Assembly: GCA_022778545.1 (NCBI GenBank)
Contig: JALFDW010000042.1
Location: 1-64,000, forward strand
DNA length: 64,000 nucleotides
Source of the DNA: a bacterium
GTDB taxonomy: Bacteria; Bacillota; Clostridia; Christensenellales; CAG-138
Direction: 5' to 3'
Shown: positions 1-64,000 of the stretch, piece after piece
How the letters are laid out: the number at the start of each line of letters is the position of its first letter
How positions within the stretch are numbered: the first letter of the stretch is position 1
Made by a program: the position numbers and the translations under genes
The notes under the pieces: generated by a model
Databases searched by the model: none
What the model was told of the DNA's origin: nothing
Seen by the model: only the letters and a program-made list of their open reading frames with translations

Positions 1-237
1 GTGACCTTTTCGCATCCTGCTGTTTATTTCTGCGTATGGCATTTCGGAAAGAAACGACACGGCAATGTCCTCGGGTTTTCCAAAGTGCGCATAATAATCA
101 GATAACAAAGCGGAGGGATTTTTAGCGGCGTATGCCGCAAGGGATTCCTGTAAGTTGCAAAGGAATTCCTTTTTGCGCAATCCACCTATTGGGATATGCC
201 TTTTTACCTGCCTGAAATATCTTTCGGACTGCTTCAT
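1..237 (-). CDS. DUF6120/HAAS-type protein, 3' end cut by window edge
   Basis: This reading frame is absent from the ORF track because it runs off the window. Translating the minus strand from the ATG at 237 gives MKQSERYFRQVKRH and continues without a stop to position 1 (79 codons). The ATG overlaps the PadR stop codon (ATGA), so the two genes are translationally coupled. The visible part has a basic amphipathic start and a segment reading YYAHFGKPEDIAVSFLSE. That resembles the HAAS/DUF1700/DUF6120 domains that commonly follow PadR genes in Clostridia. These proteins are usually membrane-linked partners of the regulator, but no membrane segment lies in the visible part. The family call is from memory of the motif and gene order. 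Confidence 0.7.
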   Translation of the reverse strand, partial: MKQSERYFRQVKRHIPIGGLRKKEFLCNLQESLAAYAAKNPSALLSDYYAHFGKPEDIAVSFLSEMPYAEINSRMRKGH

Positions 238-590
238 TTCTCATTCTCCTCATTGCTGCGAGATAAAATCAGCTGTACACCGGTATGGATAGAATTATAA
301 TCCTCTAATAGCGCAGCATAATACGCTTGCCCGTGCTCAGAGATACGGTAATACACCCTGGTCATACGTTTACCTACCCGGATGCGCTTTGCATCCAAAT
401 AGCCGTCATCCTCAAGCCGATACAGGATAGGATATAGTGTGCCTTCCGGTAATATAAACCTCCCGCCGCTGATGGTCTCCAATGCTTGCGCAATTTCATA
501 GCCGTACATTTCCCGCTCGCTAAGCAGCGATAGTATGCACAGAGTGGCTACCCCTCTTTTAAAATGGCTTTGTAATGCTTCCTGCTGCAT
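234..590 (-). CDS. PadR family transcriptional regulator
   Basis: A 118-residue protein with the PadR winged helix: RGVATLCILSLLSEREMYGYEIAQAL forms the recognition part and PEGTLYPILYRLEDDGYL the helix and wing. The C-terminal region is short, as in the small PadR-s2 class that dimerises through one helix. A GAAGGAAAAC ribosome site precedes the ATG. It is the first gene of a leftward pair with the HAAS-type gene and lies divergent from a lipoprotein gene. The intergenic region holds a dyad (663-683) that could be its operator. The regulated process is not visible from sequence; PadR proteins often control nearby membrane or export functions. Confidence 0.9.
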   Translation of the reverse strand: MQQEALQSHFKRGVATLCILSLLSEREMYGYEIAQALETISGGRFILPEGTLYPILYRLEDDGYLDAKRIRVGKRMTRVYYRISEHGQAYYAALLEDYNSIHTGVQLILSRSNEENEK

Positions 591-662
591 ATGTTTTCCT
601 TCATAGATTTCGTCGAGAATACTAATCTAAATATATAATACACTAAGTCTATTCAAATGTAT

Positions 663-683
663 ATACTATGTTTACAATAGTAT
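663..683. promoter_or_regulatory. Dyad ATACTAT-N7-ATAGTAT between PadR gene and lipoprotein gene
   Basis: Perfect 7-bp inverted arms separated by 7 bases, about 73 bp upstream of the PadR start and 88 bp upstream of the divergent lipoprotein start. The position suits a PadR operator. Assignment to PadR is inference; PadR sites classically have the form ATGT-N8-ACAT, which is not what is seen here. Confidence 0.4.
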
Positions 684-770
684 TGTTGACAATGGTTGTT
701 GCGTATTGTAAGCTGCATGTAGTTGATGGTTGAACAATACAAATTAAGACGGAAAGTGAGATAAAAGCGC

Positions 771-2024
771 ATGAAAATAAAAGCGGCATGTTTGCTCATG
801 GTACTGCTTATTCCGATACTGTTAGGACTGTTTGGCTGCGAAATGGCTCCAAACACCCCAATATATACAGCGGATACATATGAAGAGAATATCCTCTTGT
901 CCGAAGTGGAAAGTTCGCGTCTCAGCAAGCCATGCAGTACAGAATGGCATACCACAGAAACCATACAGCTAAGTCGGGAGGAATACGATGTCTTGTATGA
1001 TTTCACATATGAGCTGATAGTCGCACTTTACTGCCATAGTTATACTGCGACAGATGAAGCTGCTCTCACCGATGCATATCAGCTAATGATACCTGAGCTT
1101 TCCGCTGCTGTAAGCAAAAGCCAATACTTTGAAAAACATATCCTTAATATCAAGGAGAATGATATATATGTTTTGATGAAATATTTGTCCATTGCAAATG
1201 GCGGGTATGTGGATATGGTTCGGGATGCATCGGGCAGAGAGGCCCTAATGGTGTGGGCAACATTTACATTACAAACTCGCGGAGAGGGTGGAAAAAACAA
1301 TCTGTTCTACAACGAAGAACCCTGGTTTGTCCCCGGAGATACATCTTTTGAACTATGGCTTTACGTTTCTGAAACAGATGATGGTTATCGGTTGACAGAA
1401 TTCCAAGAATCAGCGGTGTTTTCCCAAAGGGATATCTTATTTAAGCCAGATGGAGTAGAAGCCGTAAATGATGTCGAGAAAATTCCCGCGAAAAAAAGGG
1501 ATGCTGTACTTTGGCTAATTGAGAAACATTCCCTAAATAATGGTGAAGCCGTGACAATCGGTGATTATGAAACTGTAAAGCAAATTGCTACAGAGTTTGT
1601 ATCTACGCTTTATGCTATTGATTATCGCACGGTATCAAACACTTCCTTCGATTCATTATACAGTTATATGAGCGGTGAGCTTGAATCAGATGTTAAGCAA
1701 AACAGCTACTTTGAAAGATACTTAACTGAAATCAAGGATGGCTCACTATCGATTAACATTTTGAATCAGATCAAGTCTGAAACTTTCGACCGTGGCAATG
1801 CGATTGTATACAAGCTTGACGGAGAAGAAACATTTTTATTCCATTGTTTTTGCGGTATTGAGGTGTCCTATGAGCAGGCACCGGATGATGAGTTTTACTT
1901 CAGGCAAGGTAACAATAAGCTTACTGTTGCATTCCTTATCCGCAGGGTAGAATCAGAACCTGAATACGAAATTATTGACTGGGCCTATTCCCTGCCGTTA
2001 TCCGAAGGAATAGCTTCGGAATAA
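771..2024 (+). CDS. Lipoprotein with two tandem copies of an unknown domain
   Basis: A 417-residue protein with a signal peptide and a lipobox ending LFGC at residue 23, so it is probably anchored to the outer face of the membrane. I do not recognise the family. Residues 78-134 and 271-331 resemble each other: SKSQYFEKHILNIKENDI against KQNSYFERYLTEIKDGSL, each preceded by a helical stretch (FTYELIVALY and EFVSTLYAIDY). Each copy is followed by a beta-rich stretch ending in a similar hydrophobic strand. The protein is therefore two repeats of roughly 190 residues. It is divergent from PadR and upstream of the exported-protein/ABC operon, but separated from it by 195 bp, so shared function is only suggested. 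Confidence 0.75.
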   Translation: MKIKAACLLMVLLIPILLGLFGCEMAPNTPIYTADTYEENILLSEVESSRLSKPCSTEWHTTETIQLSREEYDVLYDFTYELIVALYCHSYTATDEAALTDAYQLMIPELSAAVSKSQYFEKHILNIKENDIYVLMKYLSIANGGYVDMVRDASGREALMVWATFTLQTRGEGGKNNLFYNEEPWFVPGDTSFELWLYVSETDDGYRLTEFQESAVFSQRDILFKPDGVEAVNDVEKIPAKKRDAVLWLIEKHSLNNGEAVTIGDYETVKQIATEFVSTLYAIDYRTVSNTSFDSLYSYMSGELESDVKQNSYFERYLTEIKDGSLSINILNQIKSETFDRGNAIVYKLDGEETFLFHCFCGIEVSYEQAPDDEFYFRQGNNKLTVAFLIRRVESEPEYEIIDWAYSLPLSEGIASE

Positions 2025-2219
2025 ACTAATTAGCAAATGCATAGGGGGTGATAAAGAATAGTTCTACAATATATCTCAACTTGTAAGTGGCCCCATGCAG
2101 TCCGGGAGATATGGATGTGGAACCGATCGTAGTGTAGTCTCAACTGCGGATTGCTTCAATCCTCTGTTGAAGTATTCAAAGTACAGTCAAAATATTAAAA
2201 AAGAGAGGGATGATAGTAT

Positions 2220-2657
2220 ATGAAAAGGAAATTCCTGCGCTATGGTATTGTTGCAGTCTTGACCGCTGTATTCCTTAGTTCGGTAGCGGCATATGCGCTT
2301 ACACCGGACATAGGAGAGTATTATAGGACAATGGGGCTTGCGGAGGAGATAACATACCCGACCGCGCGAGAAAAAAAGGTGGCCAATATTCGCGGCATTA
2401 ACAACAACGAGTATTGTTATAAAGCCGGACTGCCGACAGAAGATACTATGTTCTGGAGTACCATTATGAAAAATGACGGCACAACGGCAGCGACTTCTGT
2501 CCATAAAGACATTTATCAGGGCGAACGCCGGGAAATGCCTTACCTATCCAGTGCTGGCGGAACTGGTTACTACAAGCTCAGGAACAAAAACCCGTGGATT
2601 ATCTACTCAATCTATCTTGAGGGCACGTGGTCACCTGATGACAAAAATTTAATGTAA
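2220..2657 (+). CDS. Small exported protein, bacteriocin-like or ABC-associated, unknown family
   Basis: 145 residues. The first 26 form a typical Sec signal peptide with an AYA cleavage motif, leaving a mature chain of about 119 residues with one cysteine and a C-terminus reading YLEGTWSPDD. A GAGAGGGATG ribosome site lies about 10 bases before the ATG. It is directly followed by a 12-bp hairpin, three membrane permease genes and an ABC ATPase. That layout (secreted small protein, stem-loop, ABC exporter or immunity genes) is typical of lactococcin-972-like and related bacteriocin loci. No bacteriocin family is recognised for certain; it could also be a substrate or partner of the transporter. 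Confidence 0.7.
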   Translation: MKRKFLRYGIVAVLTAVFLSSVAAYALTPDIGEYYRTMGLAEEITYPTAREKKVANIRGINNNEYCYKAGLPTEDTMFWSTIMKNDGTTAATSVHKDIYQGERREMPYLSSAGGTGYYKLRNKNPWIIYSIYLEGTWSPDDKNLM

Positions 2658-2669
2658 TTGCAGAGGTTT

Positions 2670-2701
2670 GGCCGCATGAAGGACGGCAGCTTCATGCGGC
2701 C
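2670..2701 (+). promoter_or_regulatory. Perfect 12-bp intercistronic hairpin
   Basis: Arms GGCCGCATGAAG and CTTCATGCGGCC enclose 8 bases. The structure begins 13 bases after the exported-protein stop codon and ends two bases before the AGGAGA ribosome site of the first permease. There is no T-tract, so it is more likely to stabilise the upstream message, or to reduce read-through or translation of the permeases, than to be a full terminator. Confidence 0.8.
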
Positions 2702-2714
2702 ACAGGAGAACCCG

Positions 2715-3509
2715 ATGAACAGATACATTCAATCTTGCGAAGTACTGGTGCTTTCAAAAAAGCATTGGCGATGGATTATAGTATTGCTGCTTGCTTTAGG
2801 GGATGCAATATTAAACCTCAATCAAATAACCATTGCTTATGGGGAAATATCATATTGCGAAAGCCTGATTTACCATATGCAGAATGAAACATTTGCAATG
2901 GTAACATCCATAATATTTCTTGCTGTGCTCTTTGGGGACATTTCTCGTCAAGGATATTGGGATTTATATTATATTTTAAGAACCGGATCCCGCAGACATC
3001 TATCGGCATCATTGATAACACTCATTGTGATTTATTGCATGTTTCTGTCTGCAATTTGTGTCATAACACATTTTGCGGTTGCGGTATTATCCGGGGCATC
3101 GCTGCTACCGGTTTTGCATAGGCTCAGTTCGGACATGGCGTTTCTTGCCCAGTCTGGATTGCACCCGTTAAGAGCCTGTATTTTGGCGATTACGCTGTTT
3201 TTCTTGCGTTGCTGTTTCCTGGCTCAACTGGTTTTATTTGGGAACCTCATGTCGAAAAAACTTCCTCTGGGCTTGCTCATCCTTGTTTTTGTAGGCCTTG
3301 TTTTGGACTACCAGTTATATGACATCATAGGTACAAATCCGCTTTATATTCTGCCCTATGATAACATTCTCCTTTTCCCAAGAGGCGCCGGCGAACGTCC
3401 GGGCTATCTGTTCTCCTTTTTATATTTTATGCTGATCAATTGCGGAATGAGTACCGCAATATATGTTAAAATCAAAAAAAACGATTTTAGCGTAGGCGGA
3501 GGGTTTTGA
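2715..3509 (+). CDS. ABC-2 type membrane permease subunit (1 of 3)
   Basis: The ORF track begins at a TTG (2658) inside the hairpin. I place the start at the ATG at 2715, preceded by AGGAGA at 5-6 bases, which gives 264 residues (MNRYIQSCEVLV). The chain has about six hydrophobic segments and no soluble domain, as expected of an ABC-2 type permease subunit. It overlaps the next permease by the stop/start pair TGATG. Three permeases of nearly equal length (264, 261 and 260 residues) share one ATPase, so the complex may be heteromeric. The substrate is unknown; the preceding exported protein or an antimicrobial peptide is a reasonable guess. Confidence 0.75.
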   Translation: MNRYIQSCEVLVLSKKHWRWIIVLLLALGDAILNLNQITIAYGEISYCESLIYHMQNETFAMVTSIIFLAVLFGDISRQGYWDLYYILRTGSRRHLSASLITLIVIYCMFLSAICVITHFAVAVLSGASLLPVLHRLSSDMAFLAQSGLHPLRACILAITLFFLRCCFLAQLVLFGNLMSKKLPLGLLILVFVGLVLDYQLYDIIGTNPLYILPYDNILLFPRGAGERPGYLFSFLYFMLINCGMSTAIYVKIKKNDFSVGGGF

Positions 3510-4294
3510 TGCGGAATATTTTTAGAATTGCGTGGATAGACTTGAAAAGTTTCTGGTCAACATGGCTATTTGCACTTCTGATTGTGGCAAGCGTGTTTTG
3601 CGTTTCGATGTGTGCTTATATCATAGGTGAAACGGGCAGCCTTATGAAGGATATTTTAATAATCATGATGGGGGGTAATGGAGCAAATCATCCATATTCT
3701 TTCCTTGCAGTAATCGTTTCGTTGATCCCGCTGTCTATGATATTGCTTTGGTGCGGGGGGTACCTCGAAACCGAACTTCACAAAAGGCGCTATTTCTCAA
3801 TCTTGCGCACCGGAAACATTGTTGTATGGGCCATATCTAAAATGATAAATTGCATACTCATTTCCATACTCTATGCCCTTATATTATCAGTTATTATATG
3901 GCTATTGACAGGTATGAAGCTATGCGGTGAAAGTGAATCGCTCTTCTTATATAGTGAACTTCACTATCTCACATCAACACACATGATATATTTTGTGCTG
4001 TTTTTCATTGTGCGCATAACAACGATACTGCTCATTCAACTGTTTACCATGCTCACTTTCGCAAACAGCAAACTTAGTGCCTCTTCGGCTTTATTATATA
4101 CATTTTGTTGTCTCGCTATGCCACGATGGATGATATATTTGCCAGTAGGGTCAACGATGTTGGTGCAGGGGTTGGCTTCGGGAGGCGCATACCTTCATTT
4201 ATTCGTTGCATCTTCAATATACATATTATTTTTTGCGGTTGCAATTCTATTGGTATCTCGCAAAAAAACATTTCTGAGCAAAATATCATTATGA
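3509..4294 (+). CDS. ABC-2 type membrane permease subunit (2 of 3)
   Basis: The start is the ATG at 3509, which overlaps the previous stop and follows GGCGGAGGG; the track's TTG three bases earlier is less likely. The 261 residues contain about six transmembrane segments. The motif ELHKRRYFSILRTGN near residue 90 lies in a cytoplasmic loop and resembles the RTGSR segment in the previous permease, which suggests the two are homologous. It is followed after 17 bases by the ATPase gene with its own strong TTAGGAGGA site. Probable component of the same exporter or immunity complex. Confidence 0.75.
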   Translation: MRNIFRIAWIDLKSFWSTWLFALLIVASVFCVSMCAYIIGETGSLMKDILIIMMGGNGANHPYSFLAVIVSLIPLSMILLWCGGYLETELHKRRYFSILRTGNIVVWAISKMINCILISILYALILSVIIWLLTGMKLCGESESLFLYSELHYLTSTHMIYFVLFFIVRITTILLIQLFTMLTFANSKLSASSALLYTFCCLAMPRWMIYLPVGSTMLVQGLASGGAYLHLFVASSIYILFFAVAILLVSRKKTFLSKISL

Positions 4295-4311
4295 GGAATT
4301 AGGAGGATAGT

Positions 4312-4959
4312 ATGGATAATCAAGTGGTTTGTATGAAATCTGTGCGTAAACAGATAAAGGGACGTGTTATTTTGGATAACGTTTCGTTTGAAGCCAATGA
4401 GGGAGAAACTTATGCCATCGTTGGACGCAACGCATCAGGTAAGAGCATGTTTCTAAAAGCCATGTGTGGATTGATAAGCGTTGACGCCGGGATAATACGG
4501 GTTTTTGGCGATGATATTTGTAGTGGGAAATTCCCGAGGAACACGGGGATTCTTATTGAGCACCCGGGGTTTCTTCCACAGTACAGCGGATATAAAAATC
4601 TCAAGCTACTTGCAGAAATCCAAAACACCATATCTCCAAAGAGAATATCAGAAGCGATGGAGCTTGTAGGCTTAGATAGCAGCGATGCTCGCCCTTACCG
4701 TAAATACAGCCTTGGCATGCGCCAAAAGCTGGGATTAGCTCAAGCACTGATGGAAAACCCAAGATTGCTTATTTTGGATGAGCCCATGAATAATCTGGAT
4801 GCAGAAAGTATTGATCACATGCGAGAAGTTTTGCATGGCTTGTCTAAGGATGGCGTCACAATGATCATTGCCACCCATCTACCGGAGGATGTTCAAATGC
4901 TTTGCACAGTCACGTATTCTATAAACAACGGCTTGCTGAAGAAAGAGGGTGAAAAGTAA
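4312..4959 (+). CDS. ABC transporter ATP-binding protein
   Basis: 215 residues with Walker A GRNASGKS (an A replaces the usual G or C before SGKS), Q-loop region, signature YSLGMRQKLGLAQAL, Walker B LLILDEPMNNLD and the switch histidine in ATHLPEDV. LGMRQK instead of LSGGQ is typical of exporter and bacteriocin-immunity ATPases (BcrA/CcmA type). The ribosome site TTAGGAGGA is strong. The stop codon overlaps the start of the third permease (taATG). It energises the permeases on either side. Confidence 0.9.
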   Translation: MDNQVVCMKSVRKQIKGRVILDNVSFEANEGETYAIVGRNASGKSMFLKAMCGLISVDAGIIRVFGDDICSGKFPRNTGILIEHPGFLPQYSGYKNLKLLAEIQNTISPKRISEAMELVGLDSSDARPYRKYSLGMRQKLGLAQALMENPRLLILDEPMNNLDAESIDHMREVLHGLSKDGVTMIIATHLPEDVQMLCTVTYSINNGLLKKEGEK

Positions 4960-5741
4960 TGGGCGTTTTACGGACGGATTTAAAGCGCATATTTACCTCA
5001 TGGATATTCTATTTGTCTGTGTTCATTGTTATTATAGGGGGGGTCGTTCAATGCCTCCTAATATATCCCGATCCCACAGACCACAGTAGTACATATGGAG
5101 CGCTGAATTGCTTTCTTGCAGCTTTTTGCCTTTCTGGGTACGGCCCCGTAGTTGCGCCTGTACTTGCGGTGCTGCCATTTGCTACTGCATATATCGATGA
5201 CATCCAAACAGGATATGTGAAATCTATAATCGCAAGAACTACCAGAAGATCATATGTAATGGGAAGGGTAGTTTCTACTGGAATATCCGGGGGCATGGCT
5301 TTGTTATTAGGCTATTTGCTTACATTAGCTCTTTTTGCCGCAATTGATCCGCTGCCCTCCGCCAGAACAATGATTCTTGGGGGAGCCTTTGTTAACATAT
5401 ACCATCGCTCAATGCTGCAATATGCTCTTCTGACATCAATAAACGCCTTTGCTTCTGGCTTCATCTACGCTCTGCTATGCATGGCTTTTTCTGCGGTTAC
5501 GAACAACAAGTATATTGGCATTATTGCACCAACAGGAATCTCTCTTTGTTCGTCACTGATAGCATGGGCAATCCCTTTTGCATCCGTAAAGAACGTACTG
5601 CTCTACATATTGCCCAGCGTCACGCTTGTTTTTGAGCTTACAACCGAATTGCGCCTACTACGTGATTACTTTCTGCTCTTTACCAGTACCATCGTTATGA
5701 TAGTTATATCACAGCGTTGGCAAAAGAATGGCAGGCTTTGA
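4959..5741 (+). CDS. ABC-2 type membrane permease subunit (3 of 3)
   Basis: 260 residues, about six hydrophobic segments, translationally coupled to the ATPase by a 1-base overlap. The loop GYVKSIIARTTRRSYVMGR is typical of ABC-2 permeases (the region after TM2 that contacts the ATPase). It is the last gene of the operon and is followed by about 430 bp without a gene. The base composition is AT-rich like the rest of the block, which fits horizontal origin. Confidence 0.8.
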   Translation: MGVLRTDLKRIFTSWIFYLSVFIVIIGGVVQCLLIYPDPTDHSSTYGALNCFLAAFCLSGYGPVVAPVLAVLPFATAYIDDIQTGYVKSIIARTTRRSYVMGRVVSTGISGGMALLLGYLLTLALFAAIDPLPSARTMILGGAFVNIYHRSMLQYALLTSINAFASGFIYALLCMAFSAVTNNKYIGIIAPTGISLCSSLIAWAIPFASVKNVLLYILPSVTLVFELTTELRLLRDYFLLFTSTIVMIVISQRWQKNGRL

Positions 5742-5761
5742 TTGGTCTAAGGCAGCATAGT

Positions 5762-5777
5762 GGCGGTTTGCCGAATG
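5762..5777 (+). repeat. 16-bp direct repeat GGCGGTTTGCCGAATG, copy 1
   Basis: Exact match to 8904-8919 in the same orientation, 3,142 bp apart. The two copies bracket the sigma-like, excisionase and integrase genes. Possibly element ends or recombination-protein binding sites. A 16-mer match somewhere in 64 kb is not in itself rare; the positions are what make it notable. Confidence 0.5.
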
Positions 5778-6044
5778 GTACGATATAGGTACAATTGTAT
5801 TGCCCAATGATACTTTTGCATATAACTAAGAGACGTTTCATGCGCGAACTGTGACGTGGATACAAGAATAGCAGAGTGTATCTCAAAGCACGAGCCAATA
5901 ATCAAAACGATATGGAGTAATCTTGTTTCAGCTTAGTTCTTGATGTTTGCATTATTTTCTTAAAAACAAAAGCTCAGTCAATATGGATGAGTGAATTCCT
6001 TTATCCATAAAAGAACACATGATGGATTATGGAATCCGTCTGTC

Positions 6045-6088
6045 AAGCGCTGTGAAAACCGTATGGTTTCACGGCGCTTTTCATTTTC
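6045..6088 (+). terminator. Hairpin with T-rich tail upstream of the sigma-like gene
   Basis: AAGCGC-t-GTGAAAACC pairs across a 4-base loop with GGTTTCACGGCGCTT (one bulge), followed by TTCATTTT. It would insulate the integration module from upstream transcription. Confidence 0.6.
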
Positions 6089-6169
6089 AGCCGAGCTTGC
6101 GGTACATCCGAGCGCCTCCGTTTCTTCTTGATTTTCCATTCAAAAATCAAGATTTTACGGAGGTTACTT

Positions 6170-6592
6170 ATGAAAACAATCAATCTGAGAGACTTCTATT
6201 CGTCTATATATTCCGCCGATGTTATGTGCGAAGTTCCGGACGAGGTTGCGGAGATTTTGATGCTATATCGGCAAATCGAACGAGCGCAGCGTCAATACAT
6301 TCGCCGCTATAAGGCGTATTTCTCCCTTGACAGGGATGACGGAATCGAACTGCAAGCTCTGCTGTTCGCACCGTCAGCGCAGGAGGACTATGAAAAGAAA
6401 TGTCTGCATAACGAGCTTTGTGTGGCGTTATCGGAATTGACGGAAAAACAGTTGGTACGGCTGTATGCCCACGCTGTACTCGGCATGGGTTATGCGCGCA
6501 TTGCGGCAATAGAGGGCGTTGATGAGAGCGCCGTGCGGCGCTCCATCAGCAGGGCGACGACGCAGTTAAGAAAAAAGATACAGCTTTTTTAG
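6170..6592 (+). CDS. Sigma-70 region 4-like protein of a mobile element
   Basis: The start is the ATG at 6170 (MKTINLRDFY) after ACGGAGGT; the track's longer frame starts inside the leader. 140 residues. The last 60 residues read LTEKQLVRLYAHAVLGMGYARIAAIEGVDESAVRRSISRATTQLRKKI, a clear region-4 helix-turn-helix. Region 2 is not recognisable. Proteins of this type are common next to the excisionase/integrase genes of Tn916-like conjugative elements in Clostridia, where they are thought to control transfer genes. No relaxase or conjugation genes are present here, so the element is either very small or a decayed remnant. Confidence 0.8.
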   Translation: MKTINLRDFYSSIYSADVMCEVPDEVAEILMLYRQIERAQRQYIRRYKAYFSLDRDDGIELQALLFAPSAQEDYEKKCLHNELCVALSELTEKQLVRLYAHAVLGMGYARIAAIEGVDESAVRRSISRATTQLRKKIQLF

Positions 6593-7115
6593 CTGTACCC
6601 CGTCCGAAAACAGCCGTTTTATGTAGTGGTTATTAGAGGGAACATACTTCCTCTGATGCACCTTAACAACTGAAAATCCAACTACTCAAACACATTAGCC
6701 GCATGGCGAGCGATTAACGCGATTGCCACGACCCATACGGCAGACAATGATACTTCCGTTCAGCCACAGTCCGAACGCATAAGGGGCTCCCGAAAAGTCG
6801 TTAGACTTTTGGGGGAGAGGAGGAGCTATGGAGCGAAAGAGCCTTGCTGCTTGCAACGAGGCGACCATAGCGCAATCAGCTCCGACGACGTCGCAGGCAA
6901 TGGGAGCGGCTCGCGGAGAACCCGGGAGAGGTGAAATTCCTATGCAGACCTGATTGGTCGGTTTGAGGCTGTTGCCCCTGCACATCGGGAAGTAGTGTCG
7001 AATAGGTGTGCATGAACATATTAAGAAGAAACGGAAAGGGCGGCGGCTTATCCTGCTCATGCAGATTCACATGGGCCGCCGTTTCATTTACAGCGTACAC
7101 TTGTGAGGTATTATC
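6593..7115. other. Gene-free 520-bp stretch inside the integration module
   Basis: No frame here looks like a gene; the minus-strand ORFs 6695-7060 and 6876-7100 have no ribosome site and unnatural composition. Structure is visible. CCCGAAAAGTC-GTTA-GACTTTTGGGG (about 6790-6815) is a near-perfect hairpin, and CGGCGGC...GCCGCCG followed by TTTCATTT (about 7039-7088) looks like a terminator just before the excisionase gene. The region could be a structured RNA or a deletion scar. Confidence 0.5.
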
Positions 7116-7337
7116 ATGAATTCTACATTATCCAAACGAGACGCTTATCGGGTTATGTTTCGTGATTATCCCGATGTTGTGTCTGTGGAGCAGATGAGTG
7201 AGATGCTTGGTATCTGCGAAAAATCCGCATATCGGCTTCTACATCAAAACAAGATCGCTCATTTCAGAGTTGGGCGCACCTATAAAATCCCGAAGCTCCA
7301 CATTTTTACCTACCTCAATGTGATCCGTTGCGGCTGA
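7116..7337 (+). CDS. Excisionase-like helix-turn-helix protein
   Basis: 73 residues: DVVSVEQMSEMLGICEKSAYRLLHQNKIAHFRVGRTYKIPKLHIFTYL. This is the MerR-like winged helix of the Tn916 Xis/excisionase family, in which the wing (FRVGRTYKIPK) contacts the minor groove. The start ATG follows TGAGGTA. It lies 93 bp upstream of the integrase, in the order normal for Xis-Int pairs. It would bias the integrase towards excision. Confidence 0.85.
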   Translation: MNSTLSKRDAYRVMFRDYPDVVSVEQMSEMLGICEKSAYRLLHQNKIAHFRVGRTYKIPKLHIFTYLNVIRCG

Positions 7338-7430
7338 CTTCGTACCCTTGCGTCGCTATCTACCCGTTGCTATACTGAAATCGTCAACAACGGGTGAATG
7401 TGGCTGCTACAACAAAAGGAGGATTATAAA

Positions 7431-8597
7431 ATGGTAGCAGGACACCTAAGAGAAAAAAACGGGACTTTTCAAATTGTTTTGAGCTTCAATGATGCTCTTG
7501 GCAATCGAAAGACCAAATCCATCAGTACAGGGCTTCCTATTAAGGGAAACAAAAAGCGGGCGGAAGCCTTGCTCATGGAAGCCCGACAGAACTTTGACAA
7601 CGGCGTTTCCGGCGATAGCAAGAACAATCCAAAGAACATCCTGTTTACGGAGTTTATGTTGGAATGGCTGGAAATGATGAAGAACAGCGTAGAGATTACT
7701 ACCTATGCCAATTATGCTATGGTAATCAAAAGCCGCATCAATCCTTATTTTAGGGACAAGGGGCTTACGCTCTCGGAACTTACTCCTAAACATATTCAAG
7801 ACTACTACCTGTATAGCTTGAATGTGGAGAAGGTAAGCGCCAATACTGTGATTCATCGTCACGCCAACATAAGAAAGGCGCTCCAATACGCACTGAAGCT
7901 CGGCTTGATCGACTTCAATCCAGCAGATAGAGTAGAACGACCAAAGAAGAACAAATATGTAGCTACCACCTACAACGAAAAGGAGTTGGAAAACCTGTTT
8001 TCCGTCGTCAAAGGCAAGCGTATCGAGTTTGCCGTCACCCTTGGCGCATTCTACGGTTTGCGCCGTAGTGAGATCGTCGGCATAAAATGGGACGCGATCG
8101 ATTTTGAACGCAAAACCTTCACAATCAAGCATACCGTCACAGAAGTCATGTTGGACGGTAAGGTAACTATGATTGACAAGGAGCGGACGAAAACAAAGTC
8201 CAGTCATCGCACGTTGCCGTTGGTAAAACCGTTTGAGGAGCTGCTGCTTCGTATGAGAGCGGAGCAAGAAACCAATCGGCGGGTATGTGGCAGCGCGTAT
8301 TGCAGAAAGTATTTGGACTACATTTATGTGAATGAGTTGGGCGAGCTTGTAAGACCAAACTTCATTACACAGAACTTCGCTATTGTCCTTGCAAATAATA
8401 AGCTGAAAAAGATCAGATTTCACGATCTTCGGCATAGCTGCGCCAGTCTCCTGTACGCACATGGTGTGAGCTTGAAAGAGATTCAAGAATGGCTTGGGCA
8501 TAGCGATATATCCACGACTTCCAACATCTACACCCACTTGGATTACAGTTCAAAAGTGTCCTCGGCGAATGCGATTTTAAGTGTTTTTCCGACCTAA
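7431..8597 (+). CDS. int: Tyrosine site-specific integrase
   Basis: The start is the ATG at 7431 after AAAGGAGG; the track adds 11 codons. 388 residues with an N-terminal arm-binding domain, a SAM-like core-binding domain (about 65-160), and the catalytic domain with all expected residues: Arg in FYGLRRSEIVG, HDLRHSCASLL (His-x-x-Arg), GHSDISTTSNIYTH (His and the nucleophilic Tyr). It is similar in layout to Tn916/Tn1549-type integrases. The gene ends 118 bp from the tRNA-Leu gene, which is the likely attachment site. No disruption is visible, so it should be active. Confidence 0.93.
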   Translation: MVAGHLREKNGTFQIVLSFNDALGNRKTKSISTGLPIKGNKKRAEALLMEARQNFDNGVSGDSKNNPKNILFTEFMLEWLEMMKNSVEITTYANYAMVIKSRINPYFRDKGLTLSELTPKHIQDYYLYSLNVEKVSANTVIHRHANIRKALQYALKLGLIDFNPADRVERPKKNKYVATTYNEKELENLFSVVKGKRIEFAVTLGAFYGLRRSEIVGIKWDAIDFERKTFTIKHTVTEVMLDGKVTMIDKERTKTKSSHRTLPLVKPFEELLLRMRAEQETNRRVCGSAYCRKYLDYIYVNELGELVRPNFITQNFAIVLANNKLKKIRFHDLRHSCASLLYAHGVSLKEIQEWLGHSDISTTSNIYTHLDYSSKVSSANAILSVFPT

Positions 8598-8612
8598 TAT
8601 TCCTCCAAAGCA

Positions 8613-8670
8613 GGAGGGATACAGCCGAAATAACGATACTTTTCTTAAAATCGAGGGATTTTGGAGGGAT
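8613..8670 (+). repeat. Three GAGGGAT repeats between integrase and tRNA-Leu
   Basis: GGAGGGAT at 8613-8620 and 8663-8670 and GAGGGAT at 8653-8659, all in the same orientation. Two further copies lie on the other side of the tRNA (8837-8856). Repeats like these next to an integrase and a core site are typical of arm-type integrase binding sites. The binding role is inference. Confidence 0.6.
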
Positions 8671-8671
8671 A

Positions 8672-8713
8672 AGAAAAGCCCGAAAACCTTAGATGTTATG
8701 CTGGTTTTCGGGC
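8672..8713 (-). terminator. Terminator of tRNA-Leu
   Basis: Read on the minus strand, GCCCGAAAACC and GGTTTTCGGGC form an 11-bp stem with a 14-base loop, followed by TTTTCTT. It begins two bases beyond the encoded CCA of the tRNA. Confidence 0.8.
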
Positions 8714-8714
8714 A

Positions 8715-8801
8715 TGGTGCCGGTGGTGGGACTCGAACCCACACGTTGTCGCCAACAACGGATTTTGAATCCGTCACGTCTGCCAATTCCATCACACCGG
8801 C
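8715..8801 (-). tRNA. tRNA-Leu (anticodon CAA)
   Basis: 87 bases including an encoded CCA. Acceptor strands GCCGGTG and CACCGGC pair fully. The D-arm region reads TGGAATTGGCAGACG, the anticodon stem-loop is ACGGA-TTCAAAA-TCCGT giving anticodon CAA, there is a long variable arm typical of class II tRNAs, and the T-arm is GGGTTCGAGTCCC. It lies next to the integrase and shares a 41-base near-identical segment with 8940-8980, so it probably marks the attachment site and may be the copy restored or carried by the element. Confidence 0.95.
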
Positions 8802-8836
8802 GTACCTTCAATCCCCCAGAACAAATCTCGGAAAAC

Positions 8837-8856
8837 GGAGGGATGTTAGGAGGGAT
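8837..8856 (+). repeat. Two GGAGGGAT repeats right of tRNA-Leu
   Basis: GGAGGGAT at 8837-8844 and 8849-8856, in the same orientation and sequence as the copies left of the tRNA. Arm-type sites on both sides of a core are the layout of an attP rather than of a single attachment junction. Confidence 0.55.
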
Positions 8857-8903
8857 ATAGAAGCAAAATCGGATATTCGATTGTCAAAAATGCCCTAAAT
8901 GCG

Positions 8904-8919
8904 GGCGGTTTGCCGAATG
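8904..8919 (+). repeat. 16-bp direct repeat GGCGGTTTGCCGAATG, copy 2
   Basis: Exact match to 5762-5777, located 20 bp left of the partial tRNA copy. Confidence 0.5.
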
Positions 8920-8939
8920 TCACGGGGGATGGCGAAGTA

Positions 8940-8980
8940 GATTTTGAGTCCGTCACGTCTGCCAATTCCATCATTCCGGC
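8940..8980 (-). repeat. Partial second copy of tRNA-Leu 5' half (att remnant)
   Basis: 41 bases match 8761-8801 with three differences (one in the anticodon stem, two in the acceptor strand, which reads GCCGGAA here). It covers the acceptor, D-arm and anticodon loop but has no 3' half. This is what remains when an element inserts in the anticodon region and restores the tRNA with its own copy. The different acceptor sequence indicates that this fragment came from a distinct tRNA-Leu allele. Confidence 0.75.
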
Positions 8981-9112
8981 AAATTCACAAAACACAGTTT
9001 ACCACAATTTGAAGGAATTCGCAACCATAAACTGCTCGCCTGCGTTATAATGATGCGGTATAATAAAGCATACCGCGCCCCCAAACAGAATAACGCAAGG
9101 AGGAATGGTTTC

Positions 9113-10087
9113 GTGAAACGGAAAATCAGGATCATTGCAGCAGGAATGCTGAGCGTACTCTTCTTCGCCGGATGTGCATCCAAGAATAATGAAATGATGA
9201 TGGATTATGCTATGCCGAGCGAGCCGCAGGAGATGGAAACGAGCACTTCTTTCGAGAGATATGACGCATCCTACGGCCTCACAGCGGATGTTGAGGCGGT
9301 GAAGCGTTCGGAGGATGCAGCGGAGCAATACGGCGGCCGCAAGGTGATTCTGACCTATGAGCTTTCTATTGAGACAGATGCATTCGACTCGCTGATCTCC
9401 GCCCTGAAGGAACGGCTGAATGCGGCGGGCGGCTATCTCCAAAGCTCGTATATTGACGGCAAAAAGCCGGAAGTTTACGGTGACAGGGGCAGGACGGCCA
9501 CGCTCTCGCTGCGCGTCCCTGCGGAAAAAGCGGAAGCGTTTTTTGCCGATGCGAAAGCCATGGGCACCGTGCAGAGCGAACATGCATATACGGATGATGT
9601 GACCGCTGCATACTTCGACAGCGAGACGCGCCTTTCTGTGCTCAAAACCCAGCTTGAGCGGCTCAAGAGGATCCTTGTGGAAACGGATAACCTTGCCGAC
9701 GTGCTCGCGCTTGAAACGGAGATTGCCCGCGTAACGACGGAGATCGAATCGCTCACAAGCGAATTGCGCCGCTATGATGCGCTCATCGACTACACCACCA
9801 TCAGCATCACGGTATCCGAAACCGTTTACCGTGAAGGGCCTGTCGCGGAAAAGACCGTGGGCGAGCGCATTGGAGAGGGCTTTTCGGATTCGCTGCACGG
9901 TGTGGGAGCATTCTTTGTTGATGTGTTCGTGTGGTTTGTTTCGGATCTGCCGGTGCTCGTTGTGCTTGCGCTGATCGGCACCGCAATATTCTTCTGTATC
10001 CGTGCGGTGTGCAAACGCAGCAGGGCGCGTAAGAAAGCAAACAAAGATAAAGATGATGAAAAAACATATGAGGAGAAAAAAGAATGA
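9113..10087 (+). CDS. DUF4349 domain lipoprotein
   Basis: I choose the GTG at 9113, nine bases after AAGGAGG, over the track's ATG at 9050, which has no ribosome site. That start gives 324 residues with a signal peptide and lipobox FFAGC. The DUF4349 domain starts near VILTYELSIETDAFDSLISAL, continues through a coiled coil (TRLSVLKTQLERLKRILVETDNLADVLALETEIARVTTEIESL) and ends with the characteristic ISITVSE strand. A C-terminal membrane helix (DLPVLVVLALIGTAIFFC) and a Lys/Glu-rich tail follow. The protein is anchored at both ends. It is translationally coupled to a SIMPL-domain lipoprotein, suggesting a joint envelope role that is not known. Confidence 0.85.
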   Translation: MKRKIRIIAAGMLSVLFFAGCASKNNEMMMDYAMPSEPQEMETSTSFERYDASYGLTADVEAVKRSEDAAEQYGGRKVILTYELSIETDAFDSLISALKERLNAAGGYLQSSYIDGKKPEVYGDRGRTATLSLRVPAEKAEAFFADAKAMGTVQSEHAYTDDVTAAYFDSETRLSVLKTQLERLKRILVETDNLADVLALETEIARVTTEIESLTSELRRYDALIDYTTISITVSETVYREGPVAEKTVGERIGEGFSDSLHGVGAFFVDVFVWFVSDLPVLVVLALIGTAIFFCIRAVCKRSRARKKANKDKDDEKTYEEKKE

Positions 10088-10902
10088 AAAAGCAAGCGAT
10101 TCTTTTGAGCGCCGCGCTTTTATGCATGGCTGTGCTGGGGGGCTGTAAGTCCGAGGAACAGATCGCCGAGACGGTGCGGCCGCAATCCACGGTGATCTCG
10201 CCGGATGTGAATATCACGCAGGAAACACCGCAGCGCGATACGCTCACGGTGAGCGGAACGGGTGAAGTAAAGCTTGTGCCGGACATGGCGACCGTCTCCA
10301 TTGTGATCAATACCACGGAGGAACAGGCGGAGGATGCGCAGCGGAAAAACGCGGAACTGACGGAGGCTGTGCTCGCATCGCTCAAGGCAAACGGCGTTCA
10401 GGATGCGGACATTCAAACGGAGGACATCCACCTTTCCGAGGAATATGATTATGAAAAATCGCCGGCGAAGCTTGTGGGCTATTCCATGCGCAACACGCTC
10501 AGCGTCACCGTGCGCGACATTGCCACGATTGGCAGCGTGATCACGGATGCGATCAACGCAGGCGCCACGGGCACCTATGACCTTGCGTTTACGGTGTCCG
10601 ATTCGAGCGGCGCCTATCGGGACGCGCTTACCGCGGCGGTGGTCGAAGCGCGGGGCAAGGCGAATGCCATTGCTGCGGCGCTCTGCGTTGAGCTTGCGCC
10701 GATCCCCGTATCCGTAAACGAAGTGAGCAACAGCTATCAGCCGTATGCCTATGATAACATGCTGCGCCCGGAAGCGAATGAAATGCCGGCAGAAGATAGC
10801 GCGGACAGCATCGCTGTGAGCACGGGCGAGCTTTCGATCACGGCGAAGGTGAGCGTGGTGTATGAGGTGATCGCCAGCACCTCACAAACTTCCGGCTCCT
10901 GA
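10084..10902 (+). CDS. SIMPL (DUF541) domain lipoprotein
   Basis: 272 residues with a signal peptide and lipobox VLGGC. The SIMPL domain begins at RDTLTVSGTGEVKLVPDMATVSIVI and ends with the LSITAKVSVVYEV strand. The start overlaps the previous stop (ATGA). SIMPL proteins are oligomeric exported proteins, some linked to oxidative stress or signalling. A second, non-lipidated SIMPL gene lies at 30065-30727. Confidence 0.88.
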   Translation: MKKQAILLSAALLCMAVLGGCKSEEQIAETVRPQSTVISPDVNITQETPQRDTLTVSGTGEVKLVPDMATVSIVINTTEEQAEDAQRKNAELTEAVLASLKANGVQDADIQTEDIHLSEEYDYEKSPAKLVGYSMRNTLSVTVRDIATIGSVITDAINAGATGTYDLAFTVSDSSGAYRDALTAAVVEARGKANAIAAALCVELAPIPVSVNEVSNSYQPYAYDNMLRPEANEMPAEDSADSIAVSTGELSITAKVSVVYEVIASTSQTSGS

Positions 10903-10949
10903 GTGAACCCATAAGGCGGCGGGCCGCCTATACAGCAAATAAACAATAA

Positions 10950-10980
10950 ACAGAGGGAATGCCAGTGGCGTTCCCTCTGT
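10950..10980. terminator. Bidirectional terminator between convergent genes
   Basis: ACAGAGGGAA-TGCC-AGT-GGCG-TTCCCTCTGT forms a 14-bp stem. Read leftward it is followed by TTTATTGTTTATTTG, an excellent tail for the flotillin operon; rightward the tail (TCTGTCAT) is weaker. Confidence 0.8.
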
Positions 10981-10996
10981 TCTGTCATAGCTTGAT

Positions 10997-12379
10997 TTAT
11001 TCCGCCGCATCCGGCGTGAGTTCTGCTGACTCTTCCGCCTTCGGCGTGCCGAGGTAGTTCGGCAGCTGCATGCCAGCCATGTCAAACAGCTCCTGCATGG
11101 GTGGGATGCTCTTTGCCATGCCGGCAAGGAAGTTTGCGGTGGCGGTCTTTTCGCCGTTTGCGCCGTCCCAGACGGTGACCTTGTCGATCTTGATGTTCTT
11201 GATGGCGTCCACCTGGATCTGCATGAGCGTTTCCATCTTGTCCGCGAGCATCAGGCGCAAAGCGTCGGAGGGCGAACCTGCTGCGGAGACGACCTGCGCG
11301 AAACCGTCCGCCTGCTTGATGAGCATCTCCTGCGCGCCGCGCGCTTCCGCTTCCATGCGCATGTAGATCGCGTCCGCTTCGCCGCGGGCCTTGCGGCGGA
11401 TCTGCTCCGCCTGTGCCTCGGCTTCGAGCTCCATGCGGCGCTTTTCCACTTCGGTCTTTACGATGATGTCAGCTTCAAGTGTGGCCTTTTCACGCGCTGC
11501 ACGAGCTTCTTCCGCCGTGCGCTCCGCGGAATAGGATTCCTCGAGCGCTCTTGCGGCCTGCACCTTTTCCGCTGCGGTGGCGATACGCTGGGCTTCCGCC
11601 TCCTGCTCGCGCAGCTTCGCGTTGGAGCGCGTCACCTCGATGCGGGCATCGTTTTCACCCTGGATGGCGGTCGCGTTCGCTTGGGCTACTTTGATGCGCT
11701 GATCCATGTTGGCGTTTGCTTCGCCGATTGCACCGTCGCGCTCCTTTTCGGCAACGGACTTCTTTGCATCGTTGATGGCCTTTGCTGCGGCTTCGCGGCC
11801 GAGTGCCGTGATGTAGCCGGATTCATCGCTGATGTCGGTCACGTTCACGTTGATGAGCCGGAGGCCGATCTTCTTGAGCTCGGTCTCCACGTTGCGGGAG
11901 ACAGCTTCAAGGAACTTGTCGCGGTCGGTGTTGATCTCCTCGATATCCATCGTGGCGACGACGAGACGCAGCTGGCCGAAGATGATGTCCTTGGCAAGCT
12001 CCTGAATGGAGGTGAGGCTCAGCCCGAGCAGGCGTTCGGCGGCATTCTGCATGACGCCCTGCTCGGTGGAGATGCCGACCGTGAAGCGGGAGGGAACGTC
12101 GACGCGGATGTTCTGGCGAGAAAGCGCGTTGACGAGGTCGACCTGCAGGGACATCGGCGTGAGATCGAGGAACTGGTAAGACTGCACGAGCGGCCACACA
12201 AACGCTGCGCCGCCGTGGATACAGATGGACGATTTGCTCGTGCCATCCTTGTTGCGGCCGACCTGACCGTAGATGACCATAATCTTGTCCGACGGGCACT
12301 TTTTATAGCGCGTGAGCAGCACGAGCAGAAGCGAGAACAGCAGCACTGCAATGACAACTGCGGCAATGATTCCTTCCAT
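10997..12379 (-). CDS. floT: Flotillin family protein (YuaG/FloT-like)
   Basis: 460 residues. An N-terminal membrane segment (residues 3-23) is followed by the SPFH/band 7 domain (about 28-200, with DKIMVIYGQVGRN and DVPSRFTVGIS) and a long Ala/Glu-rich coiled coil with repeated EA pairs (about 210-385). A C-terminal oligomerisation region ends the chain. Flotillins scaffold functional membrane microdomains. The upstream NfeD-type gene, 51 bp away, is the usual partner (as yuaF-yuaG in Bacillus), so the two form an operon. Confidence 0.93.
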   Translation of the reverse strand: MEGIIAAVVIAVLLFSLLLVLLTRYKKCPSDKIMVIYGQVGRNKDGTSKSSICIHGGAAFVWPLVQSYQFLDLTPMSLQVDLVNALSRQNIRVDVPSRFTVGISTEQGVMQNAAERLLGLSLTSIQELAKDIIFGQLRLVVATMDIEEINTDRDKFLEAVSRNVETELKKIGLRLINVNVTDISDESGYITALGREAAAKAINDAKKSVAEKERDGAIGEANANMDQRIKVAQANATAIQGENDARIEVTRSNAKLREQEAEAQRIATAAEKVQAARALEESYSAERTAEEARAAREKATLEADIIVKTEVEKRRMELEAEAQAEQIRRKARGEADAIYMRMEAEARGAQEMLIKQADGFAQVVSAAGSPSDALRLMLADKMETLMQIQVDAIKNIKIDKVTVWDGANGEKTATANFLAGMAKSIPPMQELFDMAGMQLPNYLGTPKAEESAELTPDAAE

Positions 12380-12430
12380 TTTTGACTTTACCCCCTTTGA
12401 TTGTGCTTGAATGATGTATGAAACGACCGC

Positions 12431-13075
12431 TCAGCTCTTTGGCTGCACGATCAGCGTCGTCTTTCCGGAAATACCCACCACGATGACTTCAGCGCCGGTT
12501 TTGATGGGCGCTTCGCGATCCGTAACGGCATCGAGCTGGGTCAGCCGCTCCTGCAGGAGCAGCGTCACCTTGCCGGCCTCGCTTCGAGCGGGCGGGATGG
12601 TGAGGTAGACCGTGCCCGAAAGCCCCACTGCGTTGCGCACATCGAGCGTGCCGTTGTACTGCAGGCGCAGGAAGGATTTGAGGATCAGCGCCGTCAGAAC
12701 CATCGCAAGCGCGCCAGATGCAACGGCAAGCAGCACCGCGAGCCCACGATCCATGCCGCTGCGCAGGAAAGCGAGCCCTGCCCAGCCGCCTACGGCGAAA
12801 AACGCGATAATCCCGCGCAGAGAAAAGAGCTGAAGCCCCGCGCCGACGCCCGCGTCCTGATCCCCGATGGAAGCGGCATCCGCTGCGCTGATGTCCGGTA
12901 TGTCCGGCACACCATCGCCGTCGATGTCGATGGTAAGGTCCATATCCGCGTCCGCATCGTGGCCAAGGCCCAGAAGCGTCAGCACGGTCTGGATCAGCAA
13001 CAGCGCCGTGGCCGGGAATGCAACGAAGGCAAATCCGCGCGCGAGCGCATCCAGAGATTCCCACCAAGCAAGCAT
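12431..13075 (-). CDS. NfeD-like membrane protein (YuaF-like)
   Basis: 214 residues: one N-terminal hydrophobic segment, then an acidic loop HDADADMDLTIDIDGDGVPDIPD, two further membrane helices (IIAFFAVGGWAGLAFL and GLAVLLAVASGALAMVLTALIL), then a C-terminal OB-fold NfeD domain (VGLSGTVYLTIPPARSEAGKV ... AEVIVVGISGKTTLIVQP). The acidic loop contains DxDGDGxxD, the pattern of calcium-binding loops. It is cotranscribed with the flotillin gene and is likely its microdomain partner. Confidence 0.88.
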   Translation of the reverse strand: MLAWWESLDALARGFAFVAFPATALLLIQTVLTLLGLGHDADADMDLTIDIDGDGVPDIPDISAADAASIGDQDAGVGAGLQLFSLRGIIAFFAVGGWAGLAFLRSGMDRGLAVLLAVASGALAMVLTALILKSFLRLQYNGTLDVRNAVGLSGTVYLTIPPARSEAGKVTLLLQERLTQLDAVTDREAPIKTGAEVIVVGISGKTTLIVQPKS

Positions 13076-13099
13076 ATTCGTTCCCCCTGTAAGCGAAAG

Positions 13100-13648
13100 T
13101 TATAGATCGAGCGCCCTGAGCAGACGCTCCGCGTTCTGATGCAGCACGCTTGAAGAGTAGGCGAGCAGCATAATCTCGAGCACATTCACAAGGCGCGCTT
13201 TTGCCCCTGCATAGGGCTCGTTAAAATCCGTAAGCGATTCTTCCACGGCCGTGCGCATCGCCCCGCGCGCGGGGATTCCCGCGCCAAGGGCGCCGAGCGC
13301 GTCCGCAAAGCGGAAGTACAGCGCCGCGTCGTTCATGCCATCCGCCCCCATAAACGCACCTGCGTGCGCACACAGGGCAATGATGCTTTCAATCTGCAGC
13401 GAATCCTTCAGGGCGTTGATGATGAGCAACCGGGACAGCTGATCGCGCGAGTACCGTTTGGCTTTCGGCGGGGAAACGAACCCGCGCTTGATCCAGTTCT
13501 GGATGGTGTGGGGTGCAAGCCCGGTGATCTCTGCCACCTGTGAAAGCACGAGCCCGCCCGGGATGAACATCGGCGCAAGGAGGCTTTCCGCAATGCCGCG
13601 GCGCGAAAGCTCCGCTTCGATCGTGGAACCGGGCAAAAGACCGATCAT
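13100..13648 (-). CDS. DUF1836 / MerR-like HTH protein
   Basis: The start is the ATG at 13648 (MIGLLPGSTIEAEL). The track's upstream ATG sits inside the AGGAGGTG ribosome site itself. 182 residues. LSQVAEITGLAPHTIQNWIKRGFVSPPKAKRYSRDQLSRLLIINAL is a MerR-type helix-turn-helix with wing, and the rest is helical, matching DUF1836. Read leftward it lies just upstream of the NfeD and flotillin genes (24-bp gap) and is probably their first cistron. No effector can be inferred. Confidence 0.8.
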   Translation of the reverse strand: MIGLLPGSTIEAELSRRGIAESLLAPMFIPGGLVLSQVAEITGLAPHTIQNWIKRGFVSPPKAKRYSRDQLSRLLIINALKDSLQIESIIALCAHAGAFMGADGMNDAALYFRFADALGALGAGIPARGAMRTAVEESLTDFNEPYAGAKARLVNVLEIMLLAYSSSVLHQNAERLLRALDL

Positions 13649-13772
13649 CAGACACCTCCTCATCCCTTTGTTTGTCTATAGTATAACATACAGTCAAATG
13701 ACTGTCAATGAGGTTCAGGAAAGAGATGCATGGCCTTTGTGATTGTGAGCTGAAGGAAAATCCGCAGGACGC

Positions 13773-13801
13773 TTGACAAACCATCGCTTTCCGCATAAAC
13801 T
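13773..13801 (+). promoter_or_regulatory. Promoter of the valS leader
   Basis: TTGACA, 17-base spacer, TAAACT. It is placed about 25-30 bases before the first paired bases of the T-box leader. Confidence 0.75.
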
Positions 13802-13807
13802 AAAGCG

Positions 13808-14072
13808 TAATTGAACGAATGCGTTGAAGAAGAGGAGTACGCGCCCCATCCTGCATCAGAGAGACGGCTTCACCGGCTGCAAGGGCTGTCGGCGGGCAGG
13901 CGCGGAAGGTCGCTTCGGAGCATTCCGGCTGAGCGTGTGCCATGCGCGCGGGTAAGTCGGGACGTACGCGCCGCGTTAAGGCGCTTTGAGGTGGGGCTGC
14001 GCCGTGTGCGCGCCCAACAAAGGTGGTACCGCGAGCGTTTCGTCCTTTGAGGGCGAAAGGCTCTTTTTATTT
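13808..14072 (+). promoter_or_regulatory. T-box riboswitch of valS (specifier probably GUC)
   Basis: The T-box sequence AGGTGGTACCGCG at 14021-14033 pairs with uncharged tRNA acceptor ends. Upstream, GAGGAGTACG and the partner CGTAC close Stem I, AGAGAG lies in its distal loop, and GAAGGTC at 13905-13911 is a likely specifier loop with a Val codon (GTC). CGCC-GCGTTAA-GGCG forms Stem III. Downstream, TTTCGTCC-TTTGA-GGGCGAAA followed by CTCTTTTT is the terminator that the antiterminator replaces. The gene controlled encodes valyl-tRNA synthetase, which agrees with the specifier. Confidence 0.92.
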
Positions 14073-14114
14073 TATGATTTTATTGTGAACGAAAAGAACA
14101 GGAGGAACGACCCA

Positions 14115-16829
14115 ATGAACAGGGAAATGCCCAAAGCCTATGACCACAGCGCTGTGGAAAGCAGGCTCTATGAAACATGGGAAAAAAACGGATACTTTCA
14201 CGCGGAGGCTAACAGCGGCAAGCCGCCGTACTGCATCGTGATCCCCCCACCGAACATCACCGGCCAGCTCCACATGGGGCATGCGCTCGATGAGACGCTT
14301 CAGGACGCGATTATCCGCTATAAGCGCATGGCGGGCTTCGAAGCGCTCTGGCTGCCCGGCACGGACCATGCTTCCATCGCGACGGAGGCAAAGGTCGTGG
14401 AAGCCATGGCAAAGGAAGGACTCACGAAGGATATGCTCGGCCGCGACGGTTTTCTTGCGCGCGCATGGGACTGGAAGAACACCTACGGCAACCGCATCGT
14501 GAAGCAGCTGCGCAAGCTCGGTTCGAGCTGCGATTGGGAGCGTGAACGCTTCACGATGGATGAAGGCTGCTCCAACGCGGTGAAGGAAGTGTTCGTGCGC
14601 CTGTATGAAGAAGGCAAGATCTACCGTGGGAACCGGCTCGTGAACTGGTGCCCCCATTGCAACACGTCCATTTCGGATGCGGAGGTGGAGCATGAGGAGA
14701 AGGACGGCAGCTTCTGGCATCTGCTTTACCCCGTGAAGGAAACGGGCGAGATGCTTGAGCTTGCAACCACCCGCCCGGAAACCATGCTCGGCGACACGGC
14801 CGTTGCCATCAACGCAGAGGACCCGCGCTATGCGCACCTGCACGGCTGCCATGCGGTGCTGCCGCTGCTCAACAAGGAGATCCCCATCGTGTGCGACGAG
14901 CATGCTGACATGACAAAGGGCACAGGCGTTGTGAAGATCACCCCGGCGCATGACCCGAACGATTTCGAGGTGGGCCAGCGTCACGGCCTGCCGCTCGTAC
15001 GCGTGTTCACCTATGATGGCCATATGACCGGCGCCGCGGACAAAGCGGAAGCGGATGCGCTTTTCGCAAGCGGCCGCGCCACGGTGGGCGAGCCGGAAGT
15101 GCTCGATTGCGGGAAATATGCCGGCATGACAGCCATGGAAGCGCGCAAGGCGATCCTTGCCGACCTTGAAGCGGGCGGTTACCTGAAAAAGACGGAGCCC
15201 ATCAAGCACGAGGTTGGCACCTGTTACCGCTGCCACACCACCATCGAGCCGATGATCTCCAAGCAGTGGTTTGTGAAGATGGAGCCCCTTGCCGCGCCTG
15301 CCATCGAGTGTGTGGAGAAAGGCGAGATCCGCTTCGTGCCGGAACGCTTCACGAAAACATACATGAACTGGATGAGGAACACCCGCGACTGGTGCATCAG
15401 CCGCCAGCTCTGGTGGGGCCATCAGATCCCGGCGTGGTACTGCGCGGACTGCGGCGAGACCATCGTGGCAAAAGAAGCGCCCTGCGCCTGCCCGAAGTGC
15501 GGCAGCGCGAACCTCACACAGGATCCGGACACGCTCGATACGTGGTTCTCCTCCGCGCTCTGGCCGTTCAGCACGCTGGGCTGGCCGGATGAGGACAGCG
15601 AGGATCTCAAGTACTTCTATCCCACCAACACGCTTGTGACGGGCTATGACATCATCGGCTTCTGGGTGAGCCGCATGATCTTCTCCGGCCTGGAATACAC
15701 GGGAAAAGCGCCGTTCGACACCGTCTACATCCACGGCATCGTGCGCGATGAGCTGGGCCGAAAGATGTCGAAATCCCTCGGCAACGGCATCGATCCGTTG
15801 GAGATCATCGAGGAATACGGCGCGGATTCGCTCCGCTTCAGCCTCGTGACTGGCAACAGCGCCGGCAATGACATGCGCTTCTACAGCAAGAAGGTGGAAG
15901 CGGCGCGCAACTTCTGCAATAAGGTCTACAACGCCGCGCGCTTTGTGCTGATGAACCTTGGCGATGAGACGCCGGGCGAGATCGACCGCACTGCGCTCGA
16001 CATGGCGGACAAGTGGATCCTCCACCGCCTGAACACCATCACCAAGGAAGTGACGGGCAACCTCGACTCCTTCGACCTGAACCTTGCTGCGCAGAAGGTC
16101 TACGATTTCATCTGGACGGAGTTCTGTGACTGGTACATCGAAATGGCAAAGCCGCGGCTCAACGGCGCGGATGCTGCCGCGAAGGCGAATGTGCGGGCGA
16201 TCCTCGTGCATGTGCTCGCAAATTCCATGAAGCTGCTGCACCCGTTCATGCCGTTCATCACGGAGGAGCTTTACCAGAACCTGCCCGGCGCGGAGGAGAC
16301 CATCATGCGCGCGGCCTGGCCGCAGTATGACCCGGCGCTTGCATTCCCGGCGGAAGCGGCCACCATGGAAGGCGTCATGGAGCTCATCCGTTCCATCCGC
16401 AACGTGCGCGCGGAAATGAACGTGCCGCCCGCAAAGCGCGTCTCCATGACTCTTGTGGCGCATGCGGACGATACGGCGGCGATGGAAGAGGCTGCGCCCT
16501 ATGTGATGAAGCTCGCGGGCGCGGACCGCGTTCATGTGCAGCTGGATAAGTCCGGCATTCCGGAAAACGCAGTCTCCGTGGTGGGGCAGCTTGCGGAAGC
16601 CTTCATCCCGCTCACCGACCTTGTGGACATCGACAAGGAGATCGAGCGCATGAAGAAGGAGATCGCAAAGACTGAGGGCGACATCGCCCGTGCCGAGGGC
16701 AAGCTCAACAACGCAGGCTTCGTGGCCAAAGCGCCGGAGCGCGTGATCGCGGAGGAGCGGCAGAAGCTTGAAAACGCAAAGGCGCTGCTCGGAAAGCAGC
16801 AGGCGCGCCTTGCGGAGCTGCAAAAATAA
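14115..16829 (+). CDS. valS: Valyl-tRNA synthetase
   Basis: The start is the ATG at 14115 after CAGGAGGAAC; the track's 43 extra residues lie in the T-box leader. 904 residues. The HIGH motif appears as HMGH at residues 53-56 and KMSKS near residue 550 (GRKMSKSLGNGIDP). Between them is the CP1 editing domain (ATTRPETMLGDTAVAI). Zinc-binding-like CxxC pairs are present (NWCPHC, YRCHT, CADCGE, CPKC). The C-terminal arm is the expected coiled coil (VDIDKEIERMKKEIAKTEGDIARAEGKL). It attaches valine to tRNA-Val in the cytoplasm. Expression is controlled by the T-box. Confidence 0.97.
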   Translation: MNREMPKAYDHSAVESRLYETWEKNGYFHAEANSGKPPYCIVIPPPNITGQLHMGHALDETLQDAIIRYKRMAGFEALWLPGTDHASIATEAKVVEAMAKEGLTKDMLGRDGFLARAWDWKNTYGNRIVKQLRKLGSSCDWERERFTMDEGCSNAVKEVFVRLYEEGKIYRGNRLVNWCPHCNTSISDAEVEHEEKDGSFWHLLYPVKETGEMLELATTRPETMLGDTAVAINAEDPRYAHLHGCHAVLPLLNKEIPIVCDEHADMTKGTGVVKITPAHDPNDFEVGQRHGLPLVRVFTYDGHMTGAADKAEADALFASGRATVGEPEVLDCGKYAGMTAMEARKAILADLEAGGYLKKTEPIKHEVGTCYRCHTTIEPMISKQWFVKMEPLAAPAIECVEKGEIRFVPERFTKTYMNWMRNTRDWCISRQLWWGHQIPAWYCADCGETIVAKEAPCACPKCGSANLTQDPDTLDTWFSSALWPFSTLGWPDEDSEDLKYFYPTNTLVTGYDIIGFWVSRMIFSGLEYTGKAPFDTVYIHGIVRDELGRKMSKSLGNGIDPLEIIEEYGADSLRFSLVTGNSAGNDMRFYSKKVEAARNFCNKVYNAARFVLMNLGDETPGEIDRTALDMADKWILHRLNTITKEVTGNLDSFDLNLAAQKVYDFIWTEFCDWYIEMAKPRLNGADAAAKANVRAILVHVLANSMKLLHPFMPFITEELYQNLPGAEETIMRAAWPQYDPALAFPAEAATMEGVMELIRSIRNVRAEMNVPPAKRVSMTLVAHADDTAAMEEAAPYVMKLAGADRVHVQLDKSGIPENAVSVVGQLAEAFIPLTDLVDIDKEIERMKKEIAKTEGDIARAEGKLNNAGFVAKAPERVIAEERQKLENAKALLGKQQARLAELQK

Positions 16830-16891
16830 AGGATAGAAACAGCAAAAAGACTCCTGCCCGTATTGGGCGGTGTTCAGAAGGCAGTAAAATA

Positions 16892-16928
16892 AGCAAAAGA
16901 CGTGACTTTCATGATCACGTCTTTTGCT
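16892..16928 (+). terminator. Hairpin downstream of valS
   Basis: AGCAAAAGACGTGA and TCACGTCTTTTGCT form a perfect 14-bp stem with a 9-base loop. TTTT lies within the descending arm. A second hairpin, CAAAACGCTCCGG with CCGGAGTGTTTTG, follows at 16973-17010. The 260-bp gap to the next gene holds nothing else that I can support. Confidence 0.7.
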
Positions 16929-17088
16929 GAATGAATCGCTGCAAAGCAGCGCAAGGGGTGCTGGCCCTTACGCAAAACGCTCCGGAAATTCCTGTGTCCG
17001 GAGTGTTTTGGCTCATCGAGCGTACATACGGGGATCCTCCGTATAGAAATGTGCCCTTATCTGGTCGGCAAACCGGAATTTGCTGTAA

Positions 17089-17997
17089 TCAACCATTGGA
17101 CACTGTTTTTTGCTTCCCATATTTTTCTTCCATTTCTTTCGTATGTGCATGAAGCAGTTCCAGTGCCCGTGCCTGGATGCCGCCGAGATTCATTTGATCC
17201 GTACCTGCAAACCCGAGTTTAATCCTCGCAGAAGCGATTGCATGACTATCGTTCGTTTTGCTTTCATCCGCTTCCGATAAAAACTTTTGCAGCAATCCCA
17301 AATCGCTGGAGTAATGGAGCTCCACAAGTTTTGCCCGGTATTCCAGCTCCGCAGGGGTGATTCCCGGGAATTGTTTCATATCCATGGTATGCTGTGCTTC
17401 GTGCTTCAGAAGAGAAACGAGAAACCGCTCGCTTTCAAAATTATACGCCTGCTCAACACAGTTGATCGTGCCATCGGGCGAAGCCCAGCCGCCTGTCCCG
17501 AACCTGCCGAAGGTCAGATAATCCATCCAGCTTCGAAATACGAAGCCTTTAAGAATGTTGACTGTATATTCCGCCGTTCCGCCCGGCAGCTCGACACGGT
17601 AGACTGTCGGAACGGTATCCTTCCAGATATACGGGCCGTAATATCCCTGGGTTTTTCCGAAAAGCGCATGATAGCCCTTCGCTTCAAACACCGATTGAAG
17701 CTTCTCGGCCAGAAACTCTTCCTCTGCATCCGGCACATCCAGGAGCACTTTCAGTTGTGTCAGCAGCTTCTCTGCGGCCTTTGCCTCCGGCAACCCGCAA
17801 TAAAAGGTATCACGGAAATAAATCTGATACAAACGCAGGATGTCGTTGAGTATGTCCGGTATATCAAACGTGCGGTATTCACAATCTTCAAAAATCGCGA
17901 CATACGCAGGAAGAATGTCTTTGAATTCCTCGTGATCGCGCATGTATGCAATTGCGCCTTTTATGTCGCCATTCATAAAAAACTGACTGATTTGCAT
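17089..17997 (-). CDS. Putative zinc peptidase-like protein with HExxH motif, unknown family
   Basis: The start is the ATG at 17997 (MQISQFFMNG) after GAGGAGAG; the track adds 44 implausible residues. 302 residues and no signal peptide, so cytoplasmic. LLKHEAQHTMD at residues 197-206 is a zincin HExxH motif. Glutamates about 14-16 residues further on (PAELEYRAKL) could be the third zinc ligand. The N-terminal half is helical and unknown. It is monocistronic between a terminator and a GyrI-like gene. Whether it is an active protease cannot be told from sequence alone. Confidence 0.65.
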   Translation of the reverse strand: MQISQFFMNGDIKGAIAYMRDHEEFKDILPAYVAIFEDCEYRTFDIPDILNDILRLYQIYFRDTFYCGLPEAKAAEKLLTQLKVLLDVPDAEEEFLAEKLQSVFEAKGYHALFGKTQGYYGPYIWKDTVPTVYRVELPGGTAEYTVNILKGFVFRSWMDYLTFGRFGTGGWASPDGTINCVEQAYNFESERFLVSLLKHEAQHTMDMKQFPGITPAELEYRAKLVELHYSSDLGLLQKFLSEADESKTNDSHAIASARIKLGFAGTDQMNLGGIQARALELLHAHTKEMEEKYGKQKTVSNG

Positions 17998-18186
17998 GCC
18001 TGCTCTCTCCTCAATAAAAATCGATTTGCAAGTTTGTTTGTTCCATGCTATCACATAGCCGAGAGGAATACAAGAACAGCCACAGCAGTTCAAACCAAAC
18101 GCTGTGACTGCCAACTGGCTTATGACCACTGCGCCATACGGGCGGGAGCTTTGTTATAAGCAAAGGAAATGAGCCAGAAGAAAACG

Positions 18187-18681
18187 TTATTCCTTCATAT
18201 GGATGGGAACATACATGTCCTCCAGGCTGAAGCCTTTTTCCTGAAGCCAACCCGGCGTTACGATATGGAACATGGGGTAACGTTCCTCTGTGCCTTCGGC
18301 GTTGACGTGCAGCGTAAAGAGCTCGCTGCTTTCCACCCAGTCTTTGATTTCCTGCTGCGTTTTCATCCAGTCCGCAGCTTCATCGAGGTCCGCATCCTTG
18401 CAGACTGCCACGGCGTAGAGGCCAAAGGGGAACTCCTCCACGGCGTAACCACCGCAGTCCGTTTCGTCCGCGCCCGTGGGCGTGGGGAGCGCGTAGATCC
18501 ATTCCTTTGCCTGTTCCCGCTCGTTGAACCACATAAAGTCCCGCGGGGAAAGCTGGCACGGCAATGATGCATGGTAATCGGAAAACCACTTGTTGAATGC
18601 GTTGAAAGCTTGCTCCGTGCGGATCGGGCCGGATTTTACGACCTTCATCCGGGGAAGCTCAATGATTCGGATCTGCTGCAT
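18187..18681 (-). CDS. GyrI-like / AraC effector-binding domain protein
   Basis: 164 residues. The order of elements matches the stand-alone SOUL/GyrI-like small-molecule-binding fold: IIELPRMKVVKSGPIRTEQAFNAFNKWF, then FMWFNE, GGYAVEEFPFGLYAVAVCKDA and a C-terminal LEDMYVPI strand typical of these domains. The start ATG follows GAGGAGGCAAAG-type sequence. It probably binds a hydrophobic or drug-like ligand. It has no DNA-binding domain. The neighbours are not obviously related. Confidence 0.75.
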   Translation of the reverse strand: MQQIRIIELPRMKVVKSGPIRTEQAFNAFNKWFSDYHASLPCQLSPRDFMWFNEREQAKEWIYALPTPTGADETDCGGYAVEEFPFGLYAVAVCKDADLDEAADWMKTQQEIKDWVESSELFTLHVNAEGTEERYPMFHIVTPGWLQEKGFSLEDMYVPIHMKE

Positions 18682-18779
18682 GGCTCTTTGCCTCCTCAGA
18701 ACGAAATGATGGTTTGCATGGGATTGCCGGTGGGTTCAGTATACGCATGGCGGCCTGCGCCGCAACACTTTGCGGGCTT

Positions 18780-19451
18780 TTACACAAGCGCATACAGCCC
18801 TTTTCCCCGGGCATGGAGCGCCGGAGCATTTAGAATGCGATAGCGCCCGCGCCCCGTATGCGCGATGAGCCCCTCCGAAGCGAGCCGCTCGAGCGCGCGC
18901 AGCAAATGGCGGTAGCTCGTGCCGATGAGATCCGCCGTTTCCGTGAGCGGTTCGGCGAACATGCCGCCGCGTGCTGTGGCGGCGATGTAAGCGCAGAGGC
19001 GTGTTTCCAACGGATAGAGGATGATGTGCGAGCAGTTTTCCGTGCTGTTGCGCAGCTTGCCCGCGAGCGCGGCTCCGGCATGGTTGAGGAACGCGGTGTC
19101 CGTGCGGAGGGTTTCGCGGTTACGCGCAAGCGGGACGCCGGCGCACACCACGTCCGTAATGGCGCGGATGCTCGTTTCTGCCGTTGCGGTGCCGAGCATT
19201 AACTCAAGGTCGCCGATGAGGTCGCCCGCCTGGGAGAAGCAGAGCAGCAGCTCACGCCCGTTTTCCGCAAGGACGCTTGCTTTTGCGCGCCCGGAAAGCA
19301 CGAGCATGAAAAAGGCGAGCGGCTGCCCGGCCGTGCAGATGGATTCGCCCGGCGCAAAATGGAGCGCAAAGAGGCCGGACAGCGCATCCACGGGGAGCCC
19401 GGCCGCTGCCGCCATGCGGCGCTGTTCCTCTGAAATCGGCAATTGTTTCAT
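18780..19451 (-). CDS. Crp/Fnr family transcriptional regulator (YeiL-like)
   Basis: The start is the ATG at 19451 (MKQLPISEEQ) after AGGAGG. 223 residues: an N-terminal cyclic-nucleotide-binding-like beta roll (FAPGESICTAGQPLAFFMLVLSGRAKASVLAENGRELLLCFSQAGDLIGDLELML) without the cAMP-binding arginine pattern, a dimer helix and a C-terminal winged helix (LTETADLIGTSYRHLLRALERLASEGLI). It is divergent from a YdcZ-type transporter gene. A perfect 18-bp palindrome in the 89-bp gap is an obvious operator, so it likely regulates itself and the transporter. Confidence 0.88.
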   Translation of the reverse strand: MKQLPISEEQRRMAAAAGLPVDALSGLFALHFAPGESICTAGQPLAFFMLVLSGRAKASVLAENGRELLLCFSQAGDLIGDLELMLGTATAETSIRAITDVVCAGVPLARNRETLRTDTAFLNHAGAALAGKLRNSTENCSHIILYPLETRLCAYIAATARGGMFAEPLTETADLIGTSYRHLLRALERLASEGLIAHTGRGRYRILNAPALHARGKGLYALV

Positions 19452-19472
19452 ATTCGTGATCCTCCTGCACAA

Positions 19473-19490
19473 ATATGACATATGTCATAT
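19473..19490. promoter_or_regulatory. Perfect 18-bp palindrome ATATGACATATGTCATAT
   Basis: It contains TGACA-TA-TGTCA, a spacing and symmetry typical of Crp/Fnr-family operators, and lies 22 bp upstream of the Crp-like start and 51 bp upstream of the YdcZ-type start. Binding by the adjacent regulator is inference. Confidence 0.75.
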
Positions 19491-19540
19491 CGCTTGTCAA
19501 GCGGGCGGCGTATGCTATTGTGCGGAAAAGGAGAGAAGCC

Positions 19541-20479
19541 ATGTATTATCTGATTTCATTTGCCACCGCCGTGCTGGTCTCGGCGATGGTGACGGTCAAC
19601 GGAAACCTTTCGGCTGCATTTGGACCGTATCTTTCCTGCGTAATCATCCACGTCGTGGGGCTGCTTCCCGCTTCTTTGATCGCGCTTGTGCGCCATGAAC
19701 GCGTGTTTGCGGTGCGCGGTCTCCGGCCGGGCATTTTCCTCGGCGGCGCAATCGGCGTGATCACGGTCGTCTGCAACAACGCGGCGTTTACCGGCGGCAT
19801 CAGCGTTTCCGCGATGGTCGCGCTGAGCCTGTTCGGGCAGACGGTAGCTTCGCTTTTTGTGGATCAGTTTGGCCTGTTCCACATGCCGGTGAAGCGCTTC
19901 AACGGCGCAAAGCTCATCGGGCTGCTTTGTACGGTGGCCGGTATTGCCTGCATGCTCTTCGGTGCAAAAACCGCTGTGCTGCCGGTGCTGCTTTCCTTCC
20001 TGATGGGCGTTACGCTCGTCATCTCGCGCAGCGTGAACGCGCTGCTCGCAAAAAAGACAAGCCTTTTTGTGAGCACGTGGTATAATTACTCCGTGGGGCT
20101 TTCCGTGGCGATCGTCGTGTGGCTCTTGTCCGGCCTGTTCACCGATATCCCCCTTCTGCCGGAGACCGTTGGGGCGGTGCCTGTCTGGGCGTTTTTCGGC
20201 GGGCTGATGGGCGTGGTCACAGTGTCCGTGCAAAGCTTTGTGACGCCGCGCATGCCGGCATTCCAGCTCACGCTGGTGCTGTTCGTGGGGCAGGTGTTCA
20301 CGGGGCTTATGATCGATGTGCTTGCCGGCACGGGCGGCTCTTTGCAGGAGTGGATCGGCGGCGTATTCGCTGTCGCCGGCCTTGTGCTCAACGCAATGCT
20401 GGACCGGCGGGCGGAACGAAAAAACAGGCTGCCGGGGAAAACATGGAGACCGAATGAGGAGGAAACGGAACGATGCTGA
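19541..20479 (+). CDS. YdcZ (DUF606) family membrane transporter, two-domain
   Basis: The start is the ATG at 19541 (MYYLISFATA) after AAAAGGAGAG; the track's extension crosses the operator. 312 residues with ten hydrophobic segments. Two similar five-helix halves are visible: MVTVNGNLSAAFGPYLSCVIIHVVGLL in the first, and LVISRSVNALLAKKTSLFVSTWYNYSVGLSVAIV in the second. This is the DUF606/YdcZ branch of the drug/metabolite transporter superfamily. It overlaps the cupin gene by 7 bases, forming an operon. The substrate is unknown. Confidence 0.85.
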   Translation: MYYLISFATAVLVSAMVTVNGNLSAAFGPYLSCVIIHVVGLLPASLIALVRHERVFAVRGLRPGIFLGGAIGVITVVCNNAAFTGGISVSAMVALSLFGQTVASLFVDQFGLFHMPVKRFNGAKLIGLLCTVAGIACMLFGAKTAVLPVLLSFLMGVTLVISRSVNALLAKKTSLFVSTWYNYSVGLSVAIVVWLLSGLFTDIPLLPETVGAVPVWAFFGGLMGVVTVSVQSFVTPRMPAFQLTLVLFVGQVFTGLMIDVLAGTGGSLQEWIGGVFAVAGLVLNAMLDRRAERKNRLPGKTWRPNEEETERC

Positions 20480-20802
20480 TTGATTTTTCAAAAATGGAGC
20501 TGACCGTGCTCAAGAATTTCTATGGCGGCGAGCAGGAGATACGCGCCAACATGCACGTGGACGAAAAAAACCGCATCCTGCGCGGCAGGCTTGCGCCGGG
20601 CGCTTCCATCGGCATGCATACGCATGAGACGAGCAGCGAGATCATTTACATCCTGAGCGGCACGGGCAAGGCGCTCTATGACGATGGCGTGGAAATGCTC
20701 ACGCCCGGGATGTGCCACTATTGCGAGAAAGGGCATGCGCACAGCCTCATCAACGACGGGGCGGAGGAGCTCTGCTTCTTTGCGGTCGTGCCGCAGCAAT
20801 AA
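20473..20802 (+). CDS. Cupin domain protein
   Basis: 109 residues. Cupin motif 1 reads GASIGMHTHETSSEIIYILSG (metal ligands H-x-H and E) and motif 2 MCHYCEKGHAHSLINDG, giving a full set of metal-binding residues. The start overlaps the transporter end and follows GAGGAGG. Small single-domain cupins are often sugar- or small-acid-binding enzymes. Cotranscription with a transporter under a Crp-like regulator suggests a role in handling the imported compound. Confidence 0.9.
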   Translation: MLIDFSKMELTVLKNFYGGEQEIRANMHVDEKNRILRGRLAPGASIGMHTHETSSEIIYILSGTGKALYDDGVEMLTPGMCHYCEKGHAHSLINDGAEELCFFAVVPQQ

Positions 20803-20817
20803 CATCAAAAAACGGAA

Positions 20818-20850
20818 GCCGCAGCGCGTCTGCACGCGCTGCGGCCTTTT
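20818..20850 (+). terminator. Terminator after the cupin gene
   Basis: GCCGCAGCGCGT and ACGCGCTGCGGC form a perfect 12-bp stem with a 4-base loop, followed by CTTTTG. Confidence 0.88.
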
Positions 20851-20867
20851 GCTGTGCTGCCGTCCTC

Positions 20868-20896
20868 TTGCAATGACCGGGCGTTTGCTGTAAAGT
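20868..20896 (+). promoter_or_regulatory. Promoter of ygiQ, possibly giving a leaderless mRNA
   Basis: TTGCAA, 17-base spacer, TAAAGT. The -10 box ends six bases before the ATG and there is no Shine-Dalgarno sequence in between. Confidence 0.5.
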
Positions 20897-20902
20897 AGAA
20901 CC

Positions 20903-22828
20903 ATGGCAAAGCATGATAAAATAACCGACACCTCAAAATTTCTGCCTACCACGGCCGAGGAGCTTTCCGCACGCGGCATCGGGCAGCTTGATTTCGTATA
21001 CATCATCGGCGACGCATATGTGGATCATCCGAGTTTCGGCCCGGCGATCATCAGCCGCGTGCTGGAAAGCCATGGCTACACGGTGGGCATCATCTCCCAG
21101 CCGGACTGGCACAGCGCGGAGGAGTTCCGCCGCCTTGGCAGGCCGCGCCTTGCGTTCCTCATCAGCGCGGGAAACATCGATTCCATGGTGAATCATTACA
21201 CCTCCGCGAAAAAGCGCCGCTCGAGCGACGCTTACACGCCCGGCGGCGAAGCGGGGAAACGCCCGGACCGCGCAACGATCGTTTACGCGAACCGTGTGCG
21301 GGAGGCGTACCGCGGCGTGCCGGTCATCATCGGCGGCATCGAGGCGAGTCTCCGGCGCTTTGCGCATTACGATTACTGGGATGACAAGGTGCGCCGCAGT
21401 ATCCTTTCGGATTCGGGCGCGGATATTCTCATCTACGGCATGGGGGAGCGGCAGATCGTCGAGATCGCGGATGCGCTTGCAGGCGGCCTCCCCGTGGAGC
21501 AGATCACCTACGTGAACGGCACCTGCTACATGACGAATTCGCTCGCGCAGGTGTATGAGTACGAAACGATCGAAAGCTATGAAGCCGTGGCGCGGGACAA
21601 AAAGGCGTATGCTTCCGCGTTCATGGCGCAGTACCGCGAGCAGGATGCGATCCGCGGTAAACGCCTTGTGCAGCCGCATGGGGACACTTTCCTTGTCGTG
21701 AACCCGCCTGCCGCGCCGCTTACGACCGAAGAACTGGACGCGGTATACGAGCTGCCCTATGCGCGCGCTCCGCATCCTTCCTATCAAAATGAGATCCCGG
21801 CACTGTTTGAGGTCAAGTTTTCGCTCACCTCCTGCCGCGGGTGCTTTGGCGCATGCTCATTTTGCGCGCTCACGTTCCATCAGGGACGCGTCATTTCCGC
21901 GCGCAGCCATGCTTCGCTCCTGCGGGAAGCGGTCATCCTGACGCAGCAGCCGGATTTCAAGGGAAACATCCACGACGTTGGCGGGCCCACGGCGAATTTC
22001 CGTCAGCCTGCCTGCAAGAAGCAGCTCAAAAGCGGCGTCTGCGCGGACAGGCAGTGCCTGGGCTTCGAGCATTGCAAAAACCTGATGGTCGATCATGGGG
22101 ACTATATCGCGCTCTTGGAAGAGCTTTCCGGCGTGCCGGGCGTGAAGCGCGTGTTCGTGCGTTCCGGCATCCGCTACGACTATGTGATGTACGACAAGAG
22201 CGACGCGTTCCTGCGCGCGCTCATCAAGAACCATGTTTCCGGGCAGCTCAAGGTCGCGCCGGAGCATGTGTCCGACCGGGTGCTGCGGCTGATGGGCAAG
22301 CCCGCCTCCGTGCTGTATGACCGCTTTGAGGCAAAATACATGCAGCTCAACCGCAACCTTGGAAAAGAGCAGTATATCGTGCCGTATTTCATGTCCTCTC
22401 ACCCGGGGAGCGACCTTGACGCGGCCGTGGAGCTTGCGGAATATTTGAAGCGTACCGGGCAGCGGCCGGAACAGGTGCAGGATTTTTACCCCACGCCGGG
22501 GACGCTTTCCACCTGCATGTATTACACGGGCTTTGATCCGCGCACGGGCGAGCGGGTCTATGTGCCGAAGAGCGCATCGGAAAAGGCAATGCAGCGGGCG
22601 CTCATGCAGTATTTCATGCCGCAGTACCGCGACCTTGCGCGCAAGGCGCTTGAAAAGGCGGGGCGTGAGGATCTCATCGGCTTTGGAAAGCATGCACTCG
22701 TGCCGCCGCGCATGGAAAAAACGGAAACGGGTGCGCAGGAAAAACGCGGCGACAAGCGCACACGCACACAGGGCAAAAACGGGAAGGCAGGGAAAAACCG
22801 CCGGAGCGGAGCCGGGACGCGCCGCTAA
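20903..22828 (+). CDS. ygiQ: YgiQ family radical SAM protein
   Basis: 641 residues. An N-terminal B12-binding-like/UPF0313 domain (IIGDAYVDHPSFGPAIISRVLESHGYTVGIISQPDW) precedes the radical SAM domain with CFGACSFC (CxxxCxxC) near residue 317. A Lys/Arg-rich tail ends the chain. YgiQ proteins are widespread radical SAM enzymes whose substrate is still unclear. No Shine-Dalgarno sequence is visible, and a promoter sits immediately upstream. It is monocistronic: terminators or unrelated convergent genes lie on both sides. Confidence 0.93.
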   Translation: MAKHDKITDTSKFLPTTAEELSARGIGQLDFVYIIGDAYVDHPSFGPAIISRVLESHGYTVGIISQPDWHSAEEFRRLGRPRLAFLISAGNIDSMVNHYTSAKKRRSSDAYTPGGEAGKRPDRATIVYANRVREAYRGVPVIIGGIEASLRRFAHYDYWDDKVRRSILSDSGADILIYGMGERQIVEIADALAGGLPVEQITYVNGTCYMTNSLAQVYEYETIESYEAVARDKKAYASAFMAQYREQDAIRGKRLVQPHGDTFLVVNPPAAPLTTEELDAVYELPYARAPHPSYQNEIPALFEVKFSLTSCRGCFGACSFCALTFHQGRVISARSHASLLREAVILTQQPDFKGNIHDVGGPTANFRQPACKKQLKSGVCADRQCLGFEHCKNLMVDHGDYIALLEELSGVPGVKRVFVRSGIRYDYVMYDKSDAFLRALIKNHVSGQLKVAPEHVSDRVLRLMGKPASVLYDRFEAKYMQLNRNLGKEQYIVPYFMSSHPGSDLDAAVELAEYLKRTGQRPEQVQDFYPTPGTLSTCMYYTGFDPRTGERVYVPKSASEKAMQRALMQYFMPQYRDLARKALEKAGREDLIGFGKHALVPPRMEKTETGAQEKRGDKRTRTQGKNGKAGKNRRSGAGTRR

Positions 22829-22843
22829 TGCCGCTAATAAAGT

Positions 22844-23023
22844 TCAGACAACAAAAGAGAGCTCGATGCCGTCTTCCGGCTTCCGGGCTCTCTTTCTGTC
22901 ATAGTGTTTTCTGTTTTCCGTTTTCCGGCTCACCGGGCTGATCTCCCAGGTGCGCCGCCCTGCGCGGTCAAGCGCCTTCCGGGCTTTCTTGCTGAGTTTT
23001 TCCTTTGGAATAAAACGCTCCAT
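22844..23023 (-). CDS. Conserved small basic protein, unknown function
   Basis: The start is the ATG at 23023 (MERFIPKEKLSKKARK) after GGAGGT; the track adds 22 residues. 59 residues, strongly basic, with RTWEISPVSRKTENRKHYDRKR. I recall similar 50-60-residue proteins starting MERFIPKEK in other Clostridia, always annotated as hypothetical. Basic composition and size suggest RNA or ribosome binding, but that is a guess. Confidence 0.75.
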   Translation of the reverse strand: MERFIPKEKLSKKARKALDRAGRRTWEISPVSRKTENRKHYDRKRARKPEDGIELSFVV

Positions 23024-23113
23024 CTGGTTTACCTCCGTTTTTCCGTTTTGTTTGGCGTTTTGCCGCCAGGGGGTGTTCCCTGACGGCAATTATATGCGGA
23101 CGCGCTTGAAGTG

Positions 23114-23908
23114 TCAACTGTCTTGTTTTGCATGCCAATGGAGTATAGCTTCCAGCACGCCGCCGCCGATGGAAAGCGCCTTGTCGGAGACGGTGAAGCA
23201 ATGCTCCTGCGCGCAGCGCGGGTCAACGTCGCCCGCTTTCATCCCGGCGGGAACGGAAAGACCGTCCGGCAGGATGCCGCGCAGGCAGCCTGCAATCTGT
23301 GTGCGGATGGGCATGCCGTCGACCTCCGCGACAACGTCGCCGGCGGCAACCATCGCGCCGATGGGGAGAAGGGGATGGAACACGCCCGCGGAGGGCGTAT
23401 ACAGCACGCGCTCTTTCGTATAGCCGCCCACGTTGCCGGGCACGCCGGTGTTGGGCAGGGCGGAACCTTCATAAATGCATCGGCCAAGCGTATGACCGCG
23501 CATCGTTTCCACGACGCAGTGGCAGTCTATGCCTGCGGTGAAGCCCGGGCCGAGGGCGATGACGAGCGGCGCGTCCGTGATGTGTGTGCCGAGGTTGCGC
23601 TTTGCAAGCGCAGCATCCACAAACACATCCGGCCGGTAAAGCGTGCGGCTTTCCGCGGCAGGGTCAACGATGACGGCAGGTTCACCGCGCCGAAGTGCCG
23701 TTCGTACTTCCTCTTCGTTCCGGCACAGGCGTGCGGTGACATCCTCGACCGTAGCCGTTCCACGGTATACCGCATCCGAGAATGCGACCGTGCGGCGCAC
23801 GGCTGTCGGTTGTGGCAGTTCGGTCAAAATCAGGGAAAAACCCGCATGGTGCAGGCGCAGAGCCGTGCCTGTTGCAAGATCGCCCGCACCGCGCATCAGA
23901 ACCAGCAT
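23114..23908 (-). CDS. yqeB: Selenium-dependent molybdenum cofactor protein YqeB
   Basis: The start is the ATG at 23908 (MLVLMRGAGDLATGTALRL) after AGGAAGTGA; the track's frame extends into yqeC. 264 residues. The N-terminal GAGDLATG is a nucleotide-binding Rossmann motif, and the C-terminal part carries the EVDG ... AGCLRGI hairpin seen in YqeB/EF2563 proteins. The family is linked by genome context and genetics to selenium-dependent molybdenum hydroxylases (xanthine dehydrogenase type), where it is thought to help build the labile-Se cofactor. Start overlaps the end of yqeC by 13 bases. Confidence 0.9.
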   Translation of the reverse strand: MLVLMRGAGDLATGTALRLHHAGFSLILTELPQPTAVRRTVAFSDAVYRGTATVEDVTARLCRNEEEVRTALRRGEPAVIVDPAAESRTLYRPDVFVDAALAKRNLGTHITDAPLVIALGPGFTAGIDCHCVVETMRGHTLGRCIYEGSALPNTGVPGNVGGYTKERVLYTPSAGVFHPLLPIGAMVAAGDVVAEVDGMPIRTQIAGCLRGILPDGLSVPAGMKAGDVDPRCAQEHCFTVSDKALSIGGGVLEAILHWHAKQDS

Positions 23909-24591
23909 CCGATCACTTCCTTTCGTAATGCGCCCACGGCGCAGGGATAGCCCTCCGCCCGCAGGAGGCGGGCAACGGTTTCGCCCCGGGCGCAAAGCTC
24001 CGGCGTATCCGCCTGGTTGAGCAGCGCTGCGCTCGGGCAGGAAACGCCGCAGTGGGAAAACGCGCGCAGCATGAGGTGCGCAACATCCTCCTCCGTGATG
24101 CAATGCTCTGCCGCAATGCCGGAAAGCGCGTGGCGGTGGAGCGTTTCGGCGGCAGGCCTGCTGAGTGCGGAAAGCCCGGCCACCTGAAGCAGAAGCCCGG
24201 TTTCTGCAGGAATGCAGGGCTCGTCCTCCCGGTGAAACTTGAGGGGCATGTGGCGGGAACCGTCCGCCTCGCAGAGCACATGATTGAACGCACGGCATGC
24301 CTCACGGAAAAATTCAGGCGAGAGGCCCATCATTTTTTCATTTTCGCCCGGGTAACCCGCAAGAACGAGTGCGCCGGGCTGTGCGGCGGCTGCGAGCTGC
24401 TCCGGCGCGGCAGGCGCAAGAAACACCATGCCCTCGGGCGGTGGCCACGCAAGGTGGGTGGTGGTCGTGAGCAACACGGAAGCACCCTCTGCGGCAAGCT
24501 GCCGCCCCAGCGTGAAAAGGAGCGTTGTTTTGCCGCCGCCGCCGATGATGGCGGTGAGCCGCGGAAGCGGGAAGGGCAGAGTCAGGCGCAT
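23896..24591 (-). CDS. yqeC: Selenium-dependent hydroxylase accessory protein YqeC
   Basis: The start is the ATG at 24591 after GGAGGT; the track adds 33 residues that cross the operator. 231 residues. It has a P-loop IIGGGGKTTLLFTLG near the N-terminus, the TTTTHLAWP motif and VLCEADGSRHMPLKFH, which are hallmarks of YqeC. It is a predicted NTPase for the selenium-dependent molybdenum hydroxylase cofactor. It is divergent from the BtuCD-type importer and shares the intergenic region containing two palindromes. No hydroxylase subunit genes occur in the window. Confidence 0.92.
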   Translation of the reverse strand: MRLTLPFPLPRLTAIIGGGGKTTLLFTLGRQLAAEGASVLLTTTTHLAWPPPEGMVFLAPAAPEQLAAAAQPGALVLAGYPGENEKMMGLSPEFFREACRAFNHVLCEADGSRHMPLKFHREDEPCIPAETGLLLQVAGLSALSRPAAETLHRHALSGIAAEHCITEEDVAHLMLRAFSHCGVSCPSAALLNQADTPELCARGETVARLLRAEGYPCAVGALRKEVIGCWF

Positions 24592-24606
24592 GGAAACCTC
24601 CTTTAG

Positions 24607-24630
24607 CGTTATTCTCAAATGAAAATAACG
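24607..24630. promoter_or_regulatory. Palindromic operator 1, CGTTATT-N10-AATAACG
   Basis: A 24-base near-perfect palindrome (arms of 7 with TCA/TGA symmetry inside), immediately upstream of the -35 box of the importer promoter and 16 bp before the yqeC start. Its left 11 bases recur exactly in operator 2. The form resembles ModE-type molybdate-responsive sites (C-G-x-TAT ... ATA-x-CG), but no ModE gene is visible. Confidence 0.7.
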
Positions 24631-24631
24631 G

Positions 24632-24660
24632 TGGACAACAATAAAAGGCGATGATATAAT
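24632..24660 (+). promoter_or_regulatory. Promoter of the importer operon
   Basis: TGGACA, 17-base spacer, perfect TATAAT. It is bracketed by the two palindromes; operator 2 covers the expected start site at about 24667. Confidence 0.85.
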
Positions 24661-24668
24661 CATTTTAT

Positions 24669-24692
24669 CGTTATTCTCACATAAAAACAACG
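24669..24692. promoter_or_regulatory. Palindromic operator 2, CGTTATTCTCA copy
   Basis: 24 bases, sharing CGTTATTCTCA with operator 1 and a degenerate right arm (AACAACG). The centres are 62 bp apart, about six helical turns, so two regulator dimers could sit on the same DNA face and pinch the promoter. Confidence 0.65.
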
Positions 24693-24702
24693 GTTTTGCA
24701 AT

Positions 24703-25806
24703 ATGAAACGTGGATTAAGGAAAAACAGAGAGTATTTTGCGGAGAGCAAAACGAAGCGGGCACGTGTTCTGTGGCTTCTGGCACTGCTTCTGTTCGCCGT
24801 GTTCCTTGGGTCGTTTGCCCTTGGCCGCTATGGCGTTTCGGCTTGGGATGTGGTGCGCATCTTTGCGTACCGCGCCGCTGCGTTCGTGGAACAGGGCCTT
24901 AGCGCGCTCTTGCAGCGCTCTGTGCATTTTCTCCCGGAAAGCATCCCGTGGACGGCGCAGATGGAAACGGCTGTCATCAATATCCGTTTGCCGCGCATCC
25001 TGCTTGCGTGCCTTGTGGGCTGCTGCCTTTCGGCGGCGGGCGCCTCGTATCAGGGCGTGATGGAAAACCCCATGGCTTCGCCGGATGTGCTCGGTGCGTC
25101 ATCGGGTGCGGCATTCGGCGCGGCGCTTGCTATTCTGCTTGGAGCATCGAAGCGCGGCATTACCCTGGCTGCCTTTGCGGCAAGCCTTTGTGCGGTGGGG
25201 CTCGTGCTTATCATCGCGCAGCGCGCGCCGGGACATCGGGTCGTGAACCTGATCCTTGCGGGCATCATGACGGGTTCGCTGCTCACAGCGGGGACATCCT
25301 ACGTTAAACTGGTAGCCGACCCTACGAACCAGCTCCCGGAGATCACCTACTGGCTCATGGGCAGCCTTTCCGGTGCAAGGCTCAAGGATGTAGGCTTCGC
25401 AGCGCTCCCGATGGCGCTCGGCTGCATCCCGCTCCTGCTGATCCGCTGGCACATCAACCTGCTGACCCTGGGCGAGGAGGAAGCGCACGCGCTTGGCGTG
25501 AACACGAACCTGCTGCGGCTTGTCGTGATCGTGTGCGCTACGCTCGTTACGGCGGCAAGCATCGCCGTTTCCGGCATGATCGGCTGGGTCGGCCTTGTGA
25601 TCCCGCACCTTGCGCGCAAACTTGTGGGCAGCAATTATCACTACCTTCTGCCGGCATCCATGCTTGCTGGCGCTGCGTTCCTGCTCGCAGTGGACGATGT
25701 CTCGCGCTGCCTGCTTGCGGTGGAGATCCCCATCGGCATCCTGACAGCGTTCATTGGCGCGCCGTTTTTCATTTATCTGATTCTGAGACGGGAGAAAACG
25801 CTGTGA
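24703..25806 (+). CDS. BtuC/FecCD-type ABC importer permease
   Basis: 367 residues with about ten membrane segments. Family marks include RLPRILLACLVGCCLSAAGASYQGVMENPMASPDVLGASSGAAFGA near the start and GMIGWVGLVIPHLARKLVGSNY and GEEEAHALGV in the coupling region. This fold imports metal chelates such as B12, siderophores and haem, and in some systems (MolBC) molybdate or tungstate. The neighbours (yqeB, yqeC, XdhC) favour a molybdate/tungstate-type oxyanion. No good Shine-Dalgarno sequence precedes the ATG. Confidence 0.9.
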   Translation: MKRGLRKNREYFAESKTKRARVLWLLALLLFAVFLGSFALGRYGVSAWDVVRIFAYRAAAFVEQGLSALLQRSVHFLPESIPWTAQMETAVINIRLPRILLACLVGCCLSAAGASYQGVMENPMASPDVLGASSGAAFGAALAILLGASKRGITLAAFAASLCAVGLVLIIAQRAPGHRVVNLILAGIMTGSLLTAGTSYVKLVADPTNQLPEITYWLMGSLSGARLKDVGFAALPMALGCIPLLLIRWHINLLTLGEEEAHALGVNTNLLRLVVIVCATLVTAASIAVSGMIGWVGLVIPHLARKLVGSNYHYLLPASMLAGAAFLLAVDDVSRCLLAVEIPIGILTAFIGAPFFIYLILRREKTL

Positions 25807-26588
25807 GCATTGAAGTGGAACGGCTGAATTTCGCATACCGGACGCGCCCCGTGCTCAGGGACGTGAGCTTTCATGCAGGAGAAGGGCAGCTTCTTGCCGT
25901 GCTCGGGCCGAACGGTGCGGGGAAGACGACGCTGTTCCGCTGCATACTGGGGATTTTGAAACGGTATCAGGGGCGTATCCTTATCGACGGAGCGGAGGCG
26001 CACTCGCTTCCTGCCCGGGAACTTGCGCGCCGGGTTGCCTATATCCCGCAGCTGCATGAGCAGGCGCCCTCTTATTCCGTGTTGGAAATGGTGCAGATGG
26101 GTACGGCACATGCCGTTTCTTCCTTTTCTGCGCCCAAAGAAAAAGAGACCGCAGCCGCGCTTGCGGCAATGGAACGCCTTGGTATCATGGGCCTTGCGGA
26201 ACAGAGTTTTTCACGCCTTTCCGGCGGTGAGCAGCAGCTTGTGCTGATCGCCCGGGCGCTTGCGCAGCAATCACGCACGCTTGTGATGGATGAGCCGACG
26301 GCAAGCCTCGATTACGGCAATCAGATACTCGTACTGGAACATGCCCGGGCGCTTGCGCAGGAGGGCTACACCGTGGTGCTTTCCACGCATAACCCGCAGC
26401 ATGCGCTCTCCTATGCGGATGTGGTGCTTGCGCTGCTGGATGGCTCGATCGCGGCCTTTGGCCCGCCGGCTGAGGTGATGGACGCGGCGCTGCTGTTCCG
26501 GCTTTACGGGGTACGCGCGGCGTTTGTGCGGACGGGGTGCGGCGTGCTGATCGCACCGGCTGAAAAAGGCGGTGAAGCCGGTGTTTGA
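25803..26588 (+). CDS. BtuD/FecE-type ABC importer ATPase
   Basis: The start is the GTG at 25803, overlapping the permease stop (GTGA). The track's 90 extra residues are read-through of the permease in another frame. 261 residues: Walker A GPNGAGKTT, Q-loop, signature LSGGEQQLVLIARAL, Walker B TLVMDEPTASLD, switch STHNPQHAL. The YIPQLHEQAPSYSVLEMVQMG segment is typical of FecE/BtuD. It pairs with the upstream permease. Confidence 0.93.
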   Translation: MSIEVERLNFAYRTRPVLRDVSFHAGEGQLLAVLGPNGAGKTTLFRCILGILKRYQGRILIDGAEAHSLPARELARRVAYIPQLHEQAPSYSVLEMVQMGTAHAVSSFSAPKEKETAAALAAMERLGIMGLAEQSFSRLSGGEQQLVLIARALAQQSRTLVMDEPTASLDYGNQILVLEHARALAQEGYTVVLSTHNPQHALSYADVVLALLDGSIAAFGPPAEVMDAALLFRLYGVRAAFVRTGCGVLIAPAEKGGEAGV

Positions 26589-27297
26589 GTGGACGGAGGA
26601 GAGCATCCGCTTCCGCGTGGACGCGGCGGAGCAGGTGGGCTTTGATGAAGCGATCGCCGCGCACATTTTGCCGTACCTGCCGGAAAACGCGCATGTGTGC
26701 GATGCGGGCTGCGGCCTTGGGTATTTAAGCATTGCGCTTGCAGCCCATTGCGGGGCTGTGACGGCTGTGGACACGAGCGGGGCTGCGCTTGCCGTGCTGC
26801 GCGAAAATGTAGAGCGGCTTAAAGTGGAGAACCTCCGCATCCGGAAGGCGGATCTGTTTTCCATGCAGCCGGAAGAACCATATGACGCAATGGTGTTCTG
26901 CTTTTTCGGGCAGATCAGAGAGACGCTTCGCGCGGTCCGAACGCAGTGTTCCGGGCGGGCGATTCTTGTGAAGCGGGATCATGTGTCACGCCGCTTTTCC
27001 CTCACGGAGCGGCCGGCGCGGCGGCTCGATTTTCAGGCGGCCTGCGATGAGCTCGCGGAATTGGGCGTACTGTTTTCCGCGGAGACATTCCCTGTGGAAA
27101 TGGGGCAGCCGTTCCGCTCGCTTGCGGATGCGGAGCGATTTTTTACGCTGTTTGCGGCGGGTGAAAAGCCTGAACCCGCTCAGCTCAGGGCGCGCCTTGT
27201 GGAGACGGGAAAGCAGGCATTCCCGTATTACTTTCCGGCTGAGCGTTCTTTGGGGTTGATCGTGCTTGAAACGGGAGATATTCCCGATTTCATATAA
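26572..27297 (+). CDS. Class I SAM-dependent methyltransferase
   Basis: 241 residues from a GTG that overlaps the ATPase end by 17 bases. Motif I VCDAGCGLGYLSIAL, motif II AVDTSGAALAVLRENV and the post-I acidic residue are present; motif IV reads DAMVFCFFG. The C-terminal half is unlike common small-molecule families I can name. Its position inside the importer operon suggests it modifies the imported metallophore or ligand, or a cofactor precursor. That is inference. Confidence 0.82.
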   Translation: MKPVFEWTEESIRFRVDAAEQVGFDEAIAAHILPYLPENAHVCDAGCGLGYLSIALAAHCGAVTAVDTSGAALAVLRENVERLKVENLRIRKADLFSMQPEEPYDAMVFCFFGQIRETLRAVRTQCSGRAILVKRDHVSRRFSLTERPARRLDFQAACDELAELGVLFSAETFPVEMGQPFRSLADAERFFTLFAAGEKPEPAQLRARLVETGKQAFPYYFPAERSLGLIVLETGDIPDFI

Positions 27298-27325
27298 ATG
27301 GATCATAATGAATGGAGGATATACG

Positions 27326-28471
27326 ATGAAAAGACTATTTGCTTTTGTATTGGCCGCGCTCCTCGCGGTATCGCTGCTTGGTTGTGCCGCAGAAACGCCG
27401 GTGGAAACGCCTGCACCTGTGGAAACGGAGCATGTGGAGCCCACGCCTGCCGCAACGCCCGAGGCTGCAGAAACGCCTGAGCCTGCTGTGCGCCAATTCA
27501 CGGATTCCGTTGGGCGCACGGTGGAACTGCCCACGCAGATCGAAAAGGTTGCCATCTCCGGCCCGTTTGCGCAGATCGTTCTCTTTGCGCTCTGCCCGGA
27601 TAAGCTCGTGGGCATCGCTTCGGCGTGGGACGAGAGCGCAGAAAAGTACCTTGCAACCGAATATTACAACTTGCCGGAACTCGGGCAGCTTTACGGCGGG
27701 AAGGGCGATATGAACCTTGAAACGCTGCTTGCAAGCGGCGCGGAGGTCGTGATCGACGTTGGCGAACCAAAGGACAGCATCGTGGAGGATCTCGACGCGC
27801 TTACGGAGCAGACGGGGATCCCGTTCGTGCATGTTACGGCGACGACGGAAACGATGGGCGACGCTTACCGCAAGCTGGGCGAGCTGACCGGCATGGTGGA
27901 GGAGGCAGAAGCGCTTGCCGCTTACTGCGATGAGACGTATGCCAGGATGCTTGCGATCGCAGAGCGCGTTGAAAAGGCAAACCTGCTTTACTGCCTGGGT
28001 GACGCGGGGCAGAATGTGATCGCCACGGGAAGCTACCATGCAGAGATCATTGACCTGCTTTCCAACAACCTGGCCGTTGTGGACGATCCCTCCAGCAAGG
28101 GCAGCGGCAACGAAGTCGATATGGAGCAGATCCTGCTCTGGAACCCGGATGTGATCCTGTTTGCGCCGGGGAGCATCTATGCTTCCGTGGGAGAGGATGC
28201 GGCCTGGCAGCAGGTGACGGCGATCCAGAATGGAGCGTACTATGAAGTCCCGTTCGGGCCGTACAACTGGATGGGCTTCCCGCCTTCCGTGCAGCGCTAC
28301 CTGGGCATGCTGTGGATGGCGAAGGTGCTGTATCCGGAGGCTGCGGAGTACGACCTTTATACGGAGGTAGCGGAATACTTCCGCCTGTTCTATCACAGCG
28401 AACTGACTGAGGCACAGTATGATGCTTTGGTGGCCAATTCCATCGGCGCGGTAGAAAGCCCCGCTGCATGA
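27326..28471 (+). CDS. Periplasmic-binding-type lipoprotein of the BtuCD-type importer
   Basis: The start is the ATG at 27326 after TGGAGGATA. 381 residues, signal peptide with lipobox LLGC, a Pro/Thr/Glu linker, then the peripla_BP_2 (class III) domain: QFTDSVGRTVELPTQIEKVAI, LVGIASAW, SGAEVVIDVGEP and a long central helix. It captures the substrate outside the membrane for the upstream permease/ATPase. The ligand cannot be read from sequence; the operon context suggests molybdate/tungstate or a metal chelate. It is coupled to XdhC by ATGA. Confidence 0.88.
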   Translation: MKRLFAFVLAALLAVSLLGCAAETPVETPAPVETEHVEPTPAATPEAAETPEPAVRQFTDSVGRTVELPTQIEKVAISGPFAQIVLFALCPDKLVGIASAWDESAEKYLATEYYNLPELGQLYGGKGDMNLETLLASGAEVVIDVGEPKDSIVEDLDALTEQTGIPFVHVTATTETMGDAYRKLGELTGMVEEAEALAAYCDETYARMLAIAERVEKANLLYCLGDAGQNVIATGSYHAEIIDLLSNNLAVVDDPSSKGSGNEVDMEQILLWNPDVILFAPGSIYASVGEDAAWQQVTAIQNGAYYEVPFGPYNWMGFPPSVQRYLGMLWMAKVLYPEAAEYDLYTEVAEYFRLFYHSELTEAQYDALVANSIGAVESPAA

Positions 28472-29502
28472 ACGATATGAAAAAGCTGTTTGAAACGATG
28501 CGGGATACGCTTGCCCGTGGCGAGGATGCGGTGCTCTGCACGATCATTGCAAGCTCCGGCTCCACGCCGCGCGGCAGCGGCGCGAAGATGGCCGTTTTTG
28601 CCGATGGAAAGACCTGCGGGACGATTGGCGGCGGCGCGGTGGAGCATGAGAGCATCCTCCTTGCCCAACAGGCACTTTTGCGCCGGGAGACGTTTGCGCA
28701 GGGTTTCAACCTTGCGCCGAACCAGGTTGCGGACATCGGCATGATCTGCGGCGGAAAGGTTTTGGTCGCATTTTCATTCTTTGCGGGCGGGGATGCCGAG
28801 ACGCTTGCGCTGTTCACCTATATTGCCGGGCTGTTTGATATGCAGAAGGATACCTGGCTTGTTACAAAGCTCTGTAACGGTGCGGCTGTGGACATGGGCG
28901 TATATGCGCGGGACACGGGGCTCCTTTTTGCAAAGGATATTTCGGAGACGGCGATCCTGCCGCTCCTTGGGCCGCGCGCGGCGCGCGGGGAAGGCGAGCC
29001 GTGCTATTATGTTGAACCGCTGACCCGCGCAGGGATCGTGTATGTGTTTGGCGGCGGGCATGTTTCGCAGGAGCTTGTGCCTGTGCTCGCGCATGTGGGC
29101 TTTTCCGTGGCGGTCTATGAGGAACGGGAGCGCTTTGCTGCGCCGGAGCTGTTTCCGGGCGCGGTGCGAACCATTATGGCGCCGTTTTCGGAGGCTTCCG
29201 CCCGCATCGGCATCATGCCGGAGGATTACGCCGTCATCATGACGCGGGGACATCAGGGAGACTTCATTGTGCTGGAGCAGATGCTCCGCACGGAAGCCAC
29301 CTATATCGGCGTGATCGGGAGCCGCCACAAGATCGCTGCGACGAATGCACGCCTGCTTGCTGCCGGCATCCCGGAGGAAGCGCTTGCGCGCATCCATACG
29401 CCGATCGGCCTTGCCATCGGCGCGGAAACCCCTGCGGAGATCGCCATCAGCGTTGCCGCGGAGCTGATCGCACACCGCGCAGGCATCCGGAAGGGAGAAT
29501 AA
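28468..29502 (+). CDS. XdhC family molybdenum hydroxylase maturation protein
   Basis: 344 residues. The N-terminal XdhC/CoxI domain reads CTIIASSGSTPRGSGAKMAVFADGKTCGTIGGGAVE. The C-terminal Rossmann domain reads VYVFGGGHVSQELVPVLAHVGFSVAVYEER, with DYAVIMTRGHQGDFIVLEQML and YIGVIGSRHK. XdhC proteins bind molybdenum cofactor and insert it, after sulfuration, into xanthine-dehydrogenase-type enzymes. It starts within the binding-protein stop codon, so metal uptake and cofactor insertion are cotranscribed. Confidence 0.93.
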   Translation: MNDMKKLFETMRDTLARGEDAVLCTIIASSGSTPRGSGAKMAVFADGKTCGTIGGGAVEHESILLAQQALLRRETFAQGFNLAPNQVADIGMICGGKVLVAFSFFAGGDAETLALFTYIAGLFDMQKDTWLVTKLCNGAAVDMGVYARDTGLLFAKDISETAILPLLGPRAARGEGEPCYYVEPLTRAGIVYVFGGGHVSQELVPVLAHVGFSVAVYEERERFAAPELFPGAVRTIMAPFSEASARIGIMPEDYAVIMTRGHQGDFIVLEQMLRTEATYIGVIGSRHKIAATNARLLAAGIPEEALARIHTPIGLAIGAETPAEIAISVAAELIAHRAGIRKGE

Positions 29503-29504
29503 CA

Positions 29505-30041
29505 GTGAGAAAGCATATTCTGCTTACCGGCGCGCGGGGGGCAGGAAAAAGCACGTTGATCCGCCGCCTGTGCGCGGAGGCGGAACTGCCTGTTTACGGC
29601 TTTGTCACAAAGCGGGAGGAAGCGGATGAAACGGGGTTCCACCCGATCTACATCCATCCCGCCTGGGAAGAGGCCTCCATGCACCGCCATACGCGGGAAA
29701 ACCTTGTGGGCACCTGCAACCAAAAAATCCATAACGTGTGCCCGGTGGTGTTTGATGCATTGGGTGTTCGTTACCTCGCGGCGGCGCGGCCGGGCGGCCT
29801 GATCGTTATGGATGAGCTTGGCTTCATGGAAGCGAAGGCGGAAGTGTTCAAACAGGCCGTGCTGCATGCGCTCGGTGGTGACATCCCGGTGCTTGCCGCC
29901 GTGAAGGACAGGCGGGATGTTCCGTTCCTGAATGCGGTATGCAGTGCACCCAAAGCAGCGCTTTATACCGTCACCTCGGAAAACCGCGAGGCGCTGTTTG
30001 CGGAGCTTCTGCCCATCGTGAAAGCCTGGCGGGGCGAGTAA
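29505..30041 (+). CDS. THEP1-like nucleoside-triphosphatase
   Basis: 178 residues from a GTG after AAGGGAG. P-loop LLTGARGAGKSTLIRRL at the N-terminus, Walker B-like LIVMDELGFMEAK, as in the NTPase_1 (THEP1) family. The TKREEADETGFH stretch is the family's second conserved block. Two bases separate it from XdhC, so it is the last gene of the operon. Proteins of this family recur near molybdenum hydroxylase genes, but the biochemical role there is not established. Confidence 0.82.
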   Translation: MRKHILLTGARGAGKSTLIRRLCAEAELPVYGFVTKREEADETGFHPIYIHPAWEEASMHRHTRENLVGTCNQKIHNVCPVVFDALGVRYLAAARPGGLIVMDELGFMEAKAEVFKQAVLHALGGDIPVLAAVKDRRDVPFLNAVCSAPKAALYTVTSENREALFAELLPIVKAWRGE

Positions 30042-30064
30042 ACGCGGGATAGCGTATGAACGGA

Positions 30065-30727
30065 TCAGGCGATTGTCCAGACAAAGGTCACGGTGTCGCT
30101 CACGGTGATATCATCCGGCTCAAGCTCCGGCATGCGGCATTTGCTTGAAGCCATGAGCGGCTGAACGCAGTCTTCCATTTCATAGCGTGTTGGCGAGACG
30201 AGGTTCTGTTTTCCCCAGGTATAGTCGATGCTGAGAAGCTCGCCCAATTTTGTGCCGGATGCTCTGCACAGGAGCTCCGCTTTTTCGAGGGCGTTGGCCG
30301 TTGCGCTCGAGAGCAGCGCTTCATTCACTTTGACAGGGTCTTTCACGGTGAAGGCTATGTCCAGCTCCGGGTTTGCACCGCTTGCGAAGATTGCCGGCAG
30401 CGTTTCGGAAAGCCGCTTCGCATCGAAGTCAAACGCGAGTTTAAACTGATAGAAGCAGACATATCCTGCAAAGGCGCGCTGAAAGTTGCCTTTCACGTCC
30501 CGGATGTTTTCATATTCGGTGTGAACGTTGAAATTCGTTGTTTTCAGCGCACCTTTTTCAAAGCCTGCGCTCTCTGCTGCGGCCTCAAGCAGCTCGATCC
30601 TGCGCGCCGCATCGGCCATTGCTTTTTCGTAATCCTTGTCCTTTGCCGAAAGGGAAAGCGCCAGGGTGATGTAGTCCGGCCTGGCAGAAACGCTGCCGAC
30701 TCCTTTTACGGTAATGGTTTTCGTCAT
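30065..30727 (-). CDS. SIMPL (DUF541) domain protein, cytoplasmic form
   Basis: 220 residues, starting MTKTITVKGVGSVSARPDYITLALSLSAKDKDYEKAMADA and ending ITVSDTVTFVWTIA, the two ends of the SIMPL domain. There is no signal peptide, unlike the lipoprotein paralogue at 10084. It is convergent with the NTPase gene 23 bp away. Function unknown. Confidence 0.85.
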   Translation of the reverse strand: MTKTITVKGVGSVSARPDYITLALSLSAKDKDYEKAMADAARRIELLEAAAESAGFEKGALKTTNFNVHTEYENIRDVKGNFQRAFAGYVCFYQFKLAFDFDAKRLSETLPAIFASGANPELDIAFTVKDPVKVNEALLSSATANALEKAELLCRASGTKLGELLSIDYTWGKQNLVSPTRYEMEDCVQPLMASSKCRMPELEPDDITVSDTVTFVWTIA

Positions 30728-30914
30728 TTTCTTTGACCGTCCTTTCTTTGCTGCTGATCGCCGGCCTTCTTTGAAAAACGGTATGAGGCCGCTTGCAGGG
30801 ATTCAATTGATATTATAGGGGAACCTCCGCCTGCATGACAAGCGGCAATCAGTGTCGCGCAGAAGCAGTATTGAGTCCTGCAACGAGACAGGAAGAACTT
30901 AATCCTTATATCTG

Positions 30915-30943
30915 TTGACAAAAAACGCGCAAGGCAATATAAT
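30915..30943 (+). promoter_or_regulatory. Consensus promoter of the MarR gene
   Basis: TTGACA, 17-base spacer, TATAAT: a perfect vegetative promoter. It marks the left border of the AT-richer block. Confidence 0.88.
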
Positions 30944-30990
30944 TAAGCATCTAAACTTTATGGATATATTGTGATATAGATTGATTTGTC

Positions 30991-31015
30991 CATACTTTCA
31001 AATATTGAAAGTATG
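30991..31015. promoter_or_regulatory. Palindrome CATACTTTCAA-N3-TTGAAAGTATG
   Basis: Perfect 11-bp arms around ATA, about 40 bases downstream of the predicted start site. It could be a MarR-type operator used as a roadblock, or an RNA hairpin in the leader. Confidence 0.6.
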
Positions 31016-31126
31016 CTGCGGTAAAATCGATAAGGGTAACGGAAGAGATTCTATTCTGTCTTAAACAAAATGGTGGGCGATTTTTGCTATGAAGTTCATT
31101 TGTAGTAAAGAGATTGCGGAGGGGTT

Positions 31127-31618
31127 ATGAACGAGAATGATTCTAAGCAATTACCAGAAAACGCGATGGTTGAGGACAAGGCCCTTATGGCTAAGGCAGA
31201 TGCTTTGTTCCGCTTTGTGATGCTCTATTATGATTTTGCAAATGAAAAGAAGGATTATGGTACCGGTGAGTGTGTGAGCATGGTAGAAGCGCATACGCTC
31301 ATGGAGATTGCGGATCATCCGGGCATTACAGTATCATTTCTTGCAGAACGCGCAAACCGCACTAAAGGAGCGATTTCTCAAACAATTAAAAAGCTTGACC
31401 ATATGAAATATATTACTCGTCAGAAAACCGACTCTGATCAGCGTATTGTTGGCCTGTATCCGACAGAACGTGGAATGCGGCTCCATCAGGCGCACAGAGA
31501 ATATGACTATGCCGAGATGTGCAGCACGTTCGATGAACTTCTGGAATATTGCAGCCAGGAAGAACTCGATGCGTTCTTCCGCGTGGTAAATGCATACCTG
31601 AAAATTTTCTCAACATAA
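31127..31618 (+). CDS. MarR family transcriptional regulator
   Basis: 163 residues after GCGGAGGGG. The winged helix reads MVEAHTLMEIADHPGITVSFLAERANRTKGAISQTIKKLDHMKYITRQKTDSDQRIVGLYPTERG, with the conserved DQR wing. Flanking helices form the dimer interface. It lies upstream of the two aminopeptidase genes in the same direction and probably regulates itself and them. TAAACTTT-like half sites occur near both (30953 and 31698). Confidence 0.9.
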   Translation: MNENDSKQLPENAMVEDKALMAKADALFRFVMLYYDFANEKKDYGTGECVSMVEAHTLMEIADHPGITVSFLAERANRTKGAISQTIKKLDHMKYITRQKTDSDQRIVGLYPTERGMRLHQAHREYDYAEMCSTFDELLEYCSQEELDAFFRVVNAYLKIFST

Positions 31619-31747
31619 CATATTTCCAATAATCAGTGCTTTGTAAGCATGACGTCCAATATGAAAAAAGGAAAATTTAGACAAAAGGTTTAGAGATTAA
31701 ACTTTTAGATAGACCAATGAACACCATTCATTCAGGAGGATAAGAAA

Positions 31748-31786
31748 ATGCACTACGATTATTCGACCGTATTTCCGCATGGCTGA
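31748..31786 (+). CDS. Possible 12-residue leader peptide upstream of aminopeptidase
   Basis: ATG at 31748, eight bases after a perfect AGGAGG, followed by 12 codons (MHYDYSTVFPHG) and TGA. It lies 53 bp upstream of the aminopeptidase start. Another frame across the same bases reads like the end of a longer protein (DRISAWLNSVDVSKIK, stop), so this could instead be the scar of a lost gene. Confidence 0.4.
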   Translation: MHYDYSTVFPHG

Positions 31787-31839
31787 ACAGCGTGGATGTT
31801 TCAAAGATCAAGTAACCCGGGGTACAAAGGAGGAAAGCT

Positions 31840-32976
31840 ATGAGAGATTCAAGGGTTAGGACGCTTGCGCATAAGCTGGTAAGTTTTTCCTGCAACGTAC
31901 AATCCGGTGAGAATGTGCTCATTGAGAATTATGATGAGAATGCAGATGAGCTTGTGCTGGCGCTGATCGAAGAGATTTATGCAGTAGGCGCGAAGCCCTA
32001 TGTATGGCGGCGGAACAACCGTGTGCAGCGCGCATTGATGATGGGAGTTACCGAAGAACAGCTTGACCTCATGGCAGCTATGGATGCAGAATTAATGCGC
32101 AATATGCAGGCTTATATTTTGATTCGCTGTACAAACAATGCTGCAGAGGGCGCAGATATCCCACAGGAGCGCAGTAAGCTCTATGGAAAACATTATGGGG
32201 TTCCTGTGCATAATGATATCCGCATCCGGCAGACGAAATGGTGCTATCTGGAGTACCCGACACCTGCGCAGGCTCAGCTTGCGGGCATGTCTACGGAGGC
32301 GTTTGAGAATTACTACTTCCGCGTCTGCACGATGGATTATGCGCGCCTTGCGAAGGCGTCAGAAGCGCTTAAGGCGCTGATTGAACGCACGGATAAGGTC
32401 CATATTCTTGGCAAGGGCACTGATCTGGCTTTTTCAATCAAGGGGATTGGCGGCATAATCAGTGCAGGGGAAAAGAACATTCCGGACGGTGAGGTGATGA
32501 CAGCGCCGGTGCGTGAGAGCGTGAATGGTGTGATTACCTACAATGTTCCCTCCAATTACGGCGGAGAGGTGCATACAGGTGTGGCACTCACATTTGAAAA
32601 CGGGCGTATTGTTAAAGCGGAAGGCAGCAATCCCGGCAAGATCAATGAAATCCTTGACCGCGATGCAGGCGCGCGCTATATAGGCGAATTTGCTTTCGGT
32701 ACGAACCCTTATTGCACCCGGCCAATAGGGAAAACGCTCTATGACGAGAAAATCGCGGGCAGTTTCCATTTCACGCCCGGTGACTGCTATGACGAGGCGG
32801 ATAATGGAAATCATTCCAGCGTCCATTGGGATTTGATTGCGATCCAGACGCCGGAATATGGCGGCGGTGAGATCTGGTTCGATGATGTGCTCATTCGCAA
32901 GGACGGAAGGTTTGTGCTGCCGGAATTGGAGCCGCTGAACCCGGAAAACCTGATGGATGCGGAGAAGGAGGCATAA
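31840..32976 (+). CDS. M29 family aminopeptidase (copy 1)
   Basis: 378 residues, cytoplasmic. The metal and catalytic residues of thermophilic aminopeptidase T/AmpS fit: DGEVMTAPVRESVNG, YIGEFAFGTN, SFHFTPGDCYDEADNGNHSSVHWDL (two His and Asp) and EIWFDDVLIRKDGRFV at the end. It removes N-terminal residues from peptides using two divalent metal ions. Very close to the next gene, for example an identical stretch of 14 residues around RIRQTKWCYLEYPT, so it is a tandem duplication. The ribosome site is AAAGGAGG. Confidence 0.93.
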   Translation: MRDSRVRTLAHKLVSFSCNVQSGENVLIENYDENADELVLALIEEIYAVGAKPYVWRRNNRVQRALMMGVTEEQLDLMAAMDAELMRNMQAYILIRCTNNAAEGADIPQERSKLYGKHYGVPVHNDIRIRQTKWCYLEYPTPAQAQLAGMSTEAFENYYFRVCTMDYARLAKASEALKALIERTDKVHILGKGTDLAFSIKGIGGIISAGEKNIPDGEVMTAPVRESVNGVITYNVPSNYGGEVHTGVALTFENGRIVKAEGSNPGKINEILDRDAGARYIGEFAFGTNPYCTRPIGKTLYDEKIAGSFHFTPGDCYDEADNGNHSSVHWDLIAIQTPEYGGGEIWFDDVLIRKDGRFVLPELEPLNPENLMDAEKEA

Positions 32977-32980
32977 GGCA

Positions 32981-34099
32981 ATGAAAGACGGCCGAGTACA
33001 GGAACTTGCAAAAAAACTTGTGACGTTTTCATGTGAAGTGCAGCCTAACGAGAACGTGCTTATTGAAACGTATGGCGCGGCTTGTGATGAACTTTTGATA
33101 GCGCTGATTGAGGAGGTCTATGCTGCCGGTGCAAAGCCCTATGTGTGGCGCCGGGACAATCGTGTTCAGCGCGCGCTTTCCATGGGATTCACAGAGGATC
33201 AGTTAGACCTTATGGCCAGGCTGGATGCTGAGATGATGCGCAAAATGCAGGCATACATTCTTGTGCGCAGCAGCGATAATACGTTTGAGTCCGTTGATAT
33301 ACCCGCGGAACGCAAGCGTATCGGAGGACTTCATTACAGCAAACCCGTACACAGCGATGTGCGCATCCGGCAGACGAAATGGTGCTATCTGGAGTACCCA
33401 ACACCTGCGCAGGCCCAGCTTTCGGGCATGTCCACGGAGGCGTTTGAGGATTTCTATTTTAAAGTCTGTACGATGGACTATGCAAGGATGGAGGCGGCGC
33501 TTGAGCCGCTCAAGCAGCTGATGGAACGCACCGATCGCGTACACATCATCGGAAAAGGTACGGATCTGACTTTTTCGATTAAGGGGATTGGTGTGCGCAA
33601 GGGAGCAGGCCATTGGAATTTGCCGGATGGTGAGATATTTACCGCACCGGTACGTGATAGCGTAAACGGCGTGATTTCTTATAACATTCCATCAGTACAG
33701 GCAGGGTTTTCCTTTGAAAATGTCGTGCTGCACTTTGAAAACGGTCGTATTGTGAAGGCGGAAGCAAACGATGTGAAACGGGTCAACGAGCTGCTTGATA
33801 AAGATGCAGGTGCGCGTTACATAGGTGAATTCGCATTTGGTGTCAGCCCATACTTCCGTGAGCCGATGGGGAAAATTCTTTATGACGAGAAAATCGATGG
33901 CAGTTTCCATTTCACGCCTGGAGACTGTTATGATGAGGCGGATAATGGAAATCACTCTTCTCTGCATTGGGATCTTGTTTGCGTGCAGCGGCCGGAGTAC
34001 GGCGGTGGTGAAATCTGGTTCGATGATGTGCTGATCCGCAAGGACGGAAGGTTTGTGCTGCCGGAACTGGAGCCGCTGAACCCGGAAAATCTGAAATGA
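32981..34099 (+). CDS. M29 family aminopeptidase (copy 2)
   Basis: The start is the ATG at 32981 (MKDGRVQELAKK) after GAAGGAGG; the track's first eight residues belong to the overlap. 372 residues with the same metal ligands as copy 1 (DGEIFTAPVRDSVNG, IGEFAFGVSP, HFTPGDCYDEADNGNHSSLHWD). It differs most between residues 205 and 255, next to the active site, so the two enzymes may have different peptide preferences. It follows copy 1 by 4 bp in one operon. Confidence 0.93.
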   Translation: MKDGRVQELAKKLVTFSCEVQPNENVLIETYGAACDELLIALIEEVYAAGAKPYVWRRDNRVQRALSMGFTEDQLDLMARLDAEMMRKMQAYILVRSSDNTFESVDIPAERKRIGGLHYSKPVHSDVRIRQTKWCYLEYPTPAQAQLSGMSTEAFEDFYFKVCTMDYARMEAALEPLKQLMERTDRVHIIGKGTDLTFSIKGIGVRKGAGHWNLPDGEIFTAPVRDSVNGVISYNIPSVQAGFSFENVVLHFENGRIVKAEANDVKRVNELLDKDAGARYIGEFAFGVSPYFREPMGKILYDEKIDGSFHFTPGDCYDEADNGNHSSLHWDLVCVQRPEYGGGEIWFDDVLIRKDGRFVLPELEPLNPENLK

Positions 34100-34152
34100 A
34101 ACGGATGAAAAGTTAAAACGCATCAATAAATCGGGAAACGAGGTAAACAAAA

Positions 34153-34968
34153 ATGAAGATCGCATTGCTGCAGACTGCCGTCGTGGCAGATAAAGAGGAA
34201 AACCTGCGCAACGCATGTGCATGTGTGGAAACGGCTGCAAAGAATGGAGCGGATCTTGCGATTCTTCCGGAGATGTTCAATTGCCCGTATTCTTCCGCCT
34301 ACTTTGCAGCATATGCGGAGGAGGAAGGCGGCAATGCATGGCAAAAGATGGCGCGCTGTGCCGCTGAACACAGGATTGCGCTTGTTGCAGGAAGTATGCC
34401 GGAGCGTTGTAAAGACCGGGTATATAACACGGCCTATGTTTTTGATCGGGCTGGATACCAGATAGCCAAACATCGCAAGGTACACCTGTTTGACATCGAT
34501 ATTCCCGGAGGACAGTATTTCCGTGAATCGGATACCTTCACGCCCGGAGATGCGATTACGACATTTGATTTGGAGGGCATGCGGTTCGGCCTTTGTATTT
34601 GTTTTGACTTTCGCTTTCCGGAACTGTCCCGGCTGATGGCGTTGCGCGGTGCGCAGGTGATGATCGTGCCGGCAGCGTTCAACATGACGACGGGCCCGCT
34701 GCATTGGGAGACGATGTTCCGTCAGCGGGCAGTGGATGATCAGGTATTTACGGTAGGGGTTGCACCTGCAAGAGACGTGCATGGAAGCTATGTGTCCTAC
34801 GCGAATTCGATCGTCTGTTCTCCGATGGGGCTTGTGATGACGCGTGCGGAAGAATCCCCCTGCATCCTATATTCAGAGTTGGATGCAAAGCAGGTGGCAG
34901 ATGCAAGGTCGCACCTGCCGCTGCTCAGCGCACGCAGAACGGATCTGTACAGCGTAGAAGAGAGATAA
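34153..34968 (+). CDS. Nitrilase-superfamily amidase (omega-amidase-like)
   Basis: 271 residues with the Glu-Lys-Cys triad in context: LAILPEMFNCPY, KHRKVHLFDIDIPG and GLCICFDFRFPELSRL. The PG-GQYFRESDTFTPGD loop is typical of Nit2/omega-amidase types, which hydrolyse alpha-ketoglutaramate-like amides. It follows the two aminopeptidases by 53 bp and continues the theme of amino-acid salvage. Ends before a terminator-like hairpin. Confidence 0.88.
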   Translation: MKIALLQTAVVADKEENLRNACACVETAAKNGADLAILPEMFNCPYSSAYFAAYAEEEGGNAWQKMARCAAEHRIALVAGSMPERCKDRVYNTAYVFDRAGYQIAKHRKVHLFDIDIPGGQYFRESDTFTPGDAITTFDLEGMRFGLCICFDFRFPELSRLMALRGAQVMIVPAAFNMTTGPLHWETMFRQRAVDDQVFTVGVAPARDVHGSYVSYANSIVCSPMGLVMTRAEESPCILYSELDAKQVADARSHLPLLSARRTDLYSVEER

Positions 34969-35099
34969 GCAAGAATCAGGTTTTTTGTATTGATGTTATG
35001 CATCAGTGCCGCACTAAACTTGTCTCTTTTGTCTGAATTTCTGAAGTGGCGAAAGATGCAACAGAAATAGCAATTGGAACTGCAGGATAAATAAAAAGC

Positions 35100-35127
35100 A
35101 ACGGCGGTGCCAGGAAGCGCCGCCGTT
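35100..35127 (+). terminator. Hairpin after the amidase gene
   Basis: AACGGCGGTGC and GCGCCGCCGTT form an 11-bp stem (one G-T pair) with a 6-base loop. The T-tail is short (TTTCG). Confidence 0.6.
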
Positions 35128-35194
35128 TCGCTACAACTAACACTTTAGAACAGGAACATTGAAATACCGTGTTTTTGAAGAATCACTTTATTGA

Positions 35195-35514
35195 ATGGAC
35201 AGAGATGATATGAATTCCATAAAGCAAACCCCAAGCACAGGTAGCAATGCGTTGTTTTCCATGATTGCAGGAAACAATTCGGTTAATGAAGCCTATGAAG
35301 CAGATGGTGAAACTTTAGAGGACATTCCGGGCTGGCTTGAAACATTTGCAATGCCCGGGAAAGAAGAGACTTGCGTAGTATTTGGACACAGGAACAGGAA
35401 ACGCTTAACAATCCTCAAAAATGTTTAGTTGGAAGAAAGATAAAGATCAAAAGCATTCGAAGTATTATTTCATATTTTCCTTGCAATCAGCTGTGTGGCA
35501 ATTTATTGCAGTAG
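35195..35514 (+). pseudogene. Decayed class A/D-type sortase fragment (frameshifted)
   Basis: The track's 77-residue frame ends WLETFAMPGKEETCVVFGHRNRKRLTILKNV. This matches the catalytic-histidine region of sortases (GWL...ALPG...VIFGHRN...LKILK). After the stop, a shift to another frame continues LVGRKIKIKSIRSIISY, which fits the next sortase strand (VGDKIKIKS). The catalytic Cys and Arg region is missing. I conclude that this is a remnant, not a gene. Identity rests on motif memory only. Confidence 0.6.
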
Positions 35515-35750
35515 ATTATGGAGCAGATGTTGTGGATAAGGGGACAATATGGTATACTTAATTCGCACATAAACTTGGCAAACAGAAACACCCCCATGTG
35601 CTTTATTGTGTGAAGAAGCAGCCTATTGAAAAAGCTGACCCTTCATATAATACGAGAACAATAATCCATGACTCGTGTTTTTATCTATAAGGTAAAGTAA
35701 ATTGTACTGAATCTTCCAAAAATTATTGCGGCTTAAAGAGGTTTCGCTTT
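35515..35750. other. Gap upstream of rpoN with a possible promoter
   Basis: TTGTGG, 17-base spacer, TATACT at 35530-35558 could drive rpoN with a leader of about 185 bases. CACATAAA...TTTATTGTG pairing is visible within the leader. No gene seen. Confidence 0.5.
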
Positions 35751-37082
35751 ATGTATATGCAAATGCAAGGGGAACAAAGACAAATCCAGAGGCGGCACAT
35801 TTATTTTTACATGCAGATATTGGAATTAAATGCTATAGAATTGGAACGTTTTCTGAATTCTGCCGCACAGGAGAACCCTTTATTGGAGGCGAGTATTCCT
35901 GAACGGGAATTTCAATTCGAAAGGATTAGCAGGATAGCACCGGAATTTGGACGCAGGCTGCAACGGGATGAACAGACGGATCTGGATATTGCAGCAGAAA
36001 AAGGTGAAAGTCTTGAAGAGTATCTTTCAGAGCAGATAGCGGCATTGCATCTGGATGCAAAAACAGAGCAAGCTCTGCGTTTTTTAGTAGGGAACTTGGA
36101 TGAAAACGGATATTTGGATGTCTCACAGGAAGCTTTTGGGGCTGCTTGGGGAAATGAGTTATTTGATCGATCGCTTTCGTTGCTTCAAGGACTGGAACCA
36201 GCAGGCATCGGGGCACGTAACTTGGCTGAATGTCTTACGCTTCAATTACATAGACAGGAGGAACGGGATCCTTTATTGTATGAGCTGGCACTAAATTATC
36301 TAGAGCTTCTTGGAAAAGGACAGATTAAGCGCGTCGCGCAGGAACTTCAAACCAGCGTTGCACGTGTTGAACGAGCAAAGAAAAAACTGGCGCAACTTAC
36401 TCCGAAGCCGGGTAATGGGTTCGGAAAAAATGAAATAGGCATTCAATATGTTTTGCCAGATGTTGAGGTCATTTGTGACGAGAAGGATGAAGAATTACAA
36501 TTGATCGTAGCGGAGCAATACTTGCCAAATTATGCAATAAGCGGATATTACGCGTCGCTTTTACAAAACGGGGATTTAAGTGCGGAAGAACGGGAGTATT
36601 TCCAAGGAAAACTGCGTGCGGCTCGTTGGATTATCGAATGCATTGAACGGCGTCGGACTATGCTGCAGAACTGCGCGCAAATCATTATACAAACACAGGA
36701 GCTGTTCTTTCGCAGTGGAAAGCTGCCTTTGCATTCGCTTTCTGCGCAGGAGGTTTCCGAGCGTCTTTCAGTACATCCGTCTACAGTTTATCGTACCATA
36801 AAAGGGAAATACATTGCTTGCAGGTATGGCACATATCCTTTGTCGGATTTTTTGATTCGTTGTTCATCCCGGGAAACTGCGGATTGGAGAAAAGTTGGGA
36901 AAGATGAGATTGTGCAACGCATACGGACATTGATAGAAGCTGAAGAAAAACGAAGCCCTTTGAGCGATCAGATGATTGCGAACCAGCTGCGTCTGGAAAA
37001 CATCGAAATATCAAGACGAACTGTGGCGAAATATCGTGAAGAGGCGCTGCTGCCGACGGCGGCTGCACGACGGCAGCATTAG
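35751..37082 (+). CDS. rpoN: RNA polymerase sigma-54 factor
   Basis: 443 residues. Region I reads QRRHIYFYMQILELNAIELERFLNSAAQENPLLE; it has fewer glutamines than usual. The core-binding domain covers about 90-280 (GYLDVSQEAF, LEPAGIGARNLAECLTLQL, PKPGNGF). The C-terminal HTH VSERLSVHPSTVYRTIKGKYIACRYGTYPLSDF and the RpoN box SRRTVAKYREE bind the -12 and -24 elements. It lies 35 bp or less upstream of an activator gene and 2.4 kb before a sigma-54 promoter, so it may be dedicated to this locus. Confidence 0.96.
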   Translation: MYMQMQGEQRQIQRRHIYFYMQILELNAIELERFLNSAAQENPLLEASIPEREFQFERISRIAPEFGRRLQRDEQTDLDIAAEKGESLEEYLSEQIAALHLDAKTEQALRFLVGNLDENGYLDVSQEAFGAAWGNELFDRSLSLLQGLEPAGIGARNLAECLTLQLHRQEERDPLLYELALNYLELLGKGQIKRVAQELQTSVARVERAKKKLAQLTPKPGNGFGKNEIGIQYVLPDVEVICDEKDEELQLIVAEQYLPNYAISGYYASLLQNGDLSAEEREYFQGKLRAARWIIECIERRRTMLQNCAQIIIQTQELFFRSGKLPLHSLSAQEVSERLSVHPSTVYRTIKGKYIACRYGTYPLSDFLIRCSSRETADWRKVGKDEIVQRIRTLIEAEEKRSPLSDQMIANQLRLENIEISRRTVAKYREEALLPTAAARRQH

Positions 37083-37117
37083 AAAGGAAAGCGGAAACGT
37101 TGGAAGAGGAGAACGGA

Positions 37118-39085
37118 GTGGAACGAAAGAAGATCGTGATTGTGACGGGAAACGACAGGGTCGCTTCAAGCATTGAAGACGACGTTCGGCTCATTTTGGG
37201 TGATAGCGTCATAATTGAAAAGATGTTTCCACCACAGGTCGCTGAAATGGAACATGTGGAAGGAGATCTGTTCCTTCTTACACGTTTGGACAGAATTGGG
37301 AATCTGGAAGCAAAAGTTCAGGACAAGGGACGCATGCTCTGTATTAGCCGAACAATTTGGGAAAGTGGATTGCAGCAGATTCTTGCGATTCCACCGCAAA
37401 GCAAAGTGCTTGTGGTAAATGATTCACTAAAAAGCACGTTAGAGATGCAGAAACTGCTTCTTAGCCTCAACGTGCCGGGGCTTACATACATTCCTTATTC
37501 CGAAGATTCTTATGACCCATCACTTACCGTTGCGATTACGCCGGGGGAACCTTCCTATGTGCCGCCTTATATCGAAAAGATCATTGATGTGGGAAACCGC
37601 CATATCGACATTTCTACGGCACTGAGCATCTGTAATATCCTGAAAGCAAATACGCCGGAAACATATGAAGCACTATTGCGCTATATGAGCCTTGTAATTA
37701 CGCCAGGCAATACAACAAAACGATATCAGAATGCTTTAATTGGCAATATGCGCATGGAAAGCATCTTGCAGCACATGGAACAAGGTCTGTTGCTTACGCT
37801 TTCAAGTGGCGAGGTCGTTTTGGCAAATCCCAAATTGGAGCAACTTGCAAACTGCAGTACGAAAAATGAGCTGCTTTCGCTGAGAGATTTGTTTCCTGAA
37901 CCTATAGCACAGCAGCTTGAGGAAATGAAGGACGACGCGATTGCCTTAAATCTCGGAGGGCGGGAAATCGTGGTGAACCATACAATTCTGAAGTTCAGCA
38001 CAAATATTCACCAACGGCTCTATTTTTTCTCGGATGTAACTTATTTGCGATACTTGGAGCAAAGCGCTGAAATGCGCGCGAAAAAAAGTGGATTTGTAGC
38101 AAAACACACATTCAACGATATTGTGCATCGTTCTGTTGCGATGAAAGAATGTATCAGGCAGCTGAGAATGTTTGCGGAATCCGATAAATCGATCCTGATA
38201 CAGGGAGAGAGCGGTACGGGGAAGGAGCTGTTGGCACAATCCGTTCATAACAGTTCACCGCGCCACCACAGCCCATTTGTTGCGGTGAATTGTGCCGCAT
38301 TGCCGGAAAGCCTTTTAGAAAGCGAGCTGTTTGGCTATGAAAAAGGCGCATTTACCGGGGCGCGGCAGAGCGGAAAGATGGGCTTATTTGAACAAGCAAA
38401 CGGAGGGACGATTTTTCTTGATGAGATCGGCGATATGCCGGTTGCACTTCAGTCGCGTTTATTGCGCGTTTTGCAGGAAAAACAGGTCATGCGGATCGGT
38501 GGGGATTATGTTGTGAATGTAAATGTGCGTGTGATTGCAGCAACTAACCAAGACCTGATGCAAAAGATCAACGAAGGTATGTTCCGGCACGATCTTTTTT
38601 ATCGTCTTTGTGTGCTTCCCTGTCAGGTGCCTGCGCTCCGGGAGCGCAGGGAGGATATCCTGCCGCTCTTTCAGCACTTTACAGGGCTTACAAATGTTCC
38701 GGACGATATTGCAGACCGCCTTATGCGTTATGATTGGCCCGGCAATGTTCGCGAACTTCAGAATGCGGCGGATTATTATGGGATGATGAGCGAATTTGAA
38801 AACCCGCTTCCCAAACATATCAGCGGAAGCGTGCCACAAAGCCTGCTGGCAGCTTCGGAAATTGACTATGCAGTTCTGTCCATTCTCTATGAGGGTTCGC
38901 TGGGGAGAACTGCTCTAATATATAAATTGAAAGAGCGGGGAATGGATATGACTGAATATGCGCTTCGGCATAAATTGGAAGATTTGGAACATAAGGGTAT
39001 TTTGGTGCGGCAGATTGGGCGGGGAGGTACGGCGTTGACTGATAAAGGAAAGGACGTGCTGAAGAAGCTGCAAGCAAGACACTGA
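37118..39085 (+). CDS. Sigma-54-dependent activator with PAS and AAA+ domains and winged-helix C-terminus
   Basis: I prefer the GTG at 37118 (after AGAGGAGAA); the TTG at 37100 in the track is possible. 655 residues. The N-terminal 200 residues are of unknown type (maybe a PrpR_N-like sensor). A PAS-like domain follows (MEQGLLLTLSSGEVVLANPKLEQLA), then the AAA+ domain with GESGTGKE, the sigma-54 contact loop GAFTGA, and GGTIFLDEIGDM. The C-terminus reads MTEYALRHKLEDLEHKGILVRQIGRGGTALTDKGKDVL, which looks like a winged helix rather than the usual Fis-type HTH. It very likely activates the promoter at 39378. Confidence 0.93.
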   Translation: MERKKIVIVTGNDRVASSIEDDVRLILGDSVIIEKMFPPQVAEMEHVEGDLFLLTRLDRIGNLEAKVQDKGRMLCISRTIWESGLQQILAIPPQSKVLVVNDSLKSTLEMQKLLLSLNVPGLTYIPYSEDSYDPSLTVAITPGEPSYVPPYIEKIIDVGNRHIDISTALSICNILKANTPETYEALLRYMSLVITPGNTTKRYQNALIGNMRMESILQHMEQGLLLTLSSGEVVLANPKLEQLANCSTKNELLSLRDLFPEPIAQQLEEMKDDAIALNLGGREIVVNHTILKFSTNIHQRLYFFSDVTYLRYLEQSAEMRAKKSGFVAKHTFNDIVHRSVAMKECIRQLRMFAESDKSILIQGESGTGKELLAQSVHNSSPRHHSPFVAVNCAALPESLLESELFGYEKGAFTGARQSGKMGLFEQANGGTIFLDEIGDMPVALQSRLLRVLQEKQVMRIGGDYVVNVNVRVIAATNQDLMQKINEGMFRHDLFYRLCVLPCQVPALRERREDILPLFQHFTGLTNVPDDIADRLMRYDWPGNVRELQNAADYYGMMSEFENPLPKHISGSVPQSLLAASEIDYAVLSILYEGSLGRTALIYKLKERGMDMTEYALRHKLEDLEHKGILVRQIGRGGTALTDKGKDVLKKLQARH

Positions 39086-39229
39086 TACGCCAGAAAGATA
39101 CAACGACCACTAACAAAAACTGGAATCCAATTTATGGCAAAAAGTGGATGAAATAATTCGGTTTTTGAGAAAACAAGCAGTGCTCCGCCATATCTATGGA
39201 GTGATTCCTGCATCACAAAAAATGAGCAG

Positions 39230-39293
39230 TTTGCTGTAATATATACTTTTTCACACAATATATATGCACACAAAACGCGCGGAATACAGCAAA
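39230..39293. promoter_or_regulatory. Inverted 9-mers TTTGCTGTA ... TACAGCAAA, candidate activator sites
   Basis: Exact inverted copies, 46 bases apart, lying about 100 and 155 bases upstream of the -12 element. Enhancer sites of sigma-54 activators are normally 80-150 bp upstream. An overlapping ATATATA...TATATAT symmetry lies between them. Assignment to the adjacent activator is inference. Confidence 0.5.
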
Positions 39294-39377
39294 AAACAGG
39301 GGGGAACAGATCAAAAAATCGGAATATTAAATTCAAATAATCAATTTCGAAAAAATAATTATTTATAATCACGAGAG

Positions 39378-39394
39378 TTGGCACGGGTTTCGCA
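39378..39394 (+). promoter_or_regulatory. Sigma-54 (-24/-12) promoter TTGGCAC-N5-TCGCA
   Basis: TTGGCACGGGTTTCGCA matches the consensus YTGGCACG-N4-TTGCW except for one C in place of T. The GG and GC dinucleotides have the required 10-base spacing (39380-39381 and 39392-39393). It lies 86 bp upstream of the binding-protein ATG and downstream of rpoN and the activator gene. Confidence 0.88.
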
Positions 39395-39479
39395 TGTATA
39401 AAGGATGAAGAGAAACGGCAAATGCTTTGCAAGGCATGTGCTATTTCATCTAATAAAGCACAAATTGAGGAGGAGAACT

Positions 39480-41432
39480 ATGTACAGGAAACTCTTAAGT
39501 ATGCTGCTTGTGATTGCAATCGCATTTTCGCTTGTTGCATGCGCAAAGCCGGGAAACACACAACAGGATCCGAATCAGAACGAAAACCCCGCGACGGCAC
39601 AGGATGGCAACAATACAGAGCCCCAACCACCTGAAGAAGTGAAGAAACCCGTAGAGTACACCACCTATACCGAAGTGTATTCCTCTGAACTGAGCACGCT
39701 GAACTACCTGAGCACAACGACTACTGCTGTTGCTGTTTTGGGTGGCCTTTGCGTTGACAGCCTCGTGGAACATGACCAGTATGGTATCATGCGCCCCTGC
39801 CTTGCAACGGATTGGGAGGTTTCCGATGATGCAACTATTTATACCTTCCATCTGAAACAGGGTATTATGTGGTACACATGTGAAGGTGAAGAGTATGCGG
39901 AACTGAAAGCGCAGGACTTTGTCGCTGCCGCAGAATGGATCCTGAATGCTGCCAACGCTTCGAAGGTTGCTAACACCTGGTATAACAATATCGTTGGTGC
40001 AAAGGCGTATTATGATGGTGAAACGACTGACTTTTCTACTGTTGGTATTAAGGCCCTGGATGATTACACCGTAGAATATACGCTGCTGCAGCCCGTACCG
40101 TACTTCCTTAAAATGGTGTCCAATAATGTTTGGTTCCCCGCACAGGCAGATTTCCTTGCCGAATGTGGTGAGAAGTTTGGCACGAGCAACGATACGCTGC
40201 TCTACTGCGGCGCGTATATTCTGAAAACGTTTGAGCCGGAGTACCAGCGTGTACTTGAAATGAACGAAAACTATTGGAACAAAGATATTATTTCCATTCG
40301 TGCAATCAAGTATAAATACAACAAAGAAGCTTCTGCAAACGGCCCTGAGCTGTATTTGCGTGGAGAAACAGACAAGGTTTCTCTCGGTACAGACATTATC
40401 GAAGAGTGGAAAGCAGATCCTGAACTTTGGAAGCAGGTTCATCGCGCTCAATACACCAACATGTCTTATTGGATGGCGTTTAACTTCAACCCGACCTATG
40501 AAGAAGAATACGCTCCGAATGATTGGCTCGCGGCTGTTAATAACCGTAATTTCCGCAAGGCGATGTTCTATGCCTATGACCGTTATGCTGCGACAATGAC
40601 GCTTGATGCATATACGTATCAGGAAAAAGTGCTTAACACCTATACCCGCCCGGGCCTTGTAACGGTTGGTGATACGGATTATCTTGAGATGAGCGGGTTG
40701 GACGAGTACTCCAAGCAGGAGAACCTTTTCGATCCGGATGAGGCGCTTAAATTCAAAGAAGCGGCTATTGCGGAGCTGACAGGAAAAGTCACTTTCCCGA
40801 TTCAGGTTACGATGCCGTATAACGTCAGCAATAATGCAACCACAAAGCGCGTTCAGGTTGTTGAACAGCAAATGGAAGGCGTGCTTGGCACGGACTTCAT
40901 CGACATCATTCTGATCGGATACTCTGGTAGCAACTTCAACGCAGAAGTACGTAACCCCGGCAAGTGGTCAATGATTGAGCTGGGTTGGGGCGCAGATTAT
41001 GCGGATCCAATGAGCGCGTTTGACCCCCTGCTTGTTACCAGCATCGGTAAAAACTGGGGTTGCATCTATCTTGCAACAGAATACTACGATGATGCGCTTG
41101 GCTACGGTACATTTGAGAAAATGGCTCTTGAGGCAAACGGAATCGTAAATGATTTGAAAGCTCGTTATGAAGCCTTTGCCGCGGCTGAAAAATTCCTGCT
41201 GGATGAAGCATTTGTGATTCCTGCATATAAATCTGCTGGCGGTTATCAGGCAAGCAAACTTGATCCATTCTCCGGATGGACCAGCCAGATGGGCGAATAT
41301 GGATTGCGTAAGCTGAAAGGAGCTGTGGTCATGGATCATTCCATGAGCCTTGAGGAATATGCGCAAGCGCAGGCTGAGTACATTGAAGCCCGTACGCAAG
41401 CGAGGCTTGCTGCAGCAGAGGCAGGGAAATAA
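39480..41432 (+). CDS. Peptide ABC importer substrate-binding lipoprotein (SBP_bac_5)
   Basis: The start is the ATG at 39480 after GAGGAGGAG. 650 residues: signal peptide, lipobox LVAC, a low-complexity linker (QQDPNQNENPATAQDG), then the family 5 binding-protein fold (YSSELSTLNYLSTTTTAVAVLGGLCVDSLVEHDQYGIMRPCLATDWEVSDDATIYTFHLKQGIMW). It is larger than usual DppA/OppA (about 530-560). First gene of the sigma-54-controlled operon. It captures oligopeptides for the permeases that follow. Confidence 0.93.
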   Translation: MYRKLLSMLLVIAIAFSLVACAKPGNTQQDPNQNENPATAQDGNNTEPQPPEEVKKPVEYTTYTEVYSSELSTLNYLSTTTTAVAVLGGLCVDSLVEHDQYGIMRPCLATDWEVSDDATIYTFHLKQGIMWYTCEGEEYAELKAQDFVAAAEWILNAANASKVANTWYNNIVGAKAYYDGETTDFSTVGIKALDDYTVEYTLLQPVPYFLKMVSNNVWFPAQADFLAECGEKFGTSNDTLLYCGAYILKTFEPEYQRVLEMNENYWNKDIISIRAIKYKYNKEASANGPELYLRGETDKVSLGTDIIEEWKADPELWKQVHRAQYTNMSYWMAFNFNPTYEEEYAPNDWLAAVNNRNFRKAMFYAYDRYAATMTLDAYTYQEKVLNTYTRPGLVTVGDTDYLEMSGLDEYSKQENLFDPDEALKFKEAAIAELTGKVTFPIQVTMPYNVSNNATTKRVQVVEQQMEGVLGTDFIDIILIGYSGSNFNAEVRNPGKWSMIELGWGADYADPMSAFDPLLVTSIGKNWGCIYLATEYYDDALGYGTFEKMALEANGIVNDLKARYEAFAAAEKFLLDEAFVIPAYKSAGGYQASKLDPFSGWTSQMGEYGLRKLKGAVVMDHSMSLEEYAQAQAEYIEARTQARLAAAEAGK

Positions 41433-41485
41433 GTTCTGCATATCCATTTAACTACAGACCAATTAAGCACATATTAACTGACAAA

Positions 41486-41514
41486 TTGAGGAGGTGGGTT
41501 CTCCGCCTCCTCAA
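41486..41514 (+). promoter_or_regulatory. Intercistronic hairpin after the binding-protein gene
   Basis: TTGAGGAGGTGG and CCGCCTCCTCAA pair (12 bp with one G-T) around a 5-base loop. There is no T-tail. Such hairpins in opp/dpp operons raise the level of the binding-protein message relative to the permease genes. It also contains a GAGGAGG that would be sequestered. Confidence 0.75.
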
Positions 41515-41546
41515 AATCCAAAATTGAGAAAGATCGGGGTCTCACT

Positions 41547-42494
41547 ATGCTGAAGTACATATTGAAACGCCTGCTTTTATCTGTCGTCACCCTCTTCGTC
41601 ATTGCAACAGTTGTGTTCCTTCTGATGCGATTGATGCCGGAGACCGGTTATTTTGATGCGGATGAATACGACAAGATGGATGCAGAGCAGATTGAGGTTG
41701 CGCTGAAAGCAATGGGCTTACGCGATCCGATTCCCGTGCAGTTGTTCCGTTTTTATCGCCAGATTCTTTCGGGTGACTTGGGTGAATCGGTCGTGTTTCG
41801 ACCGCATGTTGAGGTGAGCAAAATCATCGCGCAGAAGATACCGTATTCGATCCCCTTTGGACTTGCCTCCGTTGGTATTTCGCTGATCGTAGGGCTTGCT
41901 CTTGGCACGCTTATGGCACGCTTCCCGCATAAACTGCCGGATATTATCGGAAACGGGTACGTAGTTTTTATCAACGCGGTTCCTGCAGCTGTGTATTATC
42001 TGTTCATACAGCTTTATATTTCCGATATTCTGCATTTGCCGATCCTTTACGATGAATATAACCCGGTATCCTGGATATTGCCGGCAGTAAGCATGTCGCT
42101 CAGCGGCATAGCCAGCTATGCAATGTGGATCCGCCGCTACATGCTGGACCAGATGACGAAGGACTATATCAGCTTTGCCCGCGCCAAAGGCGTGTCCAAC
42201 CGCAAACTGATGTTCCGCCATGTGATGCGCAATGCATTTGTACCGATGGCACAGAATCTGCCAGCCAATATTCTTTATACGATCTCGGGTTCACTATATG
42301 TTGAATCCCTGTTTTCCATCCCTGGTATGGGCGGATTGCTGATCGCTGCGATTCAGAAACAGGATAACCCGTTGGTGCAGGCGCTTGTACTGATTTATTC
42401 CAGCATCGGTATTTTGGGTTTGTTGTTGGGCGATCTTCTCATGGCGGTGTGCGATCCGAGAATAAAGCTGAGTCGGAAAGGGGGCAGCCGATAA
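41547..42494 (+). CDS. Peptide ABC importer permease (DppB/OppB type)
   Basis: 315 residues, MLKYILKRLLLSVVTLFVIATVVFLLMRLMP at the start as in all DppB/OppB proteins, six membrane segments, and the EAA loop YISFARAKGVSNRKLMFRHVMRNAFVPMAQ that docks onto the ATPases. Stop and next start overlap (taATG). Confidence 0.94.
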   Translation: MLKYILKRLLLSVVTLFVIATVVFLLMRLMPETGYFDADEYDKMDAEQIEVALKAMGLRDPIPVQLFRFYRQILSGDLGESVVFRPHVEVSKIIAQKIPYSIPFGLASVGISLIVGLALGTLMARFPHKLPDIIGNGYVVFINAVPAAVYYLFIQLYISDILHLPILYDEYNPVSWILPAVSMSLSGIASYAMWIRRYMLDQMTKDYISFARAKGVSNRKLMFRHVMRNAFVPMAQNLPANILYTISGSLYVESLFSIPGMGGLLIAAIQKQDNPLVQALVLIYSSIGILGLLLGDLLMAVCDPRIKLSRKGGSR

Positions 42495-43471
42495 TGAAAC
42501 AGATAAAACTGGAAAAGAGTATTGAAGCGCAGATCGCGCAGTATGACCAGAATATGCTGTTCCAGCAAGCTGAATATGATGCGAATAATGCGGAACAGGG
42601 AGGCTATTCAAACTACTCATATTGGCGCTCTACCTGGCGTTCATTTGCTAAAAACAAAATTGCGATTTTCTTCTTGGGCCTTTTAGGAATCATGCTGCTG
42701 TTTACGATTATTCAGCCGTTGCTTCCGAACCAGAAGAATCCAAATGAAGTTTTTTGGGTCGGCACTGCGCCGGATATGAACCACCGGCCGGATTCTGAAT
42801 TCTGGTTTGGGACAAATTCCACCGGGCAGGATCTCTGGGCACGAATCTGGAGCGGGACACGGACATCTTTGATGATCGGTGTTGTTGTGGGCCTTTTACG
42901 GGCGATCATAGGCATAGTGATCGGTGCACTTTGGGGATATGTCCGGCATGCGGACCGTCTGCTCACCGAGATTTACAACGTGTTGCACAACATCCCGAAC
43001 AGCATTGTGATGATTCTGTTCACGTATATCCTAAGCCCCGGGGTGGGAACGATGATCTTCTCCATGTGCGTGCTTGGTTGGCTGCCAATGTCCCGCTTTA
43101 TTCGGAACCAGATCGTCATCATTCGCGATCGGGAATACAATCTTGCGTCGCGCTGCCTTGGTACTCCCACCCGCAGAATGATCACAAAAAACCTTCTGCC
43201 GTATTTGGTGTCCGTGATTATGCTGCGCATTTCATTGGCCATTCCTGCTGCGATCAGCGGTGAAGTGTTCCTGACCTATATCGGCTTGGGCCTTCCTGTT
43301 ACGATTCCTTCTCTGGGGAATCTCATCAACGAAGGGCGTATTGTCATGATGAGCGCAAGTTCCCGGTATCAGATCATTTTCCCTGCAATCGTGCTTTCGC
43401 TGATCACTATATCGTTCTATGTTATTGGCAATGCCTTTGCAGATGCGGCTGATCCCAAAAACCATGTATGA
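42494..43471 (+). CDS. Peptide ABC importer permease (DppC/OppC type)
   Basis: The start is the ATG at 42494, coupled to the previous stop; the track adds 15 residues. 325 residues with a long cytoplasmic N-terminus (about 50 residues), then SFAKNKIAIFFLGLLGIMLLFTI, the periplasmic FGTNSTGQDLWARIWSGTRTSLMIG motif of OppC and the EAA loop YNLASRCLGTPTRRMITKNLLP. Six membrane segments. Confidence 0.94.
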   Translation: MKQIKLEKSIEAQIAQYDQNMLFQQAEYDANNAEQGGYSNYSYWRSTWRSFAKNKIAIFFLGLLGIMLLFTIIQPLLPNQKNPNEVFWVGTAPDMNHRPDSEFWFGTNSTGQDLWARIWSGTRTSLMIGVVVGLLRAIIGIVIGALWGYVRHADRLLTEIYNVLHNIPNSIVMILFTYILSPGVGTMIFSMCVLGWLPMSRFIRNQIVIIRDREYNLASRCLGTPTRRMITKNLLPYLVSVIMLRISLAIPAAISGEVFLTYIGLGLPVTIPSLGNLINEGRIVMMSASSRYQIIFPAIVLSLITISFYVIGNAFADAADPKNHV

Positions 43472-43491
43472 TAGGGGAGGGGGAGAGAAGA

Positions 43492-44550
43492 ATGGGCTTT
43501 GCATACGATGAAAAAATCCTTTCTGTAAAGGATTTGGAAGTTCAATTCAAACTGCGCGGGCAAGCGCTGACGGCAATTCGGGGCGTTTCTCTCGATTTGT
43601 ATAAAGGCGAAAGCCTTGCTATTGTCGGAGAGTCCGGATCGGGAAAGTCGGTTTTTACGAAAACTTTCATGGGAATGCTCGATAAAAATGGCAGGGTCAC
43701 GGCGGGAGAGATCCTGTATAAAGGCATGGACTTGGCCAAATTCAAAAAGGAAAAGGACTGGCTCAAGATACGCGGCAGGGAAATCGCTATGGTGTTCCAA
43801 GACCCAATGACGAGCCTGAACCCTCTTAAAACGGTGGGGAAGCAGATTCAGGAAGCATTGGAAATGCATCAGGGCCTTAAGGGAAATGCCGCAAAACAAA
43901 GGACGATCGAGATTCTGTCCGATGTTGGAATTCAGGAACCTGAGCGGCGCTATAAACAATACCCGCATGAATTTTCAGGAGGAATGCGGCAGCGGGCAGT
44001 GATTGCAACGGCCATTGCCTGCAAGCCAGAGATCCTGATCTGTGATGAACCGACCACGGCCTTGGACGTGACCATTCAGGCGCAGATCATTGAGCTCTTG
44101 CGCGGCTTGCAGAAGAAGCATAACCTGACGATCATCTATATTACGCATGACCTTGGCGTCGTTGCAAAAGTTGCTGGCAGGATCGCTGTTATGTACGCGG
44201 GAGACATTATAGAAATCGGCACTTGTGATGAGATATTCTATAATGCGAAACATCCATATACATGGGCATTGCTATCCTCGCTTCCACAGCTCGGAATCAA
44301 GGGCGAACCGCTTTATTCGATCAAGGGGACGCCGCCGAATCTTTTCAAAAAAATAAAGGGCGATGCGTTTGCACCGCGTAACCCGCAGGCTCTAAACATA
44401 GATTTTCTGATACGGCCGCCGTATTTTGAGGTTTCTCCGACACATTATGCAAAAACCTGGCTGCTGGATCCGCGTGCTCCCCAGATGGAGCCGCCCGATA
44501 CGATTAAGCGGATGATGGAAAAGTGGAAGGAGGCGCAAGAAAATGTCTGA
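43492..44550 (+). CDS. Peptide ABC importer ATPase (DppD/OppD type)
   Basis: The start is the ATG at 43492 after GGGGAGGGGGAGAG. 352 residues: Walker [11 protein letters not shown], signature [16 protein letters not shown], Walker [13 protein letters not shown], switch [26 protein letters not shown]. The C-terminal oligopeptide extension ([15 protein letters not shown] ... FAPRNPQ) lacks the CxxxxC...C iron-sulfur cysteines found in many OppD proteins. Forms the heterodimeric motor with the next gene. Confidence 0.94.
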
Positions 44551-45487
44551 GCAAACACGGGAGAAATTGCTGGAAGTCAAAGATCTTCATGTTGTGTTCG
44601 GGAAAGGAAAGCGTGCCTTCGAAGCAATAAAAGGGGTCAGTTTTGACATTTATAAAGGAGAGACCTTTGGCCTTGTGGGAGAATCCGGATCGGGTAAAAC
44701 CACGATCGGTCGGGCGATCATCCGCATCAATGAGGTAGCGTCCGGTGAGATTCGCTATCATGGAGAAAGAATCAGCGGGAAGATCAGCAAGGAGCTCGAT
44801 CATGAGATCGTCCATAAGATCCAGATGATATTTCAGGATCCTATGGCTTCGCTTAACGAACGCGCAAAAGTGGATTATATCGTGTCCGAGGGGCTATATA
44901 ATTTGAATACCTTTTCTTCGGAAGAGGAGCGCAAGCGGATTGTTAGCAAAGCTCTGATGGATGTGGGACTTCCGCCGGAATTCGCAACGCGTTTTCCGCA
45001 CGAATTTTCGGGTGGCCAACGGCAGCGTATCGGAATTGCCCGCGTGCTTGTGATGCAGCCTGAATTAATCATTGCAGATGAGCCGATTTCTGCTTTGGAT
45101 GTTTCGATCCGTGCGCAGGTACTCAATCTGTTGGCTGATCTGCAGAAAGAATATGGGCTGACTTACTTGTTTATTGCGCATGATCTGTCTGTGATGCGCT
45201 ATATTACAAACCGTTTGGCTGTTATACATAAAGGCCGGCTCGTTGAGCTTGCGAAGACAGAACAGCTTTTTGAGCATCCGATGCATCCTTACACCAAGGC
45301 ATTGCTTTCAGCTATTCCTCAACCGGATCCTTTGATTGAGCGCAAGAGGACTGTTTTGACTTATGATCCGGCATGCCATCATTATGAGAATGATCCACCA
45401 GCATGGATCGAATTGGAAGAGGATCATTTTGTGCTTGCAAACGAAGAAGAGGCTACTGAATACCGCAAGGAGATCGAAGTAAAATGA
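44543..45487 (+). CDS. Peptide ABC importer ATPase (DppF/OppF type)
   Basis: 314 residues, start overlapping the previous gene by 8 bases. Walker [15 protein letters not shown], signature [15 protein letters not shown], Walker [12 protein letters not shown], switch [12 protein letters not shown]-terminal [16 protein letters not shown] block of OppF. Stop overlaps the start of the aminopeptidase gene (ATGA), so import and peptide cleavage are translationally linked. Confidence 0.95.
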
Positions 45488-46980
45488 AACAAACGATTTG
45501 CACTGTATTTCCGCAGGCCGATGCATATATCCTGCCGTTTACTTCTCCCGCCAAGCGGTGTATATCGCTTGGAAAAGAATTGGATAATGCCATTGATCTT
45601 GCATTGGAACAGCATTTTCGGGCCGAAGCAGGGGAAGTCAGGACAATTACGGTTCCTGTTGCAGAAAGGCTGATCCAGTTGGTTTTTGCAGGATTTGGCG
45701 AAATGCCGCTTGTACCCCGGAAGCTTTATCTCAATGCAGCGAAAGCGTTCCGCATGTGCAAAGATGGGGGCGCAGAGCGCGTTGTGGTAGCGCTTGATAA
45801 TCTGCCTGCATTATGCGAAGAAGCTGCTTTGTTCGAGACTGTCTGCCGCCTCCCGCTACTGGTAAATTACGCAAATATCGGGCGCAAAACCACCTCAAAG
45901 GCAAAGGCATATCAGGAGGTATGTTTTGTGACTGAGCGTATGGGGCTCAATGACCATATGCAGGCTGCAATAGACTGTGCAGAGGGTACGGTACTCGCCC
46001 GGACGCTGTGCAACCAACCTGCAAGCTGCCAGACGCCGCACAGCCTTGCGGAAGATGTGGTTAAACTTGGAATGGAGTGCGGCTTTTCAACGGAGATATT
46101 GGAACAGCCACAGATCGAAGCGCTGGGTATGGATAGTTTTCTCTCGGTAGCGCGCGGCGCAAAGAATACGCCTCCGGCTCTTATCGTGATGCGGTATTTA
46201 CAGGGAGGCGATGCACCCGTTGTTGGGTATGTTGGCAAGGGACTTGTTTACGACAGTGGGGGATACAGCCTTAAAAGCAATGCCAATATGAAAAACATGT
46301 TTGATGATATGGGAGGAGCGGCAGCTGTGATCGGAGCGATGAGCGCGATCGCACGCCAAAAACTTCCTGTTAATATCATTGGCGTTGTTGCAGCCTGCGA
46401 GAATAAGATTTCTTACGATGCTTATGTGCCGGGTGATATCATTGGTTCAATGGCAGGCAAAAGCATCGAAGTTACGAACACAGATGCGGAAGGACGGCTG
46501 ACATTGGCGGATGCGATCACATACGCGATCCGTAAGGAAGGGTGTGATGTCATTGTAGATATTGCCACGCTTACTGGTGCGGCGAAAGCAGCTGTGGGCA
46601 AGTATAGCTCTGCTGTTATATCCAACGACAGTGCGTTGTATGCTGCCTTGCAAAAAGCTGCATACGATTCCAGCGAAAAAGTTTGGCGGTTGGATGCGGA
46701 TGAAGAGATGCGATCCTGCCTGAATTCCGTAGTAGCGGATATAAAGAATGCTTCCGGTGTAACGACAGACGGTGGAGGCTGCATCTTGGGCGGGCTGTTT
46801 TTGCAGGAATTTGTGGAGAAAAAACGCTGGCTGCATATTGATATGGCGGGTGTCAATTTCCGGGCTGAACCGCCTGCATTTACCACAACCGGAGCAACGG
46901 GCTACGGTGCGGCATTGCTGTTTTATCTTGCAAGGGAATTACCGGAATACTTGAAGAACATGGGAAAGGAAGTGAAATAA
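45484..46980 (+). CDS. Leucyl aminopeptidase (M17 family)
   Basis: 498 residues. The C-terminal catalytic domain carries [35 protein letters not shown] (first Lys and Asp metal ligands) and [17 protein letters not shown] (the family signature with Asp and Glu ligands and catalytic Arg). The N-terminal domain is the usual variable one. It forms a cytoplasmic hexamer with two zinc or manganese ions. It hydrolyses peptides brought in by the transporter encoded just upstream, starting within its last codon. Confidence 0.95.
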
Positions 46981-46983
46981 GCA

Positions 46984-47703
46984 GTGAAACCGATGATTGG
47001 CATTATCAGTCGCTTTATGGCGAAGGACAATTACTACGCATCAGGAGCAAACTATATTAATGCCGTAGTTGGAGCTGGTGGAATTCCAATTCAGTTTCCA
47101 ATTGATTTGACGGAGCCTCCGGAAACGCTTGTATCACTTGTGGCTGGAATTATTATTCCCGGCGGCGCAGATGTAGCCCCACTTTCCTATGGGGAGCAGC
47201 CGCATCCGAAGGTGACTCGCACATTCCGGAAAAACGATATCTATGAAATCGAGATGATTCAGGCAGCGATCCGACAAAATAAACCGATTCTCGCGATCTG
47301 CCGCGGCATACAAATCCTGAATGTTTGCCTTGGTGGGACGCTGTATCAGGATATTCCATCTCAGACAAGAAATGAAATATGCCACTATCAGGATTCAGCT
47401 GCACGTGGTGAAATGACGCACAGCATCTCCATTACAGAAGGTAGCTATCTGTACCACATGATTGGTAAGCCGGAGCTGCTTGTGAACAGCTACCATCATC
47501 AATCCATCAAATTGGTTGCGGATGGCCTGAAGGTTACAGCAACCGCACCGGATGGCATTATCGAAGCGGTGGAAAACGAGGATGGCATGATCATTGGGGT
47601 CCAATGGCATCCGGAGTCGCTCTGCGCATTTTCCGAGGAACATGCTAGGATATTTGCAAATTTCATTGAGCGCTGTCAAACTGTTCAAACGCGGCAGACA
47701 TAG
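46984..47703 (+). CDS. Gamma-glutamyl hydrolase of class I glutamine amidotransferase fold (PuuD-like)
   Basis: 239 residues starting at GTG 46984 (or ATG 46993) shortly after the aminopeptidase stop. Nucleophile PILAICRGIQILNV, GGTLYQDI, and His-Glu pair GVQWHPESL; GGADVAPLSYGE near the start is typical of peptidase C26 / gamma-Glu-GABA hydrolases. It would remove gamma-glutamyl groups from peptides or amines and supply glutamate. Last gene of the operon. Confidence 0.92.
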   Translation: MKPMIGIISRFMAKDNYYASGANYINAVVGAGGIPIQFPIDLTEPPETLVSLVAGIIIPGGADVAPLSYGEQPHPKVTRTFRKNDIYEIEMIQAAIRQNKPILAICRGIQILNVCLGGTLYQDIPSQTRNEICHYQDSAARGEMTHSISITEGSYLYHMIGKPELLVNSYHHQSIKLVADGLKVTATAPDGIIEAVENEDGMIIGVQWHPESLCAFSEEHARIFANFIERCQTVQTRQT

Positions 47704-47905
47704 GAAGAAGTATGCGCACAATAACTATGTACTAAGGCAAATACCAATAAGAACGAGCAACAGAAAAGTATAGAAATTCAGTGCAGGCCATGTTTCAACC
47801 GAAGCATGGCCTCAGTTTGCCGAAAAATACAGCATCCAGTTTGTGCCCGCTTCCCTTTGTTAGCCAGTTCAGAGAGTATTTTTATCGTGTTAAAATGCCA
47901 AAGAA

Positions 47906-47929
47906 AAAAGAGGCGTTTCAGCCTCTTTT
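47906..47929. terminator. Bidirectional terminator
   Basis: AAAAGAGGC-GTTTCA-GCCTCTTTT, a 9-bp stem flanked by A and T runs, downstream of the peptide-import operon. Confidence 0.8.
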
Positions 47930-48107
47930 GCATGCTGTTGGCAATATGGATATTGTGACGGAACAGCACTGCAGATGCGCCGCAAAAAGTTGGTAGCGCA
48001 GCGGAGGCGTCGTGAGCGCGTTTACAAGCGAACAGCCGCAGCCAGCGTGACTTTTTGCGGAAAAGGAGGAGCAGCGGCATGAGCGCGCTCTGATTTTTAA
48101 ATAAAAT

Positions 48108-48135
48108 CGGAGCAAGCAATATGAAGCTTGCTCCG
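48108..48135 (-). terminator. Terminator of tRNA-Ser
   Basis: Read leftward CGGAGCAAGC and GCTTGCTCCG form a perfect 10-bp stem followed by ATTTTATTT, three bases beyond the encoded CCA. Confidence 0.85.
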
Positions 48136-48138
48136 ACG

Positions 48139-48227
48139 TGGCGCAGAGGGTGGGATTCGAACCCACGTGTGGTTTCCCACAAACTGATTTCGAGTCAGCC
48201 CCGTTATGACCGCTTCGATACCTCTGC
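48139..48227 (-). tRNA. tRNA-Ser (anticodon CGA)
   Basis: 89 bases with encoded CCA. Acceptor GCAGAGG/CCTCTGC with G discriminator, anticodon arm GCTGA-CTCGAAA-TCAGT giving CGA, long variable arm (TTTGTGGGAAACCACACG), T-arm GTGGGTTCGAATCCCAC. Its 3' end faces the AT-richer peptide-scavenging block. Confidence 0.95.
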
Positions 48228-48308
48228 AAATGCAGAAAATATTATATCGCATTTACAAAGGAATTGCAATCTCTTTATCGCATGGGAAAGAGATCGCCCT
48301 GCAGCTCA

Positions 48309-49865
48309 TCAGGCAATGGAAGAAAGCAGGCCGCGGCAGCAGAAAAGGATCAGGAGTGAGATTAGCACGTTCCAGAGCGCGCCAAGCGCACAGCCTGCAA
48401 GAACCGAAAACGCACCGCTGATGAGGATCGCTGCGACGGCACCGGGGAGCACCAGCAGGATCAGGATCGTAAAATACAGCAGGATGATAAGCACCTTGCT
48501 TTTCAGTTTTCCAAGCAAGCGCTCGATCAGCAGCATCCCGGAAGCGAATACCGTGCCGAGGCTTAGGTAAAACAGCCCTGCGCCGAGCAGTTCGGGGATG
48601 GTCGGGTGGAGCAGCAGCGCCGTTGCCAACAGGAACACGACGGTGTCCGCCGCGTGTTTGATGAGCTGCGGCGCGCAGATGGCGGCAAGCTTTGCAACGG
48701 GCCGCGCGGGAACGACATAGAGATAATGCTGCGTCAGCTCGCGCGGGACGCTGTTTGTCATGGAGAGGAACACAAGCATATAGGCGGAGAAAAACAGAAC
48801 GAACCAGAGCCAGTCGGGGTCCGGCCCTTCCGCACGGAGCATGAACACGCCAAATATCGGCCCTGCGAGAGCGGCAATGGTGGAAAGCGAGAAAAGCCAG
48901 AGGCTCTTGCGGGATTGTTCGCGCATTGCCCGGTAAAAGAAAACGCTTGCCCCATGGCCGCGCAGCGGCGGCAGTTCGCGTTTCACGCGCTTGCTCACCG
49001 TGCCGGTGCTGACGACCTTGCCTTCCTTTGCGGCGGCCTTTACGTTGTAGGCATGCTCTGCCGCAAACAGCACGTCCTCATAATAATCCGCATCGCTGCG
49101 CACGAGCCAAAGCACCATCGCGCCGCAGCAGAGCAAAGAAAGGAACACATAGAGGAGCGCCATGCCCCATTGACCGACCGCCGAATACAGGGCGATCGCA
49201 CGGCCAAAACCGAGCGCCGGAACATAGTTCCATGTATCGCTGCCGAAAAAGCCGATCAAAGCCGAGAATACATCGCCCCCGCGCATGGCGAAAACGACAA
49301 CACCCACGGCAAGCAGAACCATGAACCCCTTCAGCATGGCGTCGATCCGCTTGCGCCACTGCGGGTGCGCTGCGCAGAGCGCATACAGGTTTGCGCTGAG
49401 AAGCTGGCAGAATACGCCGACGAAGATATACCCCAGCATCAGCCCTGCGACCGCTTCGCCGCCGAGGCCGCAGCCGTTGCGCAGATTTGGATATTGCGCC
49501 AGCATACATACGGAGGCCAGCACGAGGATGCCCGCCTGGCGCGCAACGCCATAGATGAGGATCTTGCGGGGATTGACGGGGGCGGTGAAAAGGAGATTCA
49601 CATCCGCCATGGAAAAGAGCGCCATGCCCTGTTTGAGCCCCTGCAGAAGCGAGGCGCAGAAAATCAAAAGGAAAACGCCATTGACGATCGCGGCATAAAT
49701 GTCGAGATTACGTACTTCACCGACGGGCATATTCGAAGAGGTGGAGGCGGAGAAAATCAAAAGCCCCGCGAGAAGGACGTAGGGGATCAGCACGGCCGGC
49801 TTGCGCAAAAGCTCCCGAAGGCCGTTGCAGATCGTTCTCCAGAGGAGGTAGATCAGCGCTTTCAT
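48309..49865 (-). CDS. Large ABC exporter membrane subunit
   Basis: 518 residues with about twelve hydrophobic segments and two cytoplasmic blocks (DYYEDVLFAAEHAYNVKAAAKEGKVVSTGTVSKRVKRELPPLRGHGA in the middle). It matches the putative ABC exporter (ABC_export) family that always pairs with one ATPase. It overlaps the ATPase gene upstream by 4 bases. The substrate is unknown. The long opposite-strand ORF 48606-50282 is its shadow. Confidence 0.85.
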   Translation of the reverse strand: MKALIYLLWRTICNGLRELLRKPAVLIPYVLLAGLLIFSASTSSNMPVGEVRNLDIYAAIVNGVFLLIFCASLLQGLKQGMALFSMADVNLLFTAPVNPRKILIYGVARQAGILVLASVCMLAQYPNLRNGCGLGGEAVAGLMLGYIFVGVFCQLLSANLYALCAAHPQWRKRIDAMLKGFMVLLAVGVVVFAMRGGDVFSALIGFFGSDTWNYVPALGFGRAIALYSAVGQWGMALLYVFLSLLCCGAMVLWLVRSDADYYEDVLFAAEHAYNVKAAAKEGKVVSTGTVSKRVKRELPPLRGHGASVFFYRAMREQSRKSLWLFSLSTIAALAGPIFGVFMLRAEGPDPDWLWFVLFFSAYMLVFLSMTNSVPRELTQHYLYVVPARPVAKLAAICAPQLIKHAADTVVFLLATALLLHPTIPELLGAGLFYLSLGTVFASGMLLIERLLGKLKSKVLIILLYFTILILLVLPGAVAAILISGAFSVLAGCALGALWNVLISLLILFCCRGLLSSIA

Positions 49866-50575
49866 TCTGCCGCTTCCCTTCCTTCCGTAATGTCGAAGAA
49901 CAGCTCTTCAAGGGACTCGCCGCTTGCTTCCACTTCGGCGCGGGTGCGTGCGGCGGCGATCTTCCCGTTCATCAGAATTCGCAGATCATCCCAAAGGTCG
50001 GATACGCTGTCGAGCATGTGCGTGGAGATCAGCACGGCGCAGCCGCGGTCCCGCTCCTCGCGGAACACCGCTTTCAGTTCCTTGATGGCATGCGGGTCGA
50101 GGCCGACCATCGGCTCGTCGACAAGCAGGAGGGAGGGCTGGCTCAGCAGCGCACAGCAGATGCTGACCTTCTGCTGCATGCCCTTGGAAAGCTCCTTGCC
50201 GAGCTTGGTGCGTTTGTCATCCAGCTCGAAACGGGTGAGGAGCGCATCGGCGCGTTCGCGCCAACCATCCGTGAGGCCATAGGCACGGGCGATGAATTCC
50301 ATGTGCTCGTTGATGGTCAGAAGCTCGTAGACGGAGGGCGTTTCCGGGATATAGCCGAGTGCGCGCTTGGCTTCAAGGGATTTGTTGTCATGCCCGTCGA
50401 TCGTGATCTCGCCTTCAAAGCGGGAAAGCCCTGCGATCGCTTTGATCGCGGTGGATTTGCCTGCGCCGTTGGGCCCGAGCAGGATGGTAATCCGCCCTGG
50501 GAGCACGTCGAAGCTCAGGTGATCGTTGGCAAGCAGCTTGCCGTAGCGTTTCGTCAATCCGTTTATGTGAAGCAT
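49862..50575 (-). CDS. ABC exporter ATPase
   Basis: 237 residues: Walker A GPNGAGKSTAIKAIAG, signature LSKGMQQKVSICCALL, Walker B LLLVDEPMVGLD, switch STHMLDSVSDLWD. Exporter-type signature (KGMQQK). A GAAGGAG site precedes the start. Cotranscribed and coupled with the membrane subunit. Confidence 0.93.
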   Translation of the reverse strand: MLHINGLTKRYGKLLANDHLSFDVLPGRITILLGPNGAGKSTAIKAIAGLSRFEGEITIDGHDNKSLEAKRALGYIPETPSVYELLTINEHMEFIARAYGLTDGWRERADALLTRFELDDKRTKLGKELSKGMQQKVSICCALLSQPSLLLVDEPMVGLDPHAIKELKAVFREERDRGCAVLISTHMLDSVSDLWDDLRILMNGKIAAARTRAEVEASGESLEELFFDITEGREAAE

Positions 50576-50781
50576 GGTTGTAACTCCTTCCTTTATGCGG
50601 CTTGATGCCGCCGCGCATCATTATATCACAGGCTGTTCTGCATGCATAGGTGCAGCAGCGCGTGTGAAACAAATAAGAAAGCTGCTGATGTATAGCTGTA
50701 ACACCCTGAAGGAACCTGGCATATGAATGAGTATGGCATGGGACGCGCCATGCACACCTTACATGTTTAGGAGGAATCGCA

Positions 50782-51021
50782 GTGTATAGAAATCTCAATG
50801 CCTCTTGCACAACATGCGCGAGCATGGTGGCGGGCAATAGAAGGACGGCTGATACGGTTGCGGCAGGAACCGTATGCACCAGCGAGGTATGCGGGCCGAA
50901 CATCCTGTTCGCCGAACAACGGCTTGCGCAGATCAATTTTCCCATCCAGCAGTATGCGGAAGGCTTCTGCCCTGCCGAGGCGCTGGAACAGGGGACGATG
51001 TTCCCCGAGCTTGTGCTTTAA
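50782..51021 (+). CDS. cotJA: Spore coat associated protein CotJA
   Basis: 79 residues from a GTG after AGGAGGAATCGC. The C-terminal half (FAEQRLAQINFPIQQYAEGFCPAEALEQGTMFPEL) carries the CotJA signature, in which the protein ends with EAL..GT.FPEL. The N-terminal half with four cysteines is unusual. First gene of the cotJ operon, made in the mother cell under sigma E; sigE itself is 9.5 kb downstream. Confidence 0.88.
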   Translation: MYRNLNASCTTCASMVAGNRRTADTVAAGTVCTSEVCGPNILFAEQRLAQINFPIQQYAEGFCPAEALEQGTMFPELVL

Positions 51022-51036
51022 GGACGGAGGAGGGGA

Positions 51037-51288
51037 ATGGATATGGAAATGACGCAATGCGCCTTGTTGAACCAGATCAGCGAATACCAGTTCGTATGCG
51101 TTGAACTGAACCTGTATCTCGACACGCACCCGGCGGATGAAGCGGCGCGCGCCGATTACCTGTGTTACGGCAAAATGCTGCAGCAACTCATTGAGCAATA
51201 TGAGAGGGAATATGGCCCGCTGAAAAATTTCGGGCATTCGCCCACGGAAACCGGCTGCTATGTTTGCTCGGAATGGCCTTGGGAATAA
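51037..51288 (+). CDS. cotJB: Spore coat protein CotJB
   Basis: 83 residues, MTQCALLNQISEYQFVCVELNLYLDTHPADEAARADY ... GPLKNFGHSPTETGCYVCSEWPWE, the standard CotJB pattern. It lies 15 bp after cotJA and follows GGAGGAGGGG. Needed with CotJC for the inner coat layer in Bacillus. Confidence 0.92.
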   Translation: MDMEMTQCALLNQISEYQFVCVELNLYLDTHPADEAARADYLCYGKMLQQLIEQYEREYGPLKNFGHSPTETGCYVCSEWPWE

Positions 51289-51300
51289 GGAGGGACACCT

Positions 51301-51921
51301 ATGTGGATTTATCAGAAAAAGCTTGAGTATCCTGTCAACATCACGAACCCGGATCCCCGTATGGCCAAAGCGCTCATGGCGCAGTACGGCGGGCCGGATT
51401 CCGAACTTGCCGCTTCCATGCGCTACCTGACGCAGCGCTTCTCCATGCCGGATAACCGCGTGCGCGCCACCTGTAATGATATTGGCACGGAAGAAATGGC
51501 TCATTGGGAGATGATCGGCACGATGATCTACCAGTGCCTGCGCGGCGCGAGCCTTGCGGAGATCGAAGCGGCGGGGCTGATCGGCTACTATACCATGCAT
51601 GACCACGGCGTTTATCCGGCAGACCCCAACGGCGTGCCCTTCACGGCGAGCTATATCCAGTGCACGGGCGACCCGGTGGCGGATCTTGTGGAGGATCTTG
51701 CAGCAGAGCAGAAAGCGCGCGCAACATATGAGCACCTGATGACGCTGACCGATAACCCGGAACTGCTGAACCCGCTTCGCTTCCTGCGGGAGCGGGAGAT
51801 CGTTCATTTCCAGCGGTTTGGCGAGTGCCTCGAAATCGTTCAGGCATTGCAGAGCGGGGAAACACGGATCTACTACCCCAGCGTTTCGATGAAAGGCGGC
51901 ATGAACTACAGAAACAGGTAA
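51301..51921 (+). CDS. cotJC: Manganese-catalase-like spore coat protein CotJC
   Basis: 206 residues, MWIYQKKLEYPVNITNPDPRMAKALMAQYGGPDSELAASMRYLTQRFSMP..., a ferritin-like Mn catalase. Metal ligands are visible as GTEEMAHWEMI and LAAEQKARATYEHL ... REREIVHFQRFGE. RBS AAGGAGGG. Terminator at 51944-51969. Confidence 0.95.
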   Translation: MWIYQKKLEYPVNITNPDPRMAKALMAQYGGPDSELAASMRYLTQRFSMPDNRVRATCNDIGTEEMAHWEMIGTMIYQCLRGASLAEIEAAGLIGYYTMHDHGVYPADPNGVPFTASYIQCTGDPVADLVEDLAAEQKARATYEHLMTLTDNPELLNPLRFLREREIVHFQRFGECLEIVQALQSGETRIYYPSVSMKGGMNYRNR

Positions 51922-51943
51922 CGCACGGCAGGCTTCACCATAG

Positions 51944-51969
51944 GGCGGCGCTTCTGACGCCGCCTTTTG
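51944..51969 (+). terminator. Terminator of the cotJ operon
   Basis: GGCGGCG-CTTCTGA-CGCCGCC followed by TTTTG. Confidence 0.88.
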
Positions 51970-52113
51970 CGTGCCTGCAGGTGCTCAGGGGAATGGGAGA
52001 AATCTTTCTTTTTTGAATTGTCAGAGGAAGCCGCATGGGATAAAATAAAGGTAAATCCGGGGAATGAAAACGGCGCATCACAGAGCAGAGCGCATTTTAG
52101 GAGGGCAGCTTTC

Positions 52114-53106
52114 ATGAAAATCCTTGTGTTGGGTGGCGCGGGTTACATCGGCTCGCATACCGTTTATGCACTGATCGAGCAGGGGTATGACGTAGCGGTG
52201 GCGGATAGCCTGCAGACCGGCCACCGGACGGCGGTGCACCCGGAGGCGTGCTTTCACAAAGGCGACGTGCGGGACCGCGCATTTATGGATGGCGTACTGC
52301 AGCGCGAAGCGCCGGATGCGGTGATTCATTTTGCCGCGAATTCGCTTGTGGGGGAAAGCATGCTGGAACCCTTGAAGTATTATGACAACAATGTCGGCGG
52401 TACCTGTGCGCTGCTTGCATCCATGGCGGAGCAGGGCGTGCGGCGGATCGTCTTTTCTTCCACGGCAGCCGTATACGGAGAGCCGGAGCGCATCCCGATT
52501 TGCGAGAAAGACCGCACCATCCCCACGAACCCATATGGTGAAACAAAGCTTGCCATGGAACGTATGTTCCATTGGGCGGATGTGGCGCACGGCATAAAAT
52601 TCGTCTCCCTACGGTACTTTAATGCCTGCGGCGCCCATATGAGCGGGTGCATTGGCGAGGCGCATGCGCCGGAGACGCACCTTATCCCCATCGTGCTTCA
52701 GGTGCCGAATGGGCAGCGCGCGGCGGTAAATGTGTTCGGAACGGATTATGAAACGCGGGATGGCACCTGCGTGCGGGATTACATCCATGTGACGGATCTT
52801 GCAAAGGCGCATATCCTTGCGGTGCAGTACCTTGCCGCGGGCGGGGAAAGCAACGTTTTCAACCTTGGAAATGGCGTGGGCTTTACGGTGCGGGAGATCA
52901 TCCGCGCGGCGGAGCGCGTAACGGGGGAGATGATCCCCACCATCGACGCGCCGCGGCGTCCGGGGGACCCGGCACAGCTCGTCGCTTCCGGGGAACGGGC
53001 GCGCAGCGTGCTCGGCTGGCAGCCGCAGTTTGTGGAGGTGGAGGAGATCATCGCTTCCGCATGGCGTTGGCACAGCGCCCACCCGGATGGCTTTTCTGAC
53101 CGGTAG
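52114..53106 (+). CDS. galE: UDP-glucose 4-epimerase
   Basis: The start is the ATG at 52114 (MKILVLGGAGYIGSHTVYAL) after AGGAGGGC; the track adds 49 residues. 330 residues. GGAGYIGS binds NAD, SSTAAVYG holds the catalytic Ser/Thr, NPYGETK the Tyr-Lys pair, RYFNACGA the substrate loop. It interconverts UDP-glucose and UDP-galactose for surface polysaccharides. Between cotJ and a sugar ABC ATPase. Confidence 0.95.
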   Translation: MKILVLGGAGYIGSHTVYALIEQGYDVAVADSLQTGHRTAVHPEACFHKGDVRDRAFMDGVLQREAPDAVIHFAANSLVGESMLEPLKYYDNNVGGTCALLASMAEQGVRRIVFSSTAAVYGEPERIPICEKDRTIPTNPYGETKLAMERMFHWADVAHGIKFVSLRYFNACGAHMSGCIGEAHAPETHLIPIVLQVPNGQRAAVNVFGTDYETRDGTCVRDYIHVTDLAKAHILAVQYLAAGGESNVFNLGNGVGFTVREIIRAAERVTGEMIPTIDAPRRPGDPAQLVASGERARSVLGWQPQFVEVEEIIASAWRWHSAHPDGFSDR

Positions 53107-53400
53107 GATACGAAAAAAGGCCGAAATACGGGGAAGAAATGCCACATAGCGCTTGCGTAAGCGCCGTGCGGCATTTATAATAGAAACGATATTGTGGAAC
53201 GGTTTGGGAGAAATCCCATGATAAACAAACCACGGCTGCCGCGCACTCCACAGCATGCGGGGCGGTACGAAAGAAAAGGAGGCATTTCATCCCGCACGGC
53301 TTGCGGTGCGGCAGTGTGGAGACCTGCCGTAATGCACGGGGCAGCTTGCCTGCGCGTGTGAGGCGAACGGAGCGGAGGCTCTGCCGCCAAAGCCGGGAAC
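53107..53400. other. Promoter and structured leader of the sugar ABC ATPase
   Basis: Promoter TTGCGT-17-TATAAT at 53153-53181. It sits inside an imperfect long dyad (AATGCC ... GCGCTT-GCGT-AAGCGC ... GGCATT, 53139-53176) that could be the galE terminator or an operator. The 210-base leader can pair CTCCACA with TGTGGAG and CCGCAC with GTGCGG. A 46-codon open frame at 53218 has a GGGAG site but does not look like a real protein. Confidence 0.55.
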
Positions 53401-54519
53401 ATGGCAAAGGTCACTCTCAAAAACGTCAAAAAGGTGTACGACAAGAACGTCGTCGCGGTGCAGGAATTCAACCTTGAAATCGCGGACAAGGAATTCATCG
53501 TGCTCGTTGGCCCGTCCGGCTGCGGAAAATCCACCACGCTTCGCATGGTGGCCGGCCTTGAGGAGATCAGCGGCGGCGATCTCTTCATCGGCGATAAGCG
53601 CATGAACGACGTTCCGCCCAAGGACCGCGACATCGCGATGGTTTTCCAGAACTACGCGCTTTACCCGCACATGACCGTCTATGAAAACATGGCTTTCGCG
53701 CTGAACCTGCGCAAGGTGGACAAGGCTGTTATCGACAAGAAGGTGCGCGAAGCGGCGGAGATTCTGGGCATCACGCAGTACCTTGACCGTAAGCCCAAGG
53801 CGCTTTCCGGCGGCCAGCGCCAGCGCGTTGCCATCGGCCGTGCGATCGTGCGCGACCCGCAGGTGTTCCTGATGGATGAGCCTCTTTCCAACCTGGACGC
53901 AAAGCTCAGAAACCAGATGCGCGCGGAGATTATCAAGCTGCGCCAGCGCATCAACACCACCTTCATCTACGTCACCCATGACCAGACCGAGGCCATGACG
54001 CTGGGCGACCGTATCGTCATCATGAAGGATGGTTACATTCAGCAGATCGGCATGCCGCAGGAAGTCTTCAACCACCCGGCGAACCTCTTTGTTGCGGGCT
54101 TCATCGGCTCTCCGCAAATGAACTTCTTTGATGCGAGCCTCGAGAAGGACGACAAGGGCTACTACGTTGCGCTGGATGGCGCGCGTATCTATCTGCCGGA
54201 AGACAAGCAGCAGGCGCTGCGCGACAAGAACGCGGCTCCGCAGGCGATCAAGCTGGGCATCCGCCCGGAGCATGTCATGCTCTGCTCGGACGACGCAGCG
54301 GCGCACATTTCCGCGACGGTGGATGTTTCCGAGATGATGGGCAGCTCCGTGCACCTGCATGTGAACGCAAACGGCAAGGACGTGGTCGTGATCATTCCGA
54401 CGCTTGACCTGCAGGGCATGCCGCAGCAGGACTTCAGCTGCGGCGCGAAGGTGAACTTCACGTTCGGCGGCAACGTCATCCACATGTTCGATCCGGAGAC
54501 CGGGATGAACCTGCTCTGA
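53401..54519 (+). CDS. MsmX/UgpC-type sugar ABC importer ATPase
   Basis: 372 residues. Walker A GPSGCGKSTT, Q-loop NYALYPHMTVYENM, signature LSGGQRQRVAIGRAI, Walker B VFLMDEPLSNLD, switch VTHDQTEAMTLGDRI, then the C-terminal TOBE/regulatory domain (IGIPQ... style GIRPEHVML). It matches multitask ATPases (MsmX, UgpC, MalK) that serve several sugar importers. No permease or binding-protein gene is near, which fits a shared ATPase. Confidence 0.93.
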   Translation: MAKVTLKNVKKVYDKNVVAVQEFNLEIADKEFIVLVGPSGCGKSTTLRMVAGLEEISGGDLFIGDKRMNDVPPKDRDIAMVFQNYALYPHMTVYENMAFALNLRKVDKAVIDKKVREAAEILGITQYLDRKPKALSGGQRQRVAIGRAIVRDPQVFLMDEPLSNLDAKLRNQMRAEIIKLRQRINTTFIYVTHDQTEAMTLGDRIVIMKDGYIQQIGMPQEVFNHPANLFVAGFIGSPQMNFFDASLEKDDKGYYVALDGARIYLPEDKQQALRDKNAAPQAIKLGIRPEHVMLCSDDAAAHISATVDVSEMMGSSVHLHVNANGKDVVVIIPTLDLQGMPQQDFSCGAKVNFTFGGNVIHMFDPETGMNLL

Positions 54520-54545
54520 ACCTGATCGAAAAAAACAGCTCTTTT

Positions 54546-54575
54546 CGGGCCGCGCATTGCGCGGCCCGTTTGCTT
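54546..54575 (+). terminator. Terminator after the sugar ABC ATPase
   Basis: CGGGCCGCGC-ATT-GCGCGGCCCG followed by TTTGCTT. Confidence 0.88.
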
Positions 54576-54697
54576 CACAATCCCTTCATTTTGTTTCACA
54601 ATTTTTTGTTGCAAGGCCTTTTTTTGCACATAAGCTGAAAGTATAATAAAGTATAATATAGAAAACGAACAAAAGATCATTTGGATGGAGGACACAT

Positions 54698-56536
54698 ATG
54701 GGCAACATGAAGGAGAAAAAACCATCGAAAAAACCGTTGGTGTATTATTGCATCCTGGTCGCCGTGATCATGATGCTGCTCAATTCACTCGTTTTTCCGA
54801 TGTTGATGGAGGCACAGATACGAGAAGTCGGCTATAATGAGTTTCTGAAAATGGTGGATGAGGGCAGTGTGAAACAGGTCGCCCGGAACGAGTCGGAGGG
54901 CCTCATTACGTTCCTCGCCGTGGATGAAAACGGGCGTGAGCGCGTTTATAAAACGGGCATCTGGCCGGATGAGGACCTGCGTGCACGGCTTGAACAGGCA
55001 AACGTAGAATTCGCTGCCGCGATCCCGACGCAGAGCTCTCCGCTGCTTACGTTCCTGCTCACCTGGATCCTGCCGATCCTGATCTTTGCCGCGCTGGGCC
55101 AGTTCATGATGCGCAAGCTGCAAAACGGTGGCATTGGCCCGAATGCGATGAGCTTCGGCAAAGCGAATGCCAAGGTATATGTTGAGGCGCAAACCGGCAA
55201 GACCTTCGCGGACGTTGCAGGTGAGGATGAGGCGAAGGAAGCGCTCTCGGAGATTGTGGACTTCCTGCACAACCCGGGCAAATACGCGAAGATCGGCGCG
55301 CGGCTTCCCAAGGGTGCGCTGCTCGTGGGCCCTCCGGGCACAGGCAAAACGCTGCTTGCAAAGGCGGTAGCAGGTGAGGCACAGGTGCCGTTCTTCTCCA
55401 TTTCCGGTTCGGAATTCGTGGAAATGTTCGTGGGCATGGGCGCCGCCAAAGTGCGCGATCTCTTCCAGCAGGCGAATGAGAAAGCTCCCTGCATCGTGTT
55501 CATCGATGAGATCGATACCATCGGCAAAAAGCGCGATGGCGGCGGCCTCGGTGGCAACGATGAGCGCGAGCAGACGCTGAACCAGCTCCTCACGGAGATG
55601 GATGGTTTCGACGGCAAGAAGGGCGTCGTCATCCTTGCGGCGACGAACCGCCCGGATTCCCTTGACCCCGCCCTGCTGCGCCCCGGCCGGTTTGACAGGC
55701 GCATCCCTGTGGAACTGCCGGATCTCGGCGGCCGCGAGGCGATCCTGCGCGTACACGCAAAGAATGTCCACATGGCAAATGACATCGATTTCAACGCAAT
55801 CGCCCGGGCGACAAGCGGCGCTTCCGGCGCGGAGCTTGCGAACATCGTGAACGAGGCGGCGCTGCGCGCGGTGCGCATGGGGCGTGACATTGTAGAGCAG
55901 GCGGATCTTGAAGAGAGCGTAGAGGTCGTTATCGCCGGTTATCAGCGCAAGAGCGCCGTGATCTCCGAGCGGGAGAAGCAGATCGTGGCATATCATGAGA
56001 TCGGCCATGCGCTTGTGGCGGCGAAGCAGAGCGATTCCGCGCCCGTGCATAAGATCACGATCGTGCCGCGCACATCCGGCGCATTGGGATACACGATGCA
56101 GGTGGAGGAAGGCGAGCACTTCCTCATGAGCCGGGAAGAGGCGTTCAACAAGCTTGCGACGCTTACCGGCGGCCGCACGGCGGAGGAGCTTGTTTTCCAC
56201 AGCGCGACGACGGGCGCTTCCAACGACATCGAGCAGGCAACGCGCCTTGCGCGCGCCATGGTGACGCGGTACGGCATGAGCGACCGTTTCGGCATGGTCG
56301 CGCTGGAGACGGTCGAGAACGCATACCTCGGCGGGGACAGCTCGCTTGCGTGCTCGCAGGAAACCGCTGCAAGCATCGACCACGAGGTCGTTGCAATGGT
56401 GAAGGAGGCGCAGGACAAAGCGCGGAAGATCCTTTCGGAAAACATGGATGCGCTGCATAAGCTTTCCAAGTATCTGCTCGAAAAAGAGACCATCACCGGA
56501 GAGGAGTTCATGCAGATGCTGCATGAGCAGGCGTAA
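54698..56536 (+). CDS. ftsH: ATP-dependent zinc metalloprotease FtsH
   Basis: 612 residues. Two membrane helices (residues about 14-35 and 108-128) flank a small extracytoplasmic domain. The AAA module has GPPGTGKT, IVFIDEIDTIG and the SRH (ATNRPDSLDPALLRPGRFDRR). The zinc site is HEIGH with a downstream Asp in the M41 domain. A membrane-bound hexamer that degrades membrane and short-lived proteins. RBS GGAGGAC. Two TATAAT boxes lie upstream (54642, 54652). Confidence 0.97.
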   Translation: MGNMKEKKPSKKPLVYYCILVAVIMMLLNSLVFPMLMEAQIREVGYNEFLKMVDEGSVKQVARNESEGLITFLAVDENGRERVYKTGIWPDEDLRARLEQANVEFAAAIPTQSSPLLTFLLTWILPILIFAALGQFMMRKLQNGGIGPNAMSFGKANAKVYVEAQTGKTFADVAGEDEAKEALSEIVDFLHNPGKYAKIGARLPKGALLVGPPGTGKTLLAKAVAGEAQVPFFSISGSEFVEMFVGMGAAKVRDLFQQANEKAPCIVFIDEIDTIGKKRDGGGLGGNDEREQTLNQLLTEMDGFDGKKGVVILAATNRPDSLDPALLRPGRFDRRIPVELPDLGGREAILRVHAKNVHMANDIDFNAIARATSGASGAELANIVNEAALRAVRMGRDIVEQADLEESVEVVIAGYQRKSAVISEREKQIVAYHEIGHALVAAKQSDSAPVHKITIVPRTSGALGYTMQVEEGEHFLMSREEAFNKLATLTGGRTAEELVFHSATTGASNDIEQATRLARAMVTRYGMSDRFGMVALETVENAYLGGDSSLACSQETAASIDHEVVAMVKEAQDKARKILSENMDALHKLSKYLLEKETITGEEFMQMLHEQA

Positions 56537-56598
56537 AATCAATAACTTCCAGAACGATAAAGGCGGGGGGGCAAATGCCCTTCCGCCTTTGTGTAAGC

Positions 56599-58056
56599 TT
56601 ATCCGATATGTATGCCGCCGCCGGAGCCGGAGGAGAGGTCGCTTTCTTCGTCCCCCTCATGTGATACGGCATCCTCCGCGCCGGATGGGATCGGCCCGCT
56701 GCCGCCAAGCCCGGCCCATATGGAATCCGCAAGCGTGCGCACGGGCGGGGTATAAAGGTCAAGCAGGCCTTTGCTTTCCCGGCGCAGCGCCGTTTTCAGG
56801 TGGGTGAGCGCACTTTGCAGCGTGCTGCGATCGGCGGAAGGAATGCTGCTTTTGTAATTATTGAGAAGATACTGCGCATCCGCATAGGCGCGGTTGCCCG
56901 CAGAAAGCTCCGCGGAGATCGCGAGCCGGTTTTCTTCCACATAAAGCTTGAGCGCTTCCACATCCATGTTGGGATCTACAAGAACTGTGGCGCCGAATAC
57001 TTTCGAGATCAGGTTCTGAAATTCAAGCGTATGCAGGCACCAGCAGTCGCGCGCGTACAGCCGCATGTATTCCCCGGGAATCATGTGCCGGTTCAGATCA
57101 TCGAAATCCATGCGCACCGCCGTGAGCGCGAGCGCGCAGATCTGCTCAAAGCTCAGATTTGTGTCCACGTTGCTCTGCACTGCGGTGTAGATCTTCGGGA
57201 GGTTTGCGATTTGCCCGGTGCTCTTCAGCTGGTTGAAAATAGCCAGGAGCATGCGCTGCTGCCGGTCGGCGCGCGCCACATCGGAACTGCCCTTGCGCTG
57301 GCGGCAGTAATCAAGCACAGCCTGCCCGTCAAGGTGCTGCGGGCCGGGGTGAAGGGTGCGCCCGTTCATTGTAACTTCGATGTCCACGTCATAGTCCACG
57401 CCGCCCATGGCATTTACAACATCCTTTACGGCGTTCATATCCACGCTCACATAATAATTGACCGGGATGCCTCCAAAGAGAGCGCTCACGGTGTTGAGCG
57501 CGCTTTCATAGCCGCCGCGCTTGAGCCCGCCGCCCAGTGAAAATGCGCTGTTCACCTTGCCATACGGGTCGAGCGGTTCGATCAGCTCCCCCTTTTTATT
57601 GTAGAGCAGCACATAGCTGTCCCGCGGGATGGAGATCATGTCCACGGTGTTCGTTTTGAAGTTGACCGTAACGAGGATCATCGTGTCCGTGCGGAACGAG
57701 CCGGAGGCCTCGCGCTCCTCGCTCTTGTCGATGCCGAACACCATGATGTTCACGCGGTTTTTCATGAAGCCCTGATCCGAAAGCGATTCCAGCTCCGTTT
57801 CCGACATGGGCGTCGGGGTCGGTTCCGGCGTTGGTTCCGGCGTGTTGTCCGGTGCTGCGGAAGGCTGCACCGGCATGGGTGTGGACGTAGGCGCAATGGC
57901 TTCGGGCGTGGGCACGAGGGTCGGTTCCGGCTCAAACAGAGCGGCAGGGGAGCTGATCCGCAGATAGAAGATACCGGCGGCGATGAGTGCGATGAGAAGC
58001 ACCGCAGCCAGCACCCAAAGGAAGATCTTTTTTCCGGATTTTTTTTGTTCAGACAT
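56599..58056 (-). CDS. LytR-CpsA-Psr (LCP) family cell-wall glycopolymer ligase
   Basis: The start is the ATG at 58056 (MSEQKKSGKKIF) with AAAGGTGAT upstream. 485 residues: short cytoplasmic tail, one membrane helix (residues 11-29), Pro/Thr-rich linker (PEPTPEPTPTP), LCP domain starting VNIMVFGIDKSEE with DTMILVTVNFKTNTVDMISIPRDSYV, and the catalytic block RTDTMI/RADRQQRMLLAIF. A C-terminal helical region of about 110 residues and an acidic Ser/Gly tail follow. LCP enzymes attach teichoic acids or capsular polymers to peptidoglycan outside the membrane. Terminator or tail region precedes ftsH end. Confidence 0.92.
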   Translation of the reverse strand: MSEQKKSGKKIFLWVLAAVLLIALIAAGIFYLRISSPAALFEPEPTLVPTPEAIAPTSTPMPVQPSAAPDNTPEPTPEPTPTPMSETELESLSDQGFMKNRVNIMVFGIDKSEEREASGSFRTDTMILVTVNFKTNTVDMISIPRDSYVLLYNKKGELIEPLDPYGKVNSAFSLGGGLKRGGYESALNTVSALFGGIPVNYYVSVDMNAVKDVVNAMGGVDYDVDIEVTMNGRTLHPGPQHLDGQAVLDYCRQRKGSSDVARADRQQRMLLAIFNQLKSTGQIANLPKIYTAVQSNVDTNLSFEQICALALTAVRMDFDDLNRHMIPGEYMRLYARDCWCLHTLEFQNLISKVFGATVLVDPNMDVEALKLYVEENRLAISAELSAGNRAYADAQYLLNNYKSSIPSADRSTLQSALTHLKTALRRESKGLLDLYTPPVRTLADSIWAGLGGSGPIPSGAEDAVSHEGDEESDLSSGSGGGIHIG

Positions 58057-58212
58057 TTTTTGCATCACCTTTCCGATGGAATTATACTCTGTTTCGCGCT
58101 GTGATACAAACTGTATTGCGCACAAAGTTCGTGAACAATACATGAACAAATCCAAAACAAATCTGCCGTTTATCTCTCGCTTATTTTTTTTGAAAAAATG
58201 GCGCTCTTATCA

Positions 58213-58241
58213 TTGCGGGAGCGGAACATATAGTATATAAT
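58213..58241 (+). promoter_or_regulatory. Promoter of asnA
   Basis: TTGCGG, 17-base spacer, TATAAT, about 70 bases upstream of the asnA start. Confidence 0.7.
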
Positions 58242-58309
58242 ACACAAATATTAATTTTTTGCCGTCCCATGTGCCAGGTGGCGGCACAACAACGCAAGGA
58301 GGCCTTCCC

Positions 58310-59317
58310 ATGGCAAACACGATCATCCCGAAAGGGTATCGCTCCACAATGACACTCTATGAAACCCAGGATGCGATCAGCTTCATCAAGCGTTCGTTCC
58401 AGGATGGGCTTGCGCGCGCGCTGCGCCTCAAGCGCGTGACTGCGCCGCTGTTCGTGCAGCCGCAGAGCGGCCTCAACGATGACCTCAACGGCGTGGAGCG
58501 CCCTGTCAGCTTTGATATTCCCTGCGCGGAGACGGAGGCGCAGGTGGTGCACTCCCTCGCAAAATGGAAGCGCATGGCCCTTTACCGCTATGATTTCCAC
58601 CCCGGAAAGGGGCTCTATACGGACATGAACGCCATCCGGCGGGATGAGACGCTCGACAATCTGCATTCCGTTTATGTAGACCAATGGGACTGGGAAAAGG
58701 TGCTCACCCGCGAAACGCGCAACGTGGAAACGCTTGAGAACACCGTGCGTTCTATCGTCGGCTGCGTGTGCGATACGCTCGATGCGCTGAAAGCGCGCTA
58801 CCCGCACATCAACACCACGCTTTCCCGGGATGTGAAATTCATCACCACCCAGGAGCTGCTCGACCGCTACCCGGATCTGACGCCGAAGGAGCGCGAAAAT
58901 GCGATCACCCGGGAATACAAAACCGTTTTCCTGATGCAGATCGGCGGCAAGCTGAGCGACGGCAAACCGCACGATGGCCGCGCGCCGGACTATGATGACT
59001 GGTCGCTCAACGGCGACATCCTGTTCCATTTCCCGCTGTTGGACTGCGCGTTCGAGGTTTCCTCCATGGGCATCCGCGTGGATGCGGAATCGCTCGACCG
59101 CCAGCTGACCGAGGCGGGATGTGATGCGCGCCGCACGCTGCCGTTCCACAGCATGCTGCTTGCGGATCAGCTTCCGCTCACCATCGGCGGCGGTATCGGC
59201 CAGTCCCGCCTTTGCATGCTCCTTATGAACAAGGCGCACATCGGCGAGGTACAATCCTCCATTTGGGATAAGGAAACCATCGAGGCCTGCGAAAAGGCGG
59301 GCATCATCCTGCTGTAA
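58310..59317 (+). CDS. asnA: Aspartate-ammonia ligase (asparagine synthetase A)
   Basis: The start is the ATG at 58310 after AAGGAGG; the track adds 17 residues. 335 residues of the class II synthetase fold: DDLNGVERPVSFDIP, LYTDMNAIRRDE, VDQWDWEKV, LMQIGGKLSDGKPHDGRAPDYDDW and GGGIGQSRLCMLLM (motif 3). It forms asparagine from aspartate, ammonia and ATP. The length is normal. Confidence 0.96.
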   Translation: MANTIIPKGYRSTMTLYETQDAISFIKRSFQDGLARALRLKRVTAPLFVQPQSGLNDDLNGVERPVSFDIPCAETEAQVVHSLAKWKRMALYRYDFHPGKGLYTDMNAIRRDETLDNLHSVYVDQWDWEKVLTRETRNVETLENTVRSIVGCVCDTLDALKARYPHINTTLSRDVKFITTQELLDRYPDLTPKERENAITREYKTVFLMQIGGKLSDGKPHDGRAPDYDDWSLNGDILFHFPLLDCAFEVSSMGIRVDAESLDRQLTEAGCDARRTLPFHSMLLADQLPLTIGGGIGQSRLCMLLMNKAHIGEVQSSIWDKETIEACEKAGIILL

Positions 59318-59335
59318 ACGCCGCACGCGGCGCGG

Positions 59336-59376
59336 AAAAACGGCTCGGGCACGCTTGCCCGGGCCCGTTTTGCTTT
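59336..59376 (+). terminator. Terminator of asnA
   Basis: AAAACGGCTCGGGCA pairs imperfectly with TGCCCGGGCCCGTTTT around CGCT, followed by TGCTTT. Confidence 0.7.
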
Positions 59377-59396
59377 ATCGGAATTCACACAGCTTT

Positions 59397-59463
59397 TTCA
59401 ACAATTATCCGGCATATATGCAGCGTTTGTTCTACACATATCACAGAACGCGTATGGTATAGT
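59397..59463 (+). promoter_or_regulatory. spoIIGA promoter region with two 0A-like boxes
   Basis: TTCAACA (59397-59403) and TTCTACA (59430-59436) each match the reverse 0A box TTCGACA with one change and are 33 bp apart. A -10-like TATAGT lies at 59458-59463 with no good -35 at 17 bases, as at the Spo0A-activated spoIIG promoter of Bacillus. Confidence 0.5.
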
Positions 59464-59499
59464 ACCCATGGAAGCGGGGAAAGGGGGAGACTGGTATGT

Positions 59500-60264
59500 A
59501 TGTATATCGAACTGTTTCTCCTTGATAATCTTGTGATGGATTGCCTGATGCTGCGCATTGCCGCAGTGCTTGGCGCAGGGCGGCTTCCGGCGCGGCGTAT
59601 GCTGCTCGCGTCGGCGCTCGGCGCATGCGGGGCATGGGTGGCGCTGTTTTTTCCACCCCTCGTGTCACTGCCGGGCAAGGCTGTTTCCGGGCTGTTGTTT
59701 GCGCTTGCTTTTCCGGCAAAGAGCCTGCGGGAATATGGCCATGCAGCAGCGGCGGTTTTTGCGGCGGCGTTTTTAACGGGCGGGCTTGTGTTTGCCCTTG
59801 CGCTCTGCTTTGACGGCGGGATGCGCGGCGGCGTAGTGCTTGCGTCGCTGCCGGTGCGTACCGCGCTTTATGCCGCGCTTGCCGCAGCGTTTCTTCCTAA
59901 CCTGATACGCCGCCTCCGGGCGCGGCGTGCGCGTGCGGGTATTCACACGGTGGTCATGCTCTGCGCTGCGGGCCGGGAATACAGGCTGGATGCGCTGACG
60001 GACACGGGCAACGCGCTCGTCGAGCCGCTCAGCGGCAAGCCCGTCATTGTGGCGTATTTGCCGGAGCTTGCGGAATATGCGCATATCCCGATCCCTACGG
60101 TCACAGCGGGCGGAACAGGGATCCTTTATGCGCTCAGGCCGGAGCGGCTCAGCATAAACGGCAGGGAGGGCGAAGCGCTGCTTGCGCTCAGCTCTGTGCC
60201 GCTGCATGGCACGGAAGCTCTCCTGCCGCCGGAGTTGGCGGAACGGACAGAACTGGGAGGATGA
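59500..60264 (+). CDS. spoIIGA: Sigma-E processing peptidase SpoIIGA
   Basis: 254 residues. Five N-terminal membrane helices (MYIELFLLDNLVMDCLMLRIAAV...), then a soluble aspartic-protease domain with DALTDTGNALVEPLSGKPVIV; DTGN is the catalytic motif. It cleaves pro-sigma E in the mother cell after contact with SpoIIR. RBS AAGGGGGAG. Three bases separate it from sigE. Confidence 0.93.
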   Translation: MYIELFLLDNLVMDCLMLRIAAVLGAGRLPARRMLLASALGACGAWVALFFPPLVSLPGKAVSGLLFALAFPAKSLREYGHAAAAVFAAAFLTGGLVFALALCFDGGMRGGVVLASLPVRTALYAALAAAFLPNLIRRLRARRARAGIHTVVMLCAAGREYRLDALTDTGNALVEPLSGKPVIVAYLPELAEYAHIPIPTVTAGGTGILYALRPERLSINGREGEALLALSSVPLHGTEALLPPELAERTELGG

Positions 60265-60267
60265 GAT

Positions 60268-60975
60268 ATGCGGAAATTCTTTTTTCGGCTGGTTGCCGCA
60301 CTGTACAGGCGCCTTGGTATCGCCTCTCCCCTTTATTATGTGAACACTGGGGAGGCGCTGCCGCCACCGCTCTCAAGGGAGGAGGAAAGCGCATGCATCC
60401 GGGCGCTCGGCGAAGGGGATGAATCCGTGAAGCAGACGCTTATCGAGCGCAATCTGCGCCTTGTGGTATACATTGCGCGCAAGTTTGAGAACACGGGCGT
60501 AAACATTGAGGATCTCATCTCCATCGGCACAATCGGGCTGATCAAGGCCGTGAACACGTTTGATACGACAAAGAAAATCAAGCTTGCGACATATGCTTCC
60601 CGCTGCATCGAAAACGAAATCCTGATGCACTTGCGCCGAAGCTGCCGGCTGAAGCTGGAGGTGTCGCTGGATGAACCGCTCAATGTGGATTGGGACGGAA
60701 ACGAGCTCCTGCTTTCCGACATTCTGGGCACGGACGGTGACCTCGTTTACCGCAGCATAGAGGATGAAGTGGACAGGGAACTGCTTGCGCTTGCCATGAG
60801 CAAGCTGACCCCACGGGAAAAGCAGATCATGGAGCTGCGCTTTGGCCTTTCCGGCAAGCGGGAATATACGCAGAAGCAGGTCGCTGACATGCTCGGCATC
60901 TCTCAGAGCTACATCTCCCGCCTGGAAAAGCACATTATCAAAGTGCTCCGCAAGGAGATCATCTCGATGTCATGA
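60268..60975 (+). CDS. sigE: Sporulation sigma factor sigma E
   Basis: 235 residues. Hydrophobic pro-sequence ([17 protein letters not shown]), region 2 [63 protein letters not shown], region 4 [15 protein letters not shown]...[31 protein letters not shown]. Made as a precursor and cleaved by SpoIIGA. The cotJ operon at 50.8 kb is a plausible target. Confidence 0.96.
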
Positions 60976-61016
60976 TGCGGAAAATGCCCAGGGTATAACG
61001 GGTGCTTTTGGGCAGA

Positions 61017-61047
61017 AAAAAAGCGAGGGAAATATCCCCCGCTTTTT
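61017..61047. terminator. Bidirectional terminator between sigE and rubrerythrin
   Basis: AAAAAGCGAGGG and CCCCCGCTTTTT pair around AAATAT; A and T runs flank the stem on both strands. Confidence 0.85.
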
Positions 61048-61061
61048 GCATTGATTGTAAC

Positions 61062-61604
61062 TTAGTAGTTCTCGGCCTTGAGCTCGAAGTAGGCCTTCGG
61101 GTGCGCGCACACAGGGCAGACTTCAGGTGCGGATTCGCCCACATGGATGTGACCACAGTTGCGGCACTTCCAAACATACACGCCATCGCGGGAGAAGACT
61201 TTGCCTTCATTGATGTTGGCAAGCAGCTTGCGGTAACGCTCCTCATGCTCCTTCTCGATCCGGCCTACGCCCTCAAACAGAAGTGCGATCTGCTCGAAAC
61301 CTTCCTCGCGCGCTTCTTTGGCGAATTTATCGTACATGTCGGTCCACTCATAGTTTTCGCCGCTGGCAGCATCCTCGAGGTTTTCGGGCGTTCCAGGCAC
61401 TTTCCCGCCGTGGAGCAGCTTGAACCACAGCTTGGCATGCTCTTTTTCGTTGCCGGCAGTTTCTTCAAAAATCGCGGAGATCTGGTTGTAACCGTCCTTC
61501 TTCGCGGCGGAGGCATAGTAGCCATACTTCGTGGCAGCCTGGGATTCACCGGCAAATGCGGTCTGGAGGTTCGCTTCGGTTTTGGTTCCTTTGAGTTCTT
61601 TCAT
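61062..61604 (-). CDS. rbr: Rubrerythrin
   Basis: 180 residues. N-terminal diiron four-helix bundle ([58 protein letters not shown]) and C-terminal rubredoxin domain ([29 protein letters not shown]). It reduces hydrogen peroxide in anaerobes. It follows perR by 22 bp on the same strand, so both are likely derepressed together by peroxide. Confidence 0.97.
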
Positions 61605-61626
61605 TTTTGTTAGCTCCTTTCAAATA

Positions 61627-62016
61627 TTATCCTTGTTTATTATTTGCGCTGCATGCGCTGCAAATACCATGGAAGACGAGAGTCATGCCGGTGATTTCCA
61701 TGCCGGTATGCGCGCCCGCGATGCTGCGGAGGTCGGAGGTCGCCTCTTCCGGAATGTCCGCCGTGCGGCCGCAGCATGTGCAGACCGCATGCATATGCGG
61801 GGCAATATTGCCGTCAAAACGGTCTGGCGCAGAAGGCATCGTTACGCGCTTAAGCTGGCCGCTGTCCGCAAGCTGGTTCAGGTTGCGGTAAACCGTCGCA
61901 AGGCTGACATCCGCATTTTGCGCCCGGAGGCCGGAATAAACTTCTTCCGCTGTGGGGTGGGCGCAGCTGGAGCGCACATAATCCAGCACAAGCTCCCGCT
62001 TCTTCGAGTAGATCAT
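61627..62016 (-). CDS. perR: Fur family peroxide regulator (PerR-like)
   Basis: The start is the ATG at 62016 (MIYSKKRELVLDYV) after GGGAGAG; the track adds 20 residues that cross the operator. 129 residues: winged helix (HPTAEEVYSGLRAQNADVSLATVYRNLNQLADSG), metal site DRFDGNIAPHMHAVC, two CxxC pairs for structural zinc (CTCC, CSAC). The rubrerythrin neighbour favours PerR over Fur or Zur. Confidence 0.88.
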   Translation of the reverse strand: MIYSKKRELVLDYVRSSCAHPTAEEVYSGLRAQNADVSLATVYRNLNQLADSGQLKRVTMPSAPDRFDGNIAPHMHAVCTCCGRTADIPEEATSDLRSIAGAHTGMEITGMTLVFHGICSACSANNKQG

Positions 62017-62029
62017 GTTGCTCTCCCTT

Positions 62030-62052
62030 CTAAGAATGAGAATAATTCTTAG
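62030..62052. promoter_or_regulatory. Fur/PerR-type operator CTAAGAAT-N7-ATTCTTAG
   Basis: Perfect 8-bp arms, 23 bp in all, starting just after the -10 box of the perR promoter and covering the start site. Confidence 0.8.
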
Positions 62053-62055
62053 TTT

Positions 62056-62083
62056 ATTATAGCTGATTTCCAGCATTTGTCAA
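62056..62083 (-). promoter_or_regulatory. Promoter of perR-rbr
   Basis: On the minus strand TTGACA, 16-base spacer, TATAAT; the operator follows immediately. Confidence 0.8.
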
Positions 62084-62200
62084 TAGCTTAGATCAATGGT
62101 TTTTTCGTATATGGGGCTTCGGCTCTTGCAAGCGCGGGTGGTGAAGAATATAATAATGGAGAAAAAATGCGGCATAGGCCGTGTGAACGAGGTGGATACA

Positions 62201-62776
62201 ATGGAACCGTATGCGGAGATCAACGCGCAGGTGAATGCCGCGCTGGATGAGCTGTTTGCGGCGGCGGATACGCTGCGCGCAGGCGATATTTTCGTGGTGG
62301 GCTGCTCCACAAGCGAAGTCATGGGCAAGATGATCGGAACGGGCTCGAGCGTGGAGGCTGCAAAGGCCATTATGGACGCGGTGCTGCCGCGCGTGAAGGA
62401 GCGCGGGCTGTTCCTTGCCGTGCAGTGCTGTGAGCATCTGAACCGCTGCCTGGTGGTGGAACGCGCCTGCATGGAAAAATACGGTTTGCAGCAGGTATGG
62501 GTAAAGCCGCAGCTTCACGCGGGCGGCGCGTTTTCCATGCAGGCTGTGGAGCGCTTTGAGGATCATGTGATGGTGGAAGACTTGCGCAGCCGCGCCTCGG
62601 CGGGTATGGACATCGGAGGCACGTTCATCGGAATGCACCTGCATCCCGTTGTGGTTCCCGTGCATGCGAAAACGCGCAGGATCGGCGAGGCCAACCTGAC
62701 GATGGCGCGCACGCGCCCCAAGTATGTGGGCGGCCCGCGGGCGCAATACGATGAAATGCCGCATCCAAAGTATTGA
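62201..62776 (+). CDS. DUF436 / TIGR01440 family protein
   Basis: The start is the ATG at 62201 (MEPYAEINAQVNAAL) after GAGGTGG; the track adds 35 residues. 191 residues with VVGCSTSEVMGKMIGTGSSVEAAKAIMDAV, FLAVQCCEHLNRCLVVER and GGTFIGMHLHPVVVP, the pattern of the family also called UPF0340. The function is unknown; the conserved Cys and His residues suggest an enzyme. It is divergent from perR and separated from the next transcription unit by a terminator. Confidence 0.9.
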   Translation: MEPYAEINAQVNAALDELFAAADTLRAGDIFVVGCSTSEVMGKMIGTGSSVEAAKAIMDAVLPRVKERGLFLAVQCCEHLNRCLVVERACMEKYGLQQVWVKPQLHAGGAFSMQAVERFEDHVMVEDLRSRASAGMDIGGTFIGMHLHPVVVPVHAKTRRIGEANLTMARTRPKYVGGPRAQYDEMPHPKY

Positions 62777-62837
62777 GCATGTGCGCCAAAGACCGCAACG
62801 CATAACGTGAAAAACGCCATGCAATAAATTATTTAAG

Positions 62838-62876
62838 CGAAAAAAGGCAAGCTGTGAAAATGGCTGCCTTTTTTGC
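62838..62876. terminator. Terminator upstream of the structured RNA
   Basis: GCGAAAAAAGGCA-AGC and GCT-GCCTTTTTTGCG pair; A and T runs on both sides. Confidence 0.85.
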
Positions 62877-62886
62877 GTAAAAAGTG

Positions 62887-62915
62887 TTGCGCTTAGAAAA
62901 CAAATCCATTATAAT
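62887..62915 (+). promoter_or_regulatory. Promoter of the structured RNA
   Basis: TTGCGC, 17-base spacer, TATAAT; start site expected at about 62922, just before the first conserved stem. Confidence 0.8.
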
Positions 62916-62921
62916 AATATA

Positions 62922-63150
62922 AGTTATCCATAGTTTCGGGTCTGTGGTTGCAAGTCGATGCCAGTCGCAGGCAAAACGATCCACATAAGCGGGGCAAAGT
63001 CCCCGTGAGCATGGTGCGGCTTAGATGTAAGTCCGGCCGGGGCGAAAGCCCCGAGAGAAGCAGTAGTGGGCGGCGTGAATGCCTAGTAGCGAACCTTCCG
63101 GCCGGCGGGTGTGGGGGCAAAGACCAGGTCAGCCGAAGCTTGGAATAACA
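62922..63150 (+). ncRNA. Large structured RNA, candidate raiA motif, upstream of zinc-ribbon gene
   Basis: About 230 bases, no reading frame, GC-rich and densely paired: TGTGG/CCACA (62943-62947 with 62981-62985), CGGGG/CCCCG with loop CAAAGT (62990-63005), CGGGGC-GAAA-GCCCCG (63038-63053, GNRA tetraloop) and a long-range CCGGCC/GGCCGG (63033-63038 with 63100-63105). It has its own promoter. From memory, segments such as CAAGTCGATGCCAGTCGC and GCGTGAATGCCTAGTAGCG resemble the raiA motif of Firmicutes, a large RNA tied to sporulation and air tolerance. That match is unverified; being a structured RNA is much safer. Confidence 0.75.
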
Positions 63151-63181
63151 AAAATAATTTTTACAAGGGGATATCAGACAC

Positions 63182-63454
63182 ATGTTCCAGGACAAGACAT
63201 TGGTATGCAAGGATTGCGGCGCGGAATTCGTTTTCACCGCAGGCGAACAGGAATTCTATGCCGAAAAAGGCTTCCAGAATGAGCCTATCCGTTGCAAAGC
63301 GTGCCGGAATGCCCGCAAGAGCCAGCGCTCGAATGACCGTGAAATGTATGATGCGGTCTGCGCACAGTGCGGCGCGCCCACCAAGATCCCGTTCGTTCCC
63401 AAGAACGACAGGCCCATCTACTGCAGCGCCTGCTTCCAGAGCCGCAGGGGCTAA
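63182..63454 (+). CDS. Zinc-ribbon domain protein
   Basis: 90 residues: TLVCKDCGAEFVFTAGEQEFYAEKGFQNEPIRCKACR is a zf-trcl type zinc ribbon (CxxC ... CxxC), followed by VCAQCGAPTKIPFVPKNDRPIYCSACF, a second ribbon of the CxxC type found in many Clostridia. Function unknown. It sits 30 bases after the structured RNA, apparently on the same transcript, with AAGGGG as ribosome site. Confidence 0.9.
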   Translation: MFQDKTLVCKDCGAEFVFTAGEQEFYAEKGFQNEPIRCKACRNARKSQRSNDREMYDAVCAQCGAPTKIPFVPKNDRPIYCSACFQSRRG

Positions 63455-63559
63455 GAAGCTGACACGCGCCGGTAGAAGAGCGCAAAGACCCCCATGCTTG
63501 GGGCTAATCCCCTTTGTTCCGTTTGATGCGGCAATAACGGTGAATTAGAAAAGGCAGAA

Positions 63560-63587
63560 AAGCTCCGGCAGGGCCGGAGCTTTTTTT
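63560..63587 (+). terminator. Terminator of the zinc-ribbon gene
   Basis: AAGCTCCGGC-AGG-GCCGGAGCTT followed by TTTTT. Confidence 0.93.
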
Positions 63588-63670
63588 GCGCCTGCCAGCT
63601 GGGAAGGCATGGTTGCATTTCCGCACAATGCTTGCTAAGATAAGAGAAAAATCGGAAAGGGGCGTTCAAG

Positions 63671-64000
63671 ATGAATCAAAGCACGAAGGGGATCCCCAAA
63701 AAAGGGCTTCCGGAAGGCTTTCTTTATGTTGACGAGGTGATCGAGGATTGCATCGTTGACGCAAAATATGCGGGAACGGACAATTTTATGGGCCGCCCGG
63801 CGGCAGGGTATGAGGTGCCGCTCGTGGTCGTTACCAAAGAAGCGGCAGAGCGGCTCGTGAAGGCAGCGGCTGTGTTCCGGGAAAAGGGTTATCTTTTAAA
63901 ATTCTATGATTCCTACCGCCCGCAGCGCGCGGTGGATGACTTCATGCGCTGGGGCGAGGATGCGGAGGATGACCGCCGCAAGCCCGTGCACTATCCCAAC
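63671..64000 (+). CDS. D-alanyl-D-alanine dipeptidase (VanX/DdpX-like), 3' end beyond window
   Basis: Not in the track because it runs off the end. The ATG at 63671 follows GGAAAGGGGCG. 110 residues are visible: GFLYVDEVIEDCIVDAKYAGTDNFMGRPAAGYE and GYLLKFYDSYRPQRAVDDFMRWGEDAEDD. The tract DxKYAxxxNFxG and YDxYRPQRAVxxF are hallmarks of the M15D VanX family, including the transition-state arginine. The zinc ligands (HxxxxxxD and H) lie beyond the edge. Stand-alone members in bacteria without vancomycin resistance salvage cell-wall D-Ala-D-Ala. Confidence 0.88.
   Translation, partial: MNQSTKGIPKKGLPEGFLYVDEVIEDCIVDAKYAGTDNFMGRPAAGYEVPLVVVTKEAAERLVKAAAVFREKGYLLKFYDSYRPQRAVDDFMRWGEDAEDDRRKPVHYPN

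Follow-up and report, generated by a model that had tools for sequence, protein, structure and literature searches.

The locus considered here raises the question of whether two related palindromes flanking a promoter between divergent genes are operators through which one regulator sets metal uptake and cofactor genes together, as an earlier note on this DNA had proposed. The locus lies within a stretch of 64,000 nucleotides, hereafter the window. The first palindrome, predicted operator site 1 (24607-24630, no strand assigned; CGTTATTCTCAAATGAAAATAACG), is a perfect CGTTATT-N10-AATAACG. The second, predicted operator site 2 (24669-24692, no strand assigned; CGTTATTCTCACATAAAAACAACG), carries one mismatch (AACAACG). 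Between them, the predicted promoter of an importer operon (24632-24660, plus strand) reads TGGACA-17-TATAAT and matches 11 of the 12 consensus bases. Both palindromes, their 62-bp spacing and this promoter are found where the earlier note had placed them, with one site abutting the -35 box and the other at the start site. Indeed, a single base pair separates the end of site 1 from the btuC -35 box, and site 2 begins 8 bp past the -10 box, where btuC transcription is predicted to start or just beyond that point. The btuC ATG follows 10 bp downstream of the end of site 2. On the other side, the start of yqeC was read from the sequence as the ATG at 24591 on the minus strand, with an AGGAGG ribosome site at 24597-24602; site 1 is upstream of this gene and starts 15 bp from its ATG.

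The two sites lie within a 31-nt direct repeat of 87% identity (24602-24632 and 24664-24694, 62 bp apart), and sequence analysis indicates that each palindrome is capable of forming a hairpin. These features would suit a chance repeat, or RNA stem-loops devoid of any regulatory role, but the probability of such an explanation is negligible, given that the palindromes recur at fixed places in the promoters of many genera, far more often than shuffling predicts, and with loops that have diverged. In the 64-kb window, sites 1 and 2 are the sole matches to CGTTATT-N10-AATAACG with up to two mismatches. The chance expectation for this search, obtained from dinucleotide shuffles, is 0.11, and two matches were never obtained in 100 shuffles. 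These shuffles, together with the promoter conservation observed throughout the family, rule out a chance repeat. A cobalamin or Moco riboswitch was also rejected as the regulator, since the RNA family search returned neither of them, nor any other RNA family, near the promoter.

The minus-strand gene yqeC (23896-24591) encodes the selenium cofactor biosynthesis protein YqeC (TIGR03172, E=1e-47, above the cut-off). On the plus strand, the presumed operon begins with a FecCD/BtuC-type permease gene (btuC, 24703-25806; PF01032, E=2e-86) and the gene of the BtuD-type ATPase of the importer (25803-26588; PF00005, E=1e-32). It continues with a SAM-dependent methyltransferase (26572-27297; PF05175/PF13649), a substrate-binding lipoprotein of the PBP_2 type (27326-28471, start set at the lipoprotein signal; PF01497, E=1e-13) and an XdhC-family maturation factor of molybdenum hydroxylases (28468-29502; XdhC_C PF13478, E=1e-42). 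The latter also matches NF045664 (E=4e-89) and TIGR02964 (E=1e-44), in both cases below the cut-off. The last gene encodes a P-loop NTPase of the NTPase_1 family (29505-30041; PF03266, E=2e-25). The closest named relative of the permease is found in a Christensenella MAG (78% identity). Related loci maintain this order; of 80, the ATPase follows the permease in 79 and a substrate-binding protein is present in 74, the methyltransferase in 37, the NTPase in 28 and XdhC in 24. To call the locus a molybdenum-hydroxylase cluster, as had been done, is nevertheless too strong. It contains yqeC and XdhC-type accessory genes of the selenium-dependent molybdenum hydroxylase set, along with the NTPase, the methyltransferase and the importer, but profile scans found no molybdenum hydroxylase catalytic gene among the window proteins scanned, and the three molybdenum hydroxylases of the host genome are all on other contigs.

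Like MolBCA, the importer pairs a permease and an ATPase of Type II with a substrate-binding protein that resembles MolA. Compared with solved structures, the lipoprotein matches 4pag (E=1e-34), 4ovk, 4hn9 and MolA/HI_1472 (3psa, E=1.6e-12); 4pag and 4ovk outscore MolA, which is thus not its closest solved relative. The resemblance to MolBCA of Haemophilus influenzae concerns the Type II (BtuCD-type) architecture and the similarity of the binding protein to HI_1472 (PMC4031551). In contrast with MolBCA, the importer shares a ModE-like operator here with genes for the methyltransferase, XdhC and the NTPase; the regulation of MolBC-A itself was called poorly understood (PMC4031551). As a relative of MolBCA, the importer would most likely take up molybdate or tungstate. 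One could also imagine that it carries corrinoids or an iron chelate and that the palindromes are a metal-box unrelated to molybdenum, since the permease and ATPase are of the BtuCD/FecCD type and match BtuC models best, though below the cut-offs of those models. This is quite improbable in view of the XdhC gene in the operon, the match of the binding protein to MolA, the lack of a cobalamin riboswitch or other RNA family match near the promoter, and the occurrence of the motif at modA, xdh and selenium genes rather than at iron genes.

This distribution was established by comparing 103 genomes from 26 genera of the family to which the window belongs; these genomes are mostly incomplete MAGs and are interrelated, hence they are not independent samples. 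Counts of the exact motif in the 103 genomes were 18, versus 2 for a reversed control. With up to two mismatches, the motif lies upstream of 28 of 30 btuC orthologues (0.03 expected). For yqeC, the corresponding figure is 13 of 30 (0.03 expected), rising to 19 of 30 with up to three mismatches (0.23 expected), and further loci concur. Where btuC and yqeC are unlinked, each promoter has an operator of its own; the simplest assignment is therefore to yqeC for site 1 and to the importer for site 2. Upstream of modA, the motif was found at up to two mismatches in 4 of 26 cases, all from one genus; most modA genes of the family are devoid of it and none carries it outside that genus. A class-wide scan with the strict consensus returned only one other genome in 390, so that the strict form is largely confined to the family. 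In distant named genomes, however, 16 of 80 btuC promoters carry the motif at up to three mismatches versus about 2 expected, in a set that includes Peptococcaceae, Thermacetogenium and Spirochaetes MAGs. Judging from its conservation and its position in promoters, the motif is an operator.

In the 2.14-Mb host genome, exact CGTTAT-N12-ATAACG has just two occurrences, one being site 1 and the other lying upstream of yedF (C41:3825-3848). A sequence model trained on 53 sites, all from other genomes, recovered three matches in the host at E<=0.5, namely site 1 with the best score (19.2 bits), site 2 with the second best, and the yedF site. A scan allowing two mismatches gave 37 sites versus 64 for the reversed control, which means that such sites by themselves are noise. 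A one-mismatch site at C24:127650 was discarded as a target because it has no matching gene context. The regions fetched around the three molybdenum hydroxylases of the host contain no operator.

The genes found under the motif outline a putative regulon. Besides yedF (TIGR03527) in the host genome, they include yedE (TIGR04112), divergent from a selenocysteine-lyase-like aminotransferase gene in several genera. Genes of molybdenum enzymes are a molybdopterin-dependent aldehyde oxidoreductase (genome G100), XdhA (G006) and XdhB with a 2Fe-2S subunit (G028). Hence, as for ModE operators, the motif precedes modA, in four promoters of one genus, and aldehyde oxidoreductase or xdh genes, in three genomes. 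Carbamate kinase is under the motif in G028, and so is an ABC ATPase adjoining allantoinase in G028 and G100. Among the assigned sites, none was at iron or haem genes. The earlier note had reasoned that absence of the motif from orthologous regions, or its occurrence mainly at iron or haem genes, would speak against its proposal; the motif is instead conserved in these regions, and the proposed correlation with molybdenum and selenium genes is borne out by modA, xdh/aldehyde oxidoreductase, yedE, yedF and the selenocysteine-lyase-like gene. These predicted targets agree with the gene set already described for selenium-dependent molybdenum hydroxylases (PMC2276186, PMC5322559). In two genera, an operator separates an allantoinase-like gene from a branched-chain-type ABC transporter (loci L297 in G100 and L299 in G028), which hints that transport linked to purine breakdown may be under the same control. 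An exact match beside an amino-acid-type ABC permease (G100:C79, L033) was set aside as probably due to chance.

The sites had been likened to ModE operators, and the comparison holds in several respects. The published E. coli ModE site is ATCGCTATATA-N6-TATATAACGAT (PMC2700814) and the consensus found here is CGTTATTCT-N6-AGAATAACG. Both are 24-bp palindromes between outer CG pairs with CGNTAT/ATAACG outer half-sites (PMC2700814, PMC545781). Site 1 agrees perfectly with the ModE-operator span and its outer half-sites CGNTAT...ATANCG, and site 2 with one mismatch. The inner half-site differs, being TCT/AGA here and ATA/TAT in E. coli, and the window contains no match to the E. coli-type site CGCTATATA-N6-TATATAACG at up to three mismatches. 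As with E. coli ModE, modA and molybdoenzyme genes are among the targets; unlike it, the targets also include selenium genes and a BtuCD-type importer.

As to the regulator, the earlier statement that no ModE gene is visible is true of the window, but the same genome encodes a ModE-like protein of 127 residues on another contig (C11:23054-23434, minus strand). It consists of the ModE DNA-binding domain alone, without a TOBE part. The ModE family search of the host genome located it at C11:23087-23365 (TIGR00637, E=7.5e-17), with 62.1 bits and therefore below the cut-off of 98.5. The protein matches the solved structures 2ijl (1.8e-8) and E. coli ModE 1b9m (7e-7), and PF00126 is the only domain that a domain scan found in it. 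Sixteen homologues are all short (127-141 residues), with a nearly invariant MAYSKAW recognition segment and with the GGK-GGGA-LT segment. E. coli ModE shares the winged-helix domain, in which the AW and GGK-GGGA-LT segments are conserved, and differs by its TOBE (di-Mop) molybdate-binding part. No TOBE domain (PF03459) was found in the five genomes of the host's genus, the host included. Thus, the sensing of molybdate by such a regulator cannot follow the ModE model. A TOBE/Mop gene (77-80 residues) is present near the btuC operator and importer in G091, from the same comparison (contig C34). In the same genome, contig C7 carries a second Mop gene, a copy of the operator and a btuC-like fragment, as if the region had been duplicated (L308, L304).

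Single-domain ModE proteins have been noted in Desulfovibrio and D. psychrophila, where no E. coli-type sites were found for them and their sensing was termed 'not clear' (PMC545781). The protein described here resembles them in being a DNA-binding domain alone, of about 110-140 residues, with 2ijl as the best solved match. In contrast to those cases, the gene is accompanied here by a ModE-like operator and a set of targets. No published operator or target set for a single-domain ModE was found in the accessible literature.

Homologues of the ModE-like gene occur in 67 of the 103 family genomes, and in ten genomes the gene lies 54-635 bp from yqeC. In the host genome, it is linked neither to yqeC nor to any motif. 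Model hits (E<=0.5) were present in 14 of 16 genomes with the gene versus 2 of 14 without it (Fisher p=0.00013), in a test that is not fully independent because many genomes devoid of the gene are also devoid of the target genes. Among genomes with btuC or yqeC, the co-occurrence of gene and operator is weaker (p=0.016). Operators are present in three genomes with no strong ModE match, two of which have a completeness of only 62-70%; in eleven others the gene is present and neither btuC nor yqeC has an operator; G032 has kept btuC and yqeC and has neither the ModE-like gene nor operators. The promoter of the ModE-like gene itself carries the motif in only 3 of 30 cases at up to two mismatches, some of them shared with adjacent yqeC, and general autoregulation was rejected for this reason. 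Computation thus shows the sites, how they are conserved and placed, which genes they target, and a regulator gene that is linked to yqeC in some genomes.

The moderate co-occurrence at btuC and yqeC and the lack of linkage in the host leave some room for another dimeric regulator (a MarR, LysR or TaoR type, for instance), which would sense selenium or purines and make the ModE-like gene a bystander. Several targets are indeed selenium genes (yedE, yedF, the selenocysteine-lyase-like gene) or purine genes (the allantoinase neighbour, carbamate kinase), and the window carries a MarR gene (31127-31618). We hold such a regulator to be unlikely, since the span and outer half-sites are those of the published ModE consensus, ten genomes have the ModE-like gene next to yqeC, modA and molybdenum hydroxylase genes are among the targets, and G032 is devoid of both gene and operators.

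The preferred reading, to which we assign a probability of roughly 0.78, is that the palindromes are operators of a TOBE-less repressor of the ModE family encoded on contig C11, that they belong to a joint molybdenum-plus-selenium regulon, and that the importer most likely handles molybdate or tungstate. The proposal of ModE-type operators through which one regulator governs metal uptake and cofactor genes is thereby supported by a motif conserved in orthologous promoters and found at molybdenum and selenium genes. A dimer of the ModE-like protein would bind site 2 and block the start of the btuC-type importer operon. On site 1, a dimer would sit just upstream of yqeC and also beside the importer -35 box. 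The two sites are about six helical turns apart, hence probably on one face of the helix, and as the promoters of yqeC and of the importer are back to back, they could shut or open both directions together. Molybdate or tungstate would be the signal.

Operator positions are consistent with repression. Several genera have btuC promoters of the form TGGACA (or nearly so)-17-TATA(A/C)T in which the operator follows at 7-10 bp from the -10 box; a dimer bound there would cover the start site. One further genus has the -10 hexamer of its btuC promoters, TATACT, within the operator itself. Both positions, past or over the -10 box, are repressor positions. The arrangement in which two sites pinch the promoter, stressed in the earlier note, is real here and is not a conserved unit; it is confined to three genomes with divergent yqeC and btuC, namely the host, G052 and G053, which belong to the same genus and have spacings of 62, 64 and 64 bp. 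In G051, of the same genus, yqeC is elsewhere and a single site is present, and most relatives carry just one operator, which covers the start site or the -10 box. Paired sites also occur at the divergent promoter of yedE and the lyase gene, with a spacing of 51 bp, and at modA, with one of 22 bp. These distances are close to five and two helical turns and suggest one helix face, as does the 62-bp spacing.

E. coli ModE activates at some molybdoenzyme promoters. The ModE-like regulator could likewise activate from site 1 and repress from site 2, in which case the pinch would work as a switch and not as a double lock. In each of the three promoters with two sites (spacings of 62 and 64 bp), site 1 is directly beside the -35 box, an activator-like position, and in other genomes the operators at L305-L307 are well upstream of hydroxylase genes. 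We regard this as rather unlikely: two sites occur only with a divergent yqeC, most btuC promoters have just the operator at the start site or -10 box, and the separate operator at unlinked yqeC genes explains site 1 without activation.

With repression from both sites as the preferred reading, the same palindrome at molybdate-uptake, selenium and molybdenum-enzyme genes indicates that a pared-down relative of ModE probably switches these genes together. The operator at yedF in the host, and those at modA, yedE, selenocysteine-lyase-like and hydroxylase genes in relatives, would make up the joint regulon, and this regulon would serve selenium-dependent molybdenum hydroxylases. The gene set of these enzymes was inferred by profiling and neighbourhood, or by means of C. 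difficile mutants, according to the available portions of three papers (PMC2276186, PMC5322559, PMC11448449). It shares with the genes described here yqeC, yedE, yedF, a selenocysteine-lyase-like gene, carbamate kinase and xdh genes. Those portions name no ModE-type operator for the set, whereas one is observed here; for C. difficile yqeB, they describe a sigma-54 promoter and predicted DioR control. A search mostly outside the subscription literature did not bring up any case of selenium genes controlled by ModE.

More tentatively, and at somewhat less than even odds, a ModE protein devoid of the molybdate-binding domain, in a genus in which no TOBE protein was found, may run a regulon coupling molybdenum or tungsten import, selenium handling and hydroxylase maturation. 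The route of the signal would then be novel for ModE, for example through a site in the winged-helix dimer, a molybdopterin or selenium compound, or a partner protein. If the overall reading is right, it provides a testable 24-bp consensus for single-domain ModE, connects molybdenum or tungsten with a BtuCD-type importer that had been uncharacterised, and offers a first link, at the level of transcription, between the supply of molybdenum and that of selenium for those selenium enzymes that are least understood. The setting is that of gut-type Clostridia, which may break down purines.

Several other features of the window may be mentioned. A T-box leader (13815-14050) is found upstream of the valine--tRNA ligase gene (13986-16829), and a malK-I RNA motif (53228-53406) just upstream of a MalK-type ABC ATPase gene (53401-54519). 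A pemK RNA motif match (6744-6945, 62.5 bits) has a tyrosine recombinase gene nearby (7398-8597), possibly as part of a mobile element. Downstream of the importer locus and of the MarR gene, two adjoining M29-family aminopeptidase genes (31840-34099) appear to be a tandem duplication. The region 35751-39085 carries a Sigma-54 (rpoN) gene, then the gene of a PrdR-like sigma-54 activator, then an oligopeptide ABC transporter operon. Finally, a raiA RNA (62931-63141) with a full-length Rfam match (199 bits) lies upstream of a short reading frame (63111-63548).

Follow-up and report, generated by a model that had tools for sequence, protein, structure and literature searches.

A raiA (ModT) RNA directly ahead of a double zinc-ribbon gene in a CAG-138 bacterium: a recurrent pair with a predicted common message

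The raiA motif (ModT) RNA occurs in thousands of species and is very abundant, and cryo-EM structures of it exist. ModT has been described as a very abundant, stable, trans-acting RNA (PMC11706538). Protein-dependent DMS protection was reported for it, and its Grad-seq sedimentation profile suggests a protein complex; a C. difficile ModT deletion is fully complemented by a copy taken from Clostridium sp. CAG:138 (PMC11706538). As gene neighbours of the RNA, that paper, which cites Soares 2024, gives comFC (74%) and raiA (66%).

The window analysed here is a stretch of 64,000 nucleotides from a CAG-138 genome (contig JALFDW010000042.1, positions 1 to 64,000). A structured RNA lies near its end, between a promoter and a small zinc-ribbon gene. 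The features of the locus are as follows.

62840..62874, + strand: intrinsic-terminator-like hairpin (AAAAAAGGCAAGC...GCTGCCTTTTTT) closing the preceding DUF436 (TIGR01440) gene; sequence and terminator scan
62887..62915, + strand: promoter, TTGCGC (62887-62892), 17 nt, TATAAT (62910-62915); sequence and homologous loci
62923..63149, + strand: full RNA as predicted, P1 helix lengthened; the added pairs are seen in the letters and recur in the computed fold
62931..63141, + strand: raiA motif RNA (RF03072), full length; covariance-model match and covariation in 30 homologues
62963..62969, + strand: 5' strand of pk-1 in the P3 loop (AGTCGCA), pairing with 63015-63021
62981..62985, + strand: 5' strand of P4 (CCACA), pairing with 63110-63114
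63015..63021, + strand: 3' strand of pk-1 (TGCGGCT); covariation count
63039..63052, + strand: GNRA hairpin GGGGC-GAAA-GCCCC, taken as P7; sequence and covarying stem
63110..63114, + strand: 3' strand of P4 (TGTGG), pairing with 62981-62985
63150..63181, + strand: A/T-rich linker with Shine-Dalgarno AAGGGG (63165-63170), 12 nt before the ATG
63182..63454, + strand: gene of a 90-aa zinc-ribbon protein, zf_Tbcl (PF13451) plus zf_Tbcl_2 (PF23477) / TIGR04272; profile search
63558..63587, + strand: intrinsic terminator after the zinc-ribbon gene, a bidirectional hairpin (AAAGCTCCGGC/GCCGGAGCTTT) with a T run; sequence, and a scan match on the - strand

Covariance-model search showed that the RNA is a member of the raiA/ModT family. 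The Rfam model RF03072 (curated cut-off 101.3 bits) matched on the + strand at 62931-63141 with 199.5 bits and E 2.9e-51, covering positions 1-209 of 209. A sequence-only reading of this DNA had remarked on a resemblance to raiA-motif RNAs, and the end-to-end match bears it out. The same reading placed a structured RNA of about 230 bases between promoter and zinc-ribbon start. This agrees with the predicted length of ~227 nt, which includes a P1 extension outside the RF03072 model (GTTATCC at 62923-62929 pairing with GGAATAAC at 63142-63149). Its statement that the region holds no reading frame was correct insofar as none is gene-like; mechanical open reading frames of 66-145 aa do cross the region. 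The genome (2.14 Mb, ~92% complete) contains a single RF03072 copy.

The alignment with 30 homologues from the same order, in which pk-1 and P4 were placed from the cryo-EM description (PMC11751092), showed strong covariation, pk-1 and P4 included. Over the whole structure, the share of paired cells is 95.8%, and both sides change in 27 of the 47 pairs. The covariation score was 0.395, against 0.135 (sd 0.008) in shuffled alignments, which do not remove relatedness, and at most 0.09 when the partners were slid, which keeps it. The seven pairs of pk-1 in the window are paired in 95.7% of cells, with double changes in three pairs; P4 (CCACA/TGTGG), which closes the P5-P8 region next to P1c, is paired in 100%. 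P1 carries the conserved GGUCUGUGGUUG...CCAGGUCAGCC core. The long-range pairing and the GNRA-capped helix described from the letters alone are both present, the former as P1, pk-1 and P4, all backed by covariation. Thermodynamic stability was uninformative as proof of an RNA (z = -1.0; 28 of 200 shuffles fold equally well). The folding energy alone is unremarkable; the evidence beyond chance consists of the model score and the covariation.

Three other RNA motifs were found in the window, all on the + strand. A malK-I motif RNA (RF03069, 127.3 bits) at 53228-53406 stands directly ahead of a gene for a MalK-like ABC-transporter ATPase (53401-54519), which is followed by an FtsH-like protease gene. 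A pemK motif RNA (RF02913, 62.5 bits) was matched at 6744-6945; its 61-position model spans 202 nt there, because ~140 nt are inserted behind the first strand of the helix. The neighbourhood showed no pemK-like gene; an integrase-like one follows at 7398. A T-box leader (RF00230, 99.4 bits) occupies 13815-14050.

The gene downstream of the raiA RNA encodes a double zinc ribbon, with two predicted zinc-binding domains, as the sequence-only reading had stated. Both domains, zf_Tbcl (E 4.7e-27) and zf_Tbcl_2 (E 5.5e-20), scored above their cut-offs (for PF13451, 94.1 against a gathering cut-off of 24 bits), and TIGR04272 (CxxC-x17-CxxC) also matched. The genome has no other PF13451 gene. Four CxxC pairs are invariant among 57 homologues. 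The AlphaFold2 model is confident and has two domains (pLDDT 88, pTM 0.48). A fold search with this model gave no PDB match at E <= 0.001, and a sequence search of the PDB found no relative. As no solved structure is significantly similar, nucleic-acid binding is proposed from the nature of the protein: small, basic (pI 8.7) and of treble-clef type, it is likely a nucleic-acid binder.

The recurrence of the pair was analysed within the order (151 genomes) and across a sample of the phylum (399 genomes), and 99 raiA RNA loci were examined. In the order, the RNA was found in 53 of the 151 genomes, 34 of which have a zinc-ribbon homologue just downstream on the same strand (60-82% identity in tblastn matches). 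At 61 of the 99 loci, 28-47 nt separate the RNA from the start of a zf_Tbcl domain encoded on the same strand; these counts are not independent, the loci being related by descent, and the family-level figure (19 of 31 families) and the turnover of neighbours are safer. Many of the genomes are MAGs. The sequence-only reading had offered a fork, a new RNA class or a raiA RNA whose gene link would be informative, and the second branch holds, with the zinc ribbon as recurrent neighbour. In the other 12 families the RNA occurs without a zinc-ribbon neighbour, so the protein is not an obligate partner everywhere. Judged from the sequences compared, the link is real and recurrent, yet not universal. 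Other raiA RNA loci show periplasmic binding proteins, neighbours previously described. In the literature outside the two primary raiA papers (Soares 2024, Weinberg 2017), a search for the raiA motif with zinc, zf-trcl or CxxC-x17-CxxC returned nothing relevant, and no mention of the link to the zinc-ribbon gene was met there.

Co-occurrence at the genome level was rejected as an argument, since it is strong in the order and absent in the phylum. Within the order, the zinc-ribbon gene is present in 47 of 53 genomes with the RNA and in 32 of 98 without it, a difference confounded by ancestry. In the phylum, zf_Tbcl genes (265 of 399 genomes) are far commoner than raiA RNA, and they are hardly more frequent in RNA-bearing genomes (35/48) than in the others (230/351). 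Most zf_Tbcl proteins therefore work without a raiA RNA.

The surroundings of the pair suggest a single transcription unit. In the window, the -10 box is perfect and the spacing is 17 nt, whereas the -35 box has 3 of 6 consensus bases, and a strict promoter scan missed the site. The form TTGC-17-TATAAT is nevertheless usual at homologous loci, and a TTGC-type promoter was found at 52 of 61 zinc-ribbon-linked loci versus 9 of 38 unlinked ones. The predicted transcription start lies ~7 nt beyond the -10 box, at the base of P1. At 56 of the 61 linked loci a terminator-like hairpin follows the zinc-ribbon stop codon within 130 nt; shuffled sequence would give 6.8, and 23 of 122 control windows have one. 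The first 90 nt behind the RNA hold a terminator at 2 of these 61 loci, compared with 14 of 37 raiA loci without the gene. The outer genes turn over: among pairs of loci from different families, 115 of 1483 share the upstream gene and 146 of 1702 the downstream gene (~8-9%). The placement of promoter and terminator, together with this turnover, argues for a conserved, predicted unit of promoter, RNA, zinc-ribbon gene and terminator.

Leaders of zinc-ribbon genes were also compared. At many loci the Shine-Dalgarno region in front of these genes has the conserved form AAAGYGAGGGG, whether or not a raiA RNA is present. At four loci of one family (f21), where the gene is unlinked to raiA RNA, another conserved leader was seen (CCTATGGTC...GGAGTTAAGAAA...GTCATCTCGTC...ACCATGG), which may be a different structured RNA. 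The leaders at L160 and L082 contain fragments like a raiA P1 strand (AAAACCAGGTCGGCTAAGCAAG; GGATCTGTAGTTGAATGCCGATGC...GTGTGGGGTCAAAGACAGGTC). They are perhaps decayed raiA RNA, and were scored neither by RF03072 nor by the model of the short form described below. That model found no raiA remnants at 54 zinc-ribbon loci without an RF03072 match.

A short form of the RNA, here called mini-raiA, was found in Thermosediminibacterales. Eleven matches in the phylum fell below the RF03072 cut-off (42-59 bits); all 11 precede a zinc-ribbon gene, and 10 have a length of just 113-120 nt. Named genomes were also scanned by pattern, and 13 copies turned up in Thermosediminibacter, Fervidicola, Thermovorax, Tepidanaerobacter and MAGs related to them. 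Each of the 13 has the zinc-ribbon gene downstream; for one of them (L173) this was read from the downstream sequence, MAFQDKVLVCKDCG. In the 16 distinct copies, P1, P3 and a varying P5 are retained, together with the GCCG/CGGC core of pk-1; P4 is present as either of two pairings, CCCUC/GAGGG or CCCAG/CUGGG, and P6-P8 are absent. The mini-raiA model matched known raiA RNA loci exclusively, the window's included, and no further mini forms were found in the phylum sample. This recovery supports homology between mini-raiA and raiA RNA.

We favour, with a probability of roughly 0.55, the reading that a SigA-type promoter of its own drives the window's raiA (ModT) RNA, that this RNA opens a message with the zinc-ribbon gene as its one gene, and that a trans-acting RNA is thereby produced together with a candidate partner protein. 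Transcription would start at the foot of P1 and yield one message, which would run through the RNA and the small double zinc-ribbon gene to the intrinsic terminator. Processing of the 3' side, inside the 28-47 nt linker, might release or protect the compact RNA in a stable form, and this RNA would act in trans, as ModT does elsewhere. Read-through would yield the zinc-ribbon protein, a likely nucleic-acid binder and co-produced partner of the RNA.

The main rival is a leader function, in which the raiA RNA of this lineage would work mainly in cis and regulate, from the 5' end, the stability or translation of the zinc-ribbon message; it might be bound, for example, by the zinc-ribbon protein (autoregulation) or by a ligand. 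This idea fits the position of the RNA, which stands at a constant distance from the gene within the predicted 5' UTR of a unit with one gene, and the exclusive location of mini-raiA ahead of zinc-ribbon genes. Rfam types RF03072 as "Cis-reg; riboswitch", and leaders of 60-175 nt are also frequent at zinc-ribbon genes that lack the RNA. However, no expression platform was recognised. The scarcity of terminators after the RNA (2 of 61 loci) leaves no attenuator or terminator/antiterminator switch, and no sequestration of the Shine-Dalgarno sequence was seen. Its accessibility was 0.38 with the RNA and 0.40 without, in secondary structures that ignore pseudoknots; for the SD-like sequence of the window, the unpaired probabilities were 0.74 and 0.72. 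Moreover, the RNA elsewhere is distant from genes, can point either way and is trans-acting (PMC11706538, PMC11477304). Because neither sequestration nor an attenuator was found, a trans role fits better than a cis switch, and the trans-acting RNA with its zinc-ribbon protein is favoured; the cis leader is a possible but rather unlikely account.

It is improbable that RNA and gene are separate units that became neighbours by chance in an ancestor. Vertical inheritance within families and the commonness of the zinc-ribbon gene in the phylum would allow for this. Yet the spacing of 28-47 nt is kept in 19 families despite the few shared outer neighbours, the stretch between RNA and gene is almost always free of terminators, and the pair persists where the RNA is cut down to its 113-120 nt core.

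A new RNA class merely resembling raiA, suggested by a downstream gene that is not raiA, is ruled out for practical purposes by the full-model match at about twice the cut-off and the conservation of P1, P3, P4, pk-1 and P5-P7.

The raiA gene proper (long HPF) is present on the same contig, outside the window, at 71829-72383 on the same strand, with its start +8688 nt (8.7 kb) downstream. This corrects the sequence-only reading in one point: a raiA gene is not missing here. Within 8 kb of the RNA no raiA gene was found, and the gene immediately upstream is DUF436. At seven loci of two other families (f53, f158), a cold-shock protein gene (MQGKVKWFNQKKGFGFI...) stands between raiA RNA and raiA gene, in the place of the zinc ribbon; one genome of family f82 shows the same arrangement. 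These genes again point to small nucleic-acid-binding proteins.

The published synteny of raiA RNA was judged uninformative, and the zinc-ribbon protein offers a concrete candidate partner or target. Its gene is predicted to be co-transcribed in many families, and persists where the RNA has been reduced to a core. More tentatively, raiA RNA and the two-domain zf_Tbcl protein may form an RNA-protein module, expressed as one transcription unit in Clostridia-type lineages, of which the P1-P3-pk-1-P4-P5 core (113-120 nt) would mark the needed part. The mini form might then define the minimal functional core of raiA RNA. Against the partner model, mini-raiA lacks P6-P8, where the protein-dependent DMS protection was reported in C. 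difficile.

In comparison with known systems, the window RNA shares with raiA/ModT RNA the full-length sequence and structure match, including P1, P3, P4, pk-1 and P5-P7, as well as its own promoter 10-20 nt before P1 and a raiA (long HPF) gene in the genome. The cryo-EM structure also contains pk-2 and non-canonical tertiary contacts (PMC11751092), for which the conserved sequence was seen in the window RNA. The long isoform of C. difficile ModT has its own terminator, whereas the window RNA is predicted to lack one and to form the 5' end of the zinc-ribbon message. The neighbours described for ModT are comFC and raiA; in the window, the zinc ribbon is adjacent and the raiA gene is 8.7 kb away. 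Among the zf_Tbcl / CxxC-x17-CxxC proteins (PF13451, PF23477, TIGR04272), the window protein shares both domains, well above cut-off. OLE RNA forms a ribonucleoprotein with the small protein OapA. The likeness to OLE RNA and OapA is one of possible mode of action alone, a large conserved structured RNA working with a small protein, and at the present locus that partner is predicted from sequence.
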